This document shows, piece by piece, positions 1 to 64,000 of a DNA stretch of 64,000 bases. How positions within the stretch are numbered: the stretch's first letter is position 1; every line of letters starts with the position of its first letter. Position numbers and translations under genes: made by a program. The notes below the pieces were generated by a model. It ran no database searches. It was not told where the DNA came from and worked only from the letters and a program-made list of their open reading frames with translations. The DNA is from Pontiellaceae bacterium B1224 (GTDB lineage: Bacteria > Verrucomicrobiota > Kiritimatiellia > Kiritimatiellales > Pontiellaceae), in contig JAROBA010000004.1 of assembly GCA_029432815.1 (NCBI GenBank), forward strand, positions 124,001-188,000, in the 5' to 3' direction.

Positions 1-1
1 T

Positions 2-682
2 ACCGCACAGATGAAGGAAGCGCTGGAAACCGCAAAACAGCGCGGGTGGGCCGGCAACATGACCCAGGAATGGATCAATTCGGCTCTTCATATTTCCAAG
101 GCCATCAAAAATGATGTGGCCCCCCTGCTCCATAGTTACGAGATCGAAGACCTCGCCCTCCGCTATCTGGAAGCACACGGCAAGAATCTATCCGAATCCA
201 CCCTCATGGTGCTCGGCGCAGGGATGATCGGCAAAGGCCTCGTGAACGACAGCCTTCCAAAGATTGGAAAAATCATTTGGTGCTACCACGTCAACAAACC
301 GGAACTTCCGGCGGGTACTGAAGATAAAATTGAACTTTGCACCTTTAACGACATGAAAAACCGCATCACCGATGCCGACATCATCGTCAGTGCCACCGAC
401 GCTCCCGGCCATATTCTGCACATGGCACACGCCCCGTTTTTTAATCAGGAACGGCCCGTCGTTGTGATCGACCTCGGGATGCCGCGCAATATCGATCCCG
501 AACTCGATGACCTTTCGTCCGACGTCACCGTCGTCGATCTCGATGGCTTGAAATACTGGTATCGCCGTGAACTCGCCGATATGGATGAAGTACTGACCCG
601 CAGCCGTGGCATCGCCACCGCCAACAAGGATCTCTATGACAAGATCGCGAACAGTTTTAAAGGCGGGAACGCGACCGAGTAA
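2..682 (+). CDS. hemA: Glutamyl-tRNA reductase, C-terminal part (5' end outside window)
   Basis: GluTR reduces Glu-tRNA to glutamate-1-semialdehyde with NADPH, the first step of C5 tetrapyrrole synthesis. The reading frame is open to the window edge. The first visible residues (TAQMKEAL) match the end of the catalytic domain, where the family has a Q-V-K-x-A motif. A Rossmann domain follows with GAGMIGKG at about residues 69-76 counted from the first visible Met, then the conserved DLGMPRNIDP and a DLDGLKYW helix start. The catalytic Cys and His lie upstream of the window. Only about 40 residues follow DLDGL, whereas the usual C-terminal dimerisation domain has roughly 100, so the protein looks short at its C-terminus. 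It lies 95 nt before the hemC-cobA-hemD fusion in the same direction. Confidence 0.85.
   Translation, partial: TAQMKEALETAKQRGWAGNMTQEWINSALHISKAIKNDVAPLLHSYEIEDLALRYLEAHGKNLSESTLMVLGAGMIGKGLVNDSLPKIGKIIWCYHVNKPELPAGTEDKIELCTFNDMKNRITDADIIVSATDAPGHILHMAHAPFFNQERPVVVIDLGMPRNIDPELDDLSSDVTVVDLDGLKYWYRRELADMDEVLTRSRGIATANKDLYDKIANSFKGGNATE
255..269. repeat. Palindrome TTCCAA-AGA-TTGGAA
   Basis: Perfect copy within hemA, translated as LPKIGK. See the finding on the dispersed palindrome. Confidence 0.9.
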
Positions 683-777
683 AAAAAACAAACACAAAGG
701 CACCGGGAACACAAAGCCCGACACATCCCGCAACTTAGAGTTCTTCATGTCTTCGTGTTTAAAAAAGGTAGCAGCAC
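683..777. other. Intergenic spacer with degenerate repeat-like sequence
   Basis: The spacer carries AACACAAAGGCACC and GAACACAAAG followed by CTTCGTGTTT, an imperfect inverted pair. The same words (AACACGAAG, CTTCGTGTTT) occur in the 109-bp repeat units near 54.3-54.8 kb. It probably belongs to the same dispersed repeat family. No separate promoter is obvious. Confidence 0.4.
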
Positions 778-2901
778 ATGCCAGCAGATCAAACAGTATT
801 TAAAGCAGGCACCCGCCCCAGTTCGCTGGCCCTCACACAGACCCGCGACGCACTCGACCGAATGGAAGGCATGCTCGAAGGCATTGCTTTCGAGATGCTT
901 CCCATCACCTCCGTTGGCGACACCGATCGGACCACCGACCTGCGCGAAAGCCCGGCCGATTTTTTCACCCGCGAGCTCGACGAAGCCCTGCTCAACGGCG
1001 AGGTTGATATGGCCGTGCACAGCGCCAAAGATCTTCCGGTTCCAATGCCGGGAAAGATCGACTGGTTCTGGCTGCCCTGGCAGGAAGAACCCCGCGACTG
1101 TCTGATTCTTTCCAAAGGTCGGAAAGTTAAAGACCTGCCGGATAATCCCGTCATTGGTGTCAGTTCCGAACGGCGCGAGGCCTATTGCCGGAACCGCTTT
1201 CCGTTTGCCATTCAAAAAAATATACGCGGCAATATTGAAGAGCGCATTGCGCAGGTCGACAGTGGCGACTTTGATATCTGCGTCATGGCCGGAGCCGCGC
1301 TGAACCGCCTCAACCTGCGCGACCGGATCACTGAATGGATTCCGCTCGAAGAACTCGAAGTGCCTGAGGCGCAGGGCTATCTCGCCATCACCTTCCGCGA
1401 AGGCGACGAACGCATGATGGCCCTTCGCAGCCTTTTCATGCACGCCGTCACCTTTGCCGGCGCCGGTGTCAGCAATAAAGAGCTCTGCACCATCGCCACC
1501 TTGCGTGCGTTAAAGCAGGCCGATATCTGCCTCTACGATTCCCTCATCGACCATTCTCTGCTCGATGAACTGCCCTTGAATGCAGAGGCCATCGACGTCG
1601 GAAAGCGCTGCGGTGCGCACAGCAAAGAACAGCACGAAACCACCAAACTGATCTGCCAATGTGTGCGGCAGAGCAAACGGGTGGTGCGTCTGAAAGGTGG
1701 CGACCCAGGCATCTTCGGCCGCCTCGCCGAAGAAACAGAAGCGCTTGAAAACCTGGGAATTCCTTTTCGCGTCATTCCCGGCATCAGTGCGCTGCAGGCA
1801 GCCACTACCGGCACCGGAATGCTGCTGACCCGCCGGAATGTTTCGCGTGGATTTGTGGCGCTCACGCCTCGCAAAAGCGGCGGAGCTCTGGCCCGTTGCG
1901 ACGGCGAAATGAAAAACCAGCTCCCGGTCATCTACTACATGTCGATCCGGGCCATGGAACCCATTGCTCAGCAGCTGATTGCCGACGGCCGTTCGCCCGA
2001 CACACCCGCCGCAATCATCTACAATGCCGGCGGCGAAGATGAGCAGATTTTCAAAACCACTCTTGAATGGCTACCCGATCATGCGCAGAAACACTGCATT
2101 AAACAGCCGGGCCTGATTATGGTGGGTGAAAATACCGCTTTCGGCTACCGCACCGACCTCGGAGCGCTGCAGGGTAATAAGATCCTGCTCACCTGTTCTG
2201 AAGCCATTCAGCAAAAGGCCGTAGATCTAGTCCACGACCTGGGCGGGCGCCCGGTTCAGTATCCGCTGATTAAGCTGAAGACCCGCTATGAAGATGCGCA
2301 AAAGCTCGCCCCCATTGGCTCCTACGATTGGGTCGTACTCACCTCCCCCACTTCCGTCCGCTGCTTCATGGAGCTGCTTAAGAATACGCAAACCGATCTG
2401 CGTAACATCCCGCGCCTGATGGTCTGCGGCAAAGGAACCGCCGATGAACTGAAACCACACGGTCTCTACGTCGATGCGCTTCCCGAAAACGGCTATAGCG
2501 CCGAAGGCCTTATGGAAGTGGCCCGCAATGAAATTGAGCCCGACGATCAGATCCTCCGGCTGCGGGCCGACAAAGCAGGCCCCCAGCTCGCCGAAGACTT
2601 GCGCAAACTTGGCGCCGAGGTTGACGACTTCATCATCTATAACAATGAACCAATCGTGCACGACGAGCTGCCGAACTTTGATGCCGTCTTTTTTGCCAGC
2701 GCATCGGGCGTTGAATCCTTTCTAGTGCAATGGGGATTCCAATCATTGGAAAACAAAACGATTGTCGTCATTGGCAGCCCCACCGCGCACGCGTTGGAAA
2801 AACAGGAACTATCGCCCGATGTGATCGCCAAAGAAGCGACCATTCCCGGAGCCATTGATTCGCTCGCATCGTTCTTTGTCAGCGAGAAGTTAAGCAACTA
2901 G
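778..2901 (+). CDS. Fused porphobilinogen deaminase (truncated) / uroporphyrinogen-III methyltransferase / uroporphyrinogen-III synthase
   Basis: Three modules are read in one frame. Residues 1-220 are HemC-like: TRPSSLAL, VHSAKDLP with the catalytic Asp at 85, SERRE, and RGNIEER, which keep the substrate-binding arginines. Residues about 223-460 are a SUMT/CobA methyltransferase: GAGVSNKEL, RLKGGDPGIFGR from about 304, then PGISALQAATTGTG. Residues about 466-707 are HemD-like (KILLTCSE, VVLTSPTSV, FFASASGVESF). HemC domain 3, which holds the Cys carrying the dipyrromethane cofactor (C242 in E. coli), is absent: the protein passes from REGDERMMALRSLF straight into the SUMT start. CobA-HemD fusions are common; a fusion that includes a HemC without domain 3 is odd. 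Product flow would be toward sirohaem or cobalamin. The start ATG has a weak AAAGG-type site upstream. Confidence 0.85.
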   Translation: MPADQTVFKAGTRPSSLALTQTRDALDRMEGMLEGIAFEMLPITSVGDTDRTTDLRESPADFFTRELDEALLNGEVDMAVHSAKDLPVPMPGKIDWFWLPWQEEPRDCLILSKGRKVKDLPDNPVIGVSSERREAYCRNRFPFAIQKNIRGNIEERIAQVDSGDFDICVMAGAALNRLNLRDRITEWIPLEELEVPEAQGYLAITFREGDERMMALRSLFMHAVTFAGAGVSNKELCTIATLRALKQADICLYDSLIDHSLLDELPLNAEAIDVGKRCGAHSKEQHETTKLICQCVRQSKRVVRLKGGDPGIFGRLAEETEALENLGIPFRVIPGISALQAATTGTGMLLTRRNVSRGFVALTPRKSGGALARCDGEMKNQLPVIYYMSIRAMEPIAQQLIADGRSPDTPAAIIYNAGGEDEQIFKTTLEWLPDHAQKHCIKQPGLIMVGENTAFGYRTDLGALQGNKILLTCSEAIQQKAVDLVHDLGGRPVQYPLIKLKTRYEDAQKLAPIGSYDWVVLTSPTSVRCFMELLKNTQTDLRNIPRLMVCGKGTADELKPHGLYVDALPENGYSAEGLMEVARNEIEPDDQILRLRADKAGPQLAEDLRKLGAEVDDFIIYNNEPIVHDELPNFDAVFFASASGVESFLVQWGFQSLENKTIVVIGSPTAHALEKQELSPDVIAKEATIPGAIDSLASFFVSEKLSN
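2737..2751. repeat. Palindrome TTCCAA-TCA-TTGGAA
   Basis: Perfect copy within the HemD part of the fusion gene, translated as FQSLE. Confidence 0.9.
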
Positions 2902-2955
2902 CTTTTTTGTTTTTTGCACCTTTACTAACCACGGGTGCCGATGTAGGAGACTTGT

Positions 2956-4212
2956 ATGTATTTCCATCGGGTAACTCTAATTACAGGTCTCGCAGGATGG
3001 ATCGCGCTCTCTTCGTATGCCGTCACGCTTTCAAACATCGTTGATGGCGTTTCCGAGGGGAGCTATTCCAACTTTCACGTCAATCTATTTGTATCTGATG
3101 GCGACAGCCGCGGCTTCAGTACGAATGACAACCCGCGCGTACCACTCCCTCAGCACGATCTGGCACGAGACTATATTCACTCCAATTTCCAAGCCATGGG
3201 CTATGACACATGGCTTGACCCCTTCGACTTTACCTATACGGCGGATGTCGTCGATTATAACTATACTAACTGCAATAACATCGTTGCCGTGAAATGGGGA
3301 GTTGGCGGAACAAATGTCTATATTCTGGGCGCGCATTACGACTCGGTTGATCTGGGAAACCTCCATACGACAGCTCACAGCCTGACCAATTCCGGCCCGG
3401 GAGCTGACGACAACGCCAGCGGAACTGCGGCCCTTTTAGAGGCTGCTAAAGCAATTAAAGATTATATATTCAAGGACACGATCGTCATTGTCGCCTTTGA
3501 TGCTGAGGAGAAGGGATATCAGGGGTCGATCCATTTCAAGGATACTTATCTCACAACCTCAGCACCGGGAACAAATGCTCCCCCCTTTTTAATATCCTCC
3601 ATCAGGGCTATGGTTAATCTCGACACCATTGCTTATAAAGATACAAACACATCAGATTACGTCGTAATTGGCAGTGCTGGCTCCCCTAATTCGATATCTT
3701 TTGCCTTGGCAGACGCAGTATCAGCATACACTACTCTGGAACCCTATATGGCAGGCGGTTATAATTTGAGTGACCATAAAATCTTCCAGGCCGCCGGCAT
3801 TGATTCCGTCCAGTTAATCGAATACGACTTTGACAATTATTCAAACTTTCCAGATCCAGGAAAAAATTTATATTACCACACCGACGGGGATTCAATCGAT
3901 TCCCCCAACTACATCCATTACGATTATGCTACCGAGATTACGAAGGCAGTCGTTGGAGCCTGCTGCAATTATGCCACGCCCATTCCTCCCGCCACGCTTT
4001 CGCAAACCGTGATCGCAAGCAACACGGTTTCCGTGAGCTGGATGAGTGCTCCGTATATTGAATACGACCTTCTTGGGACAAGCGATCTCGTCAGTTCCAA
4101 CGGTTGGGAATTCATACAGCATGTCCCTTCAACGAATACGACGATGTTGCTTTCCGTTGAGTTGAGTCTGGAAGAAACCACGCAGCGCCTGTTCAGAGTT
4201 GAAAGTAAATAG
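2956..4212 (+). CDS. Secreted M28-family zinc aminopeptidase, first of a tandem pair
   Basis: This is a metallopeptidase of the M28 (aminopeptidase Y/S) family, likely exported by the hydrophobic N-terminus (about residues 5-22, ending near SSYA). Zinc-site motifs are in the expected order: HYDS at about 127, PGADDNASG at about 149-157, FDAEEKG, MVNLDTIAY and LSDHKIF. About 70 residues at the C-terminus follow the peptidase domain; they resemble a small beta domain (SVSWMSAPYIEYDLLGTSDLVSSNGW) seen as an appendage of secreted proteins. GGAG at about 2945 supports the start. The next gene, 12 nt downstream, encodes a related peptidase, so this looks like a local duplication. Codon use is AT-richer than the neighbours. 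Confidence 0.85.
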   Translation: MYFHRVTLITGLAGWIALSSYAVTLSNIVDGVSEGSYSNFHVNLFVSDGDSRGFSTNDNPRVPLPQHDLARDYIHSNFQAMGYDTWLDPFDFTYTADVVDYNYTNCNNIVAVKWGVGGTNVYILGAHYDSVDLGNLHTTAHSLTNSGPGADDNASGTAALLEAAKAIKDYIFKDTIVIVAFDAEEKGYQGSIHFKDTYLTTSAPGTNAPPFLISSIRAMVNLDTIAYKDTNTSDYVVIGSAGSPNSISFALADAVSAYTTLEPYMAGGYNLSDHKIFQAAGIDSVQLIEYDFDNYSNFPDPGKNLYYHTDGDSIDSPNYIHYDYATEITKAVVGACCNYATPIPPATLSQTVIASNTVSVSWMSAPYIEYDLLGTSDLVSSNGWEFIQHVPSTNTTMLLSVELSLEETTQRLFRVESK

Positions 4213-4224
4213 CCAAAAGGCAGT

Positions 4225-5280
4225 ATGCGGAATCTTGCTTATATTTTCCTGATTATCATCCCCCTGCTCGCTTCCTGCAGAAACCCGCAGTTAATACGTT
4301 CTGAAGTCCCTTCGAAAGTTTCCTCCCGAAGTTATGAACAGTTTCATCAAAGTCTATTTGTATCCGACGGCAACAGTCGCGGTTTCACACACAGCGGGGA
4401 GTTGCGTCGCCCCGCCTATCAGCACGATCCGGCCAGGGAAATCATTGCCGCAAACTTTCGGGACATGGGTTACATCACATGGCTGGATGCTTTCAGTTTT
4501 GAGAAGTTCGGTGCTGTTTACACCAACTGCGCCAATGTGGTGGCCGTCAAACGGGGAACCACCGGGAAACGTATCCATATCATCGGCGCGCATTATGACA
4601 CCGTCGATTCGGCACACGCCCAGGTGACCCGCTGCCCCGGCGCCGATGATAACGGGAGCGGCGTGGCAGGCCTGCTCGAAACGGCGCGGATTATTCAGAA
4701 TGAACAGTTCCGGGATACCATCATATTTATTGCCTTTGATGCGGAGGAAAAGGGGTCGTATGCAAATGATGGCCCCGGGTCTCCCGGCGCTCTGCATTTC
4801 ATTAACACGCACACCACCACAGAACCTTCTAAGGTCAGTACAAACACATTTCTCCGCTCCGGGATCATAGGTATGGTCAGTATCGATATGATTGGCTATG
4901 ACGATGCCGCATCGCCACCCTTTGTTGTGATCGGGAGAAAAAGTTTTCGGGGCTCTTCCGTTGGAAACGATTTAGAACGTTCCATAGAGATGTATTCAGA
5001 CCTTATTCCCTTCCAGGCCTACGCATACAATCAAAGCGATCATATGCCCTTTCATCATGCAGGAATCGACGCAGTGCAGCTGATGGAATACGATTTCAAG
5101 GATTACTGGAACCGAAACAACAGTTTAATGACTGAAAATCCGCACTATCATACCGATGCCGATTCCATTGATTCTCCAGACTACATTTCATATGACTACG
5201 CAGCGGAGATCACAAAATGTGTTGTGGGCTACCTGTGCAATCAGGCCGGCTTGATCCCATTCCAGGGGCAGGAACCGTAA
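4225..5280 (+). CDS. M28-family zinc aminopeptidase, lipoprotein, second of a tandem pair
   Basis: The N-terminus MRNLAYIFLIIIPLLASC is a lipoprotein signal with a lipobox (LLASC), so this copy is expected to be membrane-anchored while its upstream paralogue appears soluble. M28 motifs: HYDTVDS, PGADDNGSGVAGLLE, FDAEEKGS, MVSIDMIGYD and NQSDHMPFHHAGID. The shared start of the mature region (FHQSLFVSDGNSRGF versus FHVNLFVSDGDSRGF) shows that the two genes are duplicates. This copy ends soon after the peptidase domain and lacks the C-terminal extension of the first. An insertion after the DAEEKG motif (about YANDGPGSPGALHF) distinguishes it. Substrate is unknown; exported peptide turnover is the likely role. 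Confidence 0.85.
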   Translation: MRNLAYIFLIIIPLLASCRNPQLIRSEVPSKVSSRSYEQFHQSLFVSDGNSRGFTHSGELRRPAYQHDPAREIIAANFRDMGYITWLDAFSFEKFGAVYTNCANVVAVKRGTTGKRIHIIGAHYDTVDSAHAQVTRCPGADDNGSGVAGLLETARIIQNEQFRDTIIFIAFDAEEKGSYANDGPGSPGALHFINTHTTTEPSKVSTNTFLRSGIIGMVSIDMIGYDDAASPPFVVIGRKSFRGSSVGNDLERSIEMYSDLIPFQAYAYNQSDHMPFHHAGIDAVQLMEYDFKDYWNRNNSLMTENPHYHTDADSIDSPDYISYDYAAEITKCVVGYLCNQAGLIPFQGQEP

Positions 5281-5333
5281 ACCCGCTTCAGAATGTCATT
5301 TGCCCAGTGCATCTGTCTCTGTAAAGTGCGCCC

Positions 5334-7346
5334 ATGATTTCTCTCGATCCAGTACCAACCCCGCAGGCTGCGGAACTGACCGACCGCTTTTTTGAGCCGG
5401 GCGGTCTGCTGGAGCAGCATTGCCTGGCCGCGAAGATCGACTTCGAATTGCGCCCCCAGCAGCAGAAGATGGCCCGGGCCGTGGCGGATGCCGGCGGATT
5501 CAGCCGCCATCTCGCCGTCGAAGCAGGCACCGGCGTCGGGAAAAGTTTTGCCTATCTGGTTCCGCAGATCCTGACCGCGCTTGAACATGACACCCGCTGC
5601 GTGATCGCCACCTACACGATCACCCTGCAGGAACAGCTGATGCACAAGGATATTCCCTTTGTGCGCGAAGCACTGGGTCGCGATTTTAAAGCGGTGATGG
5701 TGAAAGGCCGCTCCAACTATCTCTGCCTGCTCCGGCTTCAACGCGCACGCCGGGCCAGCGGCGATCTGTTCGATGCCACGCGATCGCAGCAACTTGACGA
5801 TATCTACGCGCTCGCACAGGCCCGCAATCTCGGCGACGGCAGTTATCAGGAATTGGAAGAACAGCCAGACCATGAAGTCTGGGGAACGATCTGTGCCGAG
5901 CATGGTAACTGCACCGGCAAGCGATGCCCGTTTTATAAAGAGTGCTACTACATCAACGCCCGTCAGCAAATGATGGATGCCCAGGTGCTGGTGGTGAACC
6001 ATTCCCTCTTCTTTTCCGAGCTCGCCCTGCGCGCCGAAGGCGCGGCCATGCTTCCGCCCTACGGCTATGTGGTGTTCGACGAAGCCCACCAAATGGAACA
6101 GGTGGCCTCATCTCATCTGGGGCTCCGCCTCTCGCTCTACCAGATCGAATACTGGCTGCGCCGGCTGCACAGCGAAAAGCGGCGCGGCATTCTCTCGGTC
6201 CTCAAAGACGGTAAAGGCACCTTCATGGCCGATCAGGTCCGCGAGGCCGCCGACACCTTTTTTGAAGCCGTAAAAAACCATTTCAAACTCGGCCCGCAAA
6301 AAACACAGCAGCGCGTCTTTGATCCCCCGCCGATTGAAACCGACCTGCCACTTAAAATGACCAACCTCTGCGGGCATCTCAAAGGTGTCACACAAACCAC
6401 CGACAACGAGGATATTCAGGCGGAGATTAAATCGCTGCGCAACCGCGGCCTCGAACTGCGCGACGCCATTGAATCGTTTCTCAGGCAATCGCTCAAAGGC
6501 CACGTCTATTGGGTGGAGGTTCAGGGACGCCGCCGCCTGCCGGTTCTGTTCTCCGCACCGGTGGATGTCGGGCCGATTCTGCGGGAAGTTCTATTCGAAG
6601 AGATCCCCTGCGTCGTGATGACCAGCGCGACGCTCGCCGTTGGGAATAACCTCGAATATTTCCGCCACCGCGTCGGGGCCAACGACTGCCACGAGCTGCA
6701 GGTCGGCTCGCCCTTCGACTATTCCAAACAGATGCAGGTCCAGATCCCGATCAACATGCCGCCGCCGGCCGCCAGCAACTTCGAAGACATGGCCACCAAG
6801 GCCATCAAACATTTTGTAGACGAAAGCCGGGGCCGCGCGTTTGTGCTCTTCACCAACAGCCGATTCATGCGAAAAGTCGCCGACGAACTCCGCTTCGACT
6901 TCGAGCTCGACGGCTATGAATTTCTCGTGCAGGGCACCGGCATTCCGCCGAAACGCATGCTCGAAAAATTTCGCGATCACGATGCCGCCGTCCTCTTCGG
7001 CCTCGACCGCTTCTGGATGGGAGTCGATGTGCAGGGCGAGGCCTTGAGCAACGTCATCATCACCCGCCTGCCCTTTGCCGTACCCGACCATCCGCTCATT
7101 GAAGCGCGATTCGAAGCCATTGAAGCACGCGGCGGAAATCCATTCAAAGAATACTCCCTGCCCGAAGCCGTACTGAAATTCCGCCAGGGCGTCGGCCGCC
7201 TGATCCGCAGCGGCAGCGACTACGGCACCGTCACCATCCTCGACAGCCGGATTTACAACCAGTGGTACGGCCGCCTCTTCCTCGAATCCATCGAAGACTG
7301 CCCCGTTGAACAGGTCGAAGTTCCCGATCTTGGATCCAGCACATAG
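5334..7346 (+). CDS. DinG/XPD-family ATP-dependent DNA helicase
   Basis: A superfamily 2 helicase of the DinG/XPD type, 670 aa. Walker A is EAGTGVGKS (residues 63-71), the DEAH box starts at about 249, and motif VI is [16 protein letters not shown] near the C-terminus. Cysteines at about 131, 187, 193, 198 and 204 sit between motifs I and II where XPD-type enzymes carry a 4Fe-4S cluster; one of the five is extra. Family members unwind 5'-tailed DNA, R-loops and D-loops during repair. No nuclease domain is visible at the N-terminus, in contrast to some Gram-positive DinG proteins. It is transcribed alone, 53 nt after the second peptidase gene, and faces a convergent gene. Confidence 0.88.
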
Positions 7347-7466
7347 TGCAGCCCACCCCGGTACAGCCTGCAGTACATACCGGGCTCCGTGCGAATGCCA
7401 TTTCCAATCATTGGAAAATCGGAGATCCATCGGTACCAGTAGAGTCTGGGCCCAGGGCAGCTACAA
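7347..7466. terminator. Convergent intergenic region with two inverted repeats
   Basis: Between the ends of the helicase gene and the giant membrane-protein gene lie CCCGGTA (7357-7363) and TACCGGG (7378-7384), a 7-bp stem with a 14-nt loop. A perfect TTTCCAA-TCA-TTGGAAA palindrome follows at 7401-7417. Neither is followed by a clear T-run, so a role as a bidirectional terminator is only inferred from the convergent placement. Confidence 0.35.
7402..7416. repeat. Palindrome TTCCAA-TCA-TTGGAA
   Basis: Perfect intergenic copy between two convergent genes, extended by one T and one A to 17 bp. Confidence 0.9.
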
Positions 7467-10400
7467 TTAAAACGAGGTCATTATATTCTGGAGGATGGCG
7501 ATTGCGCCAACCCCGCCGAACGGCGTAAGCACAGCCAGCAGAATTGGATTACTGCTAAGCGGAGAAAATGCACCCTGATTACACTCTCTGACCTCCCGCA
7601 GATAAAATTCAATGTCTGATCTATCTGACCTTGAATTCAATAGCTCATAGTTCAGTTCATTAATTGAAATTTTTTGAGCCTGCCGGGCTTTATAGCGCAG
7701 ATAAACCGCCGCAAAAAGCGAACCGAAAACGGTCAGACTCACAACAACGATCAATGGAACCGGCCAATCCCACAAATCTATCTTTTCATAGCGGGCCAGT
7801 ATCAAAAGCAGCAGCGCAACGAATGGATAGATCACCTGACGACCCGTTGTTTCTGTTACCCGGCCGATTAAACGAACTGTCTTGATATGCTGTAAGGGCA
7901 AATCCAATACACTTCCATTTTTTTCAACCCATGGGCAGGGCTGAAAGCGTCCTTTTGTATAGGTATACAGATTGGCAACAAAGCGCGCACACCGGAGCTG
8001 GCTGTAAATAGTAATCACACAAAGCATCGTCATAGCGATGAGCGACAATTGTAATGTAATCAGATGCGCTCCGAGAGCGCATTCACCGCGATAGGGTGTA
8101 AATGGCGCATCCATTCTCACAATGAAAGAGGAACACCGTCCATAAATCATTGTGATCACGAACAGAGAAAAATAGGCCCAGCCGATATTCCTCCGGGAAC
8201 TGTAAGCCGCCCACAGCTCACCTATCGTGGAATATCCTTTGCCCTTGAGGTAGGGCCAGAAAAGCATCGTCCCGAATTTCAACTTATCCGAATCATCATG
8301 TGCGGGTGCGATGTCAAATTCGGCGGGTACCCGCATCTGATCCGCGCGAATAGAAAAATACATGCGCAGGATAAAATAGAGCGATACAATGAATGCCAGC
8401 AGACGAAGAATCAACGAGGGCCAAATGGAGATTCCGCTGGTGAGGGCGAGTGGTTCTCCAAGGTTGGGGGATTCTGCATTCTTCATGATGATTCCTCCCA
8501 GCCAACCACTGGCGATAAAACTGACCAGTAGAAAGATGAGCCAAACTACGGTATTGCGCTTCCCTCCCGGATTTTCCATTGCGGCACATAAATATCCCCT
8601 CAAGGCGAGTAGCAGAGCAGGTATGATCAACACGATAAAAAGGGTCCATAAAATCCGATTCTTATGATTTACCCAGCGGTTTTCAGGATTGGGGTGCAGT
8701 TTGAGAAATGCAGGGCCATCCGTCTGTTCATCCGGAGGCAGTTTCGAAAGGTCATAGGGACCATTTCGACCGATTTCAAATATACGGGGATTATACGCAT
8801 CGATATTAAAAACCCACTCTTTTCCCATCAGCACCGAAATCAGGGTTGCATAGGTTGACGTCTGATAGGCATTCCGGAAGGGGGGCGTACCCTTTTGCAA
8901 ATCCTCGTGCAGCTCGAGGCCGTAGCTGGAGCCAACAACGAGGCCGCGCGTCCATTTCAATTCGGACGGATGTGAAAAGCGCGCATCCAGATCGGTCGTA
9001 AAAAAGACGGCATCTGGCAGCTGCGGCCGCAGTGCCCGCAGGATCAGGAGCTTGTCATAAGGATCGCTTCCGAAGATGCCGATCGCCTTAATCTTCTTAC
9101 CGCTATCTTTCATCACCTTAATACGACCAGTCAATCGCCTCAGATAATCATACTGACTGGGCCCATCGGGATATCGGAGATTCAGCGACTGGTGCACATT
9201 ATTAAACGCATCCGTTTCTTTTTTTTCCCCGACCGGGACGGGAAGGTGTTTATTGCCGGGAGTCAGACCATCAATCCCCCTCAGATAATTAAACACATGT
9301 ATGTTTTCCGGCCATATTCCCCTATTGTCCTCTTCTCCCCAAAGCTGACTGTATTCCAGTGCGAAACTCAGCGAAAGAGCCCGCGTAAAAAGCGAATCCC
9401 ATTCCCCGACTAATACCACATCTGCGGGTTCGGGCACTTCGTCAGGATATATCGATTTACGAACCCTCGTTACAGGAGGAGGAAGCGCACCTCGCTGGAC
9501 CAGCTCCTCCAACAGAGCCTGCACCACCACATTATCCCGATGAATCGTTCGGTTAAAATGGACGCCATGAAAGAGAAGCAGTTCTTCCCGCAACCCCACT
9601 ACTCCTCGATCATTTTCTGTTTTCCAGGCTCTGGAAAGTTCTGCAAATGAACCTCCGAGTGAATTCGTTTTCGCCGCAACGGACAGGATTGCATAGTCAG
9701 CGGTTGCCCAGGGGGAGAAAACACTGAAATCCGGTTCCCCACTACCCGTTAACAAAATATCAGTCATGGGCGGCAGTCGATTAAGTTCGTTTTGCTCTCT
9801 GTGCCGAATGCTACACGCGAGTTCTTCTAACGCTTTTTGCTCCGTCTCTAAACTAGTGATCTGGCTATCTGTTTCCGCTTTCTTGACGCCATTTATAATG
9901 GAAGCTGTCAGCTCCTGGTTGACCTGCGATACTCCCAAGGCCTTGCTGTTATCACGAAATGCCACGTCAGCCTGTGCCAACTGCTTTAATTTTCTTTTCT
10001 CAAAGCAACTGTATTTCTTCACAATGTTGGTTTCAACAGCACTGATCAGTGTCTGGTAGGCTGCCTCTGAAGTTTTAATTTCATTTTGCACGGCCATGCT
10101 GAGTTGATTAAGGCGGGTTTGCTGGCGTGCATGACCGGCTCCCTGCAGGTATTCCTCCCTCGTCGCCAAGGCTGTTTCCACCTCATTCGAGACGATTCCT
10201 TCCACCAGCTTACACCATTGCAAATTGACCATTAACTCAACTTTTTTCTGGTCTTCCGACGTCCATAAAACCTGGCTGCTTTCCCCTTCATCCCGATGCT
10301 TCATATCGTTACGGCTTAAGGCCTCAAGTTGCATGGAAATGTTTTGCTGTTGAACTTGGCATCCCTCATCCAGACCCCGTAAATTCGTCAGCAGATGCTC

Positions 10401-11543
10401 CGCTTTTTTTGCTTCGAGATAGTCATGTAATACAACAGGCACCCCATTGGTATGCTCAGAACGGCTCTCTTTCTTTTGCTTTCCGAAGGTAATTAAATTA
10501 ATCCCCTGCTTAAATGGGCGAATGACGTTCTGAATTAATGTTAGATCTCCTGACTCCTTAATACATGTCTGAAGGGCATTAGATGAAGCCACATAATTTG
10601 TGTCGGCCTTTTTAACCTTTTCCAGAAGACGAACCGGGTTCAGGTCGGGTTCATTCAGCAAGTCGGAAACCTGTTCCTTAGCCGACAGCTCTCGGACATC
10701 CACTTCCTTTCTGATAAGAGCCGCTTTTGAATCCAACCAATCAGCACTGCGCCTTAACACATACATTTCATCGAGCACCCGCAGGATATCGCTCGATGAG
10801 CGCGGCCCTATAATTCTGACCGTATAATCAATTTTCGTGTCCTCTGAAATCCCATCAAGAATGGCCTCTGTTAAGAGGTTGAAATCGGTCAGTGGTCCCT
10901 GTTTTGGAATTTCAATCGCCGTCGATCTGGTTTTCAGAAAATCATCTTCAACCCACAAAATACAGACATTCTTATAAGGTCGGCTCATGCTCTTTGGCTG
11001 AGAAAATTCAGGATCTTTTCCACGCCGGGACTCCGCATCCAGCATAAAGCTCTGCATCTTATTTCTGGAAAACCATTCATACGGAACCTGCAGCGTTCTG
11101 GTTCCAACCTCCAGCGATCCCACTCCTGTCATCATCGAATTATCACGATCATACCCAGCCACGTTAAGCGCCGCCAAAACTGCATAGCGCTGCTGGATTC
11201 GCCGCTCCTTGATTTCCGGATAATTCAGCCGCTCCATGATGATGGGAATGATCAGCGTATCCGATTTTTTCTTCGAGATGATAGCTGGAATGGGAGGCGC
11301 TAACGGGGGCGGACTATCTTCATCCTGAGCATCATTCCACCGCTCCAGAATCTCGACAGGATCTTCCCACAGCCGCGAGATCACCTTATTATCCTGCGGC
11401 TCAACAACCGGTATTTTTTCCAGCTCCGGCCTTTTAGATTGCAACGGCGACTGATTCTGAAACAGGACCCCGCCAACAATTGCTGAAAAAAGCAGCAGCA
11501 GGTTACCGAGCGGAATTGAATTCATTGTTCCCTGATTGTTCAT
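7467..11543 (-). CDS. Giant membrane protein of unknown function (about 1358 aa)
   Basis: I do not recognise a named family. The start was set at ATG 11543 because GGGAGG lies 5 nt upstream; an in-frame ATG at 11570 lacks such a site. One membrane segment lies near residues 8-25. A following globular part contains VPYEWF and VCILWVEDDF; a long charged helical, probably coiled-coil, middle comes next. Then comes an alpha/beta part (DVVLVGEWDSLFTRAL, IKAIGIFGSDPYDKLLILRALRP, DAVFFTTDLDARF) that resembles a periplasmic-binding-protein-like fold. From about residue 960 there are roughly seven or eight hydrophobic segments. The likely topology is a large loop domain between an N-terminal anchor and a C-terminal membrane domain. 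Sensing or signalling is a guess. The gene stands alone between a convergent helicase and the DUF1573 gene. Confidence 0.75.
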   Translation of the reverse strand: MNNQGTMNSIPLGNLLLLFSAIVGGVLFQNQSPLQSKRPELEKIPVVEPQDNKVISRLWEDPVEILERWNDAQDEDSPPPLAPPIPAIISKKKSDTLIIPIIMERLNYPEIKERRIQQRYAVLAALNVAGYDRDNSMMTGVGSLEVGTRTLQVPYEWFSRNKMQSFMLDAESRRGKDPEFSQPKSMSRPYKNVCILWVEDDFLKTRSTAIEIPKQGPLTDFNLLTEAILDGISEDTKIDYTVRIIGPRSSSDILRVLDEMYVLRRSADWLDSKAALIRKEVDVRELSAKEQVSDLLNEPDLNPVRLLEKVKKADTNYVASSNALQTCIKESGDLTLIQNVIRPFKQGINLITFGKQKKESRSEHTNGVPVVLHDYLEAKKAEHLLTNLRGLDEGCQVQQQNISMQLEALSRNDMKHRDEGESSQVLWTSEDQKKVELMVNLQWCKLVEGIVSNEVETALATREEYLQGAGHARQQTRLNQLSMAVQNEIKTSEAAYQTLISAVETNIVKKYSCFEKRKLKQLAQADVAFRDNSKALGVSQVNQELTASIINGVKKAETDSQITSLETEQKALEELACSIRHREQNELNRLPPMTDILLTGSGEPDFSVFSPWATADYAILSVAAKTNSLGGSFAELSRAWKTENDRGVVGLREELLLFHGVHFNRTIHRDNVVVQALLEELVQRGALPPPVTRVRKSIYPDEVPEPADVVLVGEWDSLFTRALSLSFALEYSQLWGEEDNRGIWPENIHVFNYLRGIDGLTPGNKHLPVPVGEKKETDAFNNVHQSLNLRYPDGPSQYDYLRRLTGRIKVMKDSGKKIKAIGIFGSDPYDKLLILRALRPQLPDAVFFTTDLDARFSHPSELKWTRGLVVGSSYGLELHEDLQKGTPPFRNAYQTSTYATLISVLMGKEWVFNIDAYNPRIFEIGRNGPYDLSKLPPDEQTDGPAFLKLHPNPENRWVNHKNRILWTLFIVLIIPALLLALRGYLCAAMENPGGKRNTVVWLIFLLVSFIASGWLGGIIMKNAESPNLGEPLALTSGISIWPSLILRLLAFIVSLYFILRMYFSIRADQMRVPAEFDIAPAHDDSDKLKFGTMLFWPYLKGKGYSTIGELWAAYSSRRNIGWAYFSLFVITMIYGRCSSFIVRMDAPFTPYRGECALGAHLITLQLSLIAMTMLCVITIYSQLRCARFVANLYTYTKGRFQPCPWVEKNGSVLDLPLQHIKTVRLIGRVTETTGRQVIYPFVALLLLILARYEKIDLWDWPVPLIVVVSLTVFGSLFAAVYLRYKARQAQKISINELNYELLNSRSDRSDIEFYLREVRECNQGAFSPLSSNPILLAVLTPFGGVGAIAILQNIMTSF

Positions 11544-11570
11544 GAGGGCCTCCCTTAAAAATACCAGCAC

Positions 11571-11802
11571 GCATTTTTTATGAACTTCTAATCCCTTAGA
11601 AGTTTATCGGATTTTCGATATATTAAAAACATCAGAGCATAAACGCAAGTTCATGCATTCCTTTATTTTTTAAAATATCCCACATTTAAACCGACAATTT
11701 TTTAGCCACGTGGTTTACGCCCTTCCGCCAGTTTGAAAAACTTATGTGGCGCCCCGAGAGGAGATGGAGACCATTGCAGTTAATATCGGCTAAAGCGACG
11801 GG
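11571..11802. other. Intergenic region, AT-rich, no gene seen
   Basis: It lies between two minus-strand genes and should hold the promoter of the giant membrane protein. It has A/T-rich tracts (for example TTTTTTAAAATAT near 11665-11680) but no convincing promoter pair, no conserved RNA and no ORF with a ribosome-binding site. Confidence 0.4.
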
Positions 11803-12462
11803 CTATCGGATGAAGACGTAGACTTTGAATTCCTTAGTACCTTTTTCACCGGCGAGCGGTTTGGGGCGGAGGCGGATATAGCCTCGGAAGTTTTCCATTC
11901 CAGGAGCTGGAATAATTTTCAGTGCGTATTCGCGGCCGGGCTGGACGGGTTCCAGCTCTGCGGAAATGGTTCCAAAGCTTGGAACAGCTTCGATGAGTTC
12001 GATGGCTTCCGCATAGTGATTCGTCAAAATAACGGTTTGCGGTTCGTACGTCTCCGCCCGATCCCAAATGACGCGACGAACGGAGGGCACGTAGCTTTCC
12101 GGTATTTCCACTTCTAAATCGAGGCGATAGGGTCTTTTGGAGGAATCGGCCGTGTAGACCTGAACATATTTCTTCTGCGTTCCAGTTCGTCCTCTCAAAG
12201 AAAAGGAGACCTCAACGGTTCCGCGCTCACCGGGCTGCACCGTACGTTTTCCAGACCTTGGAACCAGACATCCGCAGGAGCTATCAATCTTCACGATTTC
12301 CACCGCTTCATCGCCCACATTTTCATAGGCGAAGTGCAGCTCCACCGACTCCTGCAATGGATGCACCTGCGTTTTGATTCGCTCTTCTTCCCAGCGCAAC
12401 CCCGCCCACACGGACGAAACCAAAAATAAGCTCCCTATGAGGCATCCAATCAATCTCTTCAT
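11803..12462 (-). CDS. Exported DUF1573 protein
   Basis: A 219-aa protein with a signal peptide (MKRLIGCLIGSLFLVSSVWA). The mature part has the DUF1573 pattern: HFAYENVGDEAVEIVKIDSSCGCLVP followed by QPGERGTVEVSFSLRGRTGTQKKYVQVYT. This is an Ig-like fold with a conserved S-C-G-C loop, widespread in Bacteroidota and PVC bacteria. Its biochemical role is not established. A second Ig-like stretch follows (RRVIWDRAETYEPQTVILTNHYAEAIELIEAVPSFGTISAELEPVQPG). The gene contains three copies or variants of the TTCCAA-N3-TTGGAA palindrome (11898, 11970, 12249). It is divergent from the large secreted-protein operon, with 256 bp between them. Confidence 0.8.
   Translation of the reverse strand: MKRLIGCLIGSLFLVSSVWAGLRWEEERIKTQVHPLQESVELHFAYENVGDEAVEIVKIDSSCGCLVPRSGKRTVQPGERGTVEVSFSLRGRTGTQKKYVQVYTADSSKRPYRLDLEVEIPESYVPSVRRVIWDRAETYEPQTVILTNHYAEAIELIEAVPSFGTISAELEPVQPGREYALKIIPAPGMENFRGYIRLRPKPLAGEKGTKEFKVYVFIR
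11970..11984. repeat. Palindrome TTCCAA-AGC-TTGGAA
   Basis: Perfect copy within the DUF1573 gene, translated as VPSFGT on the minus strand. Confidence 0.9.
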
Positions 12463-12718
12463 GGCTCATAAATAGCGGTTCCCCATCACAAAATAAACTG
12501 CAAACGAAACCAATCAATTTTTGTAATAAACACCCACAGATACGCACTTTATTTTGAAAATAGGTACACTTCGTAATTATATATGATCCTAATATAGATT
12601 AGGTTGACAGCCTTCAACACGGGGAATAGGTTCGATGAGTTCGGAAGCGAAGAGGGGTTCTGATATCGGTCGTATCACAGTTCATTCAGCACCCTTTTGA
12701 CTCGAAAAGGATTCTAAA
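12463..12718. promoter_or_regulatory. Divergent promoter region
   Basis: This 256-bp AT-rich gap separates the DUF1573 gene (minus) from the giant secreted-protein operon (plus). A possible sigma-70-like pair for the operon is TTGACA at 12604-12609 and TAGGTT at 12627-12632, 17 nt apart; the -10 match is poor. AAAAGG at 12706-12711 serves as ribosome-binding site for the gene at 12719. Confidence 0.35.
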
Positions 12719-15700
12719 ATGAAAACGATCATCACGAATTTAATCTCCCGCCTATCGGTAGTGGGCATAGTTTTTATGCTCAGCGGTTTTTTTGAAAATT
12801 CCGCCTCGGCCATGACGGCCCGACCGCTGAATCAGGAGTTTCTGGATGCCACCCTACCAACCGATCTTTTCTGGCAATACGATTCAACCCTCGACGGCCG
12901 GATTGAACTGCGGGGCGACACGGCATCGACCGTGACCGATTATATCCCCTCGCAATATTATATCCCCTCGAATTGGACGGGAGGCAGCAGAGTACGAGGT
13001 AACTTTTTCCGTTGCGATCAAACCGCAGAATTAACCCGCCAAGGCTTTTATCTGGGCCGCTCTGTCAGCACACCCGTACAGTTTGTGGTGTATGAAAGCA
13101 CTTCCGAAAACGGCACCTACAATCTGATCGCATCTGATTCGGTTACTGCAAGCGTGGGCTCGAACATGGTTTATTCCACGAGCCTCAATGCGGTTCTAAA
13201 GGAAAACCGCTATTATATGATCGGCATGGCTTGGGGAAATTCCTCCCAATACCGGACCTCGGGCTCTCATCCGCGTCTCACTTCATTCGGCGAATCGCTC
13301 AACGGCTTTGAGCTGAATTCCACCTACCCGGCAACCGGTACGATTACCAAGGGCAGCTCTTCATTTACCTACGTCCAATCGCTGGACGTGAGCACCAACA
13401 TGGTCATGCGAATGGACGACAGCGTGAACGGCTCTGGGATTTCCACCAACAGTCTGGGCATTGTTTTTGGACTGGGTGGATACGATCCGCTCACCTTGAG
13501 CTTCAAACACCGCGCGGCTGGCGAAGAAGTTCATCCCGGCGACGGCCTCTTTCTCAGCGACGACAGCGGAAGCACCTTTACCAAAATTTATACCCTCCCG
13601 TCCGGCACCACCGCCTGGCAAACCTTCACGCTCGATCTCAACGTCCTCGCCGATGCGAACGGAATCTCATTAAGCGGCACCCCCGTGCTTAAATTCCAGC
13701 AGGTCGATGACTACGGCTGGCCGACCGACGGCCGGGAATTTGACGATATCCGCCTCTATTCCAATCCCGACATTTTATTGGATGATGCCGAATATGCGTC
13801 GGGCTCCTCTTCCAATGTCTGGAAAAAAGCGCTCGGAATTCGAACGCTTCCCGTCGATTTGGAGACGTGGCTGATCGGCGGTTTGAACACCGTTTCCTAT
13901 CCCAGCACGCAGTATCGGATCTCAATTCTCGACGGGGCAACGACGGTCTATTCCAGCACCGTTTCGCACCCCGCAAACTTCCAAGGGTTGGAAACCGCCC
14001 AGGACGACTGGACGGCCAACCTTCAGGTTTCCGGCACCACGCATTTTCCAAAGAATGAATATACCCTAAAGGTTGAGGCCGATTCCTCCGGTCAGATTAC
14101 GGAAGGCCGCGAAGACAATAACAGCAGAACCCTCCCGCTCGTCATCAACAACTATTCCGGCAAACTGTATTTCGACGACATCGAAACCGAAATCACCGTA
14201 ACCGACTGGACCCGCACGTCCGACACTCACCACACCATCAGCGGAACCGGCACACTTTCGGGCTATGCCTTCACCTTCAGCGACCTCCAGGTCATTAAAG
14301 ATCTGACCACGCTGGACTACACCATGAACCCCGCCGACTGGCAGACCATCAACGTCGATGTCCCGGACCAATTTGAGCAGCAGGACATCCGCTACACATT
14401 CGGGTCCCCCGTCCGACTCACGGCATCCGGAGGCACCGTGGATGTGGAAGTCCGGTTGCCTTCCGGACTCGGCATTGCCACCCACCAGACCTACATGATG
14501 GACTCCACAATCGCGTTCTATAATGTCCCGGTCGATACCGCGCTCAGCATGAACGCCTCCTTAACCCGCAACGCAAACTTCCAACTCTCGGAAGAAACTA
14601 AACCCCTCTGGATTGCCGCCACCTCCGCCACCTGGCATCCAACCCTTGGAACCTTTGAGTTCACCCGCGCTGGAAGCGTTGTCTGCACCCGCACCGCCGG
14701 GCATGATTTTCTGGAGAGCAACAGTTCCAATCTGGACACCCCGGATCTGGCACTCAAACGCTCCAACGCGGAATACTACCGCTTTGTCGATTCCGTCGAT
14801 TCCGACATCTCTGTCAGCACCACCGCCAGCGAGGATGCACGGCTCACCACCACCATCAGTTTGAAACCCGGTGCATTTTCTCCTCACTTCCCCTACGGCC
14901 CGGAAATCGGCTGGAATTATAGTAGCCAGATCGTATTGAAGGATGACTTGATTGACTCCGGCAGCGTGCTGGACTCTCCCAAACCGCTTTCCATCTCCTA
15001 CGCCACGACCAGCGCAGAAGCGAGCTGTTCGGCTCCCGCCAATCCAAAAATCATTAACCTCAACCCCAACGATAATTTCATAACGTTCAGTAAAGACGGC
15101 GGGCTCAATCTCCCCGTCTACTTCTCCTATTCCGACATCCTCTGGGGACTGGGACAAAACGGAAAATATGCACAGGAAGCTTCGGGCTTTAATAACGGCC
15201 GCTTTTATATGGCCGGGCATTTCATCCGGAATGATCAATCCCAACTGTCCTCCACCTTAAACAGCGGCCCCGCCGTGATCCTCCTGTCCGGCATTCGCCC
15301 GGATACCGGCGATTTAGAACGCCCCGGCCACTATTCCAGCAACGAAGATTATCGCGCCGGACTCGCCGATTATGCCGGACTGAATCTGCGCGCCTCAAAG
15401 AATCCATCGCATGCCGCCCGCTCGGTCCTTGGCGGAAAACAAACCGATTACTGGCTGCAAACCGAACGCTCAAAATATTACGTCCGCCCCTCCGGCGTCA
15501 CCGGCATTCACGAAGCCGTGCCCTACAGTTTCCCAAAGACGCTTGAGATTTACGGCTATCTGCATCAGTTCGATCAATACGGATTGTCCTACCTCTCCGG
15601 CACGCCGGTAGACAGCCGGACCGACGGATTGGTGGTGCTGCCGTACCCCTCCAGTTTTGATGTGGAATACGACGGGCTTCGCTTTGACCCCCTCGGGGAA

Positions 15701-18424
15701 ATTCTCGGCGGAGAACTCGCCAATGCCTCCGACAAATTGATGGCCTACTGGAATGCGGTCATCGATCCGCGCACCTTCTTTTATGCACCGACCGAAGCAA
15801 GCACCTGCGCGAACAGTGCCCGCGTGCTCTGCCTCGGCATCACCACCGCCTGCGCCAATATCGACGGAACGCTGGCGGGCGTTCTCGGCTTCCTGCCCGA
15901 TGGAAACCTCGCCAACGAAGCGGCCGGCGTCCAGAACGTCGATTCCCGGTTGAGCCTGCCCGATCGGATTCAGCTGGATGGTCCCGGCAGCGAGGCCTAT
16001 CACTTCACCCCCATTCTCTCCGCCTACTACAACGACTACGAAAATCGCGGAGCCGGTTCTTCCGATATCGGCTGGATCAACCTTGCCGGCGCGCTGGACG
16101 TCGCCTTCTTCGACGACCTGAATGTGCTCTTCCACACCAGCGCCAGCACCAACAGCACCACGGCCCCGATCTATATGACTGGCGGGTTTTCCGACGATTC
16201 CAACTTTACGTTTCACGTGAATCCACAAGACTTCGATCCGCTGAATGCCGGAAAACCTTCCGGCGTCATCATCGATGATTTCCGCTATCCGTATACCGAT
16301 CAGTATCGCGTGCGGGCGCAGAAAACCTGGCTGGAAATTGTGGAGTTTGATTATCCGCTCGACTGGTCCACCTCCACCAAATCTTTCCAATCAGCCAATC
16401 CCGTCGAAAACGATATTGTGATCCTGCAATTGGAACACCAGGCCGACTATCTCAGTGCCGACCACGCCGAACTCTCCTTCGGCATTCAGTACGACGGACT
16501 GCCTCAGATCAACATCGCCAACATGGCCTTTAATGCCATCGACGAACAAACCGGCATGGCCTCGGCGGTGCTGAACAGCGTGAACAGCAATTTGTTCCAG
16601 ACCATTTTTTCCGGGCTGACGCGGTTCGACAGCCTGCTCGCCGATGTACCGGAAAAACTGTTCGAACCCATCCTCGAACAATCGGTCGACCCGATTGTGG
16701 ATCAGCTTTATACCCAGCTGAATAGTGCCTATGCCAGCGCGCCGAATACGGATTATTATTCGGGGCTGATTGAGGGCTATGTCGCCGGCCCCATCGGATC
16801 GGTTCAGCAACAGCTAGAGGATCTGGCCGACACCACCGGCAACGCCGTTAACATGCTCGACGAAATTGACGGGCATCTGGAGCAGGCCATGCGGGTGATC
16901 GATGCCTTCGTCGACACCGTGGAATATGATCCGCTGACCGGACAACAACTGGCACAGCCCGTTTCCGGCCTGCTGAATCTGCAAGGAACCCAATTCGAAT
17001 TCCTCGGCGATCTCGCCGCCGGAATCATCGGCACCCTGGCCGCCGACCTCGCCAACGAACTCGCGGGCGAGCTCGTTCCCGAACTGAATGAAACCCTCGA
17101 AGAACTGAAACCGGCTTTGGATACCGCCCGCGAATATCTCACCGAAATCCGGTCCGTCATCGAGGAAGCCCGCACGCAATTGGCCGACGGCGAATCGTTT
17201 GCCCGGGAACTGCAAAATGCACTCGACCCTGCGCAGCTGCAGGCCGCCATGGACGCGGCGGTGAGCGATCTCACCCAACAGTTTGATGATCTCCAGGCGG
17301 CGGGCGATCTGCTGGAGGAATACACGGCGGAAGAAATTAAAACCATGATCCGCCAGTCCATTGAGGATCAGTTCTATGCCTCCCTCGCCTGCTGTAATAT
17401 CCAGCAGATTATCCGCAGTCGGCTCTACGATGTGCAGGCTTCTGTGCAAACGGCCATCGACGGCGTGTTCCAACAGGTCAACACCGCCATTAAAGGCGTC
17501 ATCGGCGAATACCTGACCGCAATCGACGAAGAGATCAACGGCATGCTCGGCGACCTTTCCGATCTGGTCGGAGCCGGACAGATCGACGGCTACGCGCATA
17601 TTAAACACGACTCGCTGACCGAGCTTCGGCTGGACGGGGCCTTCCAGTGGAAAGTACCGGAAGAAATGGAGTTCGAAGCCTATATGATTATCCGGCAGTT
17701 GAATGCCGACGGCTCGTCCAGTTGCGGACTGCCCGGCGACAATGCCACCGAAGTCATTCTCGGCACCGACGATGTCGGGCTCAGCTGGGTTGGCTCCGAC
17801 CTGCGTGCAAAAATCAACACCAAGTTTGCCTTCGCAACCGGTCCCTTCAAACCCATCGGCCTGGCAGGTGCTTTTGAAATGACAGAAGGCACCGTCAACT
17901 TTGAAGCCTTCAAGATCACCGAGCTCTACGCCGCCGCGGCCTTTGGCGCCCGGGAGAACTATCTCTCCGCCGCCCTGCGCTGCGAAATGACCAGCTTCGA
18001 AGTGGAAGGCGGCGTCTTCTTCGGGCGGACCTGCAGCCTCGATCCCTTTGCGTGGGATCCCGATGTGCAGGGCATTCTCGGCGACCCGCCGTTCACCGGC
18101 GTGTATGTCTATGGCGAAGGCTGGATGCCCATCGTGGACTACGGCTGCCTCTTCCGCATCAAGGCTGGCGTCGGCGCGGGCATGTTTGCCTTCCTAGAAG
18201 GGCCGATCGGCGGGAAAGTGTTCCTCGGCGCGGAGGGCGAAGCCCTTTGCGTGGTGGGCGTGCGCGGCGAAGTGACGTTGGTCGGCCTGAAAAATGGCGA
18301 CCTCATGCGTATGAAAGGCAAAGGCAAAATTTCCGGCAAAGTCGGGCCCTGCCCCTTCTGCGTCAAATTCAGTGCAAGCGCTGAAATCACCTATGAAAAC
18401 GGCGCGTGGGATGCCGATTATTAG
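12719..18424 (+). CDS. Giant exported protein with CARDB-like domain (1901 aa)
   Basis: A long signal peptide (MKTIITNLISRLSVVGIVFMLSGFFENSASA) is followed by beta-rich modules. Around residues 380-480 is a CARDB/adhesion-like Ig domain (YRISILDGATTVYSSTVSHPANFQGLETAQDDW, then EYTLKVEADSSGQITEGREDNNSRTL). Roughly residues 1280-1640 form a strongly helical, Gln/Glu/Ala-rich segment (QQQLEDLADTTGNAVNMLDEIDGHLEQAM and onward), probably coiled coil. The last 250 residues alternate hydrophobic and glycine-rich strands (GVGAGMFAFLEGPIGGKVFLGAEGEALCVVG), possibly a beta-barrel or beta-solenoid. No catalytic motif is seen. It is first of three co-directional genes with gaps of 9 and 18 nt. A cell-surface structure or adhesin is the likely role, by inference only. 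Confidence 0.75.
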   Translation: MKTIITNLISRLSVVGIVFMLSGFFENSASAMTARPLNQEFLDATLPTDLFWQYDSTLDGRIELRGDTASTVTDYIPSQYYIPSNWTGGSRVRGNFFRCDQTAELTRQGFYLGRSVSTPVQFVVYESTSENGTYNLIASDSVTASVGSNMVYSTSLNAVLKENRYYMIGMAWGNSSQYRTSGSHPRLTSFGESLNGFELNSTYPATGTITKGSSSFTYVQSLDVSTNMVMRMDDSVNGSGISTNSLGIVFGLGGYDPLTLSFKHRAAGEEVHPGDGLFLSDDSGSTFTKIYTLPSGTTAWQTFTLDLNVLADANGISLSGTPVLKFQQVDDYGWPTDGREFDDIRLYSNPDILLDDAEYASGSSSNVWKKALGIRTLPVDLETWLIGGLNTVSYPSTQYRISILDGATTVYSSTVSHPANFQGLETAQDDWTANLQVSGTTHFPKNEYTLKVEADSSGQITEGREDNNSRTLPLVINNYSGKLYFDDIETEITVTDWTRTSDTHHTISGTGTLSGYAFTFSDLQVIKDLTTLDYTMNPADWQTINVDVPDQFEQQDIRYTFGSPVRLTASGGTVDVEVRLPSGLGIATHQTYMMDSTIAFYNVPVDTALSMNASLTRNANFQLSEETKPLWIAATSATWHPTLGTFEFTRAGSVVCTRTAGHDFLESNSSNLDTPDLALKRSNAEYYRFVDSVDSDISVSTTASEDARLTTTISLKPGAFSPHFPYGPEIGWNYSSQIVLKDDLIDSGSVLDSPKPLSISYATTSAEASCSAPANPKIINLNPNDNFITFSKDGGLNLPVYFSYSDILWGLGQNGKYAQEASGFNNGRFYMAGHFIRNDQSQLSSTLNSGPAVILLSGIRPDTGDLERPGHYSSNEDYRAGLADYAGLNLRASKNPSHAARSVLGGKQTDYWLQTERSKYYVRPSGVTGIHEAVPYSFPKTLEIYGYLHQFDQYGLSYLSGTPVDSRTDGLVVLPYPSSFDVEYDGLRFDPLGEILGGELANASDKLMAYWNAVIDPRTFFYAPTEASTCANSARVLCLGITTACANIDGTLAGVLGFLPDGNLANEAAGVQNVDSRLSLPDRIQLDGPGSEAYHFTPILSAYYNDYENRGAGSSDIGWINLAGALDVAFFDDLNVLFHTSASTNSTTAPIYMTGGFSDDSNFTFHVNPQDFDPLNAGKPSGVIIDDFRYPYTDQYRVRAQKTWLEIVEFDYPLDWSTSTKSFQSANPVENDIVILQLEHQADYLSADHAELSFGIQYDGLPQINIANMAFNAIDEQTGMASAVLNSVNSNLFQTIFSGLTRFDSLLADVPEKLFEPILEQSVDPIVDQLYTQLNSAYASAPNTDYYSGLIEGYVAGPIGSVQQQLEDLADTTGNAVNMLDEIDGHLEQAMRVIDAFVDTVEYDPLTGQQLAQPVSGLLNLQGTQFEFLGDLAAGIIGTLAADLANELAGELVPELNETLEELKPALDTAREYLTEIRSVIEEARTQLADGESFARELQNALDPAQLQAAMDAAVSDLTQQFDDLQAAGDLLEEYTAEEIKTMIRQSIEDQFYASLACCNIQQIIRSRLYDVQASVQTAIDGVFQQVNTAIKGVIGEYLTAIDEEINGMLGDLSDLVGAGQIDGYAHIKHDSLTELRLDGAFQWKVPEEMEFEAYMIIRQLNADGSSSCGLPGDNATEVILGTDDVGLSWVGSDLRAKINTKFAFATGPFKPIGLAGAFEMTEGTVNFEAFKITELYAAAAFGARENYLSAALRCEMTSFEVEGGVFFGRTCSLDPFAWDPDVQGILGDPPFTGVYVYGEGWMPIVDYGCLFRIKAGVGAGMFAFLEGPIGGKVFLGAEGEALCVVGVRGEVTLVGLKNGDLMRMKGKGKISGKVGPCPFCVKFSASAEITYENGAWDADY
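13979..13993. repeat. Palindrome TTCCAA-GGG-TTGGAA
   Basis: Perfect copy within the 1901-aa protein gene, translated as FQGLE. Confidence 0.9.
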
Positions 18425-18433
18425 AGGATCATT

Positions 18434-21400
18434 ATGATTGGAAACAGCATGTTAAAAGCGGGCCTGAACGCGGTCGTTTTATCCGTAACGATGGCGGTTG
18501 CGCTCCAGCCCCGGTCGGCTGAGGCGCAGAATAATCAGGGGCTCGGCGATATGATATTCACCGCCGGGACGGTAACCACCGACGCCAACGGGCGGGACTG
18601 GGCGTATCTCAGCTGGATGGCCACCGACCTTTCGATGCTGCTGGGCGTGCAGTACGACATCTATGCCAAACCGGGCGACTTCGACGCGGCGATTCCCTAC
18701 GAACTGAAGGGCACCGCGCAACTGCATACCGACCCGCAATCAATCACCGTGCTGAACGGTCAGGCCGTAAATCTCGGACAGGATTTAAACCACCTGGAAG
18801 ATGTCATCGACCAGTTGTTTGCCGAAGCGGTGCCCGCCGGCAACCTGCCTTTGGGAGAAAAAATTGCGGCCGTCATCGATGGTTCGATTGAAGACACCCA
18901 GATGTTTCAAAACATCGTCTTTATGTCGCAGGCACATCCCGCACTGACCTTCGCGCTGGGCCGCGGGTTTGCCTGCCGGTTGGAGACTTCAGGCATTACC
19001 AGCTTCGAAATTCGGGACCGCAACACCGGCGAAATCATCGGACGGGTCAGTGTGGATGCGGACGACCCGCTGGTTCTTCCAGCGCCCGGAACCCTGACGC
19101 AGGTTTATGACACCTCGCCGAAAGGGCATCTGAATATCCGCCTGCGCTGGGAAGTGCCCGATGCGTTGCGGCGGCTTTCGCTCATGCAGTTCGGATATAA
19201 CCTGTATCGCATGGACTATAGCTTTGCCGTGAATAACGGATTCGATGGAACCCCGCCAAGCACCGCCTTATTGCAGGAACTGACGCAGGCGAACCCACAG
19301 GTGAAACGGGTGAATAATCTGCCGGTTCTGCCGGATGAAGATGCGGTCGAGGCCGACACCTATTTCTTCATTGATGACAACGACGGGCTCAGCGGCGGCA
19401 CTCCCTTTGTGGATGGCGAACAGTATGTTTATTTTGTCACTGCATTGGATCTGCTCGGCCGCGACGGCGAGGTCTCTGACGGATTTGTTGCGGAAGTCTG
19501 CGACCGCGTTGCGCCGCGCGTTCCCAAAGATATCCGCACCCGTGCACTCTACACCTTTGATGAATCGGATGATCCCGTTCAGTCCATAGAGATTTCATGG
19601 GATCAGGATCCCAATGCCGCAGAAACCCAAGCATATTATGTGTATTGCTTCGACAGCATCGCTTCCATGCAGGCCAATGCCGCAAATGAATTCTTCGGGC
19701 GCATTGCCGGGCCGATTGCCCGGCAGGAAAATACGGATCGACTCTCTTATACAAACACGCTAACGAGCGCTGATCAGGACCGCACCTATTGGTACACGGT
19801 GCGGGCCATCGATGATGCAACGTGCGGACCCAACCTTTCGCTGAACAGTGCTCCGATTCACGGCGGCATTCACGATTGGGAAGGGCCGGAGGATCAGGGC
19901 GAAGCAAACGTTCGCATCTATGCAGAAACGCTGAATTGCCGTATCGATAAATTTGCCACCACCTCCAACCATCCGAATTACGATTTGGAGATGAACTGCA
20001 TCCGCACCAACGCCGGCGTGGAATGGGTTGAATTTTCCTATGCGCCCGGCGAAAACAGCGGACAGCCGCAATTTGCGCCGGCCACCTTCGCGGGCCGTCA
20101 CTATTTCGGGGACAGTCCGGAAGTTAAGGTGCAGGTGAAGCTGCCCGAAGGACACCCCGGCTATTACACGGTCTATTGCCGCGTCGGGAACGGAATGAAA
20201 ACCAGCGATGTTGCGCAGGGGGTCTGCAGTGTGCAGGAAACCGGCATTGCCAATTTTATCAGCGGAGCCACCTACGGCTATACGGATGATTCCGGCGAGG
20301 GGCCGCATATCACCAACACCGGATTGCCCTACTTCCCCATCCTGCAGGTTGAAGTTCCGGACGGCGCCGGGGAGTATCGTTTTTACAGACGCGTCAACAA
20401 CGGACCGCGTACGCTGATCGGTCAGGGCGAAACCACCAATGCAGTTACCATCATCGAAGCCGATGAACAGGCCTATATCGCGAACGGCGGAAGCATTTGC
20501 TACTACTACCAGTTCTTCGATTTCAATGGAAACCCTGGCCCGATGACGCTGATTGACTGCGTTGAAATCGCGCGGGCGATGGCCCTGCCCATTCCGGTTT
20601 TAAATCCGATTGAAAGCAGTGGAACTGAAATGGCATCGCCGGGATTGGAAGCCAGTTGGTTCTGTGCCCCGCAGGGTATTGAACGATTTGAAGTGGCCGT
20701 GCACAAAGCTTCGGGCAGTGCGCTTTCGGCCACGTTCAGCCCGGAACTTCGGGATATCGAAAACAACGGCATCACCAACTTTGTTGATGTCATATTCAAC
20801 GGAGCCGTGACCAACCTCGATTGCCAAACGTACATGACCGGCCGCGTCGGCGCCAATTTCGGGCTGCCGGATCATCCGGAATTTTTGATTACCGCCGGAA
20901 TTGAACTGGGCGCAGAATATATTCTGATGGTTCGCGCCACCGGCCCCAACGGCGAACGCGGAACGTGGAGCGAAGCCCAAACCTTCGTCTGGTCGCCCAC
21001 ATTGACGCCCGGCCCGGATGTGCCGTGGCCCGCCCGGAATCTTCCGCCGGTTGAGGATGCACCGTTCCATCCTGATGTACACGCAGAACTGCTCGTCCCC
21101 GATGGATATGACCTCCTGCCTAATCCGATCTACCAAGGAATCAATGAACCCCGCATCGGCATTCAGATCGGAAGCCTTCCCTACCGGAACTTTTTAAAAC
21201 CGCCGTCGATTGGAAATATTCGAATGAGCAAAACCGGCAACCCGGAAGCCTTCCTCTACACCAATGCCGATGGCGAAACCGTCTTTCCCTGCGCGCTCTA
21301 TCGCGTTCAGGTAGACTCGGCGCAATACCCCGATGTGGACGGCGATGTGGCGCAGGTTTCCGTCCTCATGGAAGCGTTGGCCTGGGGAGACGGATCGAGT

Positions 21401-21595
21401 GAAACCGTGATTTTTGATCCCTTTGTGGCCGCCGCACGCATGAGCACGGATGCAGACTGGGGCCTCTACCTGCTCGACACCCATCCCATGGTTTACGGCG
21501 CGTCCTATCGCTATCTGCTCGTTCGCTTCGGCCCGGATGGGGAGATGCTCAAAATTTACAACATCGGAACCGTTAGCATTCCACAAAAACCTTAA
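18434..21595 (+). CDS. Large exported protein with fibronectin-III-like modules (1053 aa)
   Basis: Signal peptide MIGNSMLKAGLNAVVLSVTMAVALQPRSAEA. Several segments look like FN3 or Ig-like repeats: YFVTALDLLGRDGEVSDGFVAEVCDRVAPRVPKDIRTRALYTF, YWYTVRAIDDATCGPNLSLNSAPI, and IPVLNPIESSGTEMASPGLEASWFCAPQGIERFEVAVHKASG. The beginning of the mature part describes a compact beta module (DMIFTAGTVTTDANGRDWAYLSWMATD). No enzyme motif is recognised. It starts 9 nt after the 1901-aa gene and 18 nt before the 1143-aa gene, so the three are co-transcribed and probably act together at the cell surface. Several cysteines are spread through the FN3-like part, consistent with an exported, disulphide-containing protein. 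Confidence 0.75.
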   Translation: MIGNSMLKAGLNAVVLSVTMAVALQPRSAEAQNNQGLGDMIFTAGTVTTDANGRDWAYLSWMATDLSMLLGVQYDIYAKPGDFDAAIPYELKGTAQLHTDPQSITVLNGQAVNLGQDLNHLEDVIDQLFAEAVPAGNLPLGEKIAAVIDGSIEDTQMFQNIVFMSQAHPALTFALGRGFACRLETSGITSFEIRDRNTGEIIGRVSVDADDPLVLPAPGTLTQVYDTSPKGHLNIRLRWEVPDALRRLSLMQFGYNLYRMDYSFAVNNGFDGTPPSTALLQELTQANPQVKRVNNLPVLPDEDAVEADTYFFIDDNDGLSGGTPFVDGEQYVYFVTALDLLGRDGEVSDGFVAEVCDRVAPRVPKDIRTRALYTFDESDDPVQSIEISWDQDPNAAETQAYYVYCFDSIASMQANAANEFFGRIAGPIARQENTDRLSYTNTLTSADQDRTYWYTVRAIDDATCGPNLSLNSAPIHGGIHDWEGPEDQGEANVRIYAETLNCRIDKFATTSNHPNYDLEMNCIRTNAGVEWVEFSYAPGENSGQPQFAPATFAGRHYFGDSPEVKVQVKLPEGHPGYYTVYCRVGNGMKTSDVAQGVCSVQETGIANFISGATYGYTDDSGEGPHITNTGLPYFPILQVEVPDGAGEYRFYRRVNNGPRTLIGQGETTNAVTIIEADEQAYIANGGSICYYYQFFDFNGNPGPMTLIDCVEIARAMALPIPVLNPIESSGTEMASPGLEASWFCAPQGIERFEVAVHKASGSALSATFSPELRDIENNGITNFVDVIFNGAVTNLDCQTYMTGRVGANFGLPDHPEFLITAGIELGAEYILMVRATGPNGERGTWSEAQTFVWSPTLTPGPDVPWPARNLPPVEDAPFHPDVHAELLVPDGYDLLPNPIYQGINEPRIGIQIGSLPYRNFLKPPSIGNIRMSKTGNPEAFLYTNADGETVFPCALYRVQVDSAQYPDVDGDVAQVSVLMEALAWGDGSSETVIFDPFVAAARMSTDADWGLYLLDTHPMVYGASYRYLLVRFGPDGEMLKIYNIGTVSIPQKP

Positions 21596-21613
21596 CGACA
21601 GGAACGGGATATC

Positions 21614-24600
21614 ATGAGGGCAATCAGGAATGAATTTAAACGAGCGGCTTTAATCGGCCTCGTCGGTTGCACGGCGGCCATCGTGCAGGCGGGTTTTGTC
21701 TCGGAAACCGCAACCGAACTTTTCACCACGGCCGACCTCAACGGCAACGGGTTCCCCGATATTCTGGTGGTGGATAAAGCCAGCGGCACGTTCCGCGCGG
21801 GGTATCAGCTGTCGGATCAGGTTTTCACCTGGTCGGAATCGCGTGGGCTGGGCGCCACCAACATCACCGGGCTCGCCACCGGTCCCATTCTCAATACGGG
21901 CTACGACGCCATCGCCGCAACCACCCCGCTGCTCAATCGAGTCAATCTGATCGATGCGCAGCAAGTAAACTCCCCCTCCTTCCCGGTTCCAATGTTTGGA
22001 AACGAATACGGGCCGGCTACGCTCGTCTCGCTCGAAATCGGCGGCGACACGCCGGAAGCCGACATGGTGGTGATCAATTCCATGAGCTCGCCGAACCCGA
22101 ACCGGCTGGAGCAAATTCAGTCCCACGGCAGCAGCTTCGATCCAGACCTCGCCTATACCATTTCCGATGTCTGGGAACGCGGCAATCGCGTGGTGTTCAA
22201 CGGGACAAGTCCGGCCGCGGCATTCATGGATCGCGGCAACAATGCCTTGCGTATGTATGACTTTTCTGCGGGCTCCGTGGACCACCTGAACTCCAAGTTT
22301 TTTGGCAGTGCCCTCGCCTCGCCCGACTACTGCCCGATTTATCCCGTGCCCGGCGACTATGTCCACTTCTTCGCCTGGGATGCCGGCACCACCAACTGCC
22401 ATCGCTTTCAGATGACCGCCGGTGAAAACTTTTCCGCCCTGACCCGCGTCGATTTTGGCGCTCCCATCGCCTCCATCCATTCCATTCCGGCCGACGGAAC
22501 CGATTGGCTGGTGGTACTCTTCGACGACGGCTCCGGAAAAATTTATGCCTATGACGGCACCCAGAATCCAACCCTTCTTCAGAACCTCCCCCAACCGGCA
22601 ACCGGCTTATTATACTCCGGCATCGTTCCCTCCGGAAGCGATCAGTTTATGGCGCTTTCGGCCGATCCGGCAACTGGCCAATCAACCGCCTCCGAAAACT
22701 TTATTTTCGATGACGGCGCCTTCACGAGTTTAGGCACCCAGTCGCTTCCAGACGTGAAACCGGCGCGCGGCCGGGCCAATGTGTTCACCTTCAAAAACGA
22801 GCCCTTTGTGCATGCTCAGCCCCGGCGATTGCAGGCCTTGGCTTCCGGCGACTGGTCCAGAGAGGGCGACTTAACGGGGAGCCCACTCAGCGTCGATGTT
22901 GAATTTGAAAACGATCGGGGGCTCCCGCTCGGATTGGGGAACCGAAACGGGGCCACGCTAGGCTACGCCGATTTGGATGCAGCCCATGTGCTCATCAATC
23001 AGGCCGGCGATTCCTTTTCCGTGCACAGCACCGAGGCCGCGCTGGGCTATCAGCAGGCGGAAGCCTTTATTTCCCCCGCGCCCGGTCACTACCGAGTGGG
23101 CATTGAAGTGATCTTTTCCAACAGCACCGGCGACGACATTTTTTATCGCGAAGCCGGTTCCAATGGTTGGAACCCCTACACGCAGCCCATTCCCGTTTTC
23201 AAAGATAGTGCGTTTCAGTTTTTTGCGCAGCGCAATGGCGACATTGAGCGCGGCCCGATTCAAACCGCAATCTACACCTTCGAAATGCCACCGGAAAAAC
23301 TCGATTCCGACGGCGACTCGATTCCCGACTATGTGGAACTGGCCAACGGGCTCGATCCATTGCTAAGCGGACTCGATGGCGACGGCGATGGCTTTTCCGA
23401 TTTGGAAGAACTGCTTGGCGGCTCCGATCCGACCGACCCGGCGAGTATTCCCACTCTTCCAATCCCTGGAACGTCCGGCCGATTGGAACAACAAACCGCA
23501 TTTGATTTGCAGGTCACGCCAATCCCCTACGACGGAACGGCAAACACCACCACCGCCTGCGAACCCGGCACCGCCCTGCGGGTCTTCAGCGGATCCGGCT
23601 GGCAATATGCCTATGGCGTTGCAGAAAATCAGGCCGGAAGTCCCGACCCGTCGGTGCTCTTCACCAACCTGCCGTCCACCATTGAATCGGGATTCTTCAC
23701 CCTACTGACCGAACGTCATTTCGCCGTTGATACGCCCAACTGGAATAAAGACAGAGGCATTGAAATGGCGGGCATGCGTATTCCCCCTTCCATTACCGCA
23801 CTGGAAGTCACCTCGCCCTATTCCGGCGGCAGCCTCAACACCGAGTCCGGTCTTTGGCTCGACGCCGCGCTCGCAGCATTAATCAATAGCACCATCCCCA
23901 AAGTCACCACCGATTTGACGACAGATGACGTTCTGACCGCCATGCTCGTTGAACGGAAACTGATGGATGAACTCTATGATGCGGCCGTGATTACGAATCG
24001 TTCAACCACCCTCTTTCCTGCTCGGCCATCGGATCAAACGATGGACCAAATCGCGGTTGCCGACCTGCTGTATTTACGGAACAACACCAGCCGGGCCTTT
24101 CTGCCGGAAACCGTGATTCAGGAAATCGAAACCTATGTTGCAAATCCAAGCAGTGCTGACTTTCGATCGTTGACGGAAGCGATCTATGACATCTGCAGCA
24201 GCTATACCGATTCCAATCCGGGAGCCTATCCGCTTCCGATGACCGTATTGCGGGAGTTCCTACTGACGGGCACCCTGCACCCCAACTACGCCGCAAGTCT
24301 CCCCGCCTTCACCGCGCCCCAACTTTCGGCCATGCATGCCGATGCCATCAATGCATTGGATTCCGTAACGGCGCGACCGATCGAAAACCTGATGCTCGAA
24401 GTCCGCGAAGGCTCCTTCACCAATGTCTGTCCGGTTTTATGGACGGGCGGAAATGCACCGAAGAGTTTGTACGATGCCGACGGGCGGCCCTATATCATGC
24501 CCTTCTCCTTCGATCTCGGCATCGGTGCCACGGTGCAGGCACAGGGCTTCACCGATGTGGCCTGGAATCGGGTTCCGGGAACGGAACCGATGCAGGTCAT

Positions 24601-25045
24601 CAGCCTCAGCCTCACGGCGGTCCCCGTTTCATCCGATCTCGATGCCGATGGAAATCTGCTACCGGACGCCTTTGAAAACACGGTGCTTCAAGGAACCGGA
24701 AATATTGCACACTTGGATTCCGATTCCGATGGCTACAGCGATCTGCAGGAATATCTCGACGGCACCGACCCCGGCGATTCGCTGAGTACGCCGGCGGGAC
24801 CGGTGGTCGATCTCAGTCCGCCGGAAATCATGATCACTTCGCTGGGATCGGATCAGGTTCAGCTCGATGTGCAGTGGCCGGCGGCTTATGCCGATCCGTT
24901 CCGCTTTTCCGCCATCTATTCAGACGACCTCGCCAGCCCCGGATTCTCGCCGGAGCACGAGTTGAGCCCCGGCACATTGAGCACCGTGCTTAACACATCC
25001 CCAGCCGACGTTCGCTTCTTTAAAATCGGAATCAGTCTGCGTTAG
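21614..25045 (+). CDS. Large exported protein with FG-GAP-like and thrombospondin type 3 repeats (1143 aa)
   Basis: The N-terminus (FKRAALIGLVGCTAAIVQAG) is a signal peptide. The mature part starts with TTADLNGNGFPDILVVD, a VCBS/FG-GAP-type calcium-binding beta-propeller start. Two thrombospondin type 3 calcium-binding clusters follow: DSDGDSIPDYVELANGLDP...LDGDGDGFSDLEELLGGSDPTDP at about residues 560-610, and LDSDSDGYSDLQEYLDGTDPGD at about 1035-1057. The region between is mixed helical (about 750-950) with no known catalytic motif. The C-terminus (DVRFFKIGISLR) matches the ending style of other exported proteins in this window, such as the first M28 peptidase (RLFRVESK). Third gene of the secreted-protein operon. 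Confidence 0.78.
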   Translation: MRAIRNEFKRAALIGLVGCTAAIVQAGFVSETATELFTTADLNGNGFPDILVVDKASGTFRAGYQLSDQVFTWSESRGLGATNITGLATGPILNTGYDAIAATTPLLNRVNLIDAQQVNSPSFPVPMFGNEYGPATLVSLEIGGDTPEADMVVINSMSSPNPNRLEQIQSHGSSFDPDLAYTISDVWERGNRVVFNGTSPAAAFMDRGNNALRMYDFSAGSVDHLNSKFFGSALASPDYCPIYPVPGDYVHFFAWDAGTTNCHRFQMTAGENFSALTRVDFGAPIASIHSIPADGTDWLVVLFDDGSGKIYAYDGTQNPTLLQNLPQPATGLLYSGIVPSGSDQFMALSADPATGQSTASENFIFDDGAFTSLGTQSLPDVKPARGRANVFTFKNEPFVHAQPRRLQALASGDWSREGDLTGSPLSVDVEFENDRGLPLGLGNRNGATLGYADLDAAHVLINQAGDSFSVHSTEAALGYQQAEAFISPAPGHYRVGIEVIFSNSTGDDIFYREAGSNGWNPYTQPIPVFKDSAFQFFAQRNGDIERGPIQTAIYTFEMPPEKLDSDGDSIPDYVELANGLDPLLSGLDGDGDGFSDLEELLGGSDPTDPASIPTLPIPGTSGRLEQQTAFDLQVTPIPYDGTANTTTACEPGTALRVFSGSGWQYAYGVAENQAGSPDPSVLFTNLPSTIESGFFTLLTERHFAVDTPNWNKDRGIEMAGMRIPPSITALEVTSPYSGGSLNTESGLWLDAALAALINSTIPKVTTDLTTDDVLTAMLVERKLMDELYDAAVITNRSTTLFPARPSDQTMDQIAVADLLYLRNNTSRAFLPETVIQEIETYVANPSSADFRSLTEAIYDICSSYTDSNPGAYPLPMTVLREFLLTGTLHPNYAASLPAFTAPQLSAMHADAINALDSVTARPIENLMLEVREGSFTNVCPVLWTGGNAPKSLYDADGRPYIMPFSFDLGIGATVQAQGFTDVAWNRVPGTEPMQVISLSLTAVPVSSDLDADGNLLPDAFENTVLQGTGNIAHLDSDSDGYSDLQEYLDGTDPGDSLSTPAGPVVDLSPPEIMITSLGSDQVQLDVQWPAAYADPFRFSAIYSDDLASPGFSPEHELSPGTLSTVLNTSPADVRFFKIGISLR
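21987..22001. repeat. Palindrome TTCCAA-TGT-TTGGAA
   Basis: Perfect copy within the 1143-aa protein gene, translated as VPMFGN. Confidence 0.9.
23158..23172. repeat. Palindrome TTCCAA-TGG-TTGGAA
   Basis: Perfect copy in the 1143-aa protein gene, translated as SNGWN, a third reading phase. Confidence 0.9.
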
Positions 25046-25079
25046 TTGACAACGTCCTACGGAGGTCTATGATCCTCGA

Positions 25080-26828
25080 ATGGACAACTCGACTGTAACA
25101 GGCCTGATCTTCGGTTTGCTGGGCGGACTCGCCCTCTTCATTTTCGGCATGCGCACCATGAGCGACGGGCTTTCCGCGGCCGTTGGCAGCGGCATGCGCA
25201 CATTGCTGGGAAAAGCGACGCGCAACCGGATCGCTGGTTTGGGCCTCGGCACCGTGATCGGCGGGCTAATTCAGAGCAGTGCTTCCATCGTGCTGTTCAT
25301 CGGCTTCATCAATGCAGGGCTGATGACGCTAACGCAATCGATCGCCCCGATTCTCGGGGCCAACATCGGCACCACACTTTCGGTGCAGCTGATTTCTTTC
25401 AAACTGAGTGACTACTGCCTGCCGGCGATATTCATCGGCCTGATCCTTCACCTGATCGCCCGCAAACAAAAACTGAAATACGGCGGACAGGCCATTCTAG
25501 GTTTTGGGCTTCTTTTTCTCGGCATGGTTTTCATGGGCGATTCCATTAAACCGCACCGCGAACTTTTCGAACCATGGCTCGCGCACATCAACGGATCAAC
25601 GATGAGCGGACTCATCACCGGCACACTGGTGGCGGCACTCATCACAGGTGTGATCCAAAGCAGCGGCGCGGTCATCGGCATGGGCTTCGCCATGGTTTCC
25701 GCCGGGGCGATTACAGAGTTTGAGGGGATTTATCCCATCATCATCGGGGCGAATGTCGGCACCTGTGTGACCGGATTGCTGGGCAGCATCGGAACCACCG
25801 TCGATGCGCGGCGCGCCGCCATCACCCATTTGGTTTTTAATCTGATCAGTACCACCCTCGCCATTGCCGCTTCGCCGCTGTTTTATAAATTTATTCCAGC
25901 CACCTCCGACGACCTGATCCGGCAGGCCGCTAATGCCGATACCATCAAAATGACCATCACCGCCCTGCTCATGCTGCCCTTTGTTCCAATGCTTGGAAAG
26001 CTGGTCACCAAACTGGTTCCATCGAAAAAGGTACAGCCCGAATCGAGCTATCTCGACGACCAGCTGATGAACCGTCCGGAACAGGCGATCTTCGCCTGCC
26101 TGAAAGAACTTCAACGTACCGTCCGGATCTGCGCCGAAAGTCTCCACCTCGCCGCGGAAGAATTTATTCAGCACGATCCCCGGCGCGCAAAACTGATTAA
26201 AGTGAATGAGCTGAGCGTGAATGCAATTAAACTGGCTATGCGCAAATATCTCGCGAACCTAACCGAGCACTATCTTTCGAAGCGCCAGTCCATCCTCATT
26301 GAACACATCGACCGCTGCATGTCGGATGTCGAACGCGTCGGTGATCATATTGCGAATCTATCGGAAATCGCGCAACGGCAGCGATCCATTTCCACGGCGC
26401 GCTTCAGTCCGGCGGCCATCGAAGACTGGCTTTCCATTCACAGAGCCATCGAACAGTTACTGGCCAAAGTGATTGAATCGCTCGATCCGGAAAAAGCGGA
26501 CTTTCAGGAAACGGCCAAACAGATTATCGACTTGCGGGAAAACTATGTGAAAACTGCCATCCAGGTCCGGAACGCGCACTTCCAACGATTGGAAGAAAAA
26601 GAAGCCACGCCCCTGGCCGGTATGCTTTTCAACGACTACCTTTCCAATTTTTCGCGGATCTCAAAGCATATCAAAACCATTGCCCTCGCCGAACAGCAAC
26701 CGCAGTTCTGGCTGAAACGCGATAAGCTGAACAAGGTGATGTCCTCCGAAGCCCCCGGCTACACCCTGCCGGACAACATCAACCCCAAAGATTATCTCGA
26801 CCGACTGCAATCGGACAACTACCGATAA
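25080..26828 (+). CDS. Na/Pi-cotransporter II family protein with C-terminal PhoU domain
   Basis: A 582-aa inner-membrane protein of the NptA/YjbB type. The two inverted Na/Pi repeats carry the QSS signature: GGLIQSSASIVLF (about residues 60-72) and GVIQSSGAVIGMGF (about 184-197). About eight hydrophobic segments lie in residues 8-320. The rest is helical and PhoU-like (FACLKELQRTVRICAESLHLAAEEF; DRCMSDVERVGDHIANLSE). Such proteins move phosphate with sodium, often outward. GGAGG at 25061 is 14 nt before the chosen ATG; another ATG at 25069 is out of frame and gives only nine residues. Two perfect TTCCAA-N3-TTGGAA palindromes lie inside the gene (25984, 26580). Confidence 0.88.
   Translation: MDNSTVTGLIFGLLGGLALFIFGMRTMSDGLSAAVGSGMRTLLGKATRNRIAGLGLGTVIGGLIQSSASIVLFIGFINAGLMTLTQSIAPILGANIGTTLSVQLISFKLSDYCLPAIFIGLILHLIARKQKLKYGGQAILGFGLLFLGMVFMGDSIKPHRELFEPWLAHINGSTMSGLITGTLVAALITGVIQSSGAVIGMGFAMVSAGAITEFEGIYPIIIGANVGTCVTGLLGSIGTTVDARRAAITHLVFNLISTTLAIAASPLFYKFIPATSDDLIRQAANADTIKMTITALLMLPFVPMLGKLVTKLVPSKKVQPESSYLDDQLMNRPEQAIFACLKELQRTVRICAESLHLAAEEFIQHDPRRAKLIKVNELSVNAIKLAMRKYLANLTEHYLSKRQSILIEHIDRCMSDVERVGDHIANLSEIAQRQRSISTARFSPAAIEDWLSIHRAIEQLLAKVIESLDPEKADFQETAKQIIDLRENYVKTAIQVRNAHFQRLEEKEATPLAGMLFNDYLSNFSRISKHIKTIALAEQQPQFWLKRDKLNKVMSSEAPGYTLPDNINPKDYLDRLQSDNYR
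25984..25998. repeat. Palindrome TTCCAA-TGC-TTGGAA
   Basis: Perfect copy in the Na/Pi transporter gene, translated as VPMLGK. Confidence 0.9.
26580..26594. repeat. Palindrome TTCCAA-CGA-TTGGAA
   Basis: Perfect copy in the PhoU-like part of the transporter gene, translated as FQRLEE. Confidence 0.9.
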
Positions 26829-26864
26829 AATACCGAAAAAGTCCTGTTTCTTGATCCTGATCAT

Positions 26865-26883
26865 GTTTCCAATCTCTGGAAAC
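26865..26883. repeat. GTTTCCA-ATCTC-TGGAAAC inverted repeat
   Basis: A perfect 7-bp inverted repeat with a 5-nt centre in the gap after the Na/Pi transporter. It is a near copy of the window-wide TTCCAA-N3-TTGGAA motif, with one arm base changed. It may double as a hairpin at the transporter transcript end; no T-run follows. Confidence 0.6.
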
Positions 26884-26919
26884 CGGCAAGGTGGCTCCAA
26901 TACTTAACAAGGAGCCCTT

Positions 26920-27135
26920 ATGAATTTACCACCGGAAATCGGCGAATCAGCCATCAACAAGGTCATGGAACAACATCCGGCCATTGGAGAAATCCTGGCG
27001 AAATATGAAATCGGCTGTGTCGGCTGCGGCGTCGGCATCTGCCTCGTGAAAGACGTCGTCAGTATTCACGCGCTGGGCGATGACGCCGAAGCGCAGGTGG
27101 AACAGGAAATCAACGCCTACCTCGAAAGCCTTTAA
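26920..27135 (+). CDS. Small DUF1858/ScdA-N-like redox protein (71 aa)
   Basis: The fold pattern (INKVMEQHPAIGEILAKYEIGCVGCGVGICLVKDVVSIHALGDDAEAQVEQEINAYL) matches the small helical domain found at the start of RIC/ScdA/YtfE proteins and in hybrid-cluster-associated DUF1858 proteins. CVGC and one further Cys two to five residues on are the conserved features. AAGGAG lies 7 nt before the ATG. The stop is followed after 13 nt by a hemerythrin gene. In RIC proteins the same two parts form one polypeptide, so the pair may be a split version that responds to nitric oxide or oxidative stress. This functional link is inference. Confidence 0.75.
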   Translation: MNLPPEIGESAINKVMEQHPAIGEILAKYEIGCVGCGVGICLVKDVVSIHALGDDAEAQVEQEINAYLESL

Positions 27136-27148
27136 CGGAGCACACCCC

Positions 27149-27688
27149 ATGAGTAAAAATGTTACCCAGGTTATGATGGACGAACACCAACTGATTTTAC
27201 GCATGATTTCGTTGGTCGAAACAAACACGGAAAAGATGGAGGCCGGTTTGTTCAAGGATTGCAACTTTTACCTCGATGCGATCGATTTTGTGCGCAACTA
27301 CGCCGACTGCTTCCACCATGCCAAGGAGGAGGACGTGCTCTTTGTTGAGCTGGTCAAAAACGGCATGCCCGAAAAGAGTTCCCCCATCGAAGCGATGCTG
27401 ATGGAACACGACCAGGGCCGCGCCTACATTAAAAACCTGGAAGAGGCCGTTCTGAAATCCATCCAGGGATTGGAAGATCAGCAGCCGGTTATCGCCGAAA
27501 ATGCAAAAGGGTACGCCGCCCTCCTGCGCGGACATATCCAGAAGGAAGATCAGATTCTCTACCCGCTCGCCGAACGCGTACTGCCCGAAACCGTCCGCTC
27601 CCGCATGACCGATGCGTACGAAAAAGCCACCGACCCCGACGTGGAAAAACGATACGTCGCGATGGTGGAAAAGTATGAGGGATGCTGA
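27149..27688 (+). CDS. Hemerythrin HHE-domain protein
   Basis: A 179-aa four-helix di-iron protein. Iron-ligand motifs are DEHQLILRMI at the N-terminus, CFHHAKEEDVLF (about residues 54-65), MEHDQGRAYIKNL, and RGHIQKEDQILYPLAERVL near residue 130-148. The start at 27149 is chosen because GGAG lies 8 nt upstream; an in-frame upstream Met overlaps the previous gene. HHE proteins bind oxygen or nitric oxide, or act in repair of iron-sulphur centres. Neighbouring DUF1858-like protein supports the repair idea. It ends 3 nt before the stop of a convergent toxin gene. Confidence 0.88.
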   Translation: MSKNVTQVMMDEHQLILRMISLVETNTEKMEAGLFKDCNFYLDAIDFVRNYADCFHHAKEEDVLFVELVKNGMPEKSSPIEAMLMEHDQGRAYIKNLEEAVLKSIQGLEDQQPVIAENAKGYAALLRGHIQKEDQILYPLAERVLPETVRSRMTDAYEKATDPDVEKRYVAMVEKYEGC

Positions 27689-27691
27689 GCG

Positions 27692-27976
27692 CTATTCCGA
27701 CAAGGTATTCTGAGCGGCATGTATCACGGCAAGAATATCAATCGCGTCAGGTTTGATGTGATAGATCATGCGATATGATCCTTCAATAACTTCTCGAACC
27801 TGAGCCACATCAAACTCCTGAACCGTTCGCCCGGAAAGCGGATGTTCTGCAATCTGCTCAGAACGCCGGGTCAGGAGATCAACAGTCCTCAGAGCATACT
27901 GCACCGAGTCTCGCGCAATATATGCGTAGATCGCATCAAGATGTTCAATCGCGGTCTCTGTCCAGACAACGGTCAT
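27692..27976 (-). CDS. RelE/ParE-family toxin
   Basis: A 94-aa protein of the ParE/RelE fold: VVWTETAIEHLDAIYAYIARDSVQYALRTVDLL, then RSEQIAEHPLSGRTV, VREVIEGSYRMIYHI and IDILAVIHAAQ. The sequence pattern favours the ParE subgroup (gyrase inhibitors) over ribosome-dependent RelE, though this cannot be settled by eye. Its ATG overlaps the stop of the upstream antitoxin gene by 4 nt, giving tight translational coupling. Confidence 0.85.
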   Translation of the reverse strand: MTVVWTETAIEHLDAIYAYIARDSVQYALRTVDLLTRRSEQIAEHPLSGRTVQEFDVAQVREVIEGSYRMIYHIKPDAIDILAVIHAAQNTLSE

Positions 27977-28161
27977 TCAGATAGGCCGTATTTTGCACGC
28001 ACATCCTTAACCGCCATTACACGTCCAGCCTGGCTGTCAGCATACCCGCGTTCAATCGCTTCCCGTACGTAAAGCTGCTGCATCAGATCATCCCAGGTTG
28101 CTCCTTCGGGTAGTTCATCGATAATCTTATGTGCAAGTTCTTTTCTCAGTGCCGTGGCCAT
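27973..28161 (-). CDS. Antitoxin partner of the ParE-like toxin (62 aa)
   Basis: A short acidic-helical protein (MATALRKELAHKIIDELPEGATWDDLMQQLYVREAIERGYADSQAGRVMAVKDVRAKYGLSE), typical in length and order of RelB/ParD-like antitoxins encoded in front of a ParE toxin. The start was set at 28161 because TTGGAGAG lies about 8 nt upstream. That Shine-Dalgarno sequence is the right arm of a TTCCAA-N3-TTGGAG palindrome (28169-28183), so the translation start overlaps the window-wide motif. Antitoxins of this kind usually repress their own promoter. Confidence 0.8.
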   Translation of the reverse strand: MATALRKELAHKIIDELPEGATWDDLMQQLYVREAIERGYADSQAGRVMAVKDVRAKYGLSE

Positions 28162-28168
28162 AGTCGCT

Positions 28169-28183
28169 CTCCAAAGATTGGAA
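28169..28183. repeat. TTCCAA-N3-TTGGAG palindrome overlapping antitoxin ribosome-binding site
   Basis: On the minus strand the sequence reads TTCCAATCTTTGGAG, with one outer arm base changed relative to the perfect motif. The change creates GGAG, the Shine-Dalgarno sequence of the antitoxin gene. Confidence 0.7.
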
Positions 28184-28263
28184 TGAGAGTAACGCATTCT
28201 GATATATTTTCAACCCAGCGGTTTCAGCGATGCAACGGACTGGTCTCACGCGTTTTCCTCAAA

Positions 28264-28301
28264 TAAAAAAGGTCCGCAGCAATGACCGCAGCGAACCTTT
28301 T
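28264..28301 (-). terminator. Rho-independent terminator of the UDP-sugar pyrophosphorylase gene
   Basis: Read on the minus strand, AAAAGGTTCGC pairs with GCGGACCTTTT (11 bp, one G-T pair, 13-nt loop) and is followed by more T residues. It begins about 45 nt after the stop of the pyrophosphorylase gene. Confidence 0.8.
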
Positions 28302-28346
28302 CACTTGGCTAATAGAAATCGGCTAAAGCCGGAACTACATACGCGA

Positions 28347-30176
28347 TTACGCTTCGACGGTGTATTCGCCGGGCTCGTTGAATTCGAAAACGGCGGCACC
28401 TTTATTCACAAAGTTGTATCCGCGAATTTTGAGGTATTCCGGAACATCACTGTCGGGCGACATTTCTTCACCGGTCAGTTCAACCAGCTCGAATCCTTCG
28501 TTTTCGAACTTCCCTTTCACAGTCACTTTTGCCCCGTCGCAAGCCTTCACCACCAGCCCGGTTTTGCCGGAGAGCTGAACATTTTCAAGCGTGATGTCGG
28601 AACCGTCGATGATCAGCGTGGCCTCGCCGGAGATGGAACCGCCTGAGACTTTATCGCACCCTTCATCAAGCGTCATTGCAAAGGATGGGCGCAGGATCAC
28701 TTTCGGGCCGAGTGTGAACGGAACGCCGAGAATCATTTCTGATTCGGCTTCTTCCACCTTCATTCCGGCCACTTCCAGTCGGGCGCGACCGGCGGCATAA
28801 AAATCGTTCTCAGCCGAGGCACTGGCATCGGCCGGATTACCGGATGCGATTTTCGCAGCGGCATCGACCACATTGTTTTTATTCGGTGAGAAACTCCAAT
28901 AGCGCTCAAAAATGGTTACACCGACTTTTTCAGATTCACCGAACAGCTTCGGCAGATCCTGCATCATGGTTTCGAGACGGGTCGGTTTTTTGAAAGCGCT
29001 CTTGGTGTCGTCCGTATATTTCGGGTTCACGAATTCAGCAATAATGCCCTGCGAAGCTTCCAGAATTTTGACATAGGATTCCGTACGAATCAGCAGCGTA
29101 TTGCAGTTGCCCGGGAACATAGAGAATCCAAGTTCGTTGGCGACATCGCCTTCGGGGCTGATGGTGGCGCGCAGCAGTGGATCGAGCTGATTGTATTCCA
29201 CGTTGAGGGTGAACTCTTTTCCATTTCCGACAAGCTTCGCCAGTCCGCCGACCGCTTCGCCGGGAACGCGATTGATCGCCAGCGAATTGAAGTCGTAGCC
29301 GTTTTCAACGGAAACGCCAATCGCGGATGGCAGGGTGTTGAAACTAGGGCCGTTGGTATCCTGAATAAACATCAGATGCTCAATGCCTTCGCTCTGCAGT
29401 TTGGCAGCAAGCCCGCTGGTGAAGAGCAACATGTGAATGTCGCCATGACCGTGCGGTTTCAGAATCAGCTCATATTTTTCTTCCAGCGCAAGCGTTCCGT
29501 CATTGGTGGCAATGGCCGGGACGAGTTCCTGTTGAAGAATGTGAACCTGATCTCGGCTCAGACCGAAATAGTTATTGGCTTCCAAGGATTGGATGGTTTT
29601 CGGGCCGGTATCCTGTGAAACCATGATGACGAAAGGAACCGGACGTTTGGTTTCTGAACGCGCCTGCATGGAGAGCAGGTTGTCGGCGTAATGCTTGAGG
29701 TAAGAGGTATTTTCGAGCACTTCAACGGCGATATCGAGTTTGATGCCGTTGTAGCCCAATCGCTCGCCCAGCCCGCCGGCGACCAGTACAATGCCGACCT
29801 TATCGAAATGGGTTGCACCGATGGCCTCATACTTTTCAAAGTCGGCAGTGAACTCCGTCAAATCAACCGTATCCGGTTTTTCGGGCGTCAGTCCTTCAAA
29901 CGGATTCGCACCGGCTTTGGATTCAGCCAGCAGTTTCCGGGCATTGGAAATGTAGCCGACCAAGCCTCCCGGATAATTCCCGTTGATTTTTACCAACGAA
30001 TCGAGAAAGGATTTTTTCTTATCCTCGTTGATGCCCGGCTCATCCCATCCCGCAAAAAGGTGGGCCTGACCATCGTCGACCAACGCATTGATCAGCTCTT
30101 TTTGTTCATCGGTAAAATTGTTCCAGTTGGTCGAAAGTCCTACCAGCTCCATGCTCTCTTCAAACGTTGGTCTCAT
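28347..30176 (-). CDS. UDP-sugar pyrophosphorylase (USP-like, 609 aa)
   Basis: It makes UDP-sugars from UTP and sugar-1-phosphates. The nucleotide-binding signature is VGIVLVAGGLGERLGYNGIKLDI, then VPFVIMVSQDT, LKPHGHGDIHMLL and the sugar-site MFIQDTNGPSF. The C-terminus is a left-handed beta-helix-like part (ISGEATLIIDGSDITLENVQLSGKTGLVVKACDGAKVTVKG). The length and motif spacing fit plant-type and protozoan broad-specificity UDP-sugar pyrophosphorylases better than bacterial GalU. The start at 30176 follows AAGGGAG at 6 nt; longer in-frame versions have no such site. It can feed sugar nucleotides to the glycan locus 10 kb away, although the genes are not linked in an operon. A terminator lies downstream. 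Confidence 0.85.
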   Translation of the reverse strand: MRPTFEESMELVGLSTNWNNFTDEQKELINALVDDGQAHLFAGWDEPGINEDKKKSFLDSLVKINGNYPGGLVGYISNARKLLAESKAGANPFEGLTPEKPDTVDLTEFTADFEKYEAIGATHFDKVGIVLVAGGLGERLGYNGIKLDIAVEVLENTSYLKHYADNLLSMQARSETKRPVPFVIMVSQDTGPKTIQSLEANNYFGLSRDQVHILQQELVPAIATNDGTLALEEKYELILKPHGHGDIHMLLFTSGLAAKLQSEGIEHLMFIQDTNGPSFNTLPSAIGVSVENGYDFNSLAINRVPGEAVGGLAKLVGNGKEFTLNVEYNQLDPLLRATISPEGDVANELGFSMFPGNCNTLLIRTESYVKILEASQGIIAEFVNPKYTDDTKSAFKKPTRLETMMQDLPKLFGESEKVGVTIFERYWSFSPNKNNVVDAAAKIASGNPADASASAENDFYAAGRARLEVAGMKVEEAESEMILGVPFTLGPKVILRPSFAMTLDEGCDKVSGGSISGEATLIIDGSDITLENVQLSGKTGLVVKACDGAKVTVKGKFENEGFELVELTGEEMSPDSDVPEYLKIRGYNFVNKGAAVFEFNEPGEYTVEA

Positions 30177-30308
30177 TGAATTCTCCCTTTGGTTAATTAC
30201 ATGAAAGTCATCATGCAAAGATGAGCCTGAAGTTACCATAAAATTGTAGGAGAAAGGCAGCCGGAGAGGCCGCCATAAGCCTCGTCGCATCTATTTCAAC
30301 CGTCTCAG

Positions 30309-33300
30309 CTACTCGTCTTCAACCATGAGGCGGAAGAACGCGCATTCCGCACTGTCTATGCCGATGGTGAATGTATTCAGCGGCGGCGTGGCCACAATGG
30401 GCGAGTTGGTTTCGGTGAACGAGCCATTGATCAGATCCGTACAGATCAACAGCGTGTAAACCCTACCGGAGAAACTCGCCCAGGACAGCACACAGTCCGA
30501 GCCCGAGGCTGCCGCTTTCAAAGCAAAAACGGAATCGGGATCGGTGGGGTCGGTGTCGGTGAAATATTCATCGTAGTTGGATATGCCGTCCAGATCCCAA
30601 TCGTCGTCGGCCCCTCCATAGGCGGCATTAATCGAACCGAAATAGTCGATCTCCCATGCATCCGGCATGCCATCGGAATCGGTATCGTCTGAGTTGAACG
30701 CGGCCGTTCCCGGAGATGGACTTGTATTTACCGTCCAGTTCGCAACATCGTTTGGATACAACGCGGCGTTAGCGCGTTCGAGGGAAGCGCCGAGGCCATC
30801 GGCTGCCAGCGGCCATGGGGAGACATCGTTGTATTCGACCCGCTCGACGACGATGTATGGAATCTCGCCGGTTAGCGCTTCCTCATCGCCGGGACGCGTC
30901 AGATAGAGGTCTTCCCCATCGTTATTCAACTGACCATCGTAGGGGCCGAGCACCGTAACGCCCGCATCCACGGAATAATAACTTAGGAACGCGGCTGCGT
31001 TGGTTTCGGTAATCACCAGACATTCTCCGGCGGCAAGGGTCAGCCCGACCGGGAATGTGAATTCAACAGCACCCTCGAGTTTCCAGGCATTGGAAGTTTC
31101 CGTCGCATGATAAAGGTTCACATCTTCCGTACTGGCATTGCAAATTTCAATGAACTCAAACCCTGCACCATCGACCGGGTGATACATGATCTCGGAAAAG
31201 ACCACATCGCCAATCAAGGGATACCCGTTCAACGCGCCCATCGTCTGCGCACTCTGTGCGGTGAAGTCGGCCGTTCCATCGCTTTTTTCGTGCCGCCCGA
31301 AAGTGACATCGCGCTCGGCCGCGCCAAACGACTCTTCAACCCGGTAGCCTGTCAGCACGCCGCCTTCGCCGGAGGAGAGGTAGATCCCCTCGCCCAGCTC
31401 GCTCAATCCAAACCCATTGGTTCCCGCCGCCGATGTCGTTCCAAAATCACTATATTCGGTTAGCACCAGGTATTCACCGGGACCGATAGAATCCAGTCCA
31501 CTCAATTCAACGAGGCCGAGATAGTTTTCGTTGTCGCTGAGGAACCAGCCATTAATGTCCAGCGTGTTGGTGGAGGCGTTGTAGAGTTCGACCCAATCCC
31601 CGGGAGTGTCATCGTCCTGATGAGTGAGGGCTTCGTTAATCAGCAGATCGCCGGGCGAAAGGAAATCGGCAGGGCCTTCACCGGGCGTGCCGCCGGTGTA
31701 TTTACTCGCCCGCCATGAGGTGCTTTCGCTCCACGTGCTGGTTTCTGCAGTCGGATCGATGAGCGTCAGCGAGAAGCCCTCGCCATCGGTGGTGGCGTAC
31801 CAATCGTTATACTCGAAATCGAGGATAGTGTTCCCGAGGCCGTCGACCAGCGTAATCTGCTCGCCCGCATTATCGAGTGAACCGTCGGCGATGAAAAACT
31901 TGCCGTGATACGTCCCGGCAATATTAATGGACGCCCAGTTGAAATAGCGGTTGGTAAACGCGTCGTAGTCGGAAACAAGCACCGCATATTCACCGGCGGC
32001 GAGCGAGGCGACATCGCCATCGGTGAAGTCGAACTGAATGCCGTTCGAAAATTCGGTACCCGCCAACCCGACGGTTTCCGAGCCCGTATTGAGAATTTCG
32101 ATGAACTCAGCTTCTGGAGATGCGGCAGCCGGATGATACATCAATTCGGTGACGCGCAGCGGCGATTCTTCATTGATCACAAACGTGGCTTTGGTCAGCG
32201 CACTCCAGACGCCGCCGCTCAAAACGCGCGCTTTAACCTGCGTGGATTTCGTCAGCGTCAATGCGGTACCCGCTGTGCCGGCAACTGCGCCGCCGACGGC
32301 GCGGGGATCGGAGCCGTCGGTGGTGTAGTAGACGGTTCCGCTGCCCGTAATGGAGAGTGCAAATCCGGAATCGATACTGCCGCCGTGCTGATTGAACTCC
32401 GGCGCGGCGACGGTTGGATACCAGCCTTTCGCCACAATCTGGCTCAGCACGGTCGCTGTGCGGGACAACATATAGGTGTCCGTCAGCCAATTGACCGTAT
32501 TTAGCCAGTCGACATCGCGGGTGCGCAACGAGCCGGCGCTATCGCCCCAGCGAGCGGACTCGGCGACCACCGCGGCATAAATTTCATTCTTGCGGACTTC
32601 CAGCCGATTGGCCGTAACCGATGCGGTGAGGTTTCCGCCGTTGAAAAAATGCTCGTGCACATGATCCGCAAACCGCAGGGCATATTCCTCGTTCGCCATC
32701 AGCTTCAGATTCAACGACCAGGGATTGAACCGATCCACCGCATCGAATGAGCTGCTTAGCGTTGTATTGAACCGATTGTGGCTGACCCCCTGCGACACTT
32801 CCAGCGAGTGCTCATTATCGTGCGCTACAAATTTGAACCCGTCGGGGTTGGTTCGGTTGTAGATGGCGGTGAGGTTGCGCGGCATCGTGGGTGTGTTCTG
32901 GGGCGGGCCCACCGGCGAGTCGCGGTTGCCGGTGAAATAGACCAGAAGCATGTAGTCGATCACATTGTCGACATCCAGCAGCTTGGTGTAGCTGCTGTTA
33001 TCGGTTCCATCGGCATTCATGCCCTGAATCGCAAAATAGGCCGCATTGCCGCTTACACCGGAATAAACGGCCGCCCATAGGTCGTCGTAGGCATCGCGGG
33101 TGCCGTCGACGGCATACATGTCGCCGGTGTCGGCATCGGCTTTCACCGCATCAAAATCGTCCGCATCGTCACCATAATAGGACTCCGCGAAGTTGGACTC
33201 GCAGCGCTCCTCGGTCTGATAGAGCCCCCAGTACATTCCATTGATGTAGAGGTGATAGTATTCGCCAGCGGTGTACGGCTGCCCCATATCGCGATGGGTA

Positions 33301-35249
33301 TCGCGGGTGAAAATATCATACAGCCAGGTGGCATATGCCGGGGTCTGGTTCGCCCATGAAAAGTTCTGGCCCGTGCGAAGGTCCATCCGTTTAAAGCTGT
33401 CGGCACCATCTTCGCCAAATAGTGGATATTCCAAACGTGACGTGCCGTATTCCGAGCGGAAGAAAAAGCGGAAGGAGTGCTTTGGATTGCCCGATGTTGT
33501 ACTCGACGCCCCACGCATCCGCATCCCGCCGTTAATCTGAAAACCGTCCGCTCCATCCGGGTTAATTAACTCAATGGAGGTTTCGCGCTCCCAGGCTTCG
33601 CCCCCCTCACTCGCATTCACATAGATCCCCGATGAAGGACTGAACAGGTTGTCCGGATCGGTGACGATGGAAATGGATGGAATCGCCAGCAACGCGCCTT
33701 CGATCTGACTGGAATAGGTGGAACTTTGCGTGATGTCGGTATCCATTCCGTAATCAAAGCCCTGCCCGTTTACGGAGCCAGACGGGAATTCCGGATCCAG
33801 GCCACTCACATCGGTTCCCTGCGCAATGATATCGTCGAGGAAGAAATAGGTCTGGGTGTCGATATCGCTGGACATATAGCCCGCTTTCGTTGCCGTGGCG
33901 CGCAACACCGTGGTTTTACTAATGGTGATCGGGCCGGTGTAGAGCGTGCCATTTTCCTCTGAGGGTTCGGTGGCATCGGTGGTGTAATAGATTGCGGCGT
34001 CCTCTGTTTTACAGCTGATTTCCACATTGGTTAAAGCGGAGAAAAATCCGCGATCCACGCTGAATGTGGTATCAGCAACATAACCGAGAAAACCCTGCAC
34101 ATTATCGCCGCCAGGCGTCGGAGTGCTCAAATACACCGCTGTGTTGGTGTAGATCTCTCCCGCGATAATGCTATTCAATACGGGCATGATATAAAAATCG
34201 GGGGAGGAGGTGATCGTGATCATATCTCGCCCTTGCTGTTCTGTTGTCGTTTCCAGATAGGCCAGTCCCTGAATGGCCAGGACATTATCGCCGGTCACTA
34301 AATAGTCTCCCGCATTCAGCAGTATGTAGTCCTCGTAGGTTGTGCCGTCATTTGAAGCCGTTGCTTCCGACGCATACGTCAGTGTGTCCGGGGCATTGGC
34401 TGACGCCACTTCGGTCCCGTTGATATAGGCGACAAACCCGTCATCATATTTCATGCGCAAAGCGAGTTGGGAAATACCGGAGGCATCGCTTAAAGAGAAG
34501 GGCACTCGGATGTAGGCTGAGCTCTCATAGGTGGTGGTAGTTTGTGGTCCCTGTTGTGTTGTCGAGACCATCTGACTTTCGAGGTTTAGTCCGATATCGG
34601 CGGACGTATAGGTTGATTCCTCATCATATCCAACTCCGGTCGTCCCCGAAGTCCATGTCGAGTCGTCAAAAGCGGGCGTTCTCCAACTGGTGCCGGAACC
34701 TAAGGCGCTTCCAACATATGCAGCGGCATCCTCTCCTGCTGCAACGATGGGGTTCGCGCTCGAATCCTGATCCAATCCGTAAGAAATGTCGTCATCCTGT
34801 TCGGGATAATCGAGGAAGGAATCTTCAATCGTGGTCCCGTCCGATTGGGTCAACACAATGTCTTCGGCGTCGCTACTCAACTTAAAGTTCGTGTGCAAAT
34901 AACCGAGGGAGTCGGTGTAGCCGGCAGTTTCCTGACCGGATGCGAAGACCACCAGAAATTCGCCTGCGCCAATGCTCTTCGAAGGAAAGGTCCATTGGGT
35001 CAGATCCGTGTCGTCGTCGCTGAGATACCACCCCGTCAGATCAACAGCGCTCTCGCCCAGATTGCAGAGCTCGATCCAGTCCGAATAGTTCCCGTCGCCA
35101 TCGATCAGGGTTTCATCGTTCTTGGCCATAAACTCACTGATGACCACCTGCGCCGAAACACCATGAGAAATAACGGTTAAAAAGAGTACGATCAGCGCAC
35201 CCGACATCCTGCTTCTCAAAAATTTCGCAACCCTTTTCTTATGATCCAT
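30309..35249 (-). CDS. Exported CotH-kinase / lamin-tail-domain protein (1646 aa)
   Basis: Signal peptide ending at SHGVSA. Modules in order: a lamin-tail domain (VVISEFMAKNDETLIDGDGNYSDWIELCNLGE, about 34-105); a beta-sandwich part with LALRMKYDDGFVAYINGTEV; a chitobiase/beta-hexosaminidase C-terminal-like module (EISCKTEDAAIYYTTDATEPS). A CotH-type domain follows (SIELINPDGADGFQINGGMRMRG, SFRFFFRSEYG, RMDLRTGQNFSW, then FKFVAHDNEHSLE). Then come a second YYTTDGSDPR module, three further lamin-tail domains (RVTELMYHP, LLINEALTHQDDDTPGDWVELYN, VVFSEIMYHP), and DDTDSDGMPDAWEIDYFGS with DWDLDGISNYDEY calcium-binding repeats. CotH proteins can phosphorylate proteins; the target is unknown here. 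Such mosaics are frequent in PVC bacteria. GGAGAAGG lies 4 nt before the ATG. Confidence 0.85.
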   Translation of the reverse strand: MDHKKRVAKFLRSRMSGALIVLFLTVISHGVSAQVVISEFMAKNDETLIDGDGNYSDWIELCNLGESAVDLTGWYLSDDDTDLTQWTFPSKSIGAGEFLVVFASGQETAGYTDSLGYLHTNFKLSSDAEDIVLTQSDGTTIEDSFLDYPEQDDDISYGLDQDSSANPIVAAGEDAAAYVGSALGSGTSWRTPAFDDSTWTSGTTGVGYDEESTYTSADIGLNLESQMVSTTQQGPQTTTTYESSAYIRVPFSLSDASGISQLALRMKYDDGFVAYINGTEVASANAPDTLTYASEATASNDGTTYEDYILLNAGDYLVTGDNVLAIQGLAYLETTTEQQGRDMITITSSPDFYIMPVLNSIIAGEIYTNTAVYLSTPTPGGDNVQGFLGYVADTTFSVDRGFFSALTNVEISCKTEDAAIYYTTDATEPSEENGTLYTGPITISKTTVLRATATKAGYMSSDIDTQTYFFLDDIIAQGTDVSGLDPEFPSGSVNGQGFDYGMDTDITQSSTYSSQIEGALLAIPSISIVTDPDNLFSPSSGIYVNASEGGEAWERETSIELINPDGADGFQINGGMRMRGASSTTSGNPKHSFRFFFRSEYGTSRLEYPLFGEDGADSFKRMDLRTGQNFSWANQTPAYATWLYDIFTRDTHRDMGQPYTAGEYYHLYINGMYWGLYQTEERCESNFAESYYGDDADDFDAVKADADTGDMYAVDGTRDAYDDLWAAVYSGVSGNAAYFAIQGMNADGTDNSSYTKLLDVDNVIDYMLLVYFTGNRDSPVGPPQNTPTMPRNLTAIYNRTNPDGFKFVAHDNEHSLEVSQGVSHNRFNTTLSSSFDAVDRFNPWSLNLKLMANEEYALRFADHVHEHFFNGGNLTASVTANRLEVRKNEIYAAVVAESARWGDSAGSLRTRDVDWLNTVNWLTDTYMLSRTATVLSQIVAKGWYPTVAAPEFNQHGGSIDSGFALSITGSGTVYYTTDGSDPRAVGGAVAGTAGTALTLTKSTQVKARVLSGGVWSALTKATFVINEESPLRVTELMYHPAAASPEAEFIEILNTGSETVGLAGTEFSNGIQFDFTDGDVASLAAGEYAVLVSDYDAFTNRYFNWASINIAGTYHGKFFIADGSLDNAGEQITLVDGLGNTILDFEYNDWYATTDGEGFSLTLIDPTAETSTWSESTSWRASKYTGGTPGEGPADFLSPGDLLINEALTHQDDDTPGDWVELYNASTNTLDINGWFLSDNENYLGLVELSGLDSIGPGEYLVLTEYSDFGTTSAAGTNGFGLSELGEGIYLSSGEGGVLTGYRVEESFGAAERDVTFGRHEKSDGTADFTAQSAQTMGALNGYPLIGDVVFSEIMYHPVDGAGFEFIEICNASTEDVNLYHATETSNAWKLEGAVEFTFPVGLTLAAGECLVITETNAAAFLSYYSVDAGVTVLGPYDGQLNNDGEDLYLTRPGDEEALTGEIPYIVVERVEYNDVSPWPLAADGLGASLERANAALYPNDVANWTVNTSPSPGTAAFNSDDTDSDGMPDAWEIDYFGSINAAYGGADDDWDLDGISNYDEYFTDTDPTDPDSVFALKAAASGSDCVLSWASFSGRVYTLLICTDLINGSFTETNSPIVATPPLNTFTIGIDSAECAFFRLMVEDE

Positions 35250-35372
35250 TCAGCCTTCTCCAACGTCTTTACCTGCTTATCTTCCGGACCAATGTGTGTC
35301 CGGTTTTCAGCAAGCAGTGAACCATTGGAAAATGACAGCCCGGACCGAGCCATCATTAATTTTTTGTCATAT

Positions 35373-35387
35373 TTCCAATCATTGGAA
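35373..35387. repeat. Palindrome TTCCAA-TCA-TTGGAA
   Basis: Perfect intergenic copy upstream of the CotH/LTD gene. Confidence 0.9.
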
Positions 35388-35479
35388 AAGTGACAGAGGA
35401 AGATCATAGGTTTTTTTAGCAGGAAGCGATGTGGATCGGCATTAAGAGCCGGCCGCGCATAAGCAGACTTACCAGCTCC

Positions 35480-35504
35480 CGTCTCCTGATTTTATCAGGA
35501 GACG
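35480..35504 (-). terminator. Perfect 11-bp hairpin downstream of the HEAT-repeat gene
   Basis: CGTCTCCTGAT, TTT loop, ATCAGGAGACG. It lies 48 nt after the stop of the minus-strand HEAT-repeat gene. There is no T-run on that strand, so this is terminator-like or a transcript-stabilising hairpin. Confidence 0.5.
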
Positions 35505-35552
35505 AAAGATGGAATATTTTTTGTGGATTGTTTAATACTGCCGCAAGCAGGA

Positions 35553-37433
35553 TTAGGGAAGCACGTCTGGAATGGGGGGATTGATAACCCATTCACCGGC
35601 CCTGTTCTGACGATAGACCACCATGATTTCGTTCATCTTCTGATTTTTGTAGTAGCTCAGCTTGAACGGAACCACATTAAGAGTCGGATCAACGTCAACA
35701 TCTACCGGCAGGCTGATTACGGTCATTCCCGGGTGCTTTTCCTTAAATGCATGAATCGCCTCAACAGCATCCGGCCGGATTTTCAATCTCATCGGCTCCA
35801 GCGCCGGGATATTGAATTCAAGGATCGCGTTATGCAGCGATGTTCCGGAAAGTTCGTCTGTAGGTACTGTATACACAACAACCGGTTCAGCCTCCTCTGC
35901 ATCAGGATCTTCAGGATCTTCAGCCACTTCAAGTCCTTCGTCGGCCGCTGCGATTTCTTCAGGAACAATCACTTCGACCGGAGTAAGCTGTTGAGTATAT
36001 TCGGCAATGATGAACTCTTCTACGCGTTCGCCACCAATGGTGTTGAGCACTTGTGCAGCGTACGTTGCAATCTCGGGATCTTCAGCACTCAAGGCGGCGA
36101 TCAGCGGAAACACCGCTTTGTAACCATCGGCTGCAAGATGCTTCATCGCAAGATTGCGGCAGGTGTCCGCCTCTGCTTTTTTAGCCTTATCCTTCGATGT
36201 GGTTCCGACAAGCCGGAACAGCAAAAACGGAATCATTTCCCGGTCAGGTCTGAATTGCTGCGCCTTCATAACCTTCGTTGCCGTGTTCCCTCCTTTCGCC
36301 AGTAGATCCACATAAGCCTGGTTGATTTTGAATTTTGGATTCAAAGCCACAGCGCCCCCCCACAGATCGAGCCGCCAGGAAGGGGCTCCGTTCCATTCGG
36401 AACGGCTGTTAAACCATGCGAGGCCAATCTCGGTCGCATTTTCTTCCGCAAGCGCGACGACTGCTTCGACCGCCGGCTCTCCGATATTTTCGATTGCTAC
36501 CGAAGCATATTCGCGAATGGCGGGAGTTGTGTGCGTCAGGGCTTCAAGCAGCCCCGGCAGATTATCATCGATCGATGCAAATACGTCCGCCTTTGCAGGG
36601 TCGACCTCCGGTTTTTCTTCGACGGTCAATTCGGCTAACCGATACCAGACCAGATCACTTCCGGATTCCGGAACCGCATCAATCTGGTTCAAAACCTCAA
36701 GCGCACCGGCCCGTGCCAGGTGGTTTTCGCTGCGCAGGACTTTTATTGCAACTGGTGCAGATGGTGCTCCGCTCTCTATAAGCGCAGTGATTGCAGCATC
36801 ACGTATCTGAGCTTTAACATCCCCGAGCCTTGTCGCAATCCCCGCGAGCGCCGCTTCATCTCCGATCTGGAAAAGCGAGCTGATGCATGCTTCCCGGATG
36901 GCATAGGAACGCTCCTGAAGTTTAACGCAGAGCGGTTCAACTCCCCGCGGATCGCCGATCTCGCCGAGGGATTTAATCGCCGCCAGAACGATCTGCTCAT
37001 ATTTGTAATCATCAAGAGCAACAATCAAGGCATCGATGGCTTCCGTTGAATTGAAACTTCCCAGCGCCGTTGCACCGGCCACCCGAGCCGGAACGGTGTC
37101 AAGCGTGATGGCTTCGAGCATGTAGGGTTCGATTTCCGGGCCGCCAATTTGAATCACAGCATCGATCGATTCATGTACGACAATCTTGTCTGAATCATGG
37201 AACAGACCGGTAAGCGCTTCCAGCGATTCTTCCGTCGGAATTTCGCCCAGTGCCTGAATGGCTTCAAGACGAGTCGACTGTATTGGGTCACGAAGCAGTT
37301 CTATGATTTTATTTGTTTTCCCGTTAGCCTTATAGGCCGCAATGGCTTCGGTGGTGGATTTGTATCCACACCCTGTCAGACCTAAAACAAGTCCTAGCAA
37401 AATGAATACATGACCGGCAGTTCGTTTTTTCAT
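35553..37433 (-). CDS. HEAT-repeat lipoprotein (626 aa)
   Basis: The N-terminus MKKRTAGHVFILLGLVLGLTGC is a lipoprotein signal with lipobox LTGC. The mature protein has consecutive HEAT/PBS-lyase-type repeats (DPIQSTRLEAIQALGEIPTEESLEALTGLFHDSDKIVVHESIDAVIQIGGPEI..., PRGVEPLCVKLQERSYAIREACISSLFQIGDEAALAGI...) through about residue 340 and again near 430-475. An acidic linker (AADEGLEVAEDPEDPDAEEAEP) follows, then a C-terminal alpha/beta part (LEPMRLKIRPDAVEAIHAFKEKHPGMTVISLPVDVDVDP). HEAT arrays are protein-binding scaffolds; the partner is not visible. It lies between two long non-coding gaps and is probably transcribed alone. Confidence 0.82.
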   Translation of the reverse strand: MKKRTAGHVFILLGLVLGLTGCGYKSTTEAIAAYKANGKTNKIIELLRDPIQSTRLEAIQALGEIPTEESLEALTGLFHDSDKIVVHESIDAVIQIGGPEIEPYMLEAITLDTVPARVAGATALGSFNSTEAIDALIVALDDYKYEQIVLAAIKSLGEIGDPRGVEPLCVKLQERSYAIREACISSLFQIGDEAALAGIATRLGDVKAQIRDAAITALIESGAPSAPVAIKVLRSENHLARAGALEVLNQIDAVPESGSDLVWYRLAELTVEEKPEVDPAKADVFASIDDNLPGLLEALTHTTPAIREYASVAIENIGEPAVEAVVALAEENATEIGLAWFNSRSEWNGAPSWRLDLWGGAVALNPKFKINQAYVDLLAKGGNTATKVMKAQQFRPDREMIPFLLFRLVGTTSKDKAKKAEADTCRNLAMKHLAADGYKAVFPLIAALSAEDPEIATYAAQVLNTIGGERVEEFIIAEYTQQLTPVEVIVPEEIAAADEGLEVAEDPEDPDAEEAEPVVVYTVPTDELSGTSLHNAILEFNIPALEPMRLKIRPDAVEAIHAFKEKHPGMTVISLPVDVDVDPTLNVVPFKLSYYKNQKMNEIMVVYRQNRAGEWVINPPIPDVLP

Positions 37434-37678
37434 ATGTCCTCGCTGTGTAATTACTTTCGTTCACGTCTCAAGCCGTGAGTATTCAGAGAACCGTAATTCT
37501 CTCGGAAGGGAAAGCCCTTTAAAGCTTGTCTTTTCACGATACCTCGGCATTTGGCACTTAAAAACCACAAGTATTAAAATACGGGGTAGTTATATCTGTT
37601 TCAGCCGCCTCCATCTAGAAAATGGTTAAAAAAAGAGCACTCTGGCGCATGCAAGGCCGAGCGCATCGGAAATAACCT

Positions 37679-37693
37679 TTCCAAAGATTGGAA
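37679..37693. repeat. Palindrome TTCCAA-AGA-TTGGAA
   Basis: Perfect intergenic copy 27 nt after the gdhA stop, extended to TTTCCAA-AGA-TTGGAAA. Confidence 0.9.
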
Positions 37694-37720
37694 ACAGGGT
37701 TGCACCGGGAAAAGGTGATA

Positions 37721-39007
37721 TTACGGCCAGACACCGCGTTTCAGATAAACCTCTTCAAGATGAGTAAGCGCTTCAACAAACGCGGCATTCCGCATGCTGA
37801 GTCCCTGCTCTTTCGAGACCGTTTCCACCTGATGATATGCCGCAATCAGTTTTTCGCGCAATTTTTCATCCACGGTTTCCCCATTCCAATATTCACTGTT
37901 CCGGTTTTGAACCCACTCAAAATAGGAGACGATCACCCCGCCCATATTTGCAAGGATGTCTGGAATGATCTGAATGCCTTTTTTAAGCACGATTTCTTCC
38001 GCTTCGGTCGTAACAGGCCCGTTGGCCCCTTCAACAATCAGCCGGGTTCGAATTAGGCCAGCATTGAGCTCATTTACGGTGCTTTCCATCGCAGCCAACA
38101 CCATAAAATCCGTTTCCTTCGTCCAGAAAAGGTTTATATCATCGACCTCATGTTCCGGTTGAAATCCTTTGATCCCGCGCTGTTGCTGTACGTAGTGCGC
38201 CAGTTCTGCGGCCGGTATTCCTTCCGGATTAATCAGCGTGGCCGTGTGGTCGTTCACCGCAACCAGCCGGGCGCCCAGCTGCTCCAGCTTCAATGCCGCA
38301 TGCGATCCCACGTTACCGAAGCCTTGAATGGAAAATCGGGTTCCTTTCAAAGGAATTCCGTTTCCTTTGGCCCACTCGGCCAAACAGTAAACCGCTCCAT
38401 AGCCGGTTGCACTTGCCCGGCCTGCACTTCCGCCGCAGGCTATCGACTTGCCGGTCACGACCGCTTTGTCCTCAATCTTCCGGCCATACAGATTATGATA
38501 GGTATCCATCATCCAATCCATATATTGCGCATTCGTCCCCATATCCGGAGCAGGAATGTCATAACTCGGGCTGATATTGTTGCCCAGAGCAAGGGTGAAG
38601 CGGCGGGCGATCCGCTGGTTTTCATCCATCGAATGTTCGTTCGGGTCATATTTAATGCCGCCCTTGGCACCCCCCAGCGGTAATTTTGCCAGCGAACACT
38701 TTAGCGTCATCAGCATTGCCAGCCCTTTAATTTCGTCGAGACTGACTTCCGGTGAAAAGCGCATGCCCCCTTTATAAGGCCCGAGCAGATTGTTATGCTG
38801 AATTCGATATCCCTTAAAAAGGGTATAGCTGCCATCATCCATTTTAACGGGAAAGTGAATCATCAGCTCGGCTTTCGGTTGACTCATAATGGCATGAACT
38901 TTTGCATCCAGCTTCATAAAGGAAGCATTCTGTTCAAACCGGTCGCAAACACCTTGGTAAAGCTTCTTTGTCGATGCCGCTTCTACCTCTGTGGGATCAA
39001 TATCCAT
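37721..39007 (-). CDS. gdhA: Glu/Leu/Phe/Val dehydrogenase family, glutamate dehydrogenase
   Basis: Interconverts glutamate with 2-oxoglutarate and ammonia. Hallmarks: KGGMRFSPEVSLDEIKGLAMLMTLKCSLAKLPLGGAKGGI (substrate site, with the catalytic Lys in GGAKGG at about residue 118), PAPDMGTNAQYMDWMMDTY, and the Rossmann GFGNVGSHAA. The length of 428 aa suits the hexameric short enzymes. The start at 39007 has AGGAG 7 nt upstream; an in-frame upstream Met has none. A 17-bp imperfect copy of the palindrome (TTCCAG-N5-TTGGAA, 39082-39098) lies upstream and a perfect copy lies after the stop (37679-37693). Confidence 0.92.
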   Translation of the reverse strand: MDIDPTEVEAASTKKLYQGVCDRFEQNASFMKLDAKVHAIMSQPKAELMIHFPVKMDDGSYTLFKGYRIQHNNLLGPYKGGMRFSPEVSLDEIKGLAMLMTLKCSLAKLPLGGAKGGIKYDPNEHSMDENQRIARRFTLALGNNISPSYDIPAPDMGTNAQYMDWMMDTYHNLYGRKIEDKAVVTGKSIACGGSAGRASATGYGAVYCLAEWAKGNGIPLKGTRFSIQGFGNVGSHAALKLEQLGARLVAVNDHTATLINPEGIPAAELAHYVQQQRGIKGFQPEHEVDDINLFWTKETDFMVLAAMESTVNELNAGLIRTRLIVEGANGPVTTEAEEIVLKKGIQIIPDILANMGGVIVSYFEWVQNRNSEYWNGETVDEKLREKLIAAYHQVETVSKEQGLSMRNAAFVEALTHLEEVYLKRGVWP

Positions 39008-39211
39008 GATAATCTCCTGTATATACACATACTATGGCTACTATATACCGCAGAAGATAACAGTCAGTACTTATTTCATATTTCCAGACTGGTTGGAAAA
39101 ATGCGCACCGCAAATAAAATAACACCGTGCTGTTCTTGTTTTTATAAAAATATTTTCCCGGAGGGCCCGTTCTATTTGCAGACAATGAACCTCAACAACG
39201 GGAGAGGTACA

Positions 39212-39421
39212 ATGAAAACGTATACAAGCGATGCGAAACTCAACCACTCGATTCAAAAAATACACCTTTTCACAAGGAAACATAAATGGCCGCATGTCAA
39301 CTGGGTGCCATTTGCGGTTATTGTTCTAACCGGACTGATCAGCTACCTGGTATATGCGCTGTGCTCAACTATTCCGGTAATGGCCCCCCACTCGACCGGA
39401 ATCTGGCAACTCTTCGGATAG
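39212..39421 (+). CDS. Small single-pass membrane protein (69 aa), unknown
   Basis: MKTYTSDAKLNHSIQKIHLFTRKHKWPHVNWVPFAVIVLTGLISYLVYALC...: a basic N-terminus and one membrane segment at about residues 33-53. GGGAGAGG lies 5 nt before the ATG, which is why this start was preferred to a longer frame that runs antisense through gdhA. It is divergent from gdhA with about 200 bp between them. No family is recognised. The real coding status rests on the ribosome-binding site and the membrane-protein composition. Confidence 0.55.
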   Translation: MKTYTSDAKLNHSIQKIHLFTRKHKWPHVNWVPFAVIVLTGLISYLVYALCSTIPVMAPHSTGIWQLFG

Positions 39422-39474
39422 TTCTCTATCCCCGCTTCAAGCGATATTGCAACCAGGGAAAGGACGAGGGTGAA

Positions 39475-40518
39475 CTATGAAAACCGCGTTGTGTTAAAAA
39501 GAAAATTATTCATTCGATATCTGAATTGGTATATTGCTTTTCCAATGGCCTGCAGCTTTTTCAGGCTTCCAACCTTATACATGCAATATTCAGAAAGACT
39601 GAAAGTAAATGCAGGATCGTTATAAAGCCGATCGATCTCTACCCGGTCACCACTGAGCAGGGCATAGCGATTGCAGTTTTTGACTTTTTCCGCCCGGATT
39701 TTTTTCATTGGCAATTTGTTTTTTTCTCCAATCATGAGTCCCAGATTGGAGGATCCGTTTACAAATTTAAACCTTCGTTCAGCGGAGCGGGAATTGGAGT
39801 CTGACTCGGGAAGAATCCGATAAAGACAAAGCGAATCGTTTTGAAAGCAGAACAATCCATAATGAAGCAGCTCGCACCATGTGGTGGTGTCACCCATCGG
39901 GCACTGCAGGAAAATATCCAGGTTCTTTTCAAAAATATCCAAGGCATCTTTTGTCCGCAGGAAGGCTGTACTTGCAGCAACGGGATATCGCCGTTGAAGG
40001 ACATCCAGTAATTCAGGTTTATCAATGGACGTACCCTGCTTACGTCTATACTTACTTCCGACGTTTTTTATTCTGCACCCTGAACTTTCGTCCAGTTTAT
40101 CATAATTGGAATGAACCAATGAAAGTGTGGGGTCGGTCTCCATAATATCAAACTGTTTCTGCAACTTGAGTGGATCAGTCCAGGCATCATCGCCATCGCA
40201 AAGAGCCACATATTTCCCACGGCATTCTTTGGTTGTTTCAATATAGTTATAAACGCCTTGCGAAAGGTAGGCATCGCGTCCCGGTTCGGATTGCGATCGG
40301 AGAATCAGACTAATGCGATCGGGGTGCTTTTCTGCATATTCAATACATATTTCACGGGTTCCATCGGTCGATTCATCTTCCCCGATCACTACTTCATAAG
40401 GGAAACGAGTCTGTTGCATGAGTATGCCGTCCAGACATTCGCGTATATATGGAGCATGGTTATAGGTGATAAGATTAACGCTTACCACGGGTTTACTCTC
40501 TCTAATATCAAAACTCAT
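39475..40518 (-). CDS. Family 2 glycosyltransferase
   Basis: A GT-A fold transferase: VSVNLITYNHAPYIRECLDGILMQQTRFPYEVVIGEDESTDGTREI at the start and the metal-binding CDGDDAWTDPLKL at about residues 92-104. It transfers a sugar from a nucleotide donor, probably in surface glycan assembly. The start was set at 40518 (MSFDIRES) with GGGA about 9 nt upstream; a Met 13 codons earlier is possible. No membrane segment is seen. It is last in the minus-strand glycan operon, 167 nt after the aminotransferase gene. Confidence 0.85.
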   Translation of the reverse strand: MSFDIRESKPVVSVNLITYNHAPYIRECLDGILMQQTRFPYEVVIGEDESTDGTREICIEYAEKHPDRISLILRSQSEPGRDAYLSQGVYNYIETTKECRGKYVALCDGDDAWTDPLKLQKQFDIMETDPTLSLVHSNYDKLDESSGCRIKNVGSKYRRKQGTSIDKPELLDVLQRRYPVAASTAFLRTKDALDIFEKNLDIFLQCPMGDTTTWCELLHYGLFCFQNDSLCLYRILPESDSNSRSAERRFKFVNGSSNLGLMIGEKNKLPMKKIRAEKVKNCNRYALLSGDRVEIDRLYNDPAFTFSLSEYCMYKVGSLKKLQAIGKAIYQFRYRMNNFLFNTTRFS

Positions 40519-40685
40519 AGAAATCGTCCCTGCACCACTAAATACAAGGTTATTCACTCAGTTACATCACAAAGAAAAATAAAGTACATAGGTGACTACC
40601 GAAAAGCACTTCTTTTCTAAGCCTAAAGTTTGTACAGGCATCACAAATCCAGCGAACCGTATTAGAACATGCCAACCTGCAAATG

Positions 40686-41828
40686 TCATCGCAAAGCTGC
40701 CGTTCGAATCAAATCCGCGATCCGCATGATGGTTGATTCATCAATAGCCATACCGGTCGGCAATAACAAGATGCGCTCCAGAATGGCTTCGGTGATTGGG
40801 AGATGCATTCCGACATCGGGCTGCAAGGTGGCATAAGGCTCCATACGGTGGCACCCCGGCCAGAAATAGCGACGAGCAAGCACGTTCTCGGAATGCAACC
40901 GCTCCATCAGGGCATCGCGCCGTATTGGAAAGTCCTCGCCAATTTCCACTAAAATATACTGATTATTGCGCATAACGCCGTTTTTCCAAGCATTGGAAAC
41001 CCGCTCAAGATCCCTCAGGTGCACGCCGGGAATTGATTCTATTTCCCGTGCATACATCTCGAAATTACGCTGATTGGTCTCAAGGAAACCATCGATCGCT
41101 TTTAGGTTTGCCAGTCCCATGGCAGCACAGACCTCGGTCATTTTCCCGTTGGTTCCGACATAGCCCACATCGTCCCAGTCGCGAAACCCGAAATTCTGCA
41201 TGAAACGGATTTTTTGTGCCAGTTCATCGTTATCGGTAGCTATAGCACCTCCCTCAAAGGAATTAAGGAACTTAGTGGCATGAAAGCTGAATACCTCGCA
41301 CTCTCCGAAAGAGCCAATCGACTGACCTTCATGCTGGTTTCCAAAAGCATGAGCCGCATCGAACATCAGTTTAAGACGGTGCCTGGCAGCGACATCCGAA
41401 AGCGCTTCTGTATTGCATACATTTCCAAAGACATGAACACCGAGAATGCCTGTAGTACGCGGTGTGATACGACGTTCAACCTCGCTCGGATCAAGGCAGA
41501 GAGTTTCAGGGTCGACATCGCAAAAGACGGGAGTAATACCCTGCCACTGCAAAGCATGAACGGTGGCAATGAATGTGAGAGAAGGCACAATCACCTCGCC
41601 TTCCAATCCAAGGGCCCGGATAGCGATTTCAAGCGCAATGGTCCCGTTACACTGAACAATGCAGTGTTTGACGCCCAAATGGTTCTGCAGTTCTTCCTCA
41701 AATTGAAGTACCAACTTACCATGGTTCGTAAGCCAGCGCCGATCAAACATACCTTCTGTATATTTGTAAAACAGCTCTTTGTTCCCGATGTTCGGGGCCC
41801 CAACATGCAATGGTTTTTCAAATTCCAT
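40686..41828 (-). CDS. DegT/DnrJ/EryC1-family sugar aminotransferase
   Basis: A PLP enzyme that makes an amino sugar from a keto nucleotide sugar (as in the WecE, FdtB and QdtB families). Motifs: VQCNGTIALEIAIRALGL, EVIVPSLTFIATVHALQWQGITPVFCDVD, FDAAHAFG, and the PLP lysine in FSFHATKFLNSFEGGAIAT. The chosen start (MEFEKPLHVGAP) is 41828; longer versions start in a region without a ribosome-binding site. AGG is 8 nt upstream. A perfect palindrome lies in the gene (40984-40998). A GNAT gene and a FemAB gene sit upstream in the same operon, which is typical for making an acylated amino sugar. Confidence 0.88.
   Translation of the reverse strand: MEFEKPLHVGAPNIGNKELFYKYTEGMFDRRWLTNHGKLVLQFEEELQNHLGVKHCIVQCNGTIALEIAIRALGLEGEVIVPSLTFIATVHALQWQGITPVFCDVDPETLCLDPSEVERRITPRTTGILGVHVFGNVCNTEALSDVAARHRLKLMFDAAHAFGNQHEGQSIGSFGECEVFSFHATKFLNSFEGGAIATDNDELAQKIRFMQNFGFRDWDDVGYVGTNGKMTEVCAAMGLANLKAIDGFLETNQRNFEMYAREIESIPGVHLRDLERVSNAWKNGVMRNNQYILVEIGEDFPIRRDALMERLHSENVLARRYFWPGCHRMEPYATLQPDVGMHLPITEAILERILLLPTGMAIDESTIMRIADLIRTAALR
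40984..40998. repeat. Palindrome TTCCAA-GCA-TTGGAA
   Basis: Perfect copy within the DegT aminotransferase gene, translated as SNAWK on the minus strand. Confidence 0.9.
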
Positions 41829-41850
41829 AGTTAACCTGTCTGAATCCCCA

Positions 41851-42066
41851 TTAGGCGGGAACATAGTTTGCTTCCTTAGATTGTGCCACAATCTCAACAC
41901 AGCATTCGCAATCAACAATGCGAAAAAGATCAGCATTATTTCCGAGGCCCAACTCTTTCATAATGGAAAACCCCATTGGATGCCATCTGATACAAGCATC
42001 GATGCCGATGACTACAAAAATACGCACTGCTGAACAGAGCATGAACCACGCCGCTGACGGCAACAT
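41851..42066 (-). CDS. Possible small protein or gene remnant (71 aa)
   Basis: An open frame fills the gap between the FemAB-like gene and the aminotransferase: 38 nt after the one, 22 nt before the other. The sequence from about residue 22 (GIDACIRWHPMGFSIMKELGLGNNADLFRIVDCECCVEIV) looks protein-like and has four cysteines. It faintly recalls the C-terminal part of L-2-amino-thiazoline-4-carboxylate hydrolase-like proteins. No good ribosome-binding site precedes the ATG. It may be a small operon gene or the decayed end of a larger one. Confidence 0.35.
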   Translation of the reverse strand: MLPSAAWFMLCSAVRIFVVIGIDACIRWHPMGFSIMKELGLGNNADLFRIVDCECCVEIVAQSKEANYVPA

Positions 42067-42104
42067 TGAACGAATGTCACATCAGGAAGAGAATTGACCA
42101 CGTT

Positions 42105-43022
42105 TTAAGCGAATTCTCCAAGTCGATAGGCGGGAAAATAGTTGGTTTCCTCCTGCCCCTGCAAGGGCGCAAGATCCTGATACGCCTCCTGATTGACGAT
42201 TTTTCCACAGAAATAGACCGGCCGGGTTTTCGAGCTCCATCCCTTTTTATATAGACTCAATCCATCATTTCCAGAACCGGAGAATCCGGCACCTCCGCCA
42301 AGATCGAGCCATTTGGCTCTCTCCGAAAAATGGCTGTATGAAAGATAGTCCATGGCATAAAAAGCCCCCTCTTTATAGCCATGGTCGCTCACGGCACCAA
42401 GGTGGCAATGCACAACATCATCCTGAATAAAATAGAGTTGCGCTCCGATTATTTCATCGTTCAGAAAGGCTAAAAGAACTTCGATTTCAGGCATGGCAAG
42501 CTGCTGTTCAAATGCTGTTTTCGAAAACGCCTTGATACCGCGAATATTGTGGCGGAGGGCGAGGGTCTGATAAATCTCCGTCCACTTCTCTGCAAAACCT
42601 TCCGGTTGCCTGCACACTTCCACCCGGATGTTTTCAAGAGCCTGAGATGCATGCTTACGATGATGGTTTGAACCGATCGATTCCATGGGTTTTTTCAAGT
42701 CTACAATATAGTGAACCTTAAATGGGTTGACGACATCAAGACAGACCTCCAGATCACTGGGAGAGTGATGCCCGAAGGGATCCGCCACAAATGACACACT
42801 GATAATTTCCGAAGGAAGCTCTTCCAGATCGTTACATAGCTGAGACCAGTCCCGGCAGAAGAACAGCGGATAGCAGCCCATTGCATCGAAAAACGGAGTG
42901 CCCGGAATCGCCCGCTTAAGTAGATAGCCATCACACCGAGGCAAATGAATGGGATCGCCGAATTCTGCCAGCGAATAGGCATAGTTCCGACTGGCGTATC
43001 CTGTATTTCCTTGCTCCGACAT
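42105..43022 (-). CDS. FemAB/GNAT-like acyl- or aminoacyltransferase
   Basis: A 305-aa protein with the FemAB-type double-GNAT pattern: IVDLKKPMESIGSNHHRKHASQALENIRVEVCRQPEGFAEKWTEIYQTLALRHNI, EVLLAFLNDEIIGAQLYFIQDDVVHCHLGAVSDHGYKEGAFYAMDYLSYSHFSERAKWLDLGGGAG, ending with SLYKKGWSSKTRPVYFCGKI. In sugar clusters such proteins acylate amino sugars or transfer amino acids. The ATG is 2 nt after the stop of the upstream gene, so translation is coupled; the preceding TTG is in frame but unlikely as a start. Confidence 0.75.
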   Translation of the reverse strand: MSEQGNTGYASRNYAYSLAEFGDPIHLPRCDGYLLKRAIPGTPFFDAMGCYPLFFCRDWSQLCNDLEELPSEIISVSFVADPFGHHSPSDLEVCLDVVNPFKVHYIVDLKKPMESIGSNHHRKHASQALENIRVEVCRQPEGFAEKWTEIYQTLALRHNIRGIKAFSKTAFEQQLAMPEIEVLLAFLNDEIIGAQLYFIQDDVVHCHLGAVSDHGYKEGAFYAMDYLSYSHFSERAKWLDLGGGAGFSGSGNDGLSLYKKGWSSKTRPVYFCGKIVNQEAYQDLAPLQGQEETNYFPAYRLGEFA

Positions 43023-43024
43023 AG

Positions 43025-44140
43025 TCAATTTACCTTCTCATCCTTTGGTTTCTGAATCCGACGTTTCAGTCTACCAAGCATATGCCATGCCGCTAAGTAT
43101 TGATTTTTCCACCCCATACGATGAATCGTAACAACCCGGGTGTGCTCAATGCGATAACTCCACGCATTCACATAGTCAGCGAATCCAGCCAGATAGTCTC
43201 CCTCCACGAATCCTTTTCCATGAAAATGTCTGATCAGCCAGCATGAGTTGACCATACCAGGAGAATGCTCGGCATAGTCGGGGAGATAGGTGCCATGACT
43301 GAAATAGATTTTGTCCAGGTAGGAATAAGCTATTTCAACGGACACCACCGTATCCCCATCCCGCATCACACCGAACCAAAGCCTTCCCTGCTCGGCCAGC
43401 TTAGGAAACAGGTCGGCGTAGAAGTCCCGATGAAAGGCCACCATTCCCCCCTCCTTCCAGCTCTTAATCTCCGTTTCAACATATTCCTGAAGATGCTGTT
43501 CAACTTCCGTTGAATCCTGACTTATACAATAGGAAAGGTTCTCAATACGCCGTTCGAGTCGTCCACATTTCTTTCGCAGCTTGCGGTGCTGTCCCCAGAA
43601 ATCCTCCCATTCACCGGCCAGTTTAATGATCGGAGAGTCGGGGCCTGACTTTACCCGTGTCCAATAAAAGGGGAATCGAAACAGCTGATTTGCAAATCGG
43701 GGGAAATATGAGCCCACAAGCAATTCATCGAGCTCGACGACATCCCATGCCTTACACTCCCTCTTTAAGTAGTCGCGAAACCGCATCCAGCAACGGGCTT
43801 CCATATTTCGCTTAATGATGGGACTCGGCTTGTCAGTTTCTGATGACTGAGGGGTGATTCCATGAGCCAGCACTTTAACCCGAATCCCATGTCGCTTCCG
43901 AATCCAGAGACTTAGCGGAAAGAAGGCAAGCAACTCCCCCGTCTCTTCATCACTAAACCGCAGGATAAATATTTCTTCACCCTGTTTGAAGTGGTTGCAG
44001 GACGTATACACGAAATCGAACGTCATAAAGATGGTGGGCCGAACACTTTCTGCGAGGAGCTGATCCCACTCGGCATGCAGCTTCAGAAGATCGGGGCCGA
44101 AATCCAGTTTTTCAACAAGGATTTTCCCGTTCACTCGCAC
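43025..44140 (-). CDS. GNAT-fold CelD/BcsL-like acetyltransferase
   Basis: A 371-aa protein with the CelD-type layout: EWDQLLAESVRPTIFMTFDFVYTSCNHF and ILRFSDEETGELLAFFPLSLW at the start. A middle region reads IIKLAGEWEDFWGQHRKLRKKCGRLERRIENL, and the C-terminal GNAT part has RLWFGVMRDGDTVVSVEIAYSYLDKIYFSHGTYLPDYAEHSPGMV. Members of this family occur in exopolysaccharide and cellulose loci and acylate sugars. Its start overlaps the end of the ABC exporter gene by 10 nt and its end nearly abuts the FemAB-like gene, so three genes are co-translated. The acyl donor and acceptor are not known. Confidence 0.75.
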   Translation of the reverse strand: MRVNGKILVEKLDFGPDLLKLHAEWDQLLAESVRPTIFMTFDFVYTSCNHFKQGEEIFILRFSDEETGELLAFFPLSLWIRKRHGIRVKVLAHGITPQSSETDKPSPIIKRNMEARCWMRFRDYLKRECKAWDVVELDELLVGSYFPRFANQLFRFPFYWTRVKSGPDSPIIKLAGEWEDFWGQHRKLRKKCGRLERRIENLSYCISQDSTEVEQHLQEYVETEIKSWKEGGMVAFHRDFYADLFPKLAEQGRLWFGVMRDGDTVVSVEIAYSYLDKIYFSHGTYLPDYAEHSPGMVNSCWLIRHFHGKGFVEGDYLAGFADYVNAWSYRIEHTRVVTIHRMGWKNQYLAAWHMLGRLKRRIQKPKDEKVN

Positions 44141-45855
44141 TGCTCCAACTTCGCTTCAAGATCTATCACAAGATCGGCATGCTCCATAACCGACGGTCGG
44201 TGGGAAATAAATATCACGGTAAGACTGTCAATCGCCTTCAGCCGATTCAGAACCATGCTTTCTGTCTTGAGGTCGAAAGCGTCCGTACTCTCATCCAATA
44301 GAAGAATCTTTGGATCGCGGTATAAGGCGCGCGCAATTCCTACCTTGAGAACCTGCCCGCTACTGAAATTCAGCCCATTCTCACCATACACGGAATGATA
44401 TCCGTTCGGCAGTCCTTGCAGCAACTCGTCGAGATCGACCATACGGCAAACCTCGTGCACCCTTTCCCGGTCGATCTCCTCGTGTTCCAGTCCAAGAGCA
44501 ATATTTTCATACAAGCTCGCCTGAATAATATTCACTGCAGCCGGCACCAGGCCAACACGCCCCTTCCATTGTTTACTGCCATAGGCGTCGACCGTTTGGC
44601 CGCAGCTCTCAATCGCACCTTTGGCCGGACGATACAAGCCCGCAACCAGATACATCACGGTCGATTTTCCACATCCGGTCTTTCCTTTAATACACGTAAA
44701 CTGCCCGACCGGGAAATCCAGATTTAAGCCATCAAGATGAAACGGGCTCGACTCCGAATAGGCGAAAGAAATATTACGCAGTGATATCATCGGCGGAGGC
44801 CAATTATCCCCTGCGGAACCTTCCTCAGTCTCCTCAGGAACAACCAGAGACTTTGCTACATCTTCAAGGATCGCCGTATCGTACCAAATGCTTTTGATTC
44901 TGTTAAAAATGCTGGCGACGGACGGAATCAGTCGGTAGGAGGCCACTGCATACATCCCGATAATCGTAACCGGTTGCCCTTTGTCCCCCGCAAAGATCGC
45001 GAAATAGAGCGCAACGGACAGAATGACGGTGAAGGCCATGACCTCCAGGACGCGTTGAGGGATCTCCCGAATTAATGAACTTTTGATGCTCGTACGAACC
45101 ATTTGTTTGGCGGAAAAGGTAAAGCGTGCGACAAAATAGGGAGCAATGCTGTTGAGTTTGATCTCTTTATTGAGCTTCAGCGCCTCCAGCACATGACTGT
45201 AGAGCTGCGCTTCCAGTTTTGCATACTTTTTCCCCAGCTCATCAAGACTGCATGAGGTAACCTTATTAATGATGTAATGAACCACGAACAAGACGGTGAA
45301 AACCACCAGGGTCACGCGCCAATCGATCCATAGCAGCAGACCAACCACAAACAACGAACTGATGATTTCAGAAATCAAATCCAGCATGGAAAAGAGGGTT
45401 GAGATCACCACCCGCCCCACATCAGACAAAACCTCTTTCGCACGCTCCGCACTCTGCTTCTTTTCGAACTCCAGTACATCGATTCCCAGATAGTTCTGCA
45501 GTAAACGGGCGGACAGTTCCTGATTTTTCGTGGCACCGAACAAAACACCGTACCAGCTTTCGAAGGCGGAGATGACATTCCCGACAATCAGCATGCCCAG
45601 GGAAATTGCACCGAACGCAACCACATTACCGGTATAGCTTTCGATGCCGGTGATCTGCTGAAAGTAGAGAATATATTTGTTCGTATGCAGGATCTCCGGT
45701 TCGGAAATCAAACCAATGAAGGGAAGAATGGATGCAATACTCACCATATTGATGAGCCCGTTTACTACGGACAGCACAAAAATCAGCAAAAGCTTTCGCC
45801 GATCCGCATGATCCAGCAATTTGTATACGATTCTGAATTTCTCTAGCAACTGCAT
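44131..45855 (-). CDS. ABC exporter, fused permease and ATPase (MsbA-like)
   Basis: A 574-aa half-transporter. Six membrane segments lie in about residues 20-315; the ATPase domain starts near 350. Walker A is GKTGCGKST, Walker B KILLLDESTDAFD, H-loop VIFISHRPS. The signature is NFSSGQ in place of LSGGQ, a change seen in some members. The gene heads the glycan operon, so it probably exports a lipid-linked glycan or a component of it. A hairpin with T-run lies 39-72 nt upstream of the start (45894-45927). Confidence 0.87.
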   Translation of the reverse strand: MQLLEKFRIVYKLLDHADRRKLLLIFVLSVVNGLINMVSIASILPFIGLISEPEILHTNKYILYFQQITGIESYTGNVVAFGAISLGMLIVGNVISAFESWYGVLFGATKNQELSARLLQNYLGIDVLEFEKKQSAERAKEVLSDVGRVVISTLFSMLDLISEIISSLFVVGLLLWIDWRVTLVVFTVLFVVHYIINKVTSCSLDELGKKYAKLEAQLYSHVLEALKLNKEIKLNSIAPYFVARFTFSAKQMVRTSIKSSLIREIPQRVLEVMAFTVILSVALYFAIFAGDKGQPVTIIGMYAVASYRLIPSVASIFNRIKSIWYDTAILEDVAKSLVVPEETEEGSAGDNWPPPMISLRNISFAYSESSPFHLDGLNLDFPVGQFTCIKGKTGCGKSTVMYLVAGLYRPAKGAIESCGQTVDAYGSKQWKGRVGLVPAAVNIIQASLYENIALGLEHEEIDRERVHEVCRMVDLDELLQGLPNGYHSVYGENGLNFSSGQVLKVGIARALYRDPKILLLDESTDAFDLKTESMVLNRLKAIDSLTVIFISHRPSVMEHADLVIDLEAKLEQCE

Positions 45856-46301
45856 CTCGTTTTCGTCCCGGGCTGCCCTTCAGCCATCCTTCTAAAAAAT
45901 GGTGACGGAAGCTTTTGCTTCCGCCACTTGTAAACTAAATAACCAACAATGGAATGCCGCCTACCTGTCGGTCCACCCCTGAAGTTCATAGACCACCGGA
46001 TGACCGTTCGTTGAATATAATATAGATAATCCGAAATAATATAGACTCACCGGCTCTCTCCCTTCGAGGTCAGTCGACCGGTGGAATCAAGAGCATCAAT
46101 ACATACAGCCTGCGCTTCAGAAAAAGACGCTCCCTTGATCGAGAGAGCGAATATGAACATAAATCGTGACTCCATTTTCCAGCTGCCTTTTTTGAATGGC
46201 TGTTTATCTAGCCTACTTGAAATAATTAGGCTAATGATAAGCATAATAATCAAAGCCACCTCAATTCTTAATACGTTCTTATATACACAGGAAATGATAC
46301 T
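45856..46301. other. Non-coding region upstream of glycan operon
   Basis: About 450 bp, AT-rich, between the divergent ABC exporter and GNAT genes. It holds the minus-strand terminator at 45894-45927. Short frames on both strands (46047-46259 minus, 46081-46305 plus) overlap each other, have no ribosome-binding site and are not convincing. Promoters for both directions should be here; none is clear. Confidence 0.45.
45894..45927 (-). terminator. Intrinsic terminator or attenuator in the leader of the glycan operon
   Basis: On the minus strand GTGGCGGAAGC, AAAA loop, GCTTCCGTCAC (11 bp, one G-T pair) and then C-A-TTTTTT. It stands 39 nt before the ATG of the ABC exporter. No minus-strand gene lies directly upstream until aat at 46944, so it either attenuates the operon or stops transcripts that run through from aat. 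Confidence 0.75.
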
Positions 46302-46376
46302 ATAAAGGCCTTCAAAAAAAACCTCTATCGCTATCCGCTCAGTCTATCCGCGCACCTGATCAACCCGGATATCCAC

Positions 46377-46934
46377 ATGGATGATCTGATGGCCATTGAA
46401 CGCGCCTGCTTCCCGCCCCAAATGCAGGATTCGCGCCAAAACATGGAATCTTTTTTCCGCGAACCGCTCGCTGCAGGATTGATTCTATGCAAGGACGGTC
46501 AGGCCATTGGTTATATGTCTGGCATACATATTTGCGACGAAAACTCTGCCGATGTGCTTGCCACAAACCAATTCATTAAAGAATCAGAGGAGATCACCTT
46601 CTATCTCAGCAACATTGCCATCCTCAAAGAATACCGTTCTGTGCTGGCCGTGGAGTTTCTCGGGCATGAAATGGCCATGCTGCTCAAGTACGAAGGATAT
46701 CGTTATGTTGTTGCTCATATACGAAAAAAAACGGGGCTTTCCCGTGTTGCGCAATATCGATATGGCGCACAGCTTCTTAAAACCTATGAAAACTGGGCAG
46801 AGTTCGATGAGCCGTTTGACTTCATCATGTTCGAACTTGAAAAAGTCCCGCTACTTCCGGTAGCTGCCGATTATTGCCTAACCTGTATACGAAAAATCCG
46901 CAACAGGATTAAGGGCATTCCCTGGTACGGCTGA
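46377..46934 (+). CDS. GNAT-family acetyltransferase
   Basis: A GNAT-fold protein: DLMAIERACFPPQMQDSRQNMESFFRE, LILCKDGQAIGYMSGIHIC, YLSNIAILKEYRSVLAVEFLGHEMAMLLKYEGYRYVVAHIRKKTGLSRVAQYRYGA. The substrate is unknown; the glycan locus suggests a sugar or lipid intermediate. The ATG at 46377 has no ribosome-binding site and cuts the beta-1 strand short. The frame is open to 46272. An AGGA at 46289-46292 stands 9 nt before an in-frame ATA at 46302, which would add KAFKKNLYRYPLSLSAHLINPDIH. No ATG, GTG or TTG is available in that part. It is convergent with aat, 9 nt between stops. Confidence 0.7.
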   Translation: MDDLMAIERACFPPQMQDSRQNMESFFREPLAAGLILCKDGQAIGYMSGIHICDENSADVLATNQFIKESEEITFYLSNIAILKEYRSVLAVEFLGHEMAMLLKYEGYRYVVAHIRKKTGLSRVAQYRYGAQLLKTYENWAEFDEPFDFIMFELEKVPLLPVAADYCLTCIRKIRNRIKGIPWYG

Positions 46935-46943
46935 CAGGATAGT

Positions 46944-47813
46944 CTATTCCTGCCTCACCTGGCTCCCGGGTTGAGACGGCATCCAGTTGCCCACATCAAG
47001 GCGTTCATCAACGGTCCATTTTCCAACCCGCCGTTCCTTCGTCACAACGGTCTTTAACAGTTTCAGATATTGCTTCCGCGGAATATTCTCGTAGCCCATT
47101 CGCCGGAAATGCTCCCAGAACCACTGTATATCGTTGATTTTATATCCCCAGTGCTGGAGGTGGCAGTTCAGATAGGCCACCGCCACTTTACTGGCGTTGG
47201 ATTCGCGATGAAAGGCAGACTCCGAAATGAACATTTTTCCCATGTCCATACCAAAGAGCCCCCCCGCCAGCTGTCCCTCCTGATTCCACACTTCAATGGA
47301 ATGGCACAGTCCTTTCTCATGAAGAGAAACCGCCACTGCAATGCGCTCGGGAATAATCCAGGTATCTCCCTCGCGATCCGCCCCCTCGCCGCACGCACGA
47401 ACCACCTCTTCGAAAGCGGTGTCAAAGGTAACCGTGTATTTCCCGGATTTGATCAACGGGCGCAGCCCCTTCTTGAGCTTCATCTTTTCCAGAAACAGCA
47501 CCATGCGCGGATCGCACGAACACCACTCCACCGGAGGCTCGCTGTAGAAGGGATAAATTCCCTTGGAATAGGCAAAAAGAAGCGTTTCGTCGGTCACTTC
47601 CCCGCCATAGGCCAACAACCCGTAAAACGGTTTTTTATACGACAGCCAGATGGGGGGAAACTTCCCCTTGGGCGGCGGACGGAAAATCTTGCTCTGATAC
47701 CACACCTGAGCATCCACCAGCAGGCACCACAGCCAATTCCAAAATCCGGATTCCCGGATGTCTCTGTAGCTGTTTTTCAAATAGTATTTTATGTTTGCCG
47801 GCAAAGCTGCCAT
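46944..47813 (-). CDS. aat: Leucyl/phenylalanyl-tRNA-protein transferase (Aat family)
   Basis: Aat moves Leu or Phe from tRNA to proteins with N-terminal Arg or Lys, marking them for ClpS/ClpAP. The family pattern is complete: GLLAYGGEVTDETLLFAYSKGIYPFYSEPPVEWCSCDPRMVLFLE, TFDTAFEEVVRACGE, TWIIPERIAVAVSLHEKGLCHSIEVW, LAGGLFGMDMGKMFISESAFHRESNASKVAVAYLNCHL, and DIQWFWEHFRRMGYENIPRKQYL. An N-terminal extension of about 65 residues (WNWLWCLLVDAQVWYQSKIFRPPPKGKFPPIWLSYKK) and a longer C-terminus make it 289 aa against about 230 in E. coli. The gene is 8 nt downstream of a carbamoyltransferase gene, inside a glycan locus, so a second role is possible. Confidence 0.85.
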   Translation of the reverse strand: MAALPANIKYYLKNSYRDIRESGFWNWLWCLLVDAQVWYQSKIFRPPPKGKFPPIWLSYKKPFYGLLAYGGEVTDETLLFAYSKGIYPFYSEPPVEWCSCDPRMVLFLEKMKLKKGLRPLIKSGKYTVTFDTAFEEVVRACGEGADREGDTWIIPERIAVAVSLHEKGLCHSIEVWNQEGQLAGGLFGMDMGKMFISESAFHRESNASKVAVAYLNCHLQHWGYKINDIQWFWEHFRRMGYENIPRKQYLKLLKTVVTKERRVGKWTVDERLDVGNWMPSQPGSQVRQE

Positions 47814-47821
47814 CCCCGATT

Positions 47822-49510
47822 CTACTTACCAATAACGTAGTTCCCGATCACCAGCTTATCCAGCCCGGTCGAGAAAAAGCACCGAATTGCATCCAGCGGC
47901 GATTCCACGATCGGCTCACCCATCACATTAAAACTGGTATTCAGAACCACCGGGACTCCACTCAGCTTGCCAAACTCAACCATCAGATCATGATAGAGCG
48001 GATTCGTTTCCTTACGCACAGTCTGCACACGCGCACTGCCATCAACATGGGTAATGGCCGGAACGCAATCACGCTTGTCCGGAAACACATCGCACACCTT
48101 GAGCATAAACGGTGCCTCCACATCGATATCGAAATAGTCCTTAACAGACTCAACCGGGACCGATGGCGCAAACGGACGGTAGGCCTCGCGGTGCTTCACC
48201 TCGGCGTTGATTTTATCCTTCATGCCGGGGTCCGAAGCATCCGCAAGAATACTACGGTTTCCCAGTGCACGCGGGCCAATCTCCATCGCACCCTGAAACC
48301 AACCGATGATATGTCCCTCGTGAAGCAAACGTGCAGCCTCAACCGCAATATTATCGTGCCGGACCGCCTTCAGCTTTGCTTCTTTGATGACCGCATCAAT
48401 TTCTTCCTTCGAGTAGGAGGTTCCGACATACGGGTTATCATGAACAAAGGTCCGCTCCCGACCCTCAATCCCGTTCCACACATAAAACGCCGCGCCGATA
48501 GCCGTTCCGTTGTCACCGGCCGCCGGCATCACATAAAGATCCTCAAACCCCGACTCCCGCACAATCCGCCCGTTCATAACACTGTTGAGCGCCACACCGC
48601 CGGCCACCACCAGATATTTGGCCCCGGTCCTGCGCTGCAGATCCTTACAGATCTTCAACACGCAATCCTCCAAAACGCACTGGAATGCGGCAGCCACATC
48701 CTCGTGGTGCTTTTCAAACGGTTCGCCATTCCGACGGGGCCGTCCGAAGGTTTGATAAAATTTCTGACTGCAATACGGACGGCGCCAATACTGGAAATTG
48801 AAATACGATAGATCAATATGGATCGCACCGTCGTCCCCCACCTTCACAATCTCAGCGACTTTTTCGCGAAAAACATCGGGGTCGCCGAAAGGCGCAAGCC
48901 CCATCGTTTTGCCCTCATCATAGTTGGGCCGGAATCCGCAGAATTCCGTCGCAGCTTCATAGAATGATCCGAACGAATTCGGGAAAAAACTTTGGTTATA
49001 ACATTCAACCTTCGTCCCGTTACCATAACCCACAAACGAGGTCGCCCACTCGCCGGAACCATCCAGCGAAAGCAGCGCCGCCTCGGGATAGGGCGAAACA
49101 TAGAAACTGCCCGCAATGTGCGACATATGGTGCGGAACCCAATGAACCGCAGGCTGCCTGGACTTTTTCGGCCACGTACCCAGATACCAACCCCAGAACT
49201 GATCCTGACGATAATTCGATGTACCCACTTCATGGCTCAGGAACGGTTTGATTCCTCTGCCCAGCTTCAACGAATACGCCGCCTTCCTTTGCCAGTGCAG
49301 CGTGGGTTTGATCGATACCGCAACAGCATCGATATCGCCTGCTTCCAATCCCGCAACCTTCAGACAGCGCTCAATGGCCTGACGGGGAAACTCATCCGTG
49401 TGCTTATCCCGCGTCAACCGCTCTTCTTCAATGGCAACGACCAGCCTGCCGTCAACCACAAGGCATGCAGTCGAATCGTGATAGAAATAATTAATTCCAA
49501 GAATATTCAT
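47822..49510 (-). CDS. NodU/CmcH-family carbamoyltransferase
   Basis: It transfers a carbamoyl group to a hydroxyl, usually of a sugar or antibiotic. Start: MNILGINYFYHDSTACLVVDGRLVVAIEEERLTRDKH. The family landmarks follow: HHMSHIAGSFYVSPYPEAALLSLDGSGEWAT, NYDEGKTMGLAPFGDP, LVVAGGVALNSVMNGRIV, MPAAGDNGTAIGAAF, and the C-terminal ATP/carbamoyl part GWFQGAMEIGPRALGNRSILADASDP and VVLNTSFNVMGEPIVESP. The length of 562 aa is usual. A palindrome ATAGTG-C-CACTAT (49509-49521) overlaps the start codon, and no strong ribosome-binding site is present. Co-transcribed with aat. Confidence 0.88.
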   Translation of the reverse strand: MNILGINYFYHDSTACLVVDGRLVVAIEEERLTRDKHTDEFPRQAIERCLKVAGLEAGDIDAVAVSIKPTLHWQRKAAYSLKLGRGIKPFLSHEVGTSNYRQDQFWGWYLGTWPKKSRQPAVHWVPHHMSHIAGSFYVSPYPEAALLSLDGSGEWATSFVGYGNGTKVECYNQSFFPNSFGSFYEAATEFCGFRPNYDEGKTMGLAPFGDPDVFREKVAEIVKVGDDGAIHIDLSYFNFQYWRRPYCSQKFYQTFGRPRRNGEPFEKHHEDVAAAFQCVLEDCVLKICKDLQRRTGAKYLVVAGGVALNSVMNGRIVRESGFEDLYVMPAAGDNGTAIGAAFYVWNGIEGRERTFVHDNPYVGTSYSKEEIDAVIKEAKLKAVRHDNIAVEAARLLHEGHIIGWFQGAMEIGPRALGNRSILADASDPGMKDKINAEVKHREAYRPFAPSVPVESVKDYFDIDVEAPFMLKVCDVFPDKRDCVPAITHVDGSARVQTVRKETNPLYHDLMVEFGKLSGVPVVLNTSFNVMGEPIVESPLDAIRCFFSTGLDKLVIGNYVIGK

Positions 49511-49532
49511 AGTGCCACTATAGGAACACTAT
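49509..49532. promoter_or_regulatory. Palindrome plus half-site over the carbamoyltransferase start
   Basis: ATAGTG-C-CACTAT at 49509-49521 is a perfect 6-bp-arm palindrome that includes part of the start codon. A further CACTAT lies at 49527-49532. This could be an operator; it is not seen elsewhere in the window. Confidence 0.35.
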
Positions 49533-49749
49533 CCGTGCCAAGTCGACCCATTATTCATTGATGTATGCCAACATTCACAATTCGATTGTTTGTAAAGATC
49601 CATCAGCCTAGATTCGGGAATGAAAATGAAGGAAACATGAAGGATAGGCCCCTTTCAGGGCTCGCTGCAGGATAAATAAAATGGAATCTGTCCCCGGAAA
49701 AACAGAAACAAAGAGAATGGCAGGCATCGATCTGGCGCGGAAAGCGGTC

Positions 49750-51084
49750 TCACCGGTCGTTGAATTGCTGCTCCATATCCTCCAGCGCAACCCCTTTGGT
49801 TTCCGGCACCATGGTTTTCACCCAGATCAACTGAAGCACCATCATAAAACAGAAGAAACCGAAGATCGCCGTTGGCGGAAGCGCCGCTGCCATTTTCGGG
49901 AAAACCAGTGTCAGCGCCGCAGCAAAGAACCAGTGCGTGAAACAGCCTAACGACTGCCCGGCCGCCCGGTTGCGATTCGGGAAAATTTCAGCAAGAAAGA
50001 CCCAGATCACCGCGCCCTGCCCAACCGCGTGCGCGGCAATAAAGGCAAAAATACAAAAAGGAACAATGGTATAATTTTCGGTGCTGAACGCCCACGAACA
50101 AAGCCCCAGCGAGATAATATATCCGAACGATCCGATATAAAGCAGCGTCCGGCGTCCCACCCGGTCAATCAACCACAGGCCGACATAGGTGAAAATCAGG
50201 TTCGTAATTCCGATCCCGATCGACTGCAGCAGCGCGGCCTGCTCGGCCAGCCCCGTCCACTCAAAGATACGCGGGGCAAAATAGAGCACGGCATTGATGC
50301 CCGAAAGCTGATTGAAAAATGCGATGAGAAAGGCCAGCAGAATCGGCGTTTTCAGGCGAGCGGTGAAAAACTTTTTGGCCGTTGTCTGATCCCCCAGATT
50401 CTGTTCAACACTATCCGCCAGCGCATTGAGCTCGTCGCTGGAAAGCTCCGGATTGATTCGGCCGAAAACAGCGATGCCTTCCTCGCGCTTGCCGGCGTGA
50501 CTGATCAGCCAGCGCGGGCTCTCCGGCAGCGTCAAACAAAACAGCGAATAGGCCAGCGCCGGGATTGCCTCGGCTCCCATCATCCAGCGCCACGCAATGG
50601 ATACATCCAGATATTTTCCAAAGAAAAAATTGGAAACGAAAGCCACCAGGATCCCGAAAACAATATTGAACTGGAAAAGTCCGGCCAACCGGCCGCGCCG
50701 TGCCGCGGGAGAAATTTCAGAAATATAAAGCGGCGAAGCCACCGTGGCCACCCCAACCCCGACACCGCCGATAAAGCGGGAAATCATAAAGAAGACCGAA
50801 TCCGGCGCAAGCGCCGAACCGACCGCAGAAACAAAATAGAGCACCCCGATGAAAAGCAGTGTTTTTCTGCGTCCGAACTTTTCCGTTGGCCAGCCACCCA
50901 CCAGCGAACCCAGCACCGTGCCCCAAAGCGCCGCGCTCATCACCAGCCCATGTATAAAGTCGCTCAAACTCCATAATGCCTGAATCTGCTGTTCCGCCCC
51001 GGAAATAACAATCGTATCAAACCCGAAAAGAAACCCCGCCAATGCCGAAGTCAACGCCCAGAAAAACAGCTTTCTATTGTGCAT
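49750..51084 (-). CDS. MFS sugar porter (XylE/GLUT type)
   Basis: A 444-aa, 12-segment permease of the sugar porter family. Diagnostic motifs: GFLFGFDTIVISGA, GGWPTEKFGRRKTLLFIG, RFIGGVGVGVATVASPLYISEISPAARRG, PESPRWLISHAGK, QLSGINAVLYFAPRIFEWTG, DRVGRRTLLYIGS, and VPETKGVALEDME at the C-terminus. It probably brings a monosaccharide in with protons. GGGAGAGG lies 3 nt before the ATG. It is the only gene of its transcript, between the glycan locus and the FmdB-type gene. Confidence 0.9.
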   Translation of the reverse strand: MHNRKLFFWALTSALAGFLFGFDTIVISGAEQQIQALWSLSDFIHGLVMSAALWGTVLGSLVGGWPTEKFGRRKTLLFIGVLYFVSAVGSALAPDSVFFMISRFIGGVGVGVATVASPLYISEISPAARRGRLAGLFQFNIVFGILVAFVSNFFFGKYLDVSIAWRWMMGAEAIPALAYSLFCLTLPESPRWLISHAGKREEGIAVFGRINPELSSDELNALADSVEQNLGDQTTAKKFFTARLKTPILLAFLIAFFNQLSGINAVLYFAPRIFEWTGLAEQAALLQSIGIGITNLIFTYVGLWLIDRVGRRTLLYIGSFGYIISLGLCSWAFSTENYTIVPFCIFAFIAAHAVGQGAVIWVFLAEIFPNRNRAAGQSLGCFTHWFFAAALTLVFPKMAAALPPTAIFGFFCFMMVLQLIWVKTMVPETKGVALEDMEQQFNDR

Positions 51085-51259
51085 ACCCCTCTCCCTTCAC
51101 ATCCTGATCATTCGTAACGGTATTTCCAACCACTGGAACCACTTTGACACAGAAATAAGCATGAATCCCGGCAATATACCAGACGGAATCATATCCAAGT
51201 TGGAATGACCGCACCAGCAGAACGCTCAGTACGTAGCAAGGTTTCCAGAGATTGGAACT

Positions 51260-51514
51260 TCAGCTCTTTTTCTTGGCGCTGGAATCGGAAGCTGGTTTGG
51301 GCTTATCAGCAGCTTTATCTTTATTGTAGTTGGAGCGCCGATAGTCGGTTTCATAAAACCCGGAACCCTTAAAAAGCACACCGGCTCCGGTACCGATCTG
51401 GCGCGCAACCACCCCGTTGCATTTGGGGCACTCGGTCAACGGATCGGCCGACATGCTGTGAAACGCCTCAAAATGATGGCCGCAGTCTTTACATTTATAA
51501 TCATAGGTCGGCAT
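51260..51514 (-). CDS. FmdB-family zinc-ribbon protein (84 aa)
   Basis: MPTYDYKCKDCGHHFEAFHSMSADPLTECPKCNGVVARQIGTGAGVLFKGSGFYETDYR: the FmdB/CxxC regulatory pattern with two CxxC pairs (about residues 8-11 and 29-32), the FKGSGFY element and a charged tail (KDKAADKPKPASDSSAKKKS). Its role is not known; it is often called a putative regulator. The start is fixed by the family sequence (MPTYDY). The gene is divergent from the iron alcohol dehydrogenase gene. Confidence 0.88.
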   Translation of the reverse strand: MPTYDYKCKDCGHHFEAFHSMSADPLTECPKCNGVVARQIGTGAGVLFKGSGFYETDYRRSNYNKDKAADKPKPASDSSAKKKS

Positions 51515-51616
51515 AGCACACTCCTGCTCATATTTCCAAAGAGGACGGAATGTAGCGCATCCGCCTCTATTGTCAAAATGATTCTGGACATGGCATCCGC
51601 CCTGACTAATCTCTTT

Positions 51617-51631
51617 TTCCAACCTTTGGAG
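51617..51631. repeat. TTCCAA-CCT-TTGGAG palindrome over the ribosome-binding site
   Basis: A near copy of the window-wide palindrome. The last base of the right arm is G in place of A, giving TTGGAG, which serves as Shine-Dalgarno site of the alcohol dehydrogenase gene. A second case is at the antitoxin gene (28169-28183). Confidence 0.65.
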
Positions 51632-51640
51632 ATTTGTTTT

Positions 51641-52831
51641 ATGAACTTTGAATTCGCCACCGCACAACGGATTATTTTCGGGCCGGGCAAACTGGCAGAA
51701 CTGCCGAACCTGATTCAGGGCATGGGCAAAAAAGCAGCACTCGTCACCGGCACCAACGCGGAACGGATCGGGCCCATCTTCAAAACCCTGCGGGAGTGCG
51801 GGGTCGAACCGGCGGCATTCAGCATAAAAAAAGAGCCCACCGTGGAACGAATTACCTTATTTTCCGCCACAGCCCGGGAGCTGGGCTGCGACTTTGTGGT
51901 TGCCCTTGGCGGCGGCAGCATCATCGATGCCGGCAAAGCCATGGCCGCGCTGCTCACCAACACAAATGATCTGATGGATTATCTCGAGGTCATCGGAAAA
52001 GGCGAACCGCTCACCGAAGACCCCGCCCCCTGCATTGCCATCCCCACCACCGCCGGCACCGGAGCGGAAGTCACCAAAAATGCCGTCCTGAAATGTGAGG
52101 ACAATCAGGTAAAAGTCAGCATGCGCCACCCGAAAATGCTGCCGACCGTGGCGCTGGTCGATCCCGAGCTCACACTCTCCATGCCGCCGGAAGTCACCGC
52201 CAGCACTGGACTCGATGCTTTTGTTCAATTGCTGGAAGCTTTTATTTCCAAAAAATCCAATCCGTTAACGGATGGCATCTGCCGGGAAGGACTCAAGCGG
52301 GTAAGCCGCTCACTGTACCATGCCTACCTGCATCCCGAAGACCTCAATGCCCGCACCGATGTGGCCTTTGCCAGCCTCTGCGGCGGACTGGCGCTGGCCA
52401 ACGCCGGCCTCGGCGTCATTCATGGATTTGCCGGCCCGATTGGCGGCATGTTCAGTGCCCCGCACGGCATGGTCTGCGCCACCCTGCTGCCCGCCTCCGC
52501 TGAGCTGAATTATTCCGCCATGATATCCCGCGACCCCGAAAATCCGGCAATTGCTAAATTTGATGAAGCGGCACAAATTATCCTGAAAGACGAAAACGGT
52601 ACCATCGAAGAAGTGTTCGATCGACTGAAGGGGCTTTGTGCTCAAATGTTTGTTCCCGGGCTTTCAGAGTTCGGCATAAAGGAATCCGACTTCCCCGCCA
52701 TCGTTGCAAAAGCTCGGAATGCCAGCAGCATGAAAGGCAACCCGATTCCGCTGACCGATGAAGAACTGCTCTCGATTCTGAATACATCGCTCAATCCTCC
52801 CGTCGACGGTAATCAAACCCTGTATATGTAA
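51641..52831 (+). CDS. Iron-containing alcohol dehydrogenase
   Basis: A group III, NAD(P)-dependent alcohol dehydrogenase of 396 aa. Motifs: FATAQRIIFGPGKLAELPNLIQ, ALGGGSIIDAGKAMAALLTN, IPTTAGTGAEVTKNAVL, DPELTLSMPPEVTASTGLDAFVQLLEAFISKKSNPLTD (iron ligands), and GVIHGFAGPIGGMFSAPHGMVCA with the remaining histidines. The substrate is not deducible. The start at 51641 follows GGAGA at 9-10 nt. That site is the right half of a TTCCAA-N3-TTGGAG palindrome (51617-51631). A longer frame from 51458 runs antisense through the FmdB gene and was not used. Followed after 3 nt by a sodium:solute symporter, so the two probably form an operon. Confidence 0.88.
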   Translation: MNFEFATAQRIIFGPGKLAELPNLIQGMGKKAALVTGTNAERIGPIFKTLRECGVEPAAFSIKKEPTVERITLFSATARELGCDFVVALGGGSIIDAGKAMAALLTNTNDLMDYLEVIGKGEPLTEDPAPCIAIPTTAGTGAEVTKNAVLKCEDNQVKVSMRHPKMLPTVALVDPELTLSMPPEVTASTGLDAFVQLLEAFISKKSNPLTDGICREGLKRVSRSLYHAYLHPEDLNARTDVAFASLCGGLALANAGLGVIHGFAGPIGGMFSAPHGMVCATLLPASAELNYSAMISRDPENPAIAKFDEAAQIILKDENGTIEEVFDRLKGLCAQMFVPGLSEFGIKESDFPAIVAKARNASSMKGNPIPLTDEELLSILNTSLNPPVDGNQTLYM

Positions 52832-52834
52832 CAC

Positions 52835-54307
52835 ATGAATACGGTTCAATTCGGTGCATTAAACTACACGGTGCTGGCGATCTATCTCGCCGGCATGCTG
52901 GGTGTTGGATTCTACTTTTCCCGAAAGCAGGAAAATTCCGAAATGTTTTTCCTCGGCGGCCGCAAGCTGCCGTGGATCGCTGTGGCCATGAGCATGTATG
53001 CCTCGCTCACCAGTGCCGTCACCTATCTCGGCCTGCCGGGCACCGCCTATTCCGAAAACATTGCGCTCATCATCGTCTGCATCATGAGCCCGATCGTCGC
53101 GCCGTTTATCCTGCTGCTGTTTTACCCGCTCTACCATCGGCTCCGGGTCACCACATCCTACGAATACATAGAAAAGCGGTTTGGCAATTCCGCACGCTAC
53201 GGCGTCGCCGGACTCTTCATTCTGGCGCGACTCGGCTGGCTGGGCACCGTGGTCTATGCCCCCGCCCTCGCCATGTCCATCGTCACCGGCATTCCGCTCT
53301 GGGGCTGCATCTGCATGATGGGCCTGCTCGCCACAGTCTACACCGCACTCGGCGGACTGGCCGCCGTCGTCTGGACCGATGCCATCCAGTTTGTCATTCT
53401 CATCGGCGGCGCCATCTGGGTGGCCATCAGCCTCGCAAACGGAGTCGAAGGCGGTGCGGCGGAAATTCTGGCCGTGGCCAAAGAAACCGGGCGGCTGCAT
53501 ATTGCAGACTGGAAATTCAACCTCTTTGCCATGACCGGCCCAGCCGTCGCCATCTCGTTTTTCTTTCAGCTGATGCAGGACTACGGCACCGATCAAGTAA
53601 CCGTGCAGCGCCTGATGGCCACCGGATCCATGAAAAAAACAATCAAGTCCGTTGCCTTCAATGCCTGCACCGACTTTTTCATTATCGCCCTGCTGATGTT
53701 TATCGGGCTCGGACTCTTTACCTTTTTCCAACCGCATGAACTACCGGCCGATATCACCAGCGATAAGGTCATGCCCTACTACATTATCCACTATCTGCCG
53801 CAGGGCATTTCCGGGTTGCTCATCACCGCCGTTTTTGCCGCCGCCATGTCGTCCATGGATTCCGGCATCAACTCCATTGCCACCGTCATCATCAACGACT
53901 TCAAAAAACCCTTCTTTCAAGTTTCCAGTTTCCAGTTTAAAATTTCAGACGTCACCCTCGCCCGCATCATCACAGTGGCTCTGGGCTTTCTGGCCACGGG
54001 ACTTGCTTTTTATGTCTCGACAATCCAAGGCATTCTAAAAGCATTCTTCAGCTTCATGGGTATGTTCAGCGCACCGGTGCTCGCCCTTTTCCTGCTCGGC
54101 GTACTGACCCGGAAAGGCAATTTTAAAGGCTGGCTGATCGGGCTCGGCGCCTCCCTGCTTTCCAGTGTCTGGATCCAGAAATTCACCGAGGTGCACGAGA
54201 TCAACTACTTCCCGATTTCATTTGCCGTCGCCTTCATCGTCGGCCTGATTTCCAGCCGCTTTTTCCAAACCTCGGAAGCCCCGAAAGACCTCACCGTCTG
54301 GAAATAA
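52835..54307 (+). CDS. Sodium:solute symporter (SSS family)
   Basis: A 490-aa membrane protein with about 13 hydrophobic segments. SSS features: NYTVLAIYLAGMLGVGFYFSRKQENSEMFFLGGRKLPWIAVAMSMYASLTSAVTYLGLPG at the start, VTTSYEYIEKRFG, YTALGGLAAVVWTDAIQFVILIGGA (the signature segment), and AVFAAAMSSMDSGINSIATV with sodium-site serines. The cargo cannot be told; sugars, sialic acid or carboxylates are usual. The ATG is 3 nt after the dehydrogenase stop. The last codons (VWK-stop, GGAAATAAA) are the same as the start of each unit in the 109-bp repeat array that follows at once. Confidence 0.9.
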   Translation: MNTVQFGALNYTVLAIYLAGMLGVGFYFSRKQENSEMFFLGGRKLPWIAVAMSMYASLTSAVTYLGLPGTAYSENIALIIVCIMSPIVAPFILLLFYPLYHRLRVTTSYEYIEKRFGNSARYGVAGLFILARLGWLGTVVYAPALAMSIVTGIPLWGCICMMGLLATVYTALGGLAAVVWTDAIQFVILIGGAIWVAISLANGVEGGAAEILAVAKETGRLHIADWKFNLFAMTGPAVAISFFFQLMQDYGTDQVTVQRLMATGSMKKTIKSVAFNACTDFFIIALLMFIGLGLFTFFQPHELPADITSDKVMPYYIIHYLPQGISGLLITAVFAAAMSSMDSGINSIATVIINDFKKPFFQVSSFQFKISDVTLARIITVALGFLATGLAFYVSTIQGILKAFFSFMGMFSAPVLALFLLGVLTRKGNFKGWLIGLGASLLSSVWIQKFTEVHEINYFPISFAVAFIVGLISSRFFQTSEAPKDLTVWK

Positions 54308-54314
54308 ATTTATG

Positions 54315-54830
54315 AACACCCGCTGCGCTTAAGACACCAAGAACCCTAAGCTTCGTGCACTTTGAGCCTTCGTGTTTAATTTCGGCTGCCGCGCCTTTTC
54401 CAAACATCGGAAATAAATATTTCAACACCCGCTGCGCTTCAGACACCAAGAACACGAAGCTTCGTACACCTCGAGCCTTCGTGTTTAATTTCGGCTGCCG
54501 CGCCTTTTCCAAACATCGGAAATAAATATTTCAATACCCGCTGCGCTCAAGACACCAAGAACCCTAAGCTTCGTACACCTTGAGCCTTCGTGTTTAATTT
54601 CGGTTGCCGCGCCTTTTCCAAACATCGGAAATAAATATTTCAACACCCACTGCGCTTAAGACACCAGGAACCCTAAGCTTCGTGCACTTCGAGCCTTCGT
54701 GTTTAATTTCGGTTGCCGCGCCTTTGCCAAACATCGGAAATAAATTTATGAACACCCGCTGCGCTTAAGACACCAAGAACCCTAAGCTTCGTGCACTTTG
54801 AGCCTTTGTGTTGAATTTAGTTGCAGGGAG
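54315..54830. repeat. Tandem array of a 109-bp repeat, about 4.7 copies
   Basis: Unit starts at 54315, 54424, 54533, 54642 and 54751 give a constant 109-nt period; the last copy decays after about 54820. Each unit has AACACCCGCTGCGCT, GACACCAAGAAC, AAGCTTCGT, GAGCCTTCGTGTTTAATTTC and, in the first four, a CCAAACATCGGAAATAAA end that carries a near copy of the palindrome (54398-54412, then about +109 each; the fourth is further changed). Unit 2 has AACACGAAG and CTTCGTGTT as an inverted pair. Copies 1 and 5 share ATAAATTTATG before the unit, copies 2-4 have ATAAATATTTC. It lies between the convergent symporter and rpe genes. No spacers, so not a CRISPR. Confidence 0.9.
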
Positions 54831-54869
54831 TTCGCGTCAGGTCTTGGGGCGCGTTGTGCCTTTTTGTGG

Positions 54870-55544
54870 CTATAAAGCTGAGCAGTAAGTTTCGACCGCC
54901 TGTTTCCGCAGATCGGAAATTGCCGCCGCCATATCATCCTGCTTATAGAGATACGACCCGGCCACAAAAAGATTACAGCCCACCGCCGCCGCGCGGCTCA
55001 CAGTCTGATCGTCAATTCCGCCATCGATGGCAATGTCCACCCAATCCGCCATCCGGCGAATGGTGGCAACCTTCTCTTCCACGTCCGCAATATAGCTCTG
55101 GCCGCCGAATCCCGGATGCACCGACATCACCAACACCTCGTCCACCCAGCGGTTTTCCAAACATTGGAAAATACTCTCTACCGGAGTCTCCGGATTCACA
55201 GTAATGGCCGGGCGTTTTCCGAGCGACCTGATTTCCGCCAGCACTGCTTCCACATCGCAGCGCGACTCGATATGAATCTGAATCGTATCCGCCCCCGCAT
55301 CCGCAAAAGTTTTAATATAGTGCTGCGGTTCAATCACCATCAGATGCACATTCTGCGGAATGGAAACTGCGGCGGCCGAAACCTTCACCGCTTCCGGCCC
55401 GAAGCTGATATTCGGCACAAATACCCCATCCATCACATCCACATGAATCTGATCCGCTCCGGCATCTGCGGCGCGCTTGCAACCTGCCGACAAATTTCCA
55501 AAGTCGGCGGCAAGAATGGAAGGCATAATCTGAATATCCGGCAT
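54870..55544 (-). CDS. rpe: Ribulose-phosphate 3-epimerase
   Basis: It interconverts ribulose 5-phosphate and xylulose 5-phosphate in the pentose phosphate pathway. A TIM barrel of 224 aa with IMPSILAADFGNL, IHVDVMDGVFVPNISFGPEAV (metal-binding His and catalytic Asp), VHLMV, HIES, NPETPVESI, VLVMSVHPGFGGQSYI, and DIAIDGGIDDQTVSRAAAVGCNLFVAGS (phosphate site). The start at 55544 has AGGAG 6 nt upstream; longer frames do not. A perfect palindrome lies in the gene (55155-55169). It is the last core-type gene before the Dnd island. Confidence 0.92.
   Translation of the reverse strand: MPDIQIMPSILAADFGNLSAGCKRAADAGADQIHVDVMDGVFVPNISFGPEAVKVSAAAVSIPQNVHLMVIEPQHYIKTFADAGADTIQIHIESRCDVEAVLAEIRSLGKRPAITVNPETPVESIFQCLENRWVDEVLVMSVHPGFGGQSYIADVEEKVATIRRMADWVDIAIDGGIDDQTVSRAAAVGCNLFVAGSYLYKQDDMAAAISDLRKQAVETYCSAL
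55155..55169. repeat. Palindrome TTCCAA-ACA-TTGGAA
   Basis: Perfect copy within rpe, translated as FQCLEN on the minus strand. Confidence 0.9.
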
Positions 55545-55789
55545 ATTGATCTCCTGAAAAAGTGAAGGTGCGAATGTACCCAACCTACCCCGCTCACCGC
55601 AAAAAAAAAGACCGACTCTTTCCGATAGGCCTTCAAAGTCAGCAACAGGATCCCATCGTGTTGTGCAGGCCGGGGGAAGTGCTTCTGGCAGAAATATCTA
55701 AACCCCACTTGCTGAAAAGGGAGATCTCTCTGCAACTTTTTTAAGCCACGAGAAACACAAAACATATTCCCCGCTGCAAGGCAAAGTAA

Positions 55790-56923
55790 CTATAACAATG
55801 ATTGAATTGCTTGGCGCACCTTACTCCATTCAGGTTCTTCAGTCATATAGCACCATGAGAGACGTATTGCTGATTTGATGCGGTCCTCAGACAGTCCCAT
55901 GGCAGTCAGGACATGGCTTGGTTCATAGCTCTGTGACGTGCAAGCAGACCCATTTGAGATTGAAACTATACCCTTGAGGGCAAGCATGACTGCCTCAGAG
56001 TTCAAGCCATTGAATGAGAGGTTTAAAACATGCGAAACAAGAGATCCCTCATCTCCGTTAACTTGATAATCTAGACCATGGAGCGCAGAAAATACTCTCT
56101 CCCTAAATGCACGATTCTTAGCGGCACGCTCAGAGTGGTGTTTCTTACAGCATTCTGCAGCAACACCGAGTCCAGCAATCAAGGGCACAGGAAGTGTTCC
56201 TGGGCGCAACCCACGCTCTTGCCCCCCACCAAATTGAATAGGAGTTAAGGGTGCTCTTTTGAACTTTCTACGGCGCATAACAAGAGCGCCAATACCCTTG
56301 GGACCATATATTTTGTGCCCACTTATACTAATGAGATCAATTCGTGGATGGTTAAGTTTTTCCAGTTCCTTGCCGTACCCCTGAGCAGCATCAGTGTGAA
56401 AATAAACGCCTTGCTGCGGCAACGCATCAGCAACCTCATCAATAGGTTGAATACTCCCCGTCTCGTTATTCACATGCATCATGGAGACAAGAAAGGTGTC
56501 ATCTTTTACAGCGGATAGCATATCTGAAGCTGTGACCACTCCAGAAGAATTGGGATTAACGTAAGTTACCTCAAAACCCAAAGACTCTGCGTAAGCTACT
56601 GGTTCAATTATGGCTTTGTGCTCAATAGACGTTGTTACTATATGGGTTTTACCGTTATCAGTTGCCCATTTTAGCATCCCTAGTATGGCGAGGTTATTGG
56701 ATTCAGTCGCACCTGATGTAAAGATGACATCCGATGAATCAATACCATCGAAGACCGACGCTACCTGTTCCCTAGCCTTTTGCACTGCCAGTTTAGCTTT
56801 ATTTCCATATTCATGGGTACGGCTTCCTGAATTACCATACTCCTGTTCCGTATACAGCCGAATGATCTCAGCCACCTCTGGTTCAACTGGCGTCGTAGCA
56901 TTATTATCCAAGTATACGCTCAT
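55790..56923 (-). CDS. dndA: Cysteine desulfurase of DNA phosphorothioation
   Basis: A NifS/IscS-like PLP enzyme of 377 aa that supplies sulphur for phosphorothioate DNA. Features: YLDNNATTPVEPEV, FTSGATESNNLAI, SIEHKAI, MMHVNNETGSIQPI, the PLP lysine K204 in SGHKIYGPKG, and the catalytic cysteine C328 in SNGSACTSQSYEPSHVL. Enzymes of this kind also serve Fe-S cluster synthesis; the DndA role is inferred from its place next to dndBCDE, divergently transcribed with 94 bp between start codons, as in the known Streptomyces layout. The gene is AT-richer than the genes to its left. Confidence 0.88.
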   Translation of the reverse strand: MSVYLDNNATTPVEPEVAEIIRLYTEQEYGNSGSRTHEYGNKAKLAVQKAREQVASVFDGIDSSDVIFTSGATESNNLAILGMLKWATDNGKTHIVTTSIEHKAIIEPVAYAESLGFEVTYVNPNSSGVVTASDMLSAVKDDTFLVSMMHVNNETGSIQPIDEVADALPQQGVYFHTDAAQGYGKELEKLNHPRIDLISISGHKIYGPKGIGALVMRRRKFKRAPLTPIQFGGGQERGLRPGTLPVPLIAGLGVAAECCKKHHSERAAKNRAFRERVFSALHGLDYQVNGDEGSLVSHVLNLSFNGLNSEAVMLALKGIVSISNGSACTSQSYEPSHVLTAMGLSEDRIKSAIRLSWCYMTEEPEWSKVRQAIQSLL

Positions 56924-57017
56924 AAATACCCTGTTTGTATTGTTTCACATACTGTTTGTTTGATCACGCACACAAGAAAATGTAGTTTACGTCCATCGTG
57001 TGTACAAGGAAAGAAAG
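56924..57017. promoter_or_regulatory. Divergent dndA-dndB promoter region
   Basis: A short AT-rich gap that must serve both directions. TTGATC followed 17 nt later by TAGTTT is a weak sigma-70-like pair toward dndB. CACAC and GTGTG words flank it. The known DndB proteins repress dnd transcription, so an operator is expected here, though none is proven. Confidence 0.35.
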
Positions 57018-58124
57018 ATGAGCAACGAGCATTCATTTGAATATGAGTATGTATTCCCCTCCATACGAGGGGTTCAGGCTCAACAGGAATACTATATTTC
57101 TATGTGTCCAATACGCCTTATACCGAGAATGTTCATGTTTGATGAACCAGGCATTCCTCCAGAGCTCAGGGCCCAGCGAACGCTCAACCAAGCCAGAATA
57201 CCTGAAATTAAAAGATATATTCTCGATAATTTAAACAACTATGTCTTTTCTGCAATCACAGCATCCATTGATGGCGAAGCAAAATTCGAACCTTACGGAG
57301 GGGATAAGCATCGCAACAAAATGGGCAATCTTCATATCGATATGAGTGCCAAACTCATTATCAACGATGGACAGCACCGCCGTGCAGCCATTGAAGAAGC
57401 GATCATGGAGAATCCTGACATCGCCAATGAAACTCTTGCTGTTGTGTTCTTTCTTGATCCTGGATTAAAACGATGCCAGCAAATGTTTGCGGACCTCAAT
57501 CGCTATGCCATTCGCCCCTCAAAGTCTCTCGGCATTCTATACGACTACAGGGATGATTTTTCGATATTAACCAAAGAAATTGTAGCCCGATCTGAATTAT
57601 TCCGAAGCGTAGTAGAAATGGAACGCAGCTCCTTATCAGCTCGCTCCAGAAAACTGTTTACACTGAGCGCAATTTACTCAGCGAACAAAGCTCTATTAAA
57701 AGGGGCAACCGATAGTGGTGAGGATCAAATAAACTTTGCTGTAGATTTCTGGGAATGTACTGCAAAACAACTAAAAGAATGGAATTTGGTATTCGAGCAT
57801 AAGTTGAGTGCTGGCGAAACACGAAGTGACTATGTCCACTCTCATAGCACCGCCTTACAGGCTATTGGAATGACGGGAAACACCTTAATTAAAATCCACC
57901 CCAATAACTGGAAGAGCCAGCTGAAGAAACTAAGGAAAATTGACTGGGCTCGGTCAAATAGCACTGCATGGGAGGGGCGCACCATGGTTGGTGGAATGAT
58001 TCAAAAGGCATCGAATAACATCGTCCTTACAGCTAACTATATTAAAGCAAATCTCGATCTAGAGCTTACCCAAGAAGAACAGAAAGCCGAGGAGGCATTC
58101 ATGAGGGGTCATAATGGGAACTGA
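57018..58124 (+). CDS. dndB: DndB, DGQHR-domain protein of the phosphorothioation system
   Basis: A 368-aa protein with the diagnostic D-G-Q-H-R at residues 117-121 (INDGQHRRAAIEEAI) and the following FADLNRYAIRPSKSLGILYDYRD, as in the DndB family. DndB is reported as a negative regulator of the dnd operon. The start at 57018 has AAGGA 7 nt upstream; a GTG at 57000 is in frame but less likely. It overlaps dndC by 11 nt. A second DGQHR protein is encoded at 62843. Confidence 0.9.
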   Translation: MSNEHSFEYEYVFPSIRGVQAQQEYYISMCPIRLIPRMFMFDEPGIPPELRAQRTLNQARIPEIKRYILDNLNNYVFSAITASIDGEAKFEPYGGDKHRNKMGNLHIDMSAKLIINDGQHRRAAIEEAIMENPDIANETLAVVFFLDPGLKRCQQMFADLNRYAIRPSKSLGILYDYRDDFSILTKEIVARSELFRSVVEMERSSLSARSRKLFTLSAIYSANKALLKGATDSGEDQINFAVDFWECTAKQLKEWNLVFEHKLSAGETRSDYVHSHSTALQAIGMTGNTLIKIHPNNWKSQLKKLRKIDWARSNSTAWEGRTMVGGMIQKASNNIVLTANYIKANLDLELTQEEQKAEEAFMRGHNGN

Positions 58125-59670
58125 TCAGAAATCAGACTCTGCATTTTCTAAACACGGCATCAACAAACATGTTGATGCCCTACTGAAAGAAATTATTGAT
58201 TTATACCAAGCCGATAAAGTCCCGTGGGTAGTTGGTTATAGCGGAGGTAAGGACTCAACAGCGGTATTACAATTGATATGGATGGCAGTTCAAAAGATCC
58301 CAAAGAGCCAGAGAAACAAGATTATTCATGTAATCAGCACTGACACCTTGGTTGAGAATCCAATTGTTGCAGAGTGGGTTGCGGGTTCCATCAATTGCAT
58401 GATTACAGCAACCGATAAGGGAGACCTCCCATTCAATCCGCAGCAATTAATGCCTAAACCAGAAAATAGTTTCTGGACGAACCTAATAGGCAAGGGCTAC
58501 CCAGCTCCCCGACCGAAATTCAGGTGGTGTACGGAACGTCTTAAAATTTGGCCGTCTAATGAGTTCATCCTGAAAACAACAAAGCAACATGGTGACGTAC
58601 TGCTTTGCCTCGGCACACGAAAGAAGGAGAGCGTGAAGCGTGCAACAACTATGCAGCACTACGAGGACGAGCGGGACAAGGAGCATAGATATGGCGAGCT
58701 TGATGCGGGGCACAAGGTAAGCCCCAACAGTCAACTTCCCAACACTTGGGTGTATTCCCCCATACAAGACTGGTCGAACGATGATGTCTGGTTGTTTCTA
58801 AACCAGTTTCAAAATCCATGGGGCTACAGCAACCAGGAACTACTCGGGCTATACTCAGGTGCTACCGAAGGAGGAGAATGTCCCTTAGTTGTTGATACCA
58901 CAACCCCTAGCTGTGGAGATAGCCGGTTCGGGTGCTGGACCTGCACATTGGTAGATCAGGATAAATCCATGTCAGCGATGATCCAAAATGATGCTGATAA
59001 AGAATGGATGCTCCCATTATTGGATATCAGAAATACTATCGACTATCGCCGGTTTGGGCTGGAAGAAAGTGATCGGGAACTACGTGATTTCCGTCGAATG
59101 AATGGCCGAGTACAGCTTTTTGGAGACGGAATGAAATACATTCCCGGTCCTTATAAAAGAGGCTTTAGGGAAGAACTCTTAGGCAAACTCCTAGAAGCCC
59201 AAAAGTTCATTCAGGAAGAAGGTCCCGAAAATGTTAAAAATATACAACTGATCACTCTCAATGAGCTGGAAGAGATCCGACGTATCTGGGTCATGGATAA
59301 ACATGAGATCGAAGATCATCTGCCCAAAATCTATGAAGATGCTACCGGCGAAGAGTATCCAGGAAAAGATATCAGCGGAAATCAGCCCTTTGACAGGGAT
59401 GATCTACAACTCCTCGAAGAGATTTGCGGACAGCATTATCCTCTGGTACGAGATTTAATTGATGTTGAGCTTCAGCAATCAACGCAACTCAAACGCACTA
59501 AGCTGATGAAAAATATAGAAGGTTCGATTAAACGCAACTTCTATGAAGATGAACAAGATGCACTAGCTTACAGCCGAAAACAGCAACAACACAAAACAGA
59601 TACAATAGAAGAATGGGATCGAGTCACAGACGAATATATCGAACCCAAAGCTGACCAAGGCCAATCATGA
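58114..59670 (+). CDS. dndC: DndC, PAPS-reductase-like sulphur incorporation enzyme
   Basis: A 518-aa N-type ATP pyrophosphatase: the PP-loop SGGKDS is at residues 43-48 (VVGYSGGKDSTAVLQLIW). Cysteines at 256, 267, 274 and 277 (ECPLVVDTTTPSCGDSRFGCWTCTLV) are the probable 4Fe-4S ligands. The enzyme activates the DNA backbone or carries sulphur from DndA. The frame overlaps dndD by 4 nt (ATGA), so translation is coupled. Confidence 0.92.
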   Translation: MGTDQKSDSAFSKHGINKHVDALLKEIIDLYQADKVPWVVGYSGGKDSTAVLQLIWMAVQKIPKSQRNKIIHVISTDTLVENPIVAEWVAGSINCMITATDKGDLPFNPQQLMPKPENSFWTNLIGKGYPAPRPKFRWCTERLKIWPSNEFILKTTKQHGDVLLCLGTRKKESVKRATTMQHYEDERDKEHRYGELDAGHKVSPNSQLPNTWVYSPIQDWSNDDVWLFLNQFQNPWGYSNQELLGLYSGATEGGECPLVVDTTTPSCGDSRFGCWTCTLVDQDKSMSAMIQNDADKEWMLPLLDIRNTIDYRRFGLEESDRELRDFRRMNGRVQLFGDGMKYIPGPYKRGFREELLGKLLEAQKFIQEEGPENVKNIQLITLNELEEIRRIWVMDKHEIEDHLPKIYEDATGEEYPGKDISGNQPFDRDDLQLLEEICGQHYPLVRDLIDVELQQSTQLKRTKLMKNIEGSIKRNFYEDEQDALAYSRKQQQHKTDTIEEWDRVTDEYIEPKADQGQS

Positions 59671-61640
59671 TATTTCTCCAACTAACACTGCAAAATTTCG
59701 GACAATACAGAGGTTTCCATGAAGTACAAATGGGAACAACTAAAACAAAGCCGATCCTTCTTATCGGCGGACATAATGGAGGAGGCAAGACCACCATTCT
59801 TGATGCCATGCAACTTTGCTTGTATGGCAAACGATCAAACTGTTACGGGAGATCTGAGCGACGATGGGACACCTATTTACGTTCGTGGATAAACCGGGAC
59901 AGTGATCCAAAACAAGAAACCCGCATCAAGCTACACTTTCGACATCCTCATGAAGGTCGAGAGACTGACTTCCGAATAGAGTTTTCCTGGCGATCAACTG
60001 GCAAAAGCATTTCAGAACGAAAAGAAGTATATATTAACGATACACTACACAACCAAATCACAGAAACCTGGGATAAGTTCATTGATTCAATCCTGCCAGC
60101 TCGCCTTTCCACACTATTCTTTTTTGACGGGGAACAGATTGAGAATCTTGTGCGACCAGAAACTGCTAAGATCTTCCTAGAGTCTGCCGTCTCAGAATTA
60201 TTGGGCATCGGCACGTTGGATCAGCTTCACCGTGACCTTACAACTTTGAATCGAAATAAATCCCTCCAAAATAAATCAGCAGTAGAGACTCAAAAGCTTC
60301 GAGATGCTGAAGTTTCGTATGAGGAAACCCAGAAGCAAGTTTGCCACACTGAAGACCATTTAGTCATATTGCGAAAACATCACAAAGGTCTCACCAAACA
60401 ACTTGAGGTGCTGGAATCTGAATACGAATCCAAGGGAGGCAAACTCTTGGATGACCAGACTTCAAACGAGAAGATAAAGGAGGAGCTGGAACGGCAAATT
60501 GAAACGCTGAATCGGCAAATAATTAAAGAAGAGTCAGGAGAGCTCCCTCTTCATCTTGTTAAGGGTCAGCTAAAGGAAATAAAAGCTCAGACAGTTAAGG
60601 AAGCTGAGGCAAAAGACTGCGCACAACAGCAACAACAAATAGAACGAATGCATGGCAAGTATCTTCGAGCGGCCCAAAAGACTGGTGCATCAGAAGAGGT
60701 ACTCACAGCATTGTCCTCTCTGGCCGATAAGGAGAAAATACGACTTGGAAATAGGGCCGAAAGCACCTCAGTATACTTGAACCTGAATCCCAGCACAGTA
60801 TCGCTCCTGAAAGCTACACTTAAAACCCTTCCTAGTGCAGAGAAGCACTGTCGGAATTTAAAGAAGCAGCGAAGTGACATAGACCAACGGATAAAAAAAC
60901 TAGAAGCCAAGCTTGATGCAACTCCAGAAAAGGGAGCACTAAACACACTCCTTAAAAAGCGGAGAGAGCTCACGAAAGAGCTCTCTAAGTCCGAACTGGA
61001 GATAATTACCAAGGAAGAGCTTCTTGAACAACTGAGGGCCAAAGCAGGACAACAAAAAGACCGTGTTGTACGCCTACTGGGAGATTCTGCCACAGAAAAA
61101 GCCCAGTATGAAGACGATGAGCGCACCGTCTTTTACAGCTTGAAGGCACAGGAATACCTAAAAGAGTTTCGAACTCAATTACTCAACAAGCATCTGGGGA
61201 AATTGGAAATCTATATACTCGAAAGCTTCCAACACCTTATTAAAAAGCAATCGTTAGTGCACCGACTTAGGATTAATCCCTCCACCTTTTCCATCGAGCT
61301 AACCAACAATGAAAGAAAAATAATCCCTGCAGAAAAATTGTCAGCAGGAGAGCGGCAGCTACTTGCAATAGCAGTCTTCTGGGGACTCCAGAAAGCATCA
61401 AGTCGCCCAATTCCCGTTATGATCGACACTCCTATGGGGCGTCTTGATTCCTCACATCGAGAAAACTTGGTAAAACGCTATTTCCCATTTGCAGCGCATC
61501 AGCTTGTCTTGTTATCCACCGATGAAGAGATCGTCGGCGACTACTACAAAAAAATCAGCACACACACACACCACGAATTAACCATTGCATTTGACGAAGA
61601 AAAAGCGACCACTCACATCAAGGAGGGATACTTTCAATGA
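59667..61640 (+). CDS. dndD: DndD, SMC/Rad50-like ATPase
   Basis: A 657-aa ATPase of the SbcC/Rad50 type. N-terminal LQLTLQNFGQYRGFHEVQM, then Walker A GGHNGGGKTT (residues 34-43). Residues about 200-540 are a long coiled coil rich in Lys, Glu and Gln. The C-terminal half has KLSAGERQLLAIAVFWGL (signature at about 557) and Walker B VMIDTPMGRLD (Asp at about 587). The Q-loop is expected near KIRLHF-like sequence at about 90. It is thought to act on DNA structure during modification. Overlaps dndE by 4 nt. Confidence 0.92.
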   Translation: MIFLQLTLQNFGQYRGFHEVQMGTTKTKPILLIGGHNGGGKTTILDAMQLCLYGKRSNCYGRSERRWDTYLRSWINRDSDPKQETRIKLHFRHPHEGRETDFRIEFSWRSTGKSISERKEVYINDTLHNQITETWDKFIDSILPARLSTLFFFDGEQIENLVRPETAKIFLESAVSELLGIGTLDQLHRDLTTLNRNKSLQNKSAVETQKLRDAEVSYEETQKQVCHTEDHLVILRKHHKGLTKQLEVLESEYESKGGKLLDDQTSNEKIKEELERQIETLNRQIIKEESGELPLHLVKGQLKEIKAQTVKEAEAKDCAQQQQQIERMHGKYLRAAQKTGASEEVLTALSSLADKEKIRLGNRAESTSVYLNLNPSTVSLLKATLKTLPSAEKHCRNLKKQRSDIDQRIKKLEAKLDATPEKGALNTLLKKRRELTKELSKSELEIITKEELLEQLRAKAGQQKDRVVRLLGDSATEKAQYEDDERTVFYSLKAQEYLKEFRTQLLNKHLGKLEIYILESFQHLIKKQSLVHRLRINPSTFSIELTNNERKIIPAEKLSAGERQLLAIAVFWGLQKASSRPIPVMIDTPMGRLDSSHRENLVKRYFPFAAHQLVLLSTDEEIVGDYYKKISTHTHHELTIAFDEEKATTHIKEGYFQ

Positions 61641-61999
61641 GCCTTGAAACTGTAAGAATTTCCGACAAAGCGAAGTATCAGCTCATTAAGGTAAAACAAA
61701 AGACCGGCATAGAGCACTGGAACGTCCTATGTCGCTGGGCGTTTTGCCTTTCCCTTGCAGATGAATCCATTCCTTCACCAGCAAAAATCCCATTAGATAG
61801 TAATGTCGAGATGACATGGAGGGTATTCGGTGGTGAGCACCACGAACTATACCTAGCATTACTTAAACATCGTTGTCAGTGCGACAATAAAGGGGCTACC
61901 ACCGAGGAACTTACTACACAGTTTAAACTCCATTTACATAGAGGCATTGGCATGCTTTTATCATCTCAACTGACGAACAACCCTTCATCACATGAGTAA
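61637..61999 (+). CDS. dndE: DndE, DNA-binding component of phosphorothioation
   Basis: A 120-aa protein with the DndE pattern: VRISDKAKYQLIKVKQKTGIEHWNVLCRWAFCLSLADESIPSPAKIPLDSNVEMTWRVFGGEHHELYLALLKHRC. DndE proteins bind nicked DNA. The length and position after dndD match the known order. The stop is 20 nt before the HNH gene. Confidence 0.9.
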   Translation: MSLETVRISDKAKYQLIKVKQKTGIEHWNVLCRWAFCLSLADESIPSPAKIPLDSNVEMTWRVFGGEHHELYLALLKHRCQCDNKGATTEELTTQFKLHLHRGIGMLLSSQLTNNPSSHE

Positions 62000-62019
62000 T
62001 GCAACCATAAGGATCATAT

Positions 62020-62838
62020 ATGGGGAAAAATAGCCTAACACCAGGGGAGCAACTCTCTGAACTGATCTCAGAGGTAGTACACTCTGAGAATCCTGAATCT
62101 GGTTTCTTAAAAAACATGGATAACCTTCTAGTTGCAGATGGTGAATTCCTTGAAATGCAAAAGAAGAGCATTATATTTTACACAACTCGTCGACTTATCC
62201 ATGGCGCATCCTATGCACTGGAAAAAGCTATGGTGCATTACATGGATTCCCAGAATGCAATTCCAGTCATTAAAGATTACCTAACTAATAATTATTCGTT
62301 CAGTCTAACAGAAGAGCAAGCTAATCGACTTCACGCCTTAGTATATAGTTGCGTTGACGCCTCTCATAAAGATTTATCAACAGCCCAACGAAACAAGGCT
62401 CTAGAGCAGTTTAGACGCTTAGAGATAACAACCTGTTACATGTGTGGGGTTGAGATCGACTTTGATTCTGTTGACAATAAAAATTCCGCATCAGTAGAAC
62501 ATCTTTTCCCTAGCGAATACGGCGGTGACTCTCGGTTTGAAAATTTAGCACTATCCTGTAAGGATTGTAATAAACATAAAGACGACCATATGCACCCATC
62601 TGATTTTCATTTCGAAAAAATATCTACAAAGCACGACTATGGTCACAAGAAATTTTCCAAACAATTACTGGTTAGCAAACAAGTTGTGGCAATGTGGTTG
62701 AAGGAAGGCTGTGAATGTACGATTTGCGGAAAGCCAGCTAGTGCTGCCGGGATGCTTTCTGTATTTCAGAAAGAGCCTGCGGACTCTTGGCACTTTCTCA
62801 ATATCGGAGTACAGTGCTCTGCTCATAACGAAGGATAA
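62020..62838 (+). CDS. HNH endonuclease-domain protein (272 aa) linked to dnd genes
   Basis: A zinc-bound HNH nuclease module: CYMC at 139-142, SVEHLFPSEYGGDSRFENLALSCKDCNKHKDDH with E160-H161, N175, C180-x-x-C183 and H186. The N-terminal 135 residues are helical with no family I can name. The C-terminal 45 residues hold a further metal site (CECTICGKPA, then VQCSAHNEG). AAGGA lies 7 nt before the ATG. The gene follows dndE by 20 nt, so it is probably part of the operon. It could be a phosphorothioate-dependent or modification-blocked nuclease; none of the known DndF, G or H types is similar. It is followed at 4 nt by a second DGQHR protein. Confidence 0.8.
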   Translation: MGKNSLTPGEQLSELISEVVHSENPESGFLKNMDNLLVADGEFLEMQKKSIIFYTTRRLIHGASYALEKAMVHYMDSQNAIPVIKDYLTNNYSFSLTEEQANRLHALVYSCVDASHKDLSTAQRNKALEQFRRLEITTCYMCGVEIDFDSVDNKNSASVEHLFPSEYGGDSRFENLALSCKDCNKHKDDHMHPSDFHFEKISTKHDYGHKKFSKQLLVSKQVVAMWLKEGCECTICGKPASAAGMLSVFQKEPADSWHFLNIGVQCSAHNEG

Positions 62839-62842
62839 ATGT

Positions 62843-64000
62843 ATGTCTGAAACACTTAGTTACCTCGGCACTAGAATCAAACAAAGGCAGTCAGTTGACT
62901 GCCCTTACTTCTTCACCTTTTATGCTAGCGTCAGTGAAATCACCCAATGGGCAGGCGTTAAGAGAACTGAAGAACAGGAGCATGGGGCACAGCGTGTTAC
63001 TAAGCCAGCAAGGCTTGCTTCGATAACACGATTCCTAGAAGCCAGAGGTGACAATACATTACCAGGGAGCATTATTATAGGCTTCAAACGGGACTCTATA
63101 TCTTTTTCTCCAGACACAAACTTTGATATATCTAACCGCTGTCAAAATGAAGCCCAATTGGGATCTTTAGACATTACATTTGACCCCACCGCACCAACAC
63201 ATGAAAAGCCAGGATTGATCGTGGATGGTCAACACCGGGTCTTTGGCAGCAAAGCACTTCACAATGAAGATGTTCCACTGTTAATTGTTGGCATTCTAGA
63301 TGCCGATATTGAAGAACAAGCATTCCAGTTCATCGTTATCAATCAGAAATCATCGAAGGTTCCAACAACAAATGTGAAGTCCATCATTGCGGACATCGAG
63401 AGTATTAATACAAATCTTGGGAACCGATTAGAGGCCGCAGGCATACGTTATGGTGAAAACACCCCAACCTTGAAACGCTTTAATAGCGAAGTTTCTAGTC
63501 CTTTCTATAAATTACTCGACTGGGAGCTAAATGACCGTGACACTGAAGCTAAACGAATAGTTACGGTCACCGCAATTGAAGCCTGCATACGACAACTACA
63601 GTCTTCGTTCGAATCATTATTAGATGATACTGAGTCAGCAGAGTCAGTGTTTCTAACGGTTTGGAGTACTCTCAAGTCGAATTATGAAGACCTATGGAAT
63701 GATGACTCTGGAAACAAATTTCTGAAGAAGGTTAACATAGTGGCTATCAATGAATATTTAACTCATAGCTTATTGATGGAATGGGCCAAAGGAGATATTG
63801 ATCCACTTGAAGAATCTGAAGTACAGGAATTCGTATTAGGAATCTTTTCATCCATCCCAAAAGAGTTTTGGACTAGAGAATGGAAAATTAAAATTCAAGA
63901 TAATTCCAACGTGAGAGATCTCATCAAGGGTGATCTTGAGACGATGCTTGTAAATGTCAAACTTCAAAGAGAGTGGACAAAAAAACTAAAACTCATCTCC
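62843..64000 (+). CDS. DGQHR-domain protein, second in the cluster (3' end outside window)
   Basis: The first 386 residues are visible and the frame is open to the window edge. D-G-Q-H-R at 128-132 (GLIVDGQHRVFGSKALHNEDVPLLIVGILDADIEEQAFQFIVINQKSSKVPTTNVKSIIAD) places it in the DndB/DGQHR family. It is much less like DndB of this cluster outside the motif and is longer. The family may act in regulation or DNA binding. AAGGA lies 7 nt before the ATG. Together with the HNH gene it forms a two-gene extension to the dnd operon. Confidence 0.82.
   Translation, partial: MSETLSYLGTRIKQRQSVDCPYFFTFYASVSEITQWAGVKRTEEQEHGAQRVTKPARLASITRFLEARGDNTLPGSIIIGFKRDSISFSPDTNFDISNRCQNEAQLGSLDITFDPTAPTHEKPGLIVDGQHRVFGSKALHNEDVPLLIVGILDADIEEQAFQFIVINQKSSKVPTTNVKSIIADIESINTNLGNRLEAAGIRYGENTPTLKRFNSEVSSPFYKLLDWELNDRDTEAKRIVTVTAIEACIRQLQSSFESLLDDTESAESVFLTVWSTLKSNYEDLWNDDSGNKFLKKVNIVAINEYLTHSLLMEWAKGDIDPLEESEVQEFVLGIFSSIPKEFWTREWKIKIQDNSNVRDLIKGDLETMLVNVKLQREWTKKLKLIS

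What the first reader, a model, noticed from the sequence alone, without database searches (positions are those of the whole stretch)
62020..64000. dnd operon extended by an HNH nuclease and a second DGQHR protein, with no dndFGH in view
The modification genes dndA-E are complete. Where dndF-H restriction genes are often found, there is a 272-aa HNH protein with a new N-terminal domain and a second zinc site, then a DGQHR protein different from DndB. These two may form a distinct effector of phosphorothioate-based defence: cutting unmodified DNA, or cutting modified foreign DNA, with the second DGQHR protein as sensor or regulator.
Basis: partly seen in the sequence, partly recalled or inferred. 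Interest (0 to 1): 0.72.

Follow-up and report, generated by a model that had tools for sequence, protein, structure and literature searches.

The report
Two-gene nuclease add-on to DNA-marking defences
Next to bacterial genes that tag DNA with sulphur sits a pair of genes, a DNA-nicking enzyme and a sensor-like partner, that travels between bacteria as a unit and plugs into two chemically unrelated DNA-tagging defence systems, which suggests a general, little-noticed cutting module.

Summary
The premise of an empty effector slot is wrong. In the same genome a convergent pbeDCBA module, the known alternative PT-linked defence module, starts 19 bp after the DGQHR gene; no dndH was found. The pair is nevertheless real. 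A DGQHR-only scan of ~85,000 species genomes gave 41 distinct family members; 38 have the HNH gene beside them and 36 lie within 10 kb of Dnd/Pbe/DndFGH genes (19) or Dpd 7-deazaguanine genes (17). Of 26 control DGQHR loci, 3 do. HNH and DGQHR diverge in step (rho 0.87-0.89), but not with DndC or DpdA. Models and motifs give a ParB/sulfiredoxin-fold protein plus an [E/D]HNN HNH nickase-type domain with a new helical N-terminus. Best reading: an autonomous, split ParB-HNH effector cassette, analogous to but not a member of GmrSD/SspE/DndI, that cuts DNA lacking the host's modification. The pairing and contexts are shown here; biochemistry is inferred.

The parts
55790..56923 (-). dndA, cysteine desulfurase, divergent from dndB
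   Evidence: TIGR03235 512 bits, cut-off 480
57000..58124 (+). dndB, canonical DGQHR-family regulator of PT modification
   Evidence: TIGR03233 528 bits, cut-off 328
58114..59670 (+). dndC, PT sulfurtransferase
   Evidence: TIGR03183 616 bits, cut-off 290
59667..61640 (+). dndD, ABC ATPase without CxC hook
   Evidence: TIGR03185 542 bits, cut-off 246; no CxC motif
61637..61999 (+). dndE
   Evidence: TIGR03184 129 bits, cut-off 72
62020..62838 (+). HNH protein: helical N-terminal domain (about 1-133) in no library searched, HNH with C4 zinc site (C139, C142, C180, C183) and catalytic-type E160-H161-N175-N184, second zinc site C233/C236/C266/H269
   Evidence: Foldseek top hit Gme HNH nicking endonuclease 4h9d
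62843..64000 (+). second DGQHR protein (388 aa; stop codon ends at window-equivalent 64009), ParB/sulfiredoxin-like fold; Q50-R51, D128GQHR132 and F163xxxN167 motifs

Best explanation
HNH-DGQHR is an autonomous two-gene effector cassette. The DGQHR protein (ParB/sulfiredoxin fold) binds a nucleotide and reads the host's DNA mark. The HNH protein nicks DNA. Together they behave like a split SspE/DndI: active on DNA that lacks the host mark and held off or released from marked self-DNA. In this genome the mark is the phosphorothioate made by DndA-E, and the cassette is a second effector layer beside the convergent Pbe module. In relatives the same cassette is plugged into 7-deazaguanine (Dpd) modification islands, or follows dndFGH. 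Shown here: pairing, contexts, motifs, predicted folds, co-divergence. Inferred: nucleotide use, nicking, mark sensing, physical complex, anti-phage function.
For: Unbiased DGQHR scan: 41 distinct family loci, 38 with HNH directly upstream on the same strand, often overlapping or within 40 bp. 36 of 41 lie within 10 kb of Dnd/Pbe/DndFGH or Dpd genes, against 3 of 26 other DGQHR loci from the same scan. Several copies with few or no such neighbours have Dnd or Dpd genes elsewhere in the genome (L010, L046, L055, L056). HNH and DGQHR distances correlate at rho 0.89 (Dnd set) and 0.87 (Dpd set), 0/999 permutations as high; with DndC (0.21-0.22) and DpdA (-0.13 to -0.07) the correlation is not significant. 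[E/D]-H-N-N and C4 zinc residues are essentially invariant. The DGQHR protein has the QR, DGQHR and FxxxN motifs that PMC4619093 reports as shared with GmrS. Folds: AlphaFold pLDDT 90 and 92; best PDB matches are the Gme HNH nickase and EcoKMcrA for HNH, and Noc, ParB, PadC and sulfiredoxin for DGQHR. Near-obligate linkage to a modification system is what a nuclease toxic to unmodified host DNA would show, as reported for DndI (PMC11662687). In three MAG genomes (L018, L019, L031) neither PbeA nor DndH was found although dndC is present.
Against: No biochemical data. Foldseek E-values are weak (0.02-0.3). Complex formation could not be modelled. The pair usually accompanies other effectors, so it need not be the main one. 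Absence calls in MAGs are unsafe, and DndI/SspE-type proteins were not searched for in those genomes. L023 and L047 have the pair with no Dnd or Dpd gene found. L049 appears to lack the D-G of the DGQHR motif.
Confidence: 0.55

Rival explanations
1. Modification-dependent (type IV) enzyme: the pair cuts DNA carrying foreign modifications, as GmrSD cuts glucosylated DNA, with the host's own marks ignored.
For: Shared motifs with GmrS; GmrSD exists as two separate proteins or one (PMC4619093). The closest HNH structures include EcoKMcrA, a modification-dependent nuclease.
Against: Type IV enzymes would be expected as free-standing genes; here 36 of 41 are beside a host modification system or its effector genes. 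Two unrelated host marks would both have to be tolerated.
Confidence: 0.17
2. Back-up suicide nuclease: the pair is silent until phage proteins disable the main system, then damages host DNA.
For: PMC10853773 proposes this role for standalone nucleases in Dnd loci. The pair usually lies beside a complete effector (Pbe, DndFGH or Dpd) and here ends the operon.
Against: [quoted passage not shown] here the pair is within 20 bp of dndE on the same strand, and some loci have no other effector found.
Confidence: 0.13
3. The DGQHR protein is mainly a regulator or modification accessory (like DndB or DpdB) and the HNH protein is a repair or processing nuclease for the modification reaction.
For: It is in the DndB/DpdB superfamily. 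DndB is a transcriptional regulator (PMC4507180) and DpdB an ATPase of the modification step (PMC12839542).
Against: Many of these loci already have their own DndB or DpdB. The pair does not co-diverge with DndC or DpdA, as a modification subunit should.
Confidence: 0.1
4. Chance neighbours, or a homing-type HNH gene unrelated to the DGQHR gene.
For: HNH genes are common and mobile; phage HNH proteins hit the HNH domain alone.
Against: Full-length HNH family, constant order, and co-divergence rho 0.87-0.89.
Confidence: 0.03

Closest known systems
DndI (IscS-DndBCDE-DndI; DUF262 + DUF1524 HNH)
   Same: ParB-fold NTPase domain plus HNH nickase, tied to dnd modification genes; DGQQR motif against DGQHR here
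   Different: One protein; DUF262 and DUF1524 domains. Here two genes, with Pfam DndB-type DGQHR and HNH_5 domains, and also found with Dpd
GmrSD type IV enzymes
   Same: ParB/Srx-fold plus HNH, sometimes as two genes; QR, DGQ[QH]R, FxxxN and [E/D]HNN motifs
   Different: GmrS is DUF262, GmrD is DUF1524; cuts modified DNA
SspE of SspABCD-SspE
   Same: PT-linked ParB-like NTPase plus HNH nickase logic
   Different: Single protein, works with the single-strand PT system SspABCD
TIGR04172 'DNA phosphorothioation-associated DGQHR protein 1'
   Same: A second DGQHR protein in dnd clusters
   Different: Window protein scores 39.6 against a cut-off of 450
DndB and DpdB
   Same: DGQHR/ParB superfamily
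   Different: The pair-family model scores full-length members about 340-496 bits, DpdB about 65-112, the window DndB 20; neither has a partner HNH
PbeABCD (CxC-DndE system)
   Same: PT-linked effector module, present directly downstream here
   Different: PLD-helicase, CxC ABC ATPase and DndE-like protein; the pair is an addition to it

Membership tests
DndABCDE phosphorothioation system | DndA-E equivalogs in one locus | tested here: met
   All five above NCBIfam cut-offs
PbeABCD | PbeA PLD-helicase, small PbeB, CxC ATPase PbeC, DndE-like PbeD next to dnd | tested here: met
   PADLOC PbeA 2e-235, PbeC 5e-226; CICG hook at residue 340; TIGR04062 for PbeD; 49-aa ORF at the PbeB position, matched by length and place only
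DndFGH | dndF, dndG and dndH present | tested here: not met
   None in the 7.2 kb downstream; no DptH match in the genome
GmrSD / DndI / SspE | DUF262 (PF03235) domain | tested here: not met
   Only PF14072 matched
GmrSD / DndI / SspE | DUF1524-type HNH | tested here: not met
   HNH_5/HNH/HNH_4 matched, no DUF1524
GmrSD / DndI / SspE | ParB/Srx fold with DGQ[QH]R, QR and FxxxN motifs | tested here: met
   Motifs invariant or nearly so; fold matches ParB, Noc, PadC, Srx, at weak E-values
GmrSD / DndI / SspE | NTPase switched by modified DNA, HNH nicking | not testable with these tools
   Needs purified proteins
DGQHR_dnd_1 (TIGR04172) | Score above 450 bits | tested here: not met
   39.6 bits
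DpdB | NF041060 score above 300 | tested here: not met
   84 bits

The most novel reading that the evidence does not exclude
A single self-contained HNH-DGQHR cassette serves as an interchangeable mark-sensing nuclease for two chemically unrelated DNA modifications, backbone sulphur and 7-deazaguanine, having switched between them several times, with the sensor retuned at each switch.
Probability: 0.45. Interest if true: 0.78.

Novelty: new variant of a known kind. Interest (0 to 1): 0.6.

Why it matters
It shows the same nuclease-sensor pair attached to phosphorothioate and 7-deazaguanine defence systems, which have been treated as separate. It supplies a candidate effector for dnd and dpd loci that lack a recognised one, and makes testable whether DGQHR/ParB-fold proteins are general readers of DNA marks. 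The pair is not represented as such in the curated models searched here (PADLOC, NCBIfam).

Tried and rejected
Empty effector slot: rejected, pbe is directly downstream. PT-only specificity: rejected, 17 of 36 contexts are Dpd. HNH-DGQHR gene fusion as proof of contact: the long ORFs (L027, L030, L046) look like start-site or assembly artefacts; none is claimed. Viral-contig scan with the HNH protein: no hit. Sequence search of solved structures with the DGQHR profile: only one chance hit. HNH in 146 near genomes and DGQHR in 388 of the phylum: only this genome. Literature: no paper found describing the pair, but only open-access text was searchable and the supplements of PMC10853773 were not readable. 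A further gene after pbeA (766 aa) is shared with L009; phmmer found no match in the other pbe loci checked.

Full report
What is there. The window ends inside the locus. Its genome continues on the same contig for 7.2 kb. The order is dndA (divergent), dndB, dndC, dndD, dndE, HNH (62020-62838), DGQHR (62843-64009), then, convergent and 19 bp away, pbeD, pbeC, a 49-aa ORF in the pbeB position, pbeA and a 766-aa protein with a sigma-region-4-like stretch, where the contig ends. The Dnd proteins pass their NCBIfam cut-offs. PbeC carries the CxC hook that PMC10853773 uses to define this ATPase clade, and DndD does not. PMC10853773 reports Dnd and CxC (Pbe) systems tandemly in 936 bacterial taxa. 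So the background is a known kind of locus, and the statement that no effector is in view holds only because the window stops. dndFGH is indeed absent from what can be seen: no DptH match in the genome.

The pair is real. The HNH protein has confident Pfam HNH matches only at residues 139-192, and nothing known on its N-terminal part. The DGQHR protein belongs to PF14072 weakly and to no equivalog: 84 bits against 300 for DpdB, 39.6 against 450 for TIGR04172. An alignment of three DGQHR proteins (the window's and two from plasmids) was used to scan 84,980 species genomes without using context. After removing two identical copies, 41 loci hold the specific DGQHR family. In 38 a full or contig-cut HNH relative lies directly upstream on the same strand, commonly overlapping or within 40 bp. 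Context within 10 kb: Dnd, Pbe or DndFGH genes in 19, Dpd genes in 17, neither in 5. Of the five, L046 has dpdA elsewhere in its assembly and L022 is cut by the contig end. Of 26 lower-scoring DGQHR loci from the same scan, 3 have such genes. Several more distant loci (L007, L053, L054, L057) have a longer DGQHR protein followed by an HNH gene, the reverse order, and most of these are also at Dpd islands.

It moves as a unit. Distances among HNH proteins and among DGQHR proteins correlate (Spearman 0.89 over 13 Dnd loci, 0.87 over 13 Dpd loci, 0 of 999 permutations as high). Neither correlates significantly with DndC (0.21, 0.22) or DpdA (-0.13, -0.07); correlation with DndD is modest (0.42-0.44), while DndC and DndD correlate with each other at 0.83. 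A tree of the DGQHR proteins needs only 3 to 4 changes of the Dnd or Dpd label against about 13 when shuffled: switching is repeated but uncommon, as expected if the sensor must suit the mark. Placement varies: after dndE (window, L009), after pbeD (L014, L029, L036), after dndH (L038), after dpdD (L024, L025), after que genes (L045, L052), or convergent to dndE (L004, L031, L032). The nearest relative, L009 from a Phycisphaerales MAG, has the whole arrangement at 67-82% identity for all but the last gene.

Anatomy. HNH: [E/D]160, H161, N175 and N184 (N in 34 of 36) with zinc cysteines 139, 142, 180 and 183 invariant in 36 homologues; a second zinc site (C233, C236, C266, H/C269) in the window's clade and one Dpd clade only. 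The model is confident (pLDDT 90.1) with an all-helical N-terminus; its best PDB matches are the G. metallireducens HNH nicking endonuclease 4h9d and EcoKMcrA. DGQHR: Q50-R51, DGQHR 128-132 and F163xxxN167, the three motifs PMC4619093 lists as shared with GmrS; model pLDDT 91.9; the leading PDB matches are almost all ParB or sulfiredoxin folds (Noc, ParB with CDP, PadC, Srx). Foldseek E-values are weak (0.02-0.3), so the fold call rests on the agreement of hits plus motifs.

How it most likely works. DndI couples a ParB-like ATPase domain with an HNH nickase in one protein; PT stimulates its ATPase and releases it from self-DNA, and it harms cells without PT (PMC11662687). The pair has the same two functions on two genes, and its near-obligate company of a modification system is what a nuclease toxic to unmarked host DNA should show. 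In three draft genomes the dndC-bearing cell has neither PbeA nor DndH at the thresholds used, so the pair may be the effector there, although DndI-type proteins were not searched for. In the window's genome it would be a second layer beside Pbe. Membership in GmrSD/DndI/SspE is not claimed: DUF262 and DUF1524 were tested and not found.

Limits. No complex model, no biochemistry, MAG incompleteness, and literature restricted to open-access text. GC falls from 50-56% left of the locus to 41-45% across it, consistent with an acquired island.

Noticed in passing
L002:14815-17115 (-), beyond the window end: 766-aa protein with a sigma-70 region 4-like stretch directly upstream of pbeA in the pbe operon; a 647-aa relative sits in the same place in L009, no match in the other pbe loci checked.
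   Followed up: partly
L038 (Candidatus Nitrotoga), 963-11095: dndFGH followed by HNH-DGQHR on the same strand: the pair added to a DndFGH effector operon.
   Followed up: partly
L007, L053, L054, L057, L071, L080: Distant version: a roughly 500-620-aa DGQHR protein with an insert, followed (reverse order) by a weak HNH relative; several lie at Dpd islands.
   Followed up: partly
L084:18072-19975 (-), Aliivibrio wodanis plasmid: Another second DGQHR protein with a 207-aa hypothetical partner between dndE and dptH, in the opposite orientation to dndE; possibly a parallel pairing.
   Followed up: no
L016, L017, L020, L021 (cyanobacteria): A 530-aa protein upstream of the pair in dndC-bearing loci where no canonical dndB was matched; the one in L020 weakly matches the DGQHR model (E=3e-4). 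Possibly a divergent DndB.
   Followed up: no
L049:10001-11182: DGQHR relative that appears to lack the D-G of the DGQHR motif (a short deletion before QHR): natural variant or sequence error.
   Followed up: no
window 55000-64000: GC drops from 50-56% to 41-45% at the dnd locus, suggesting an acquired island.
   Followed up: partly
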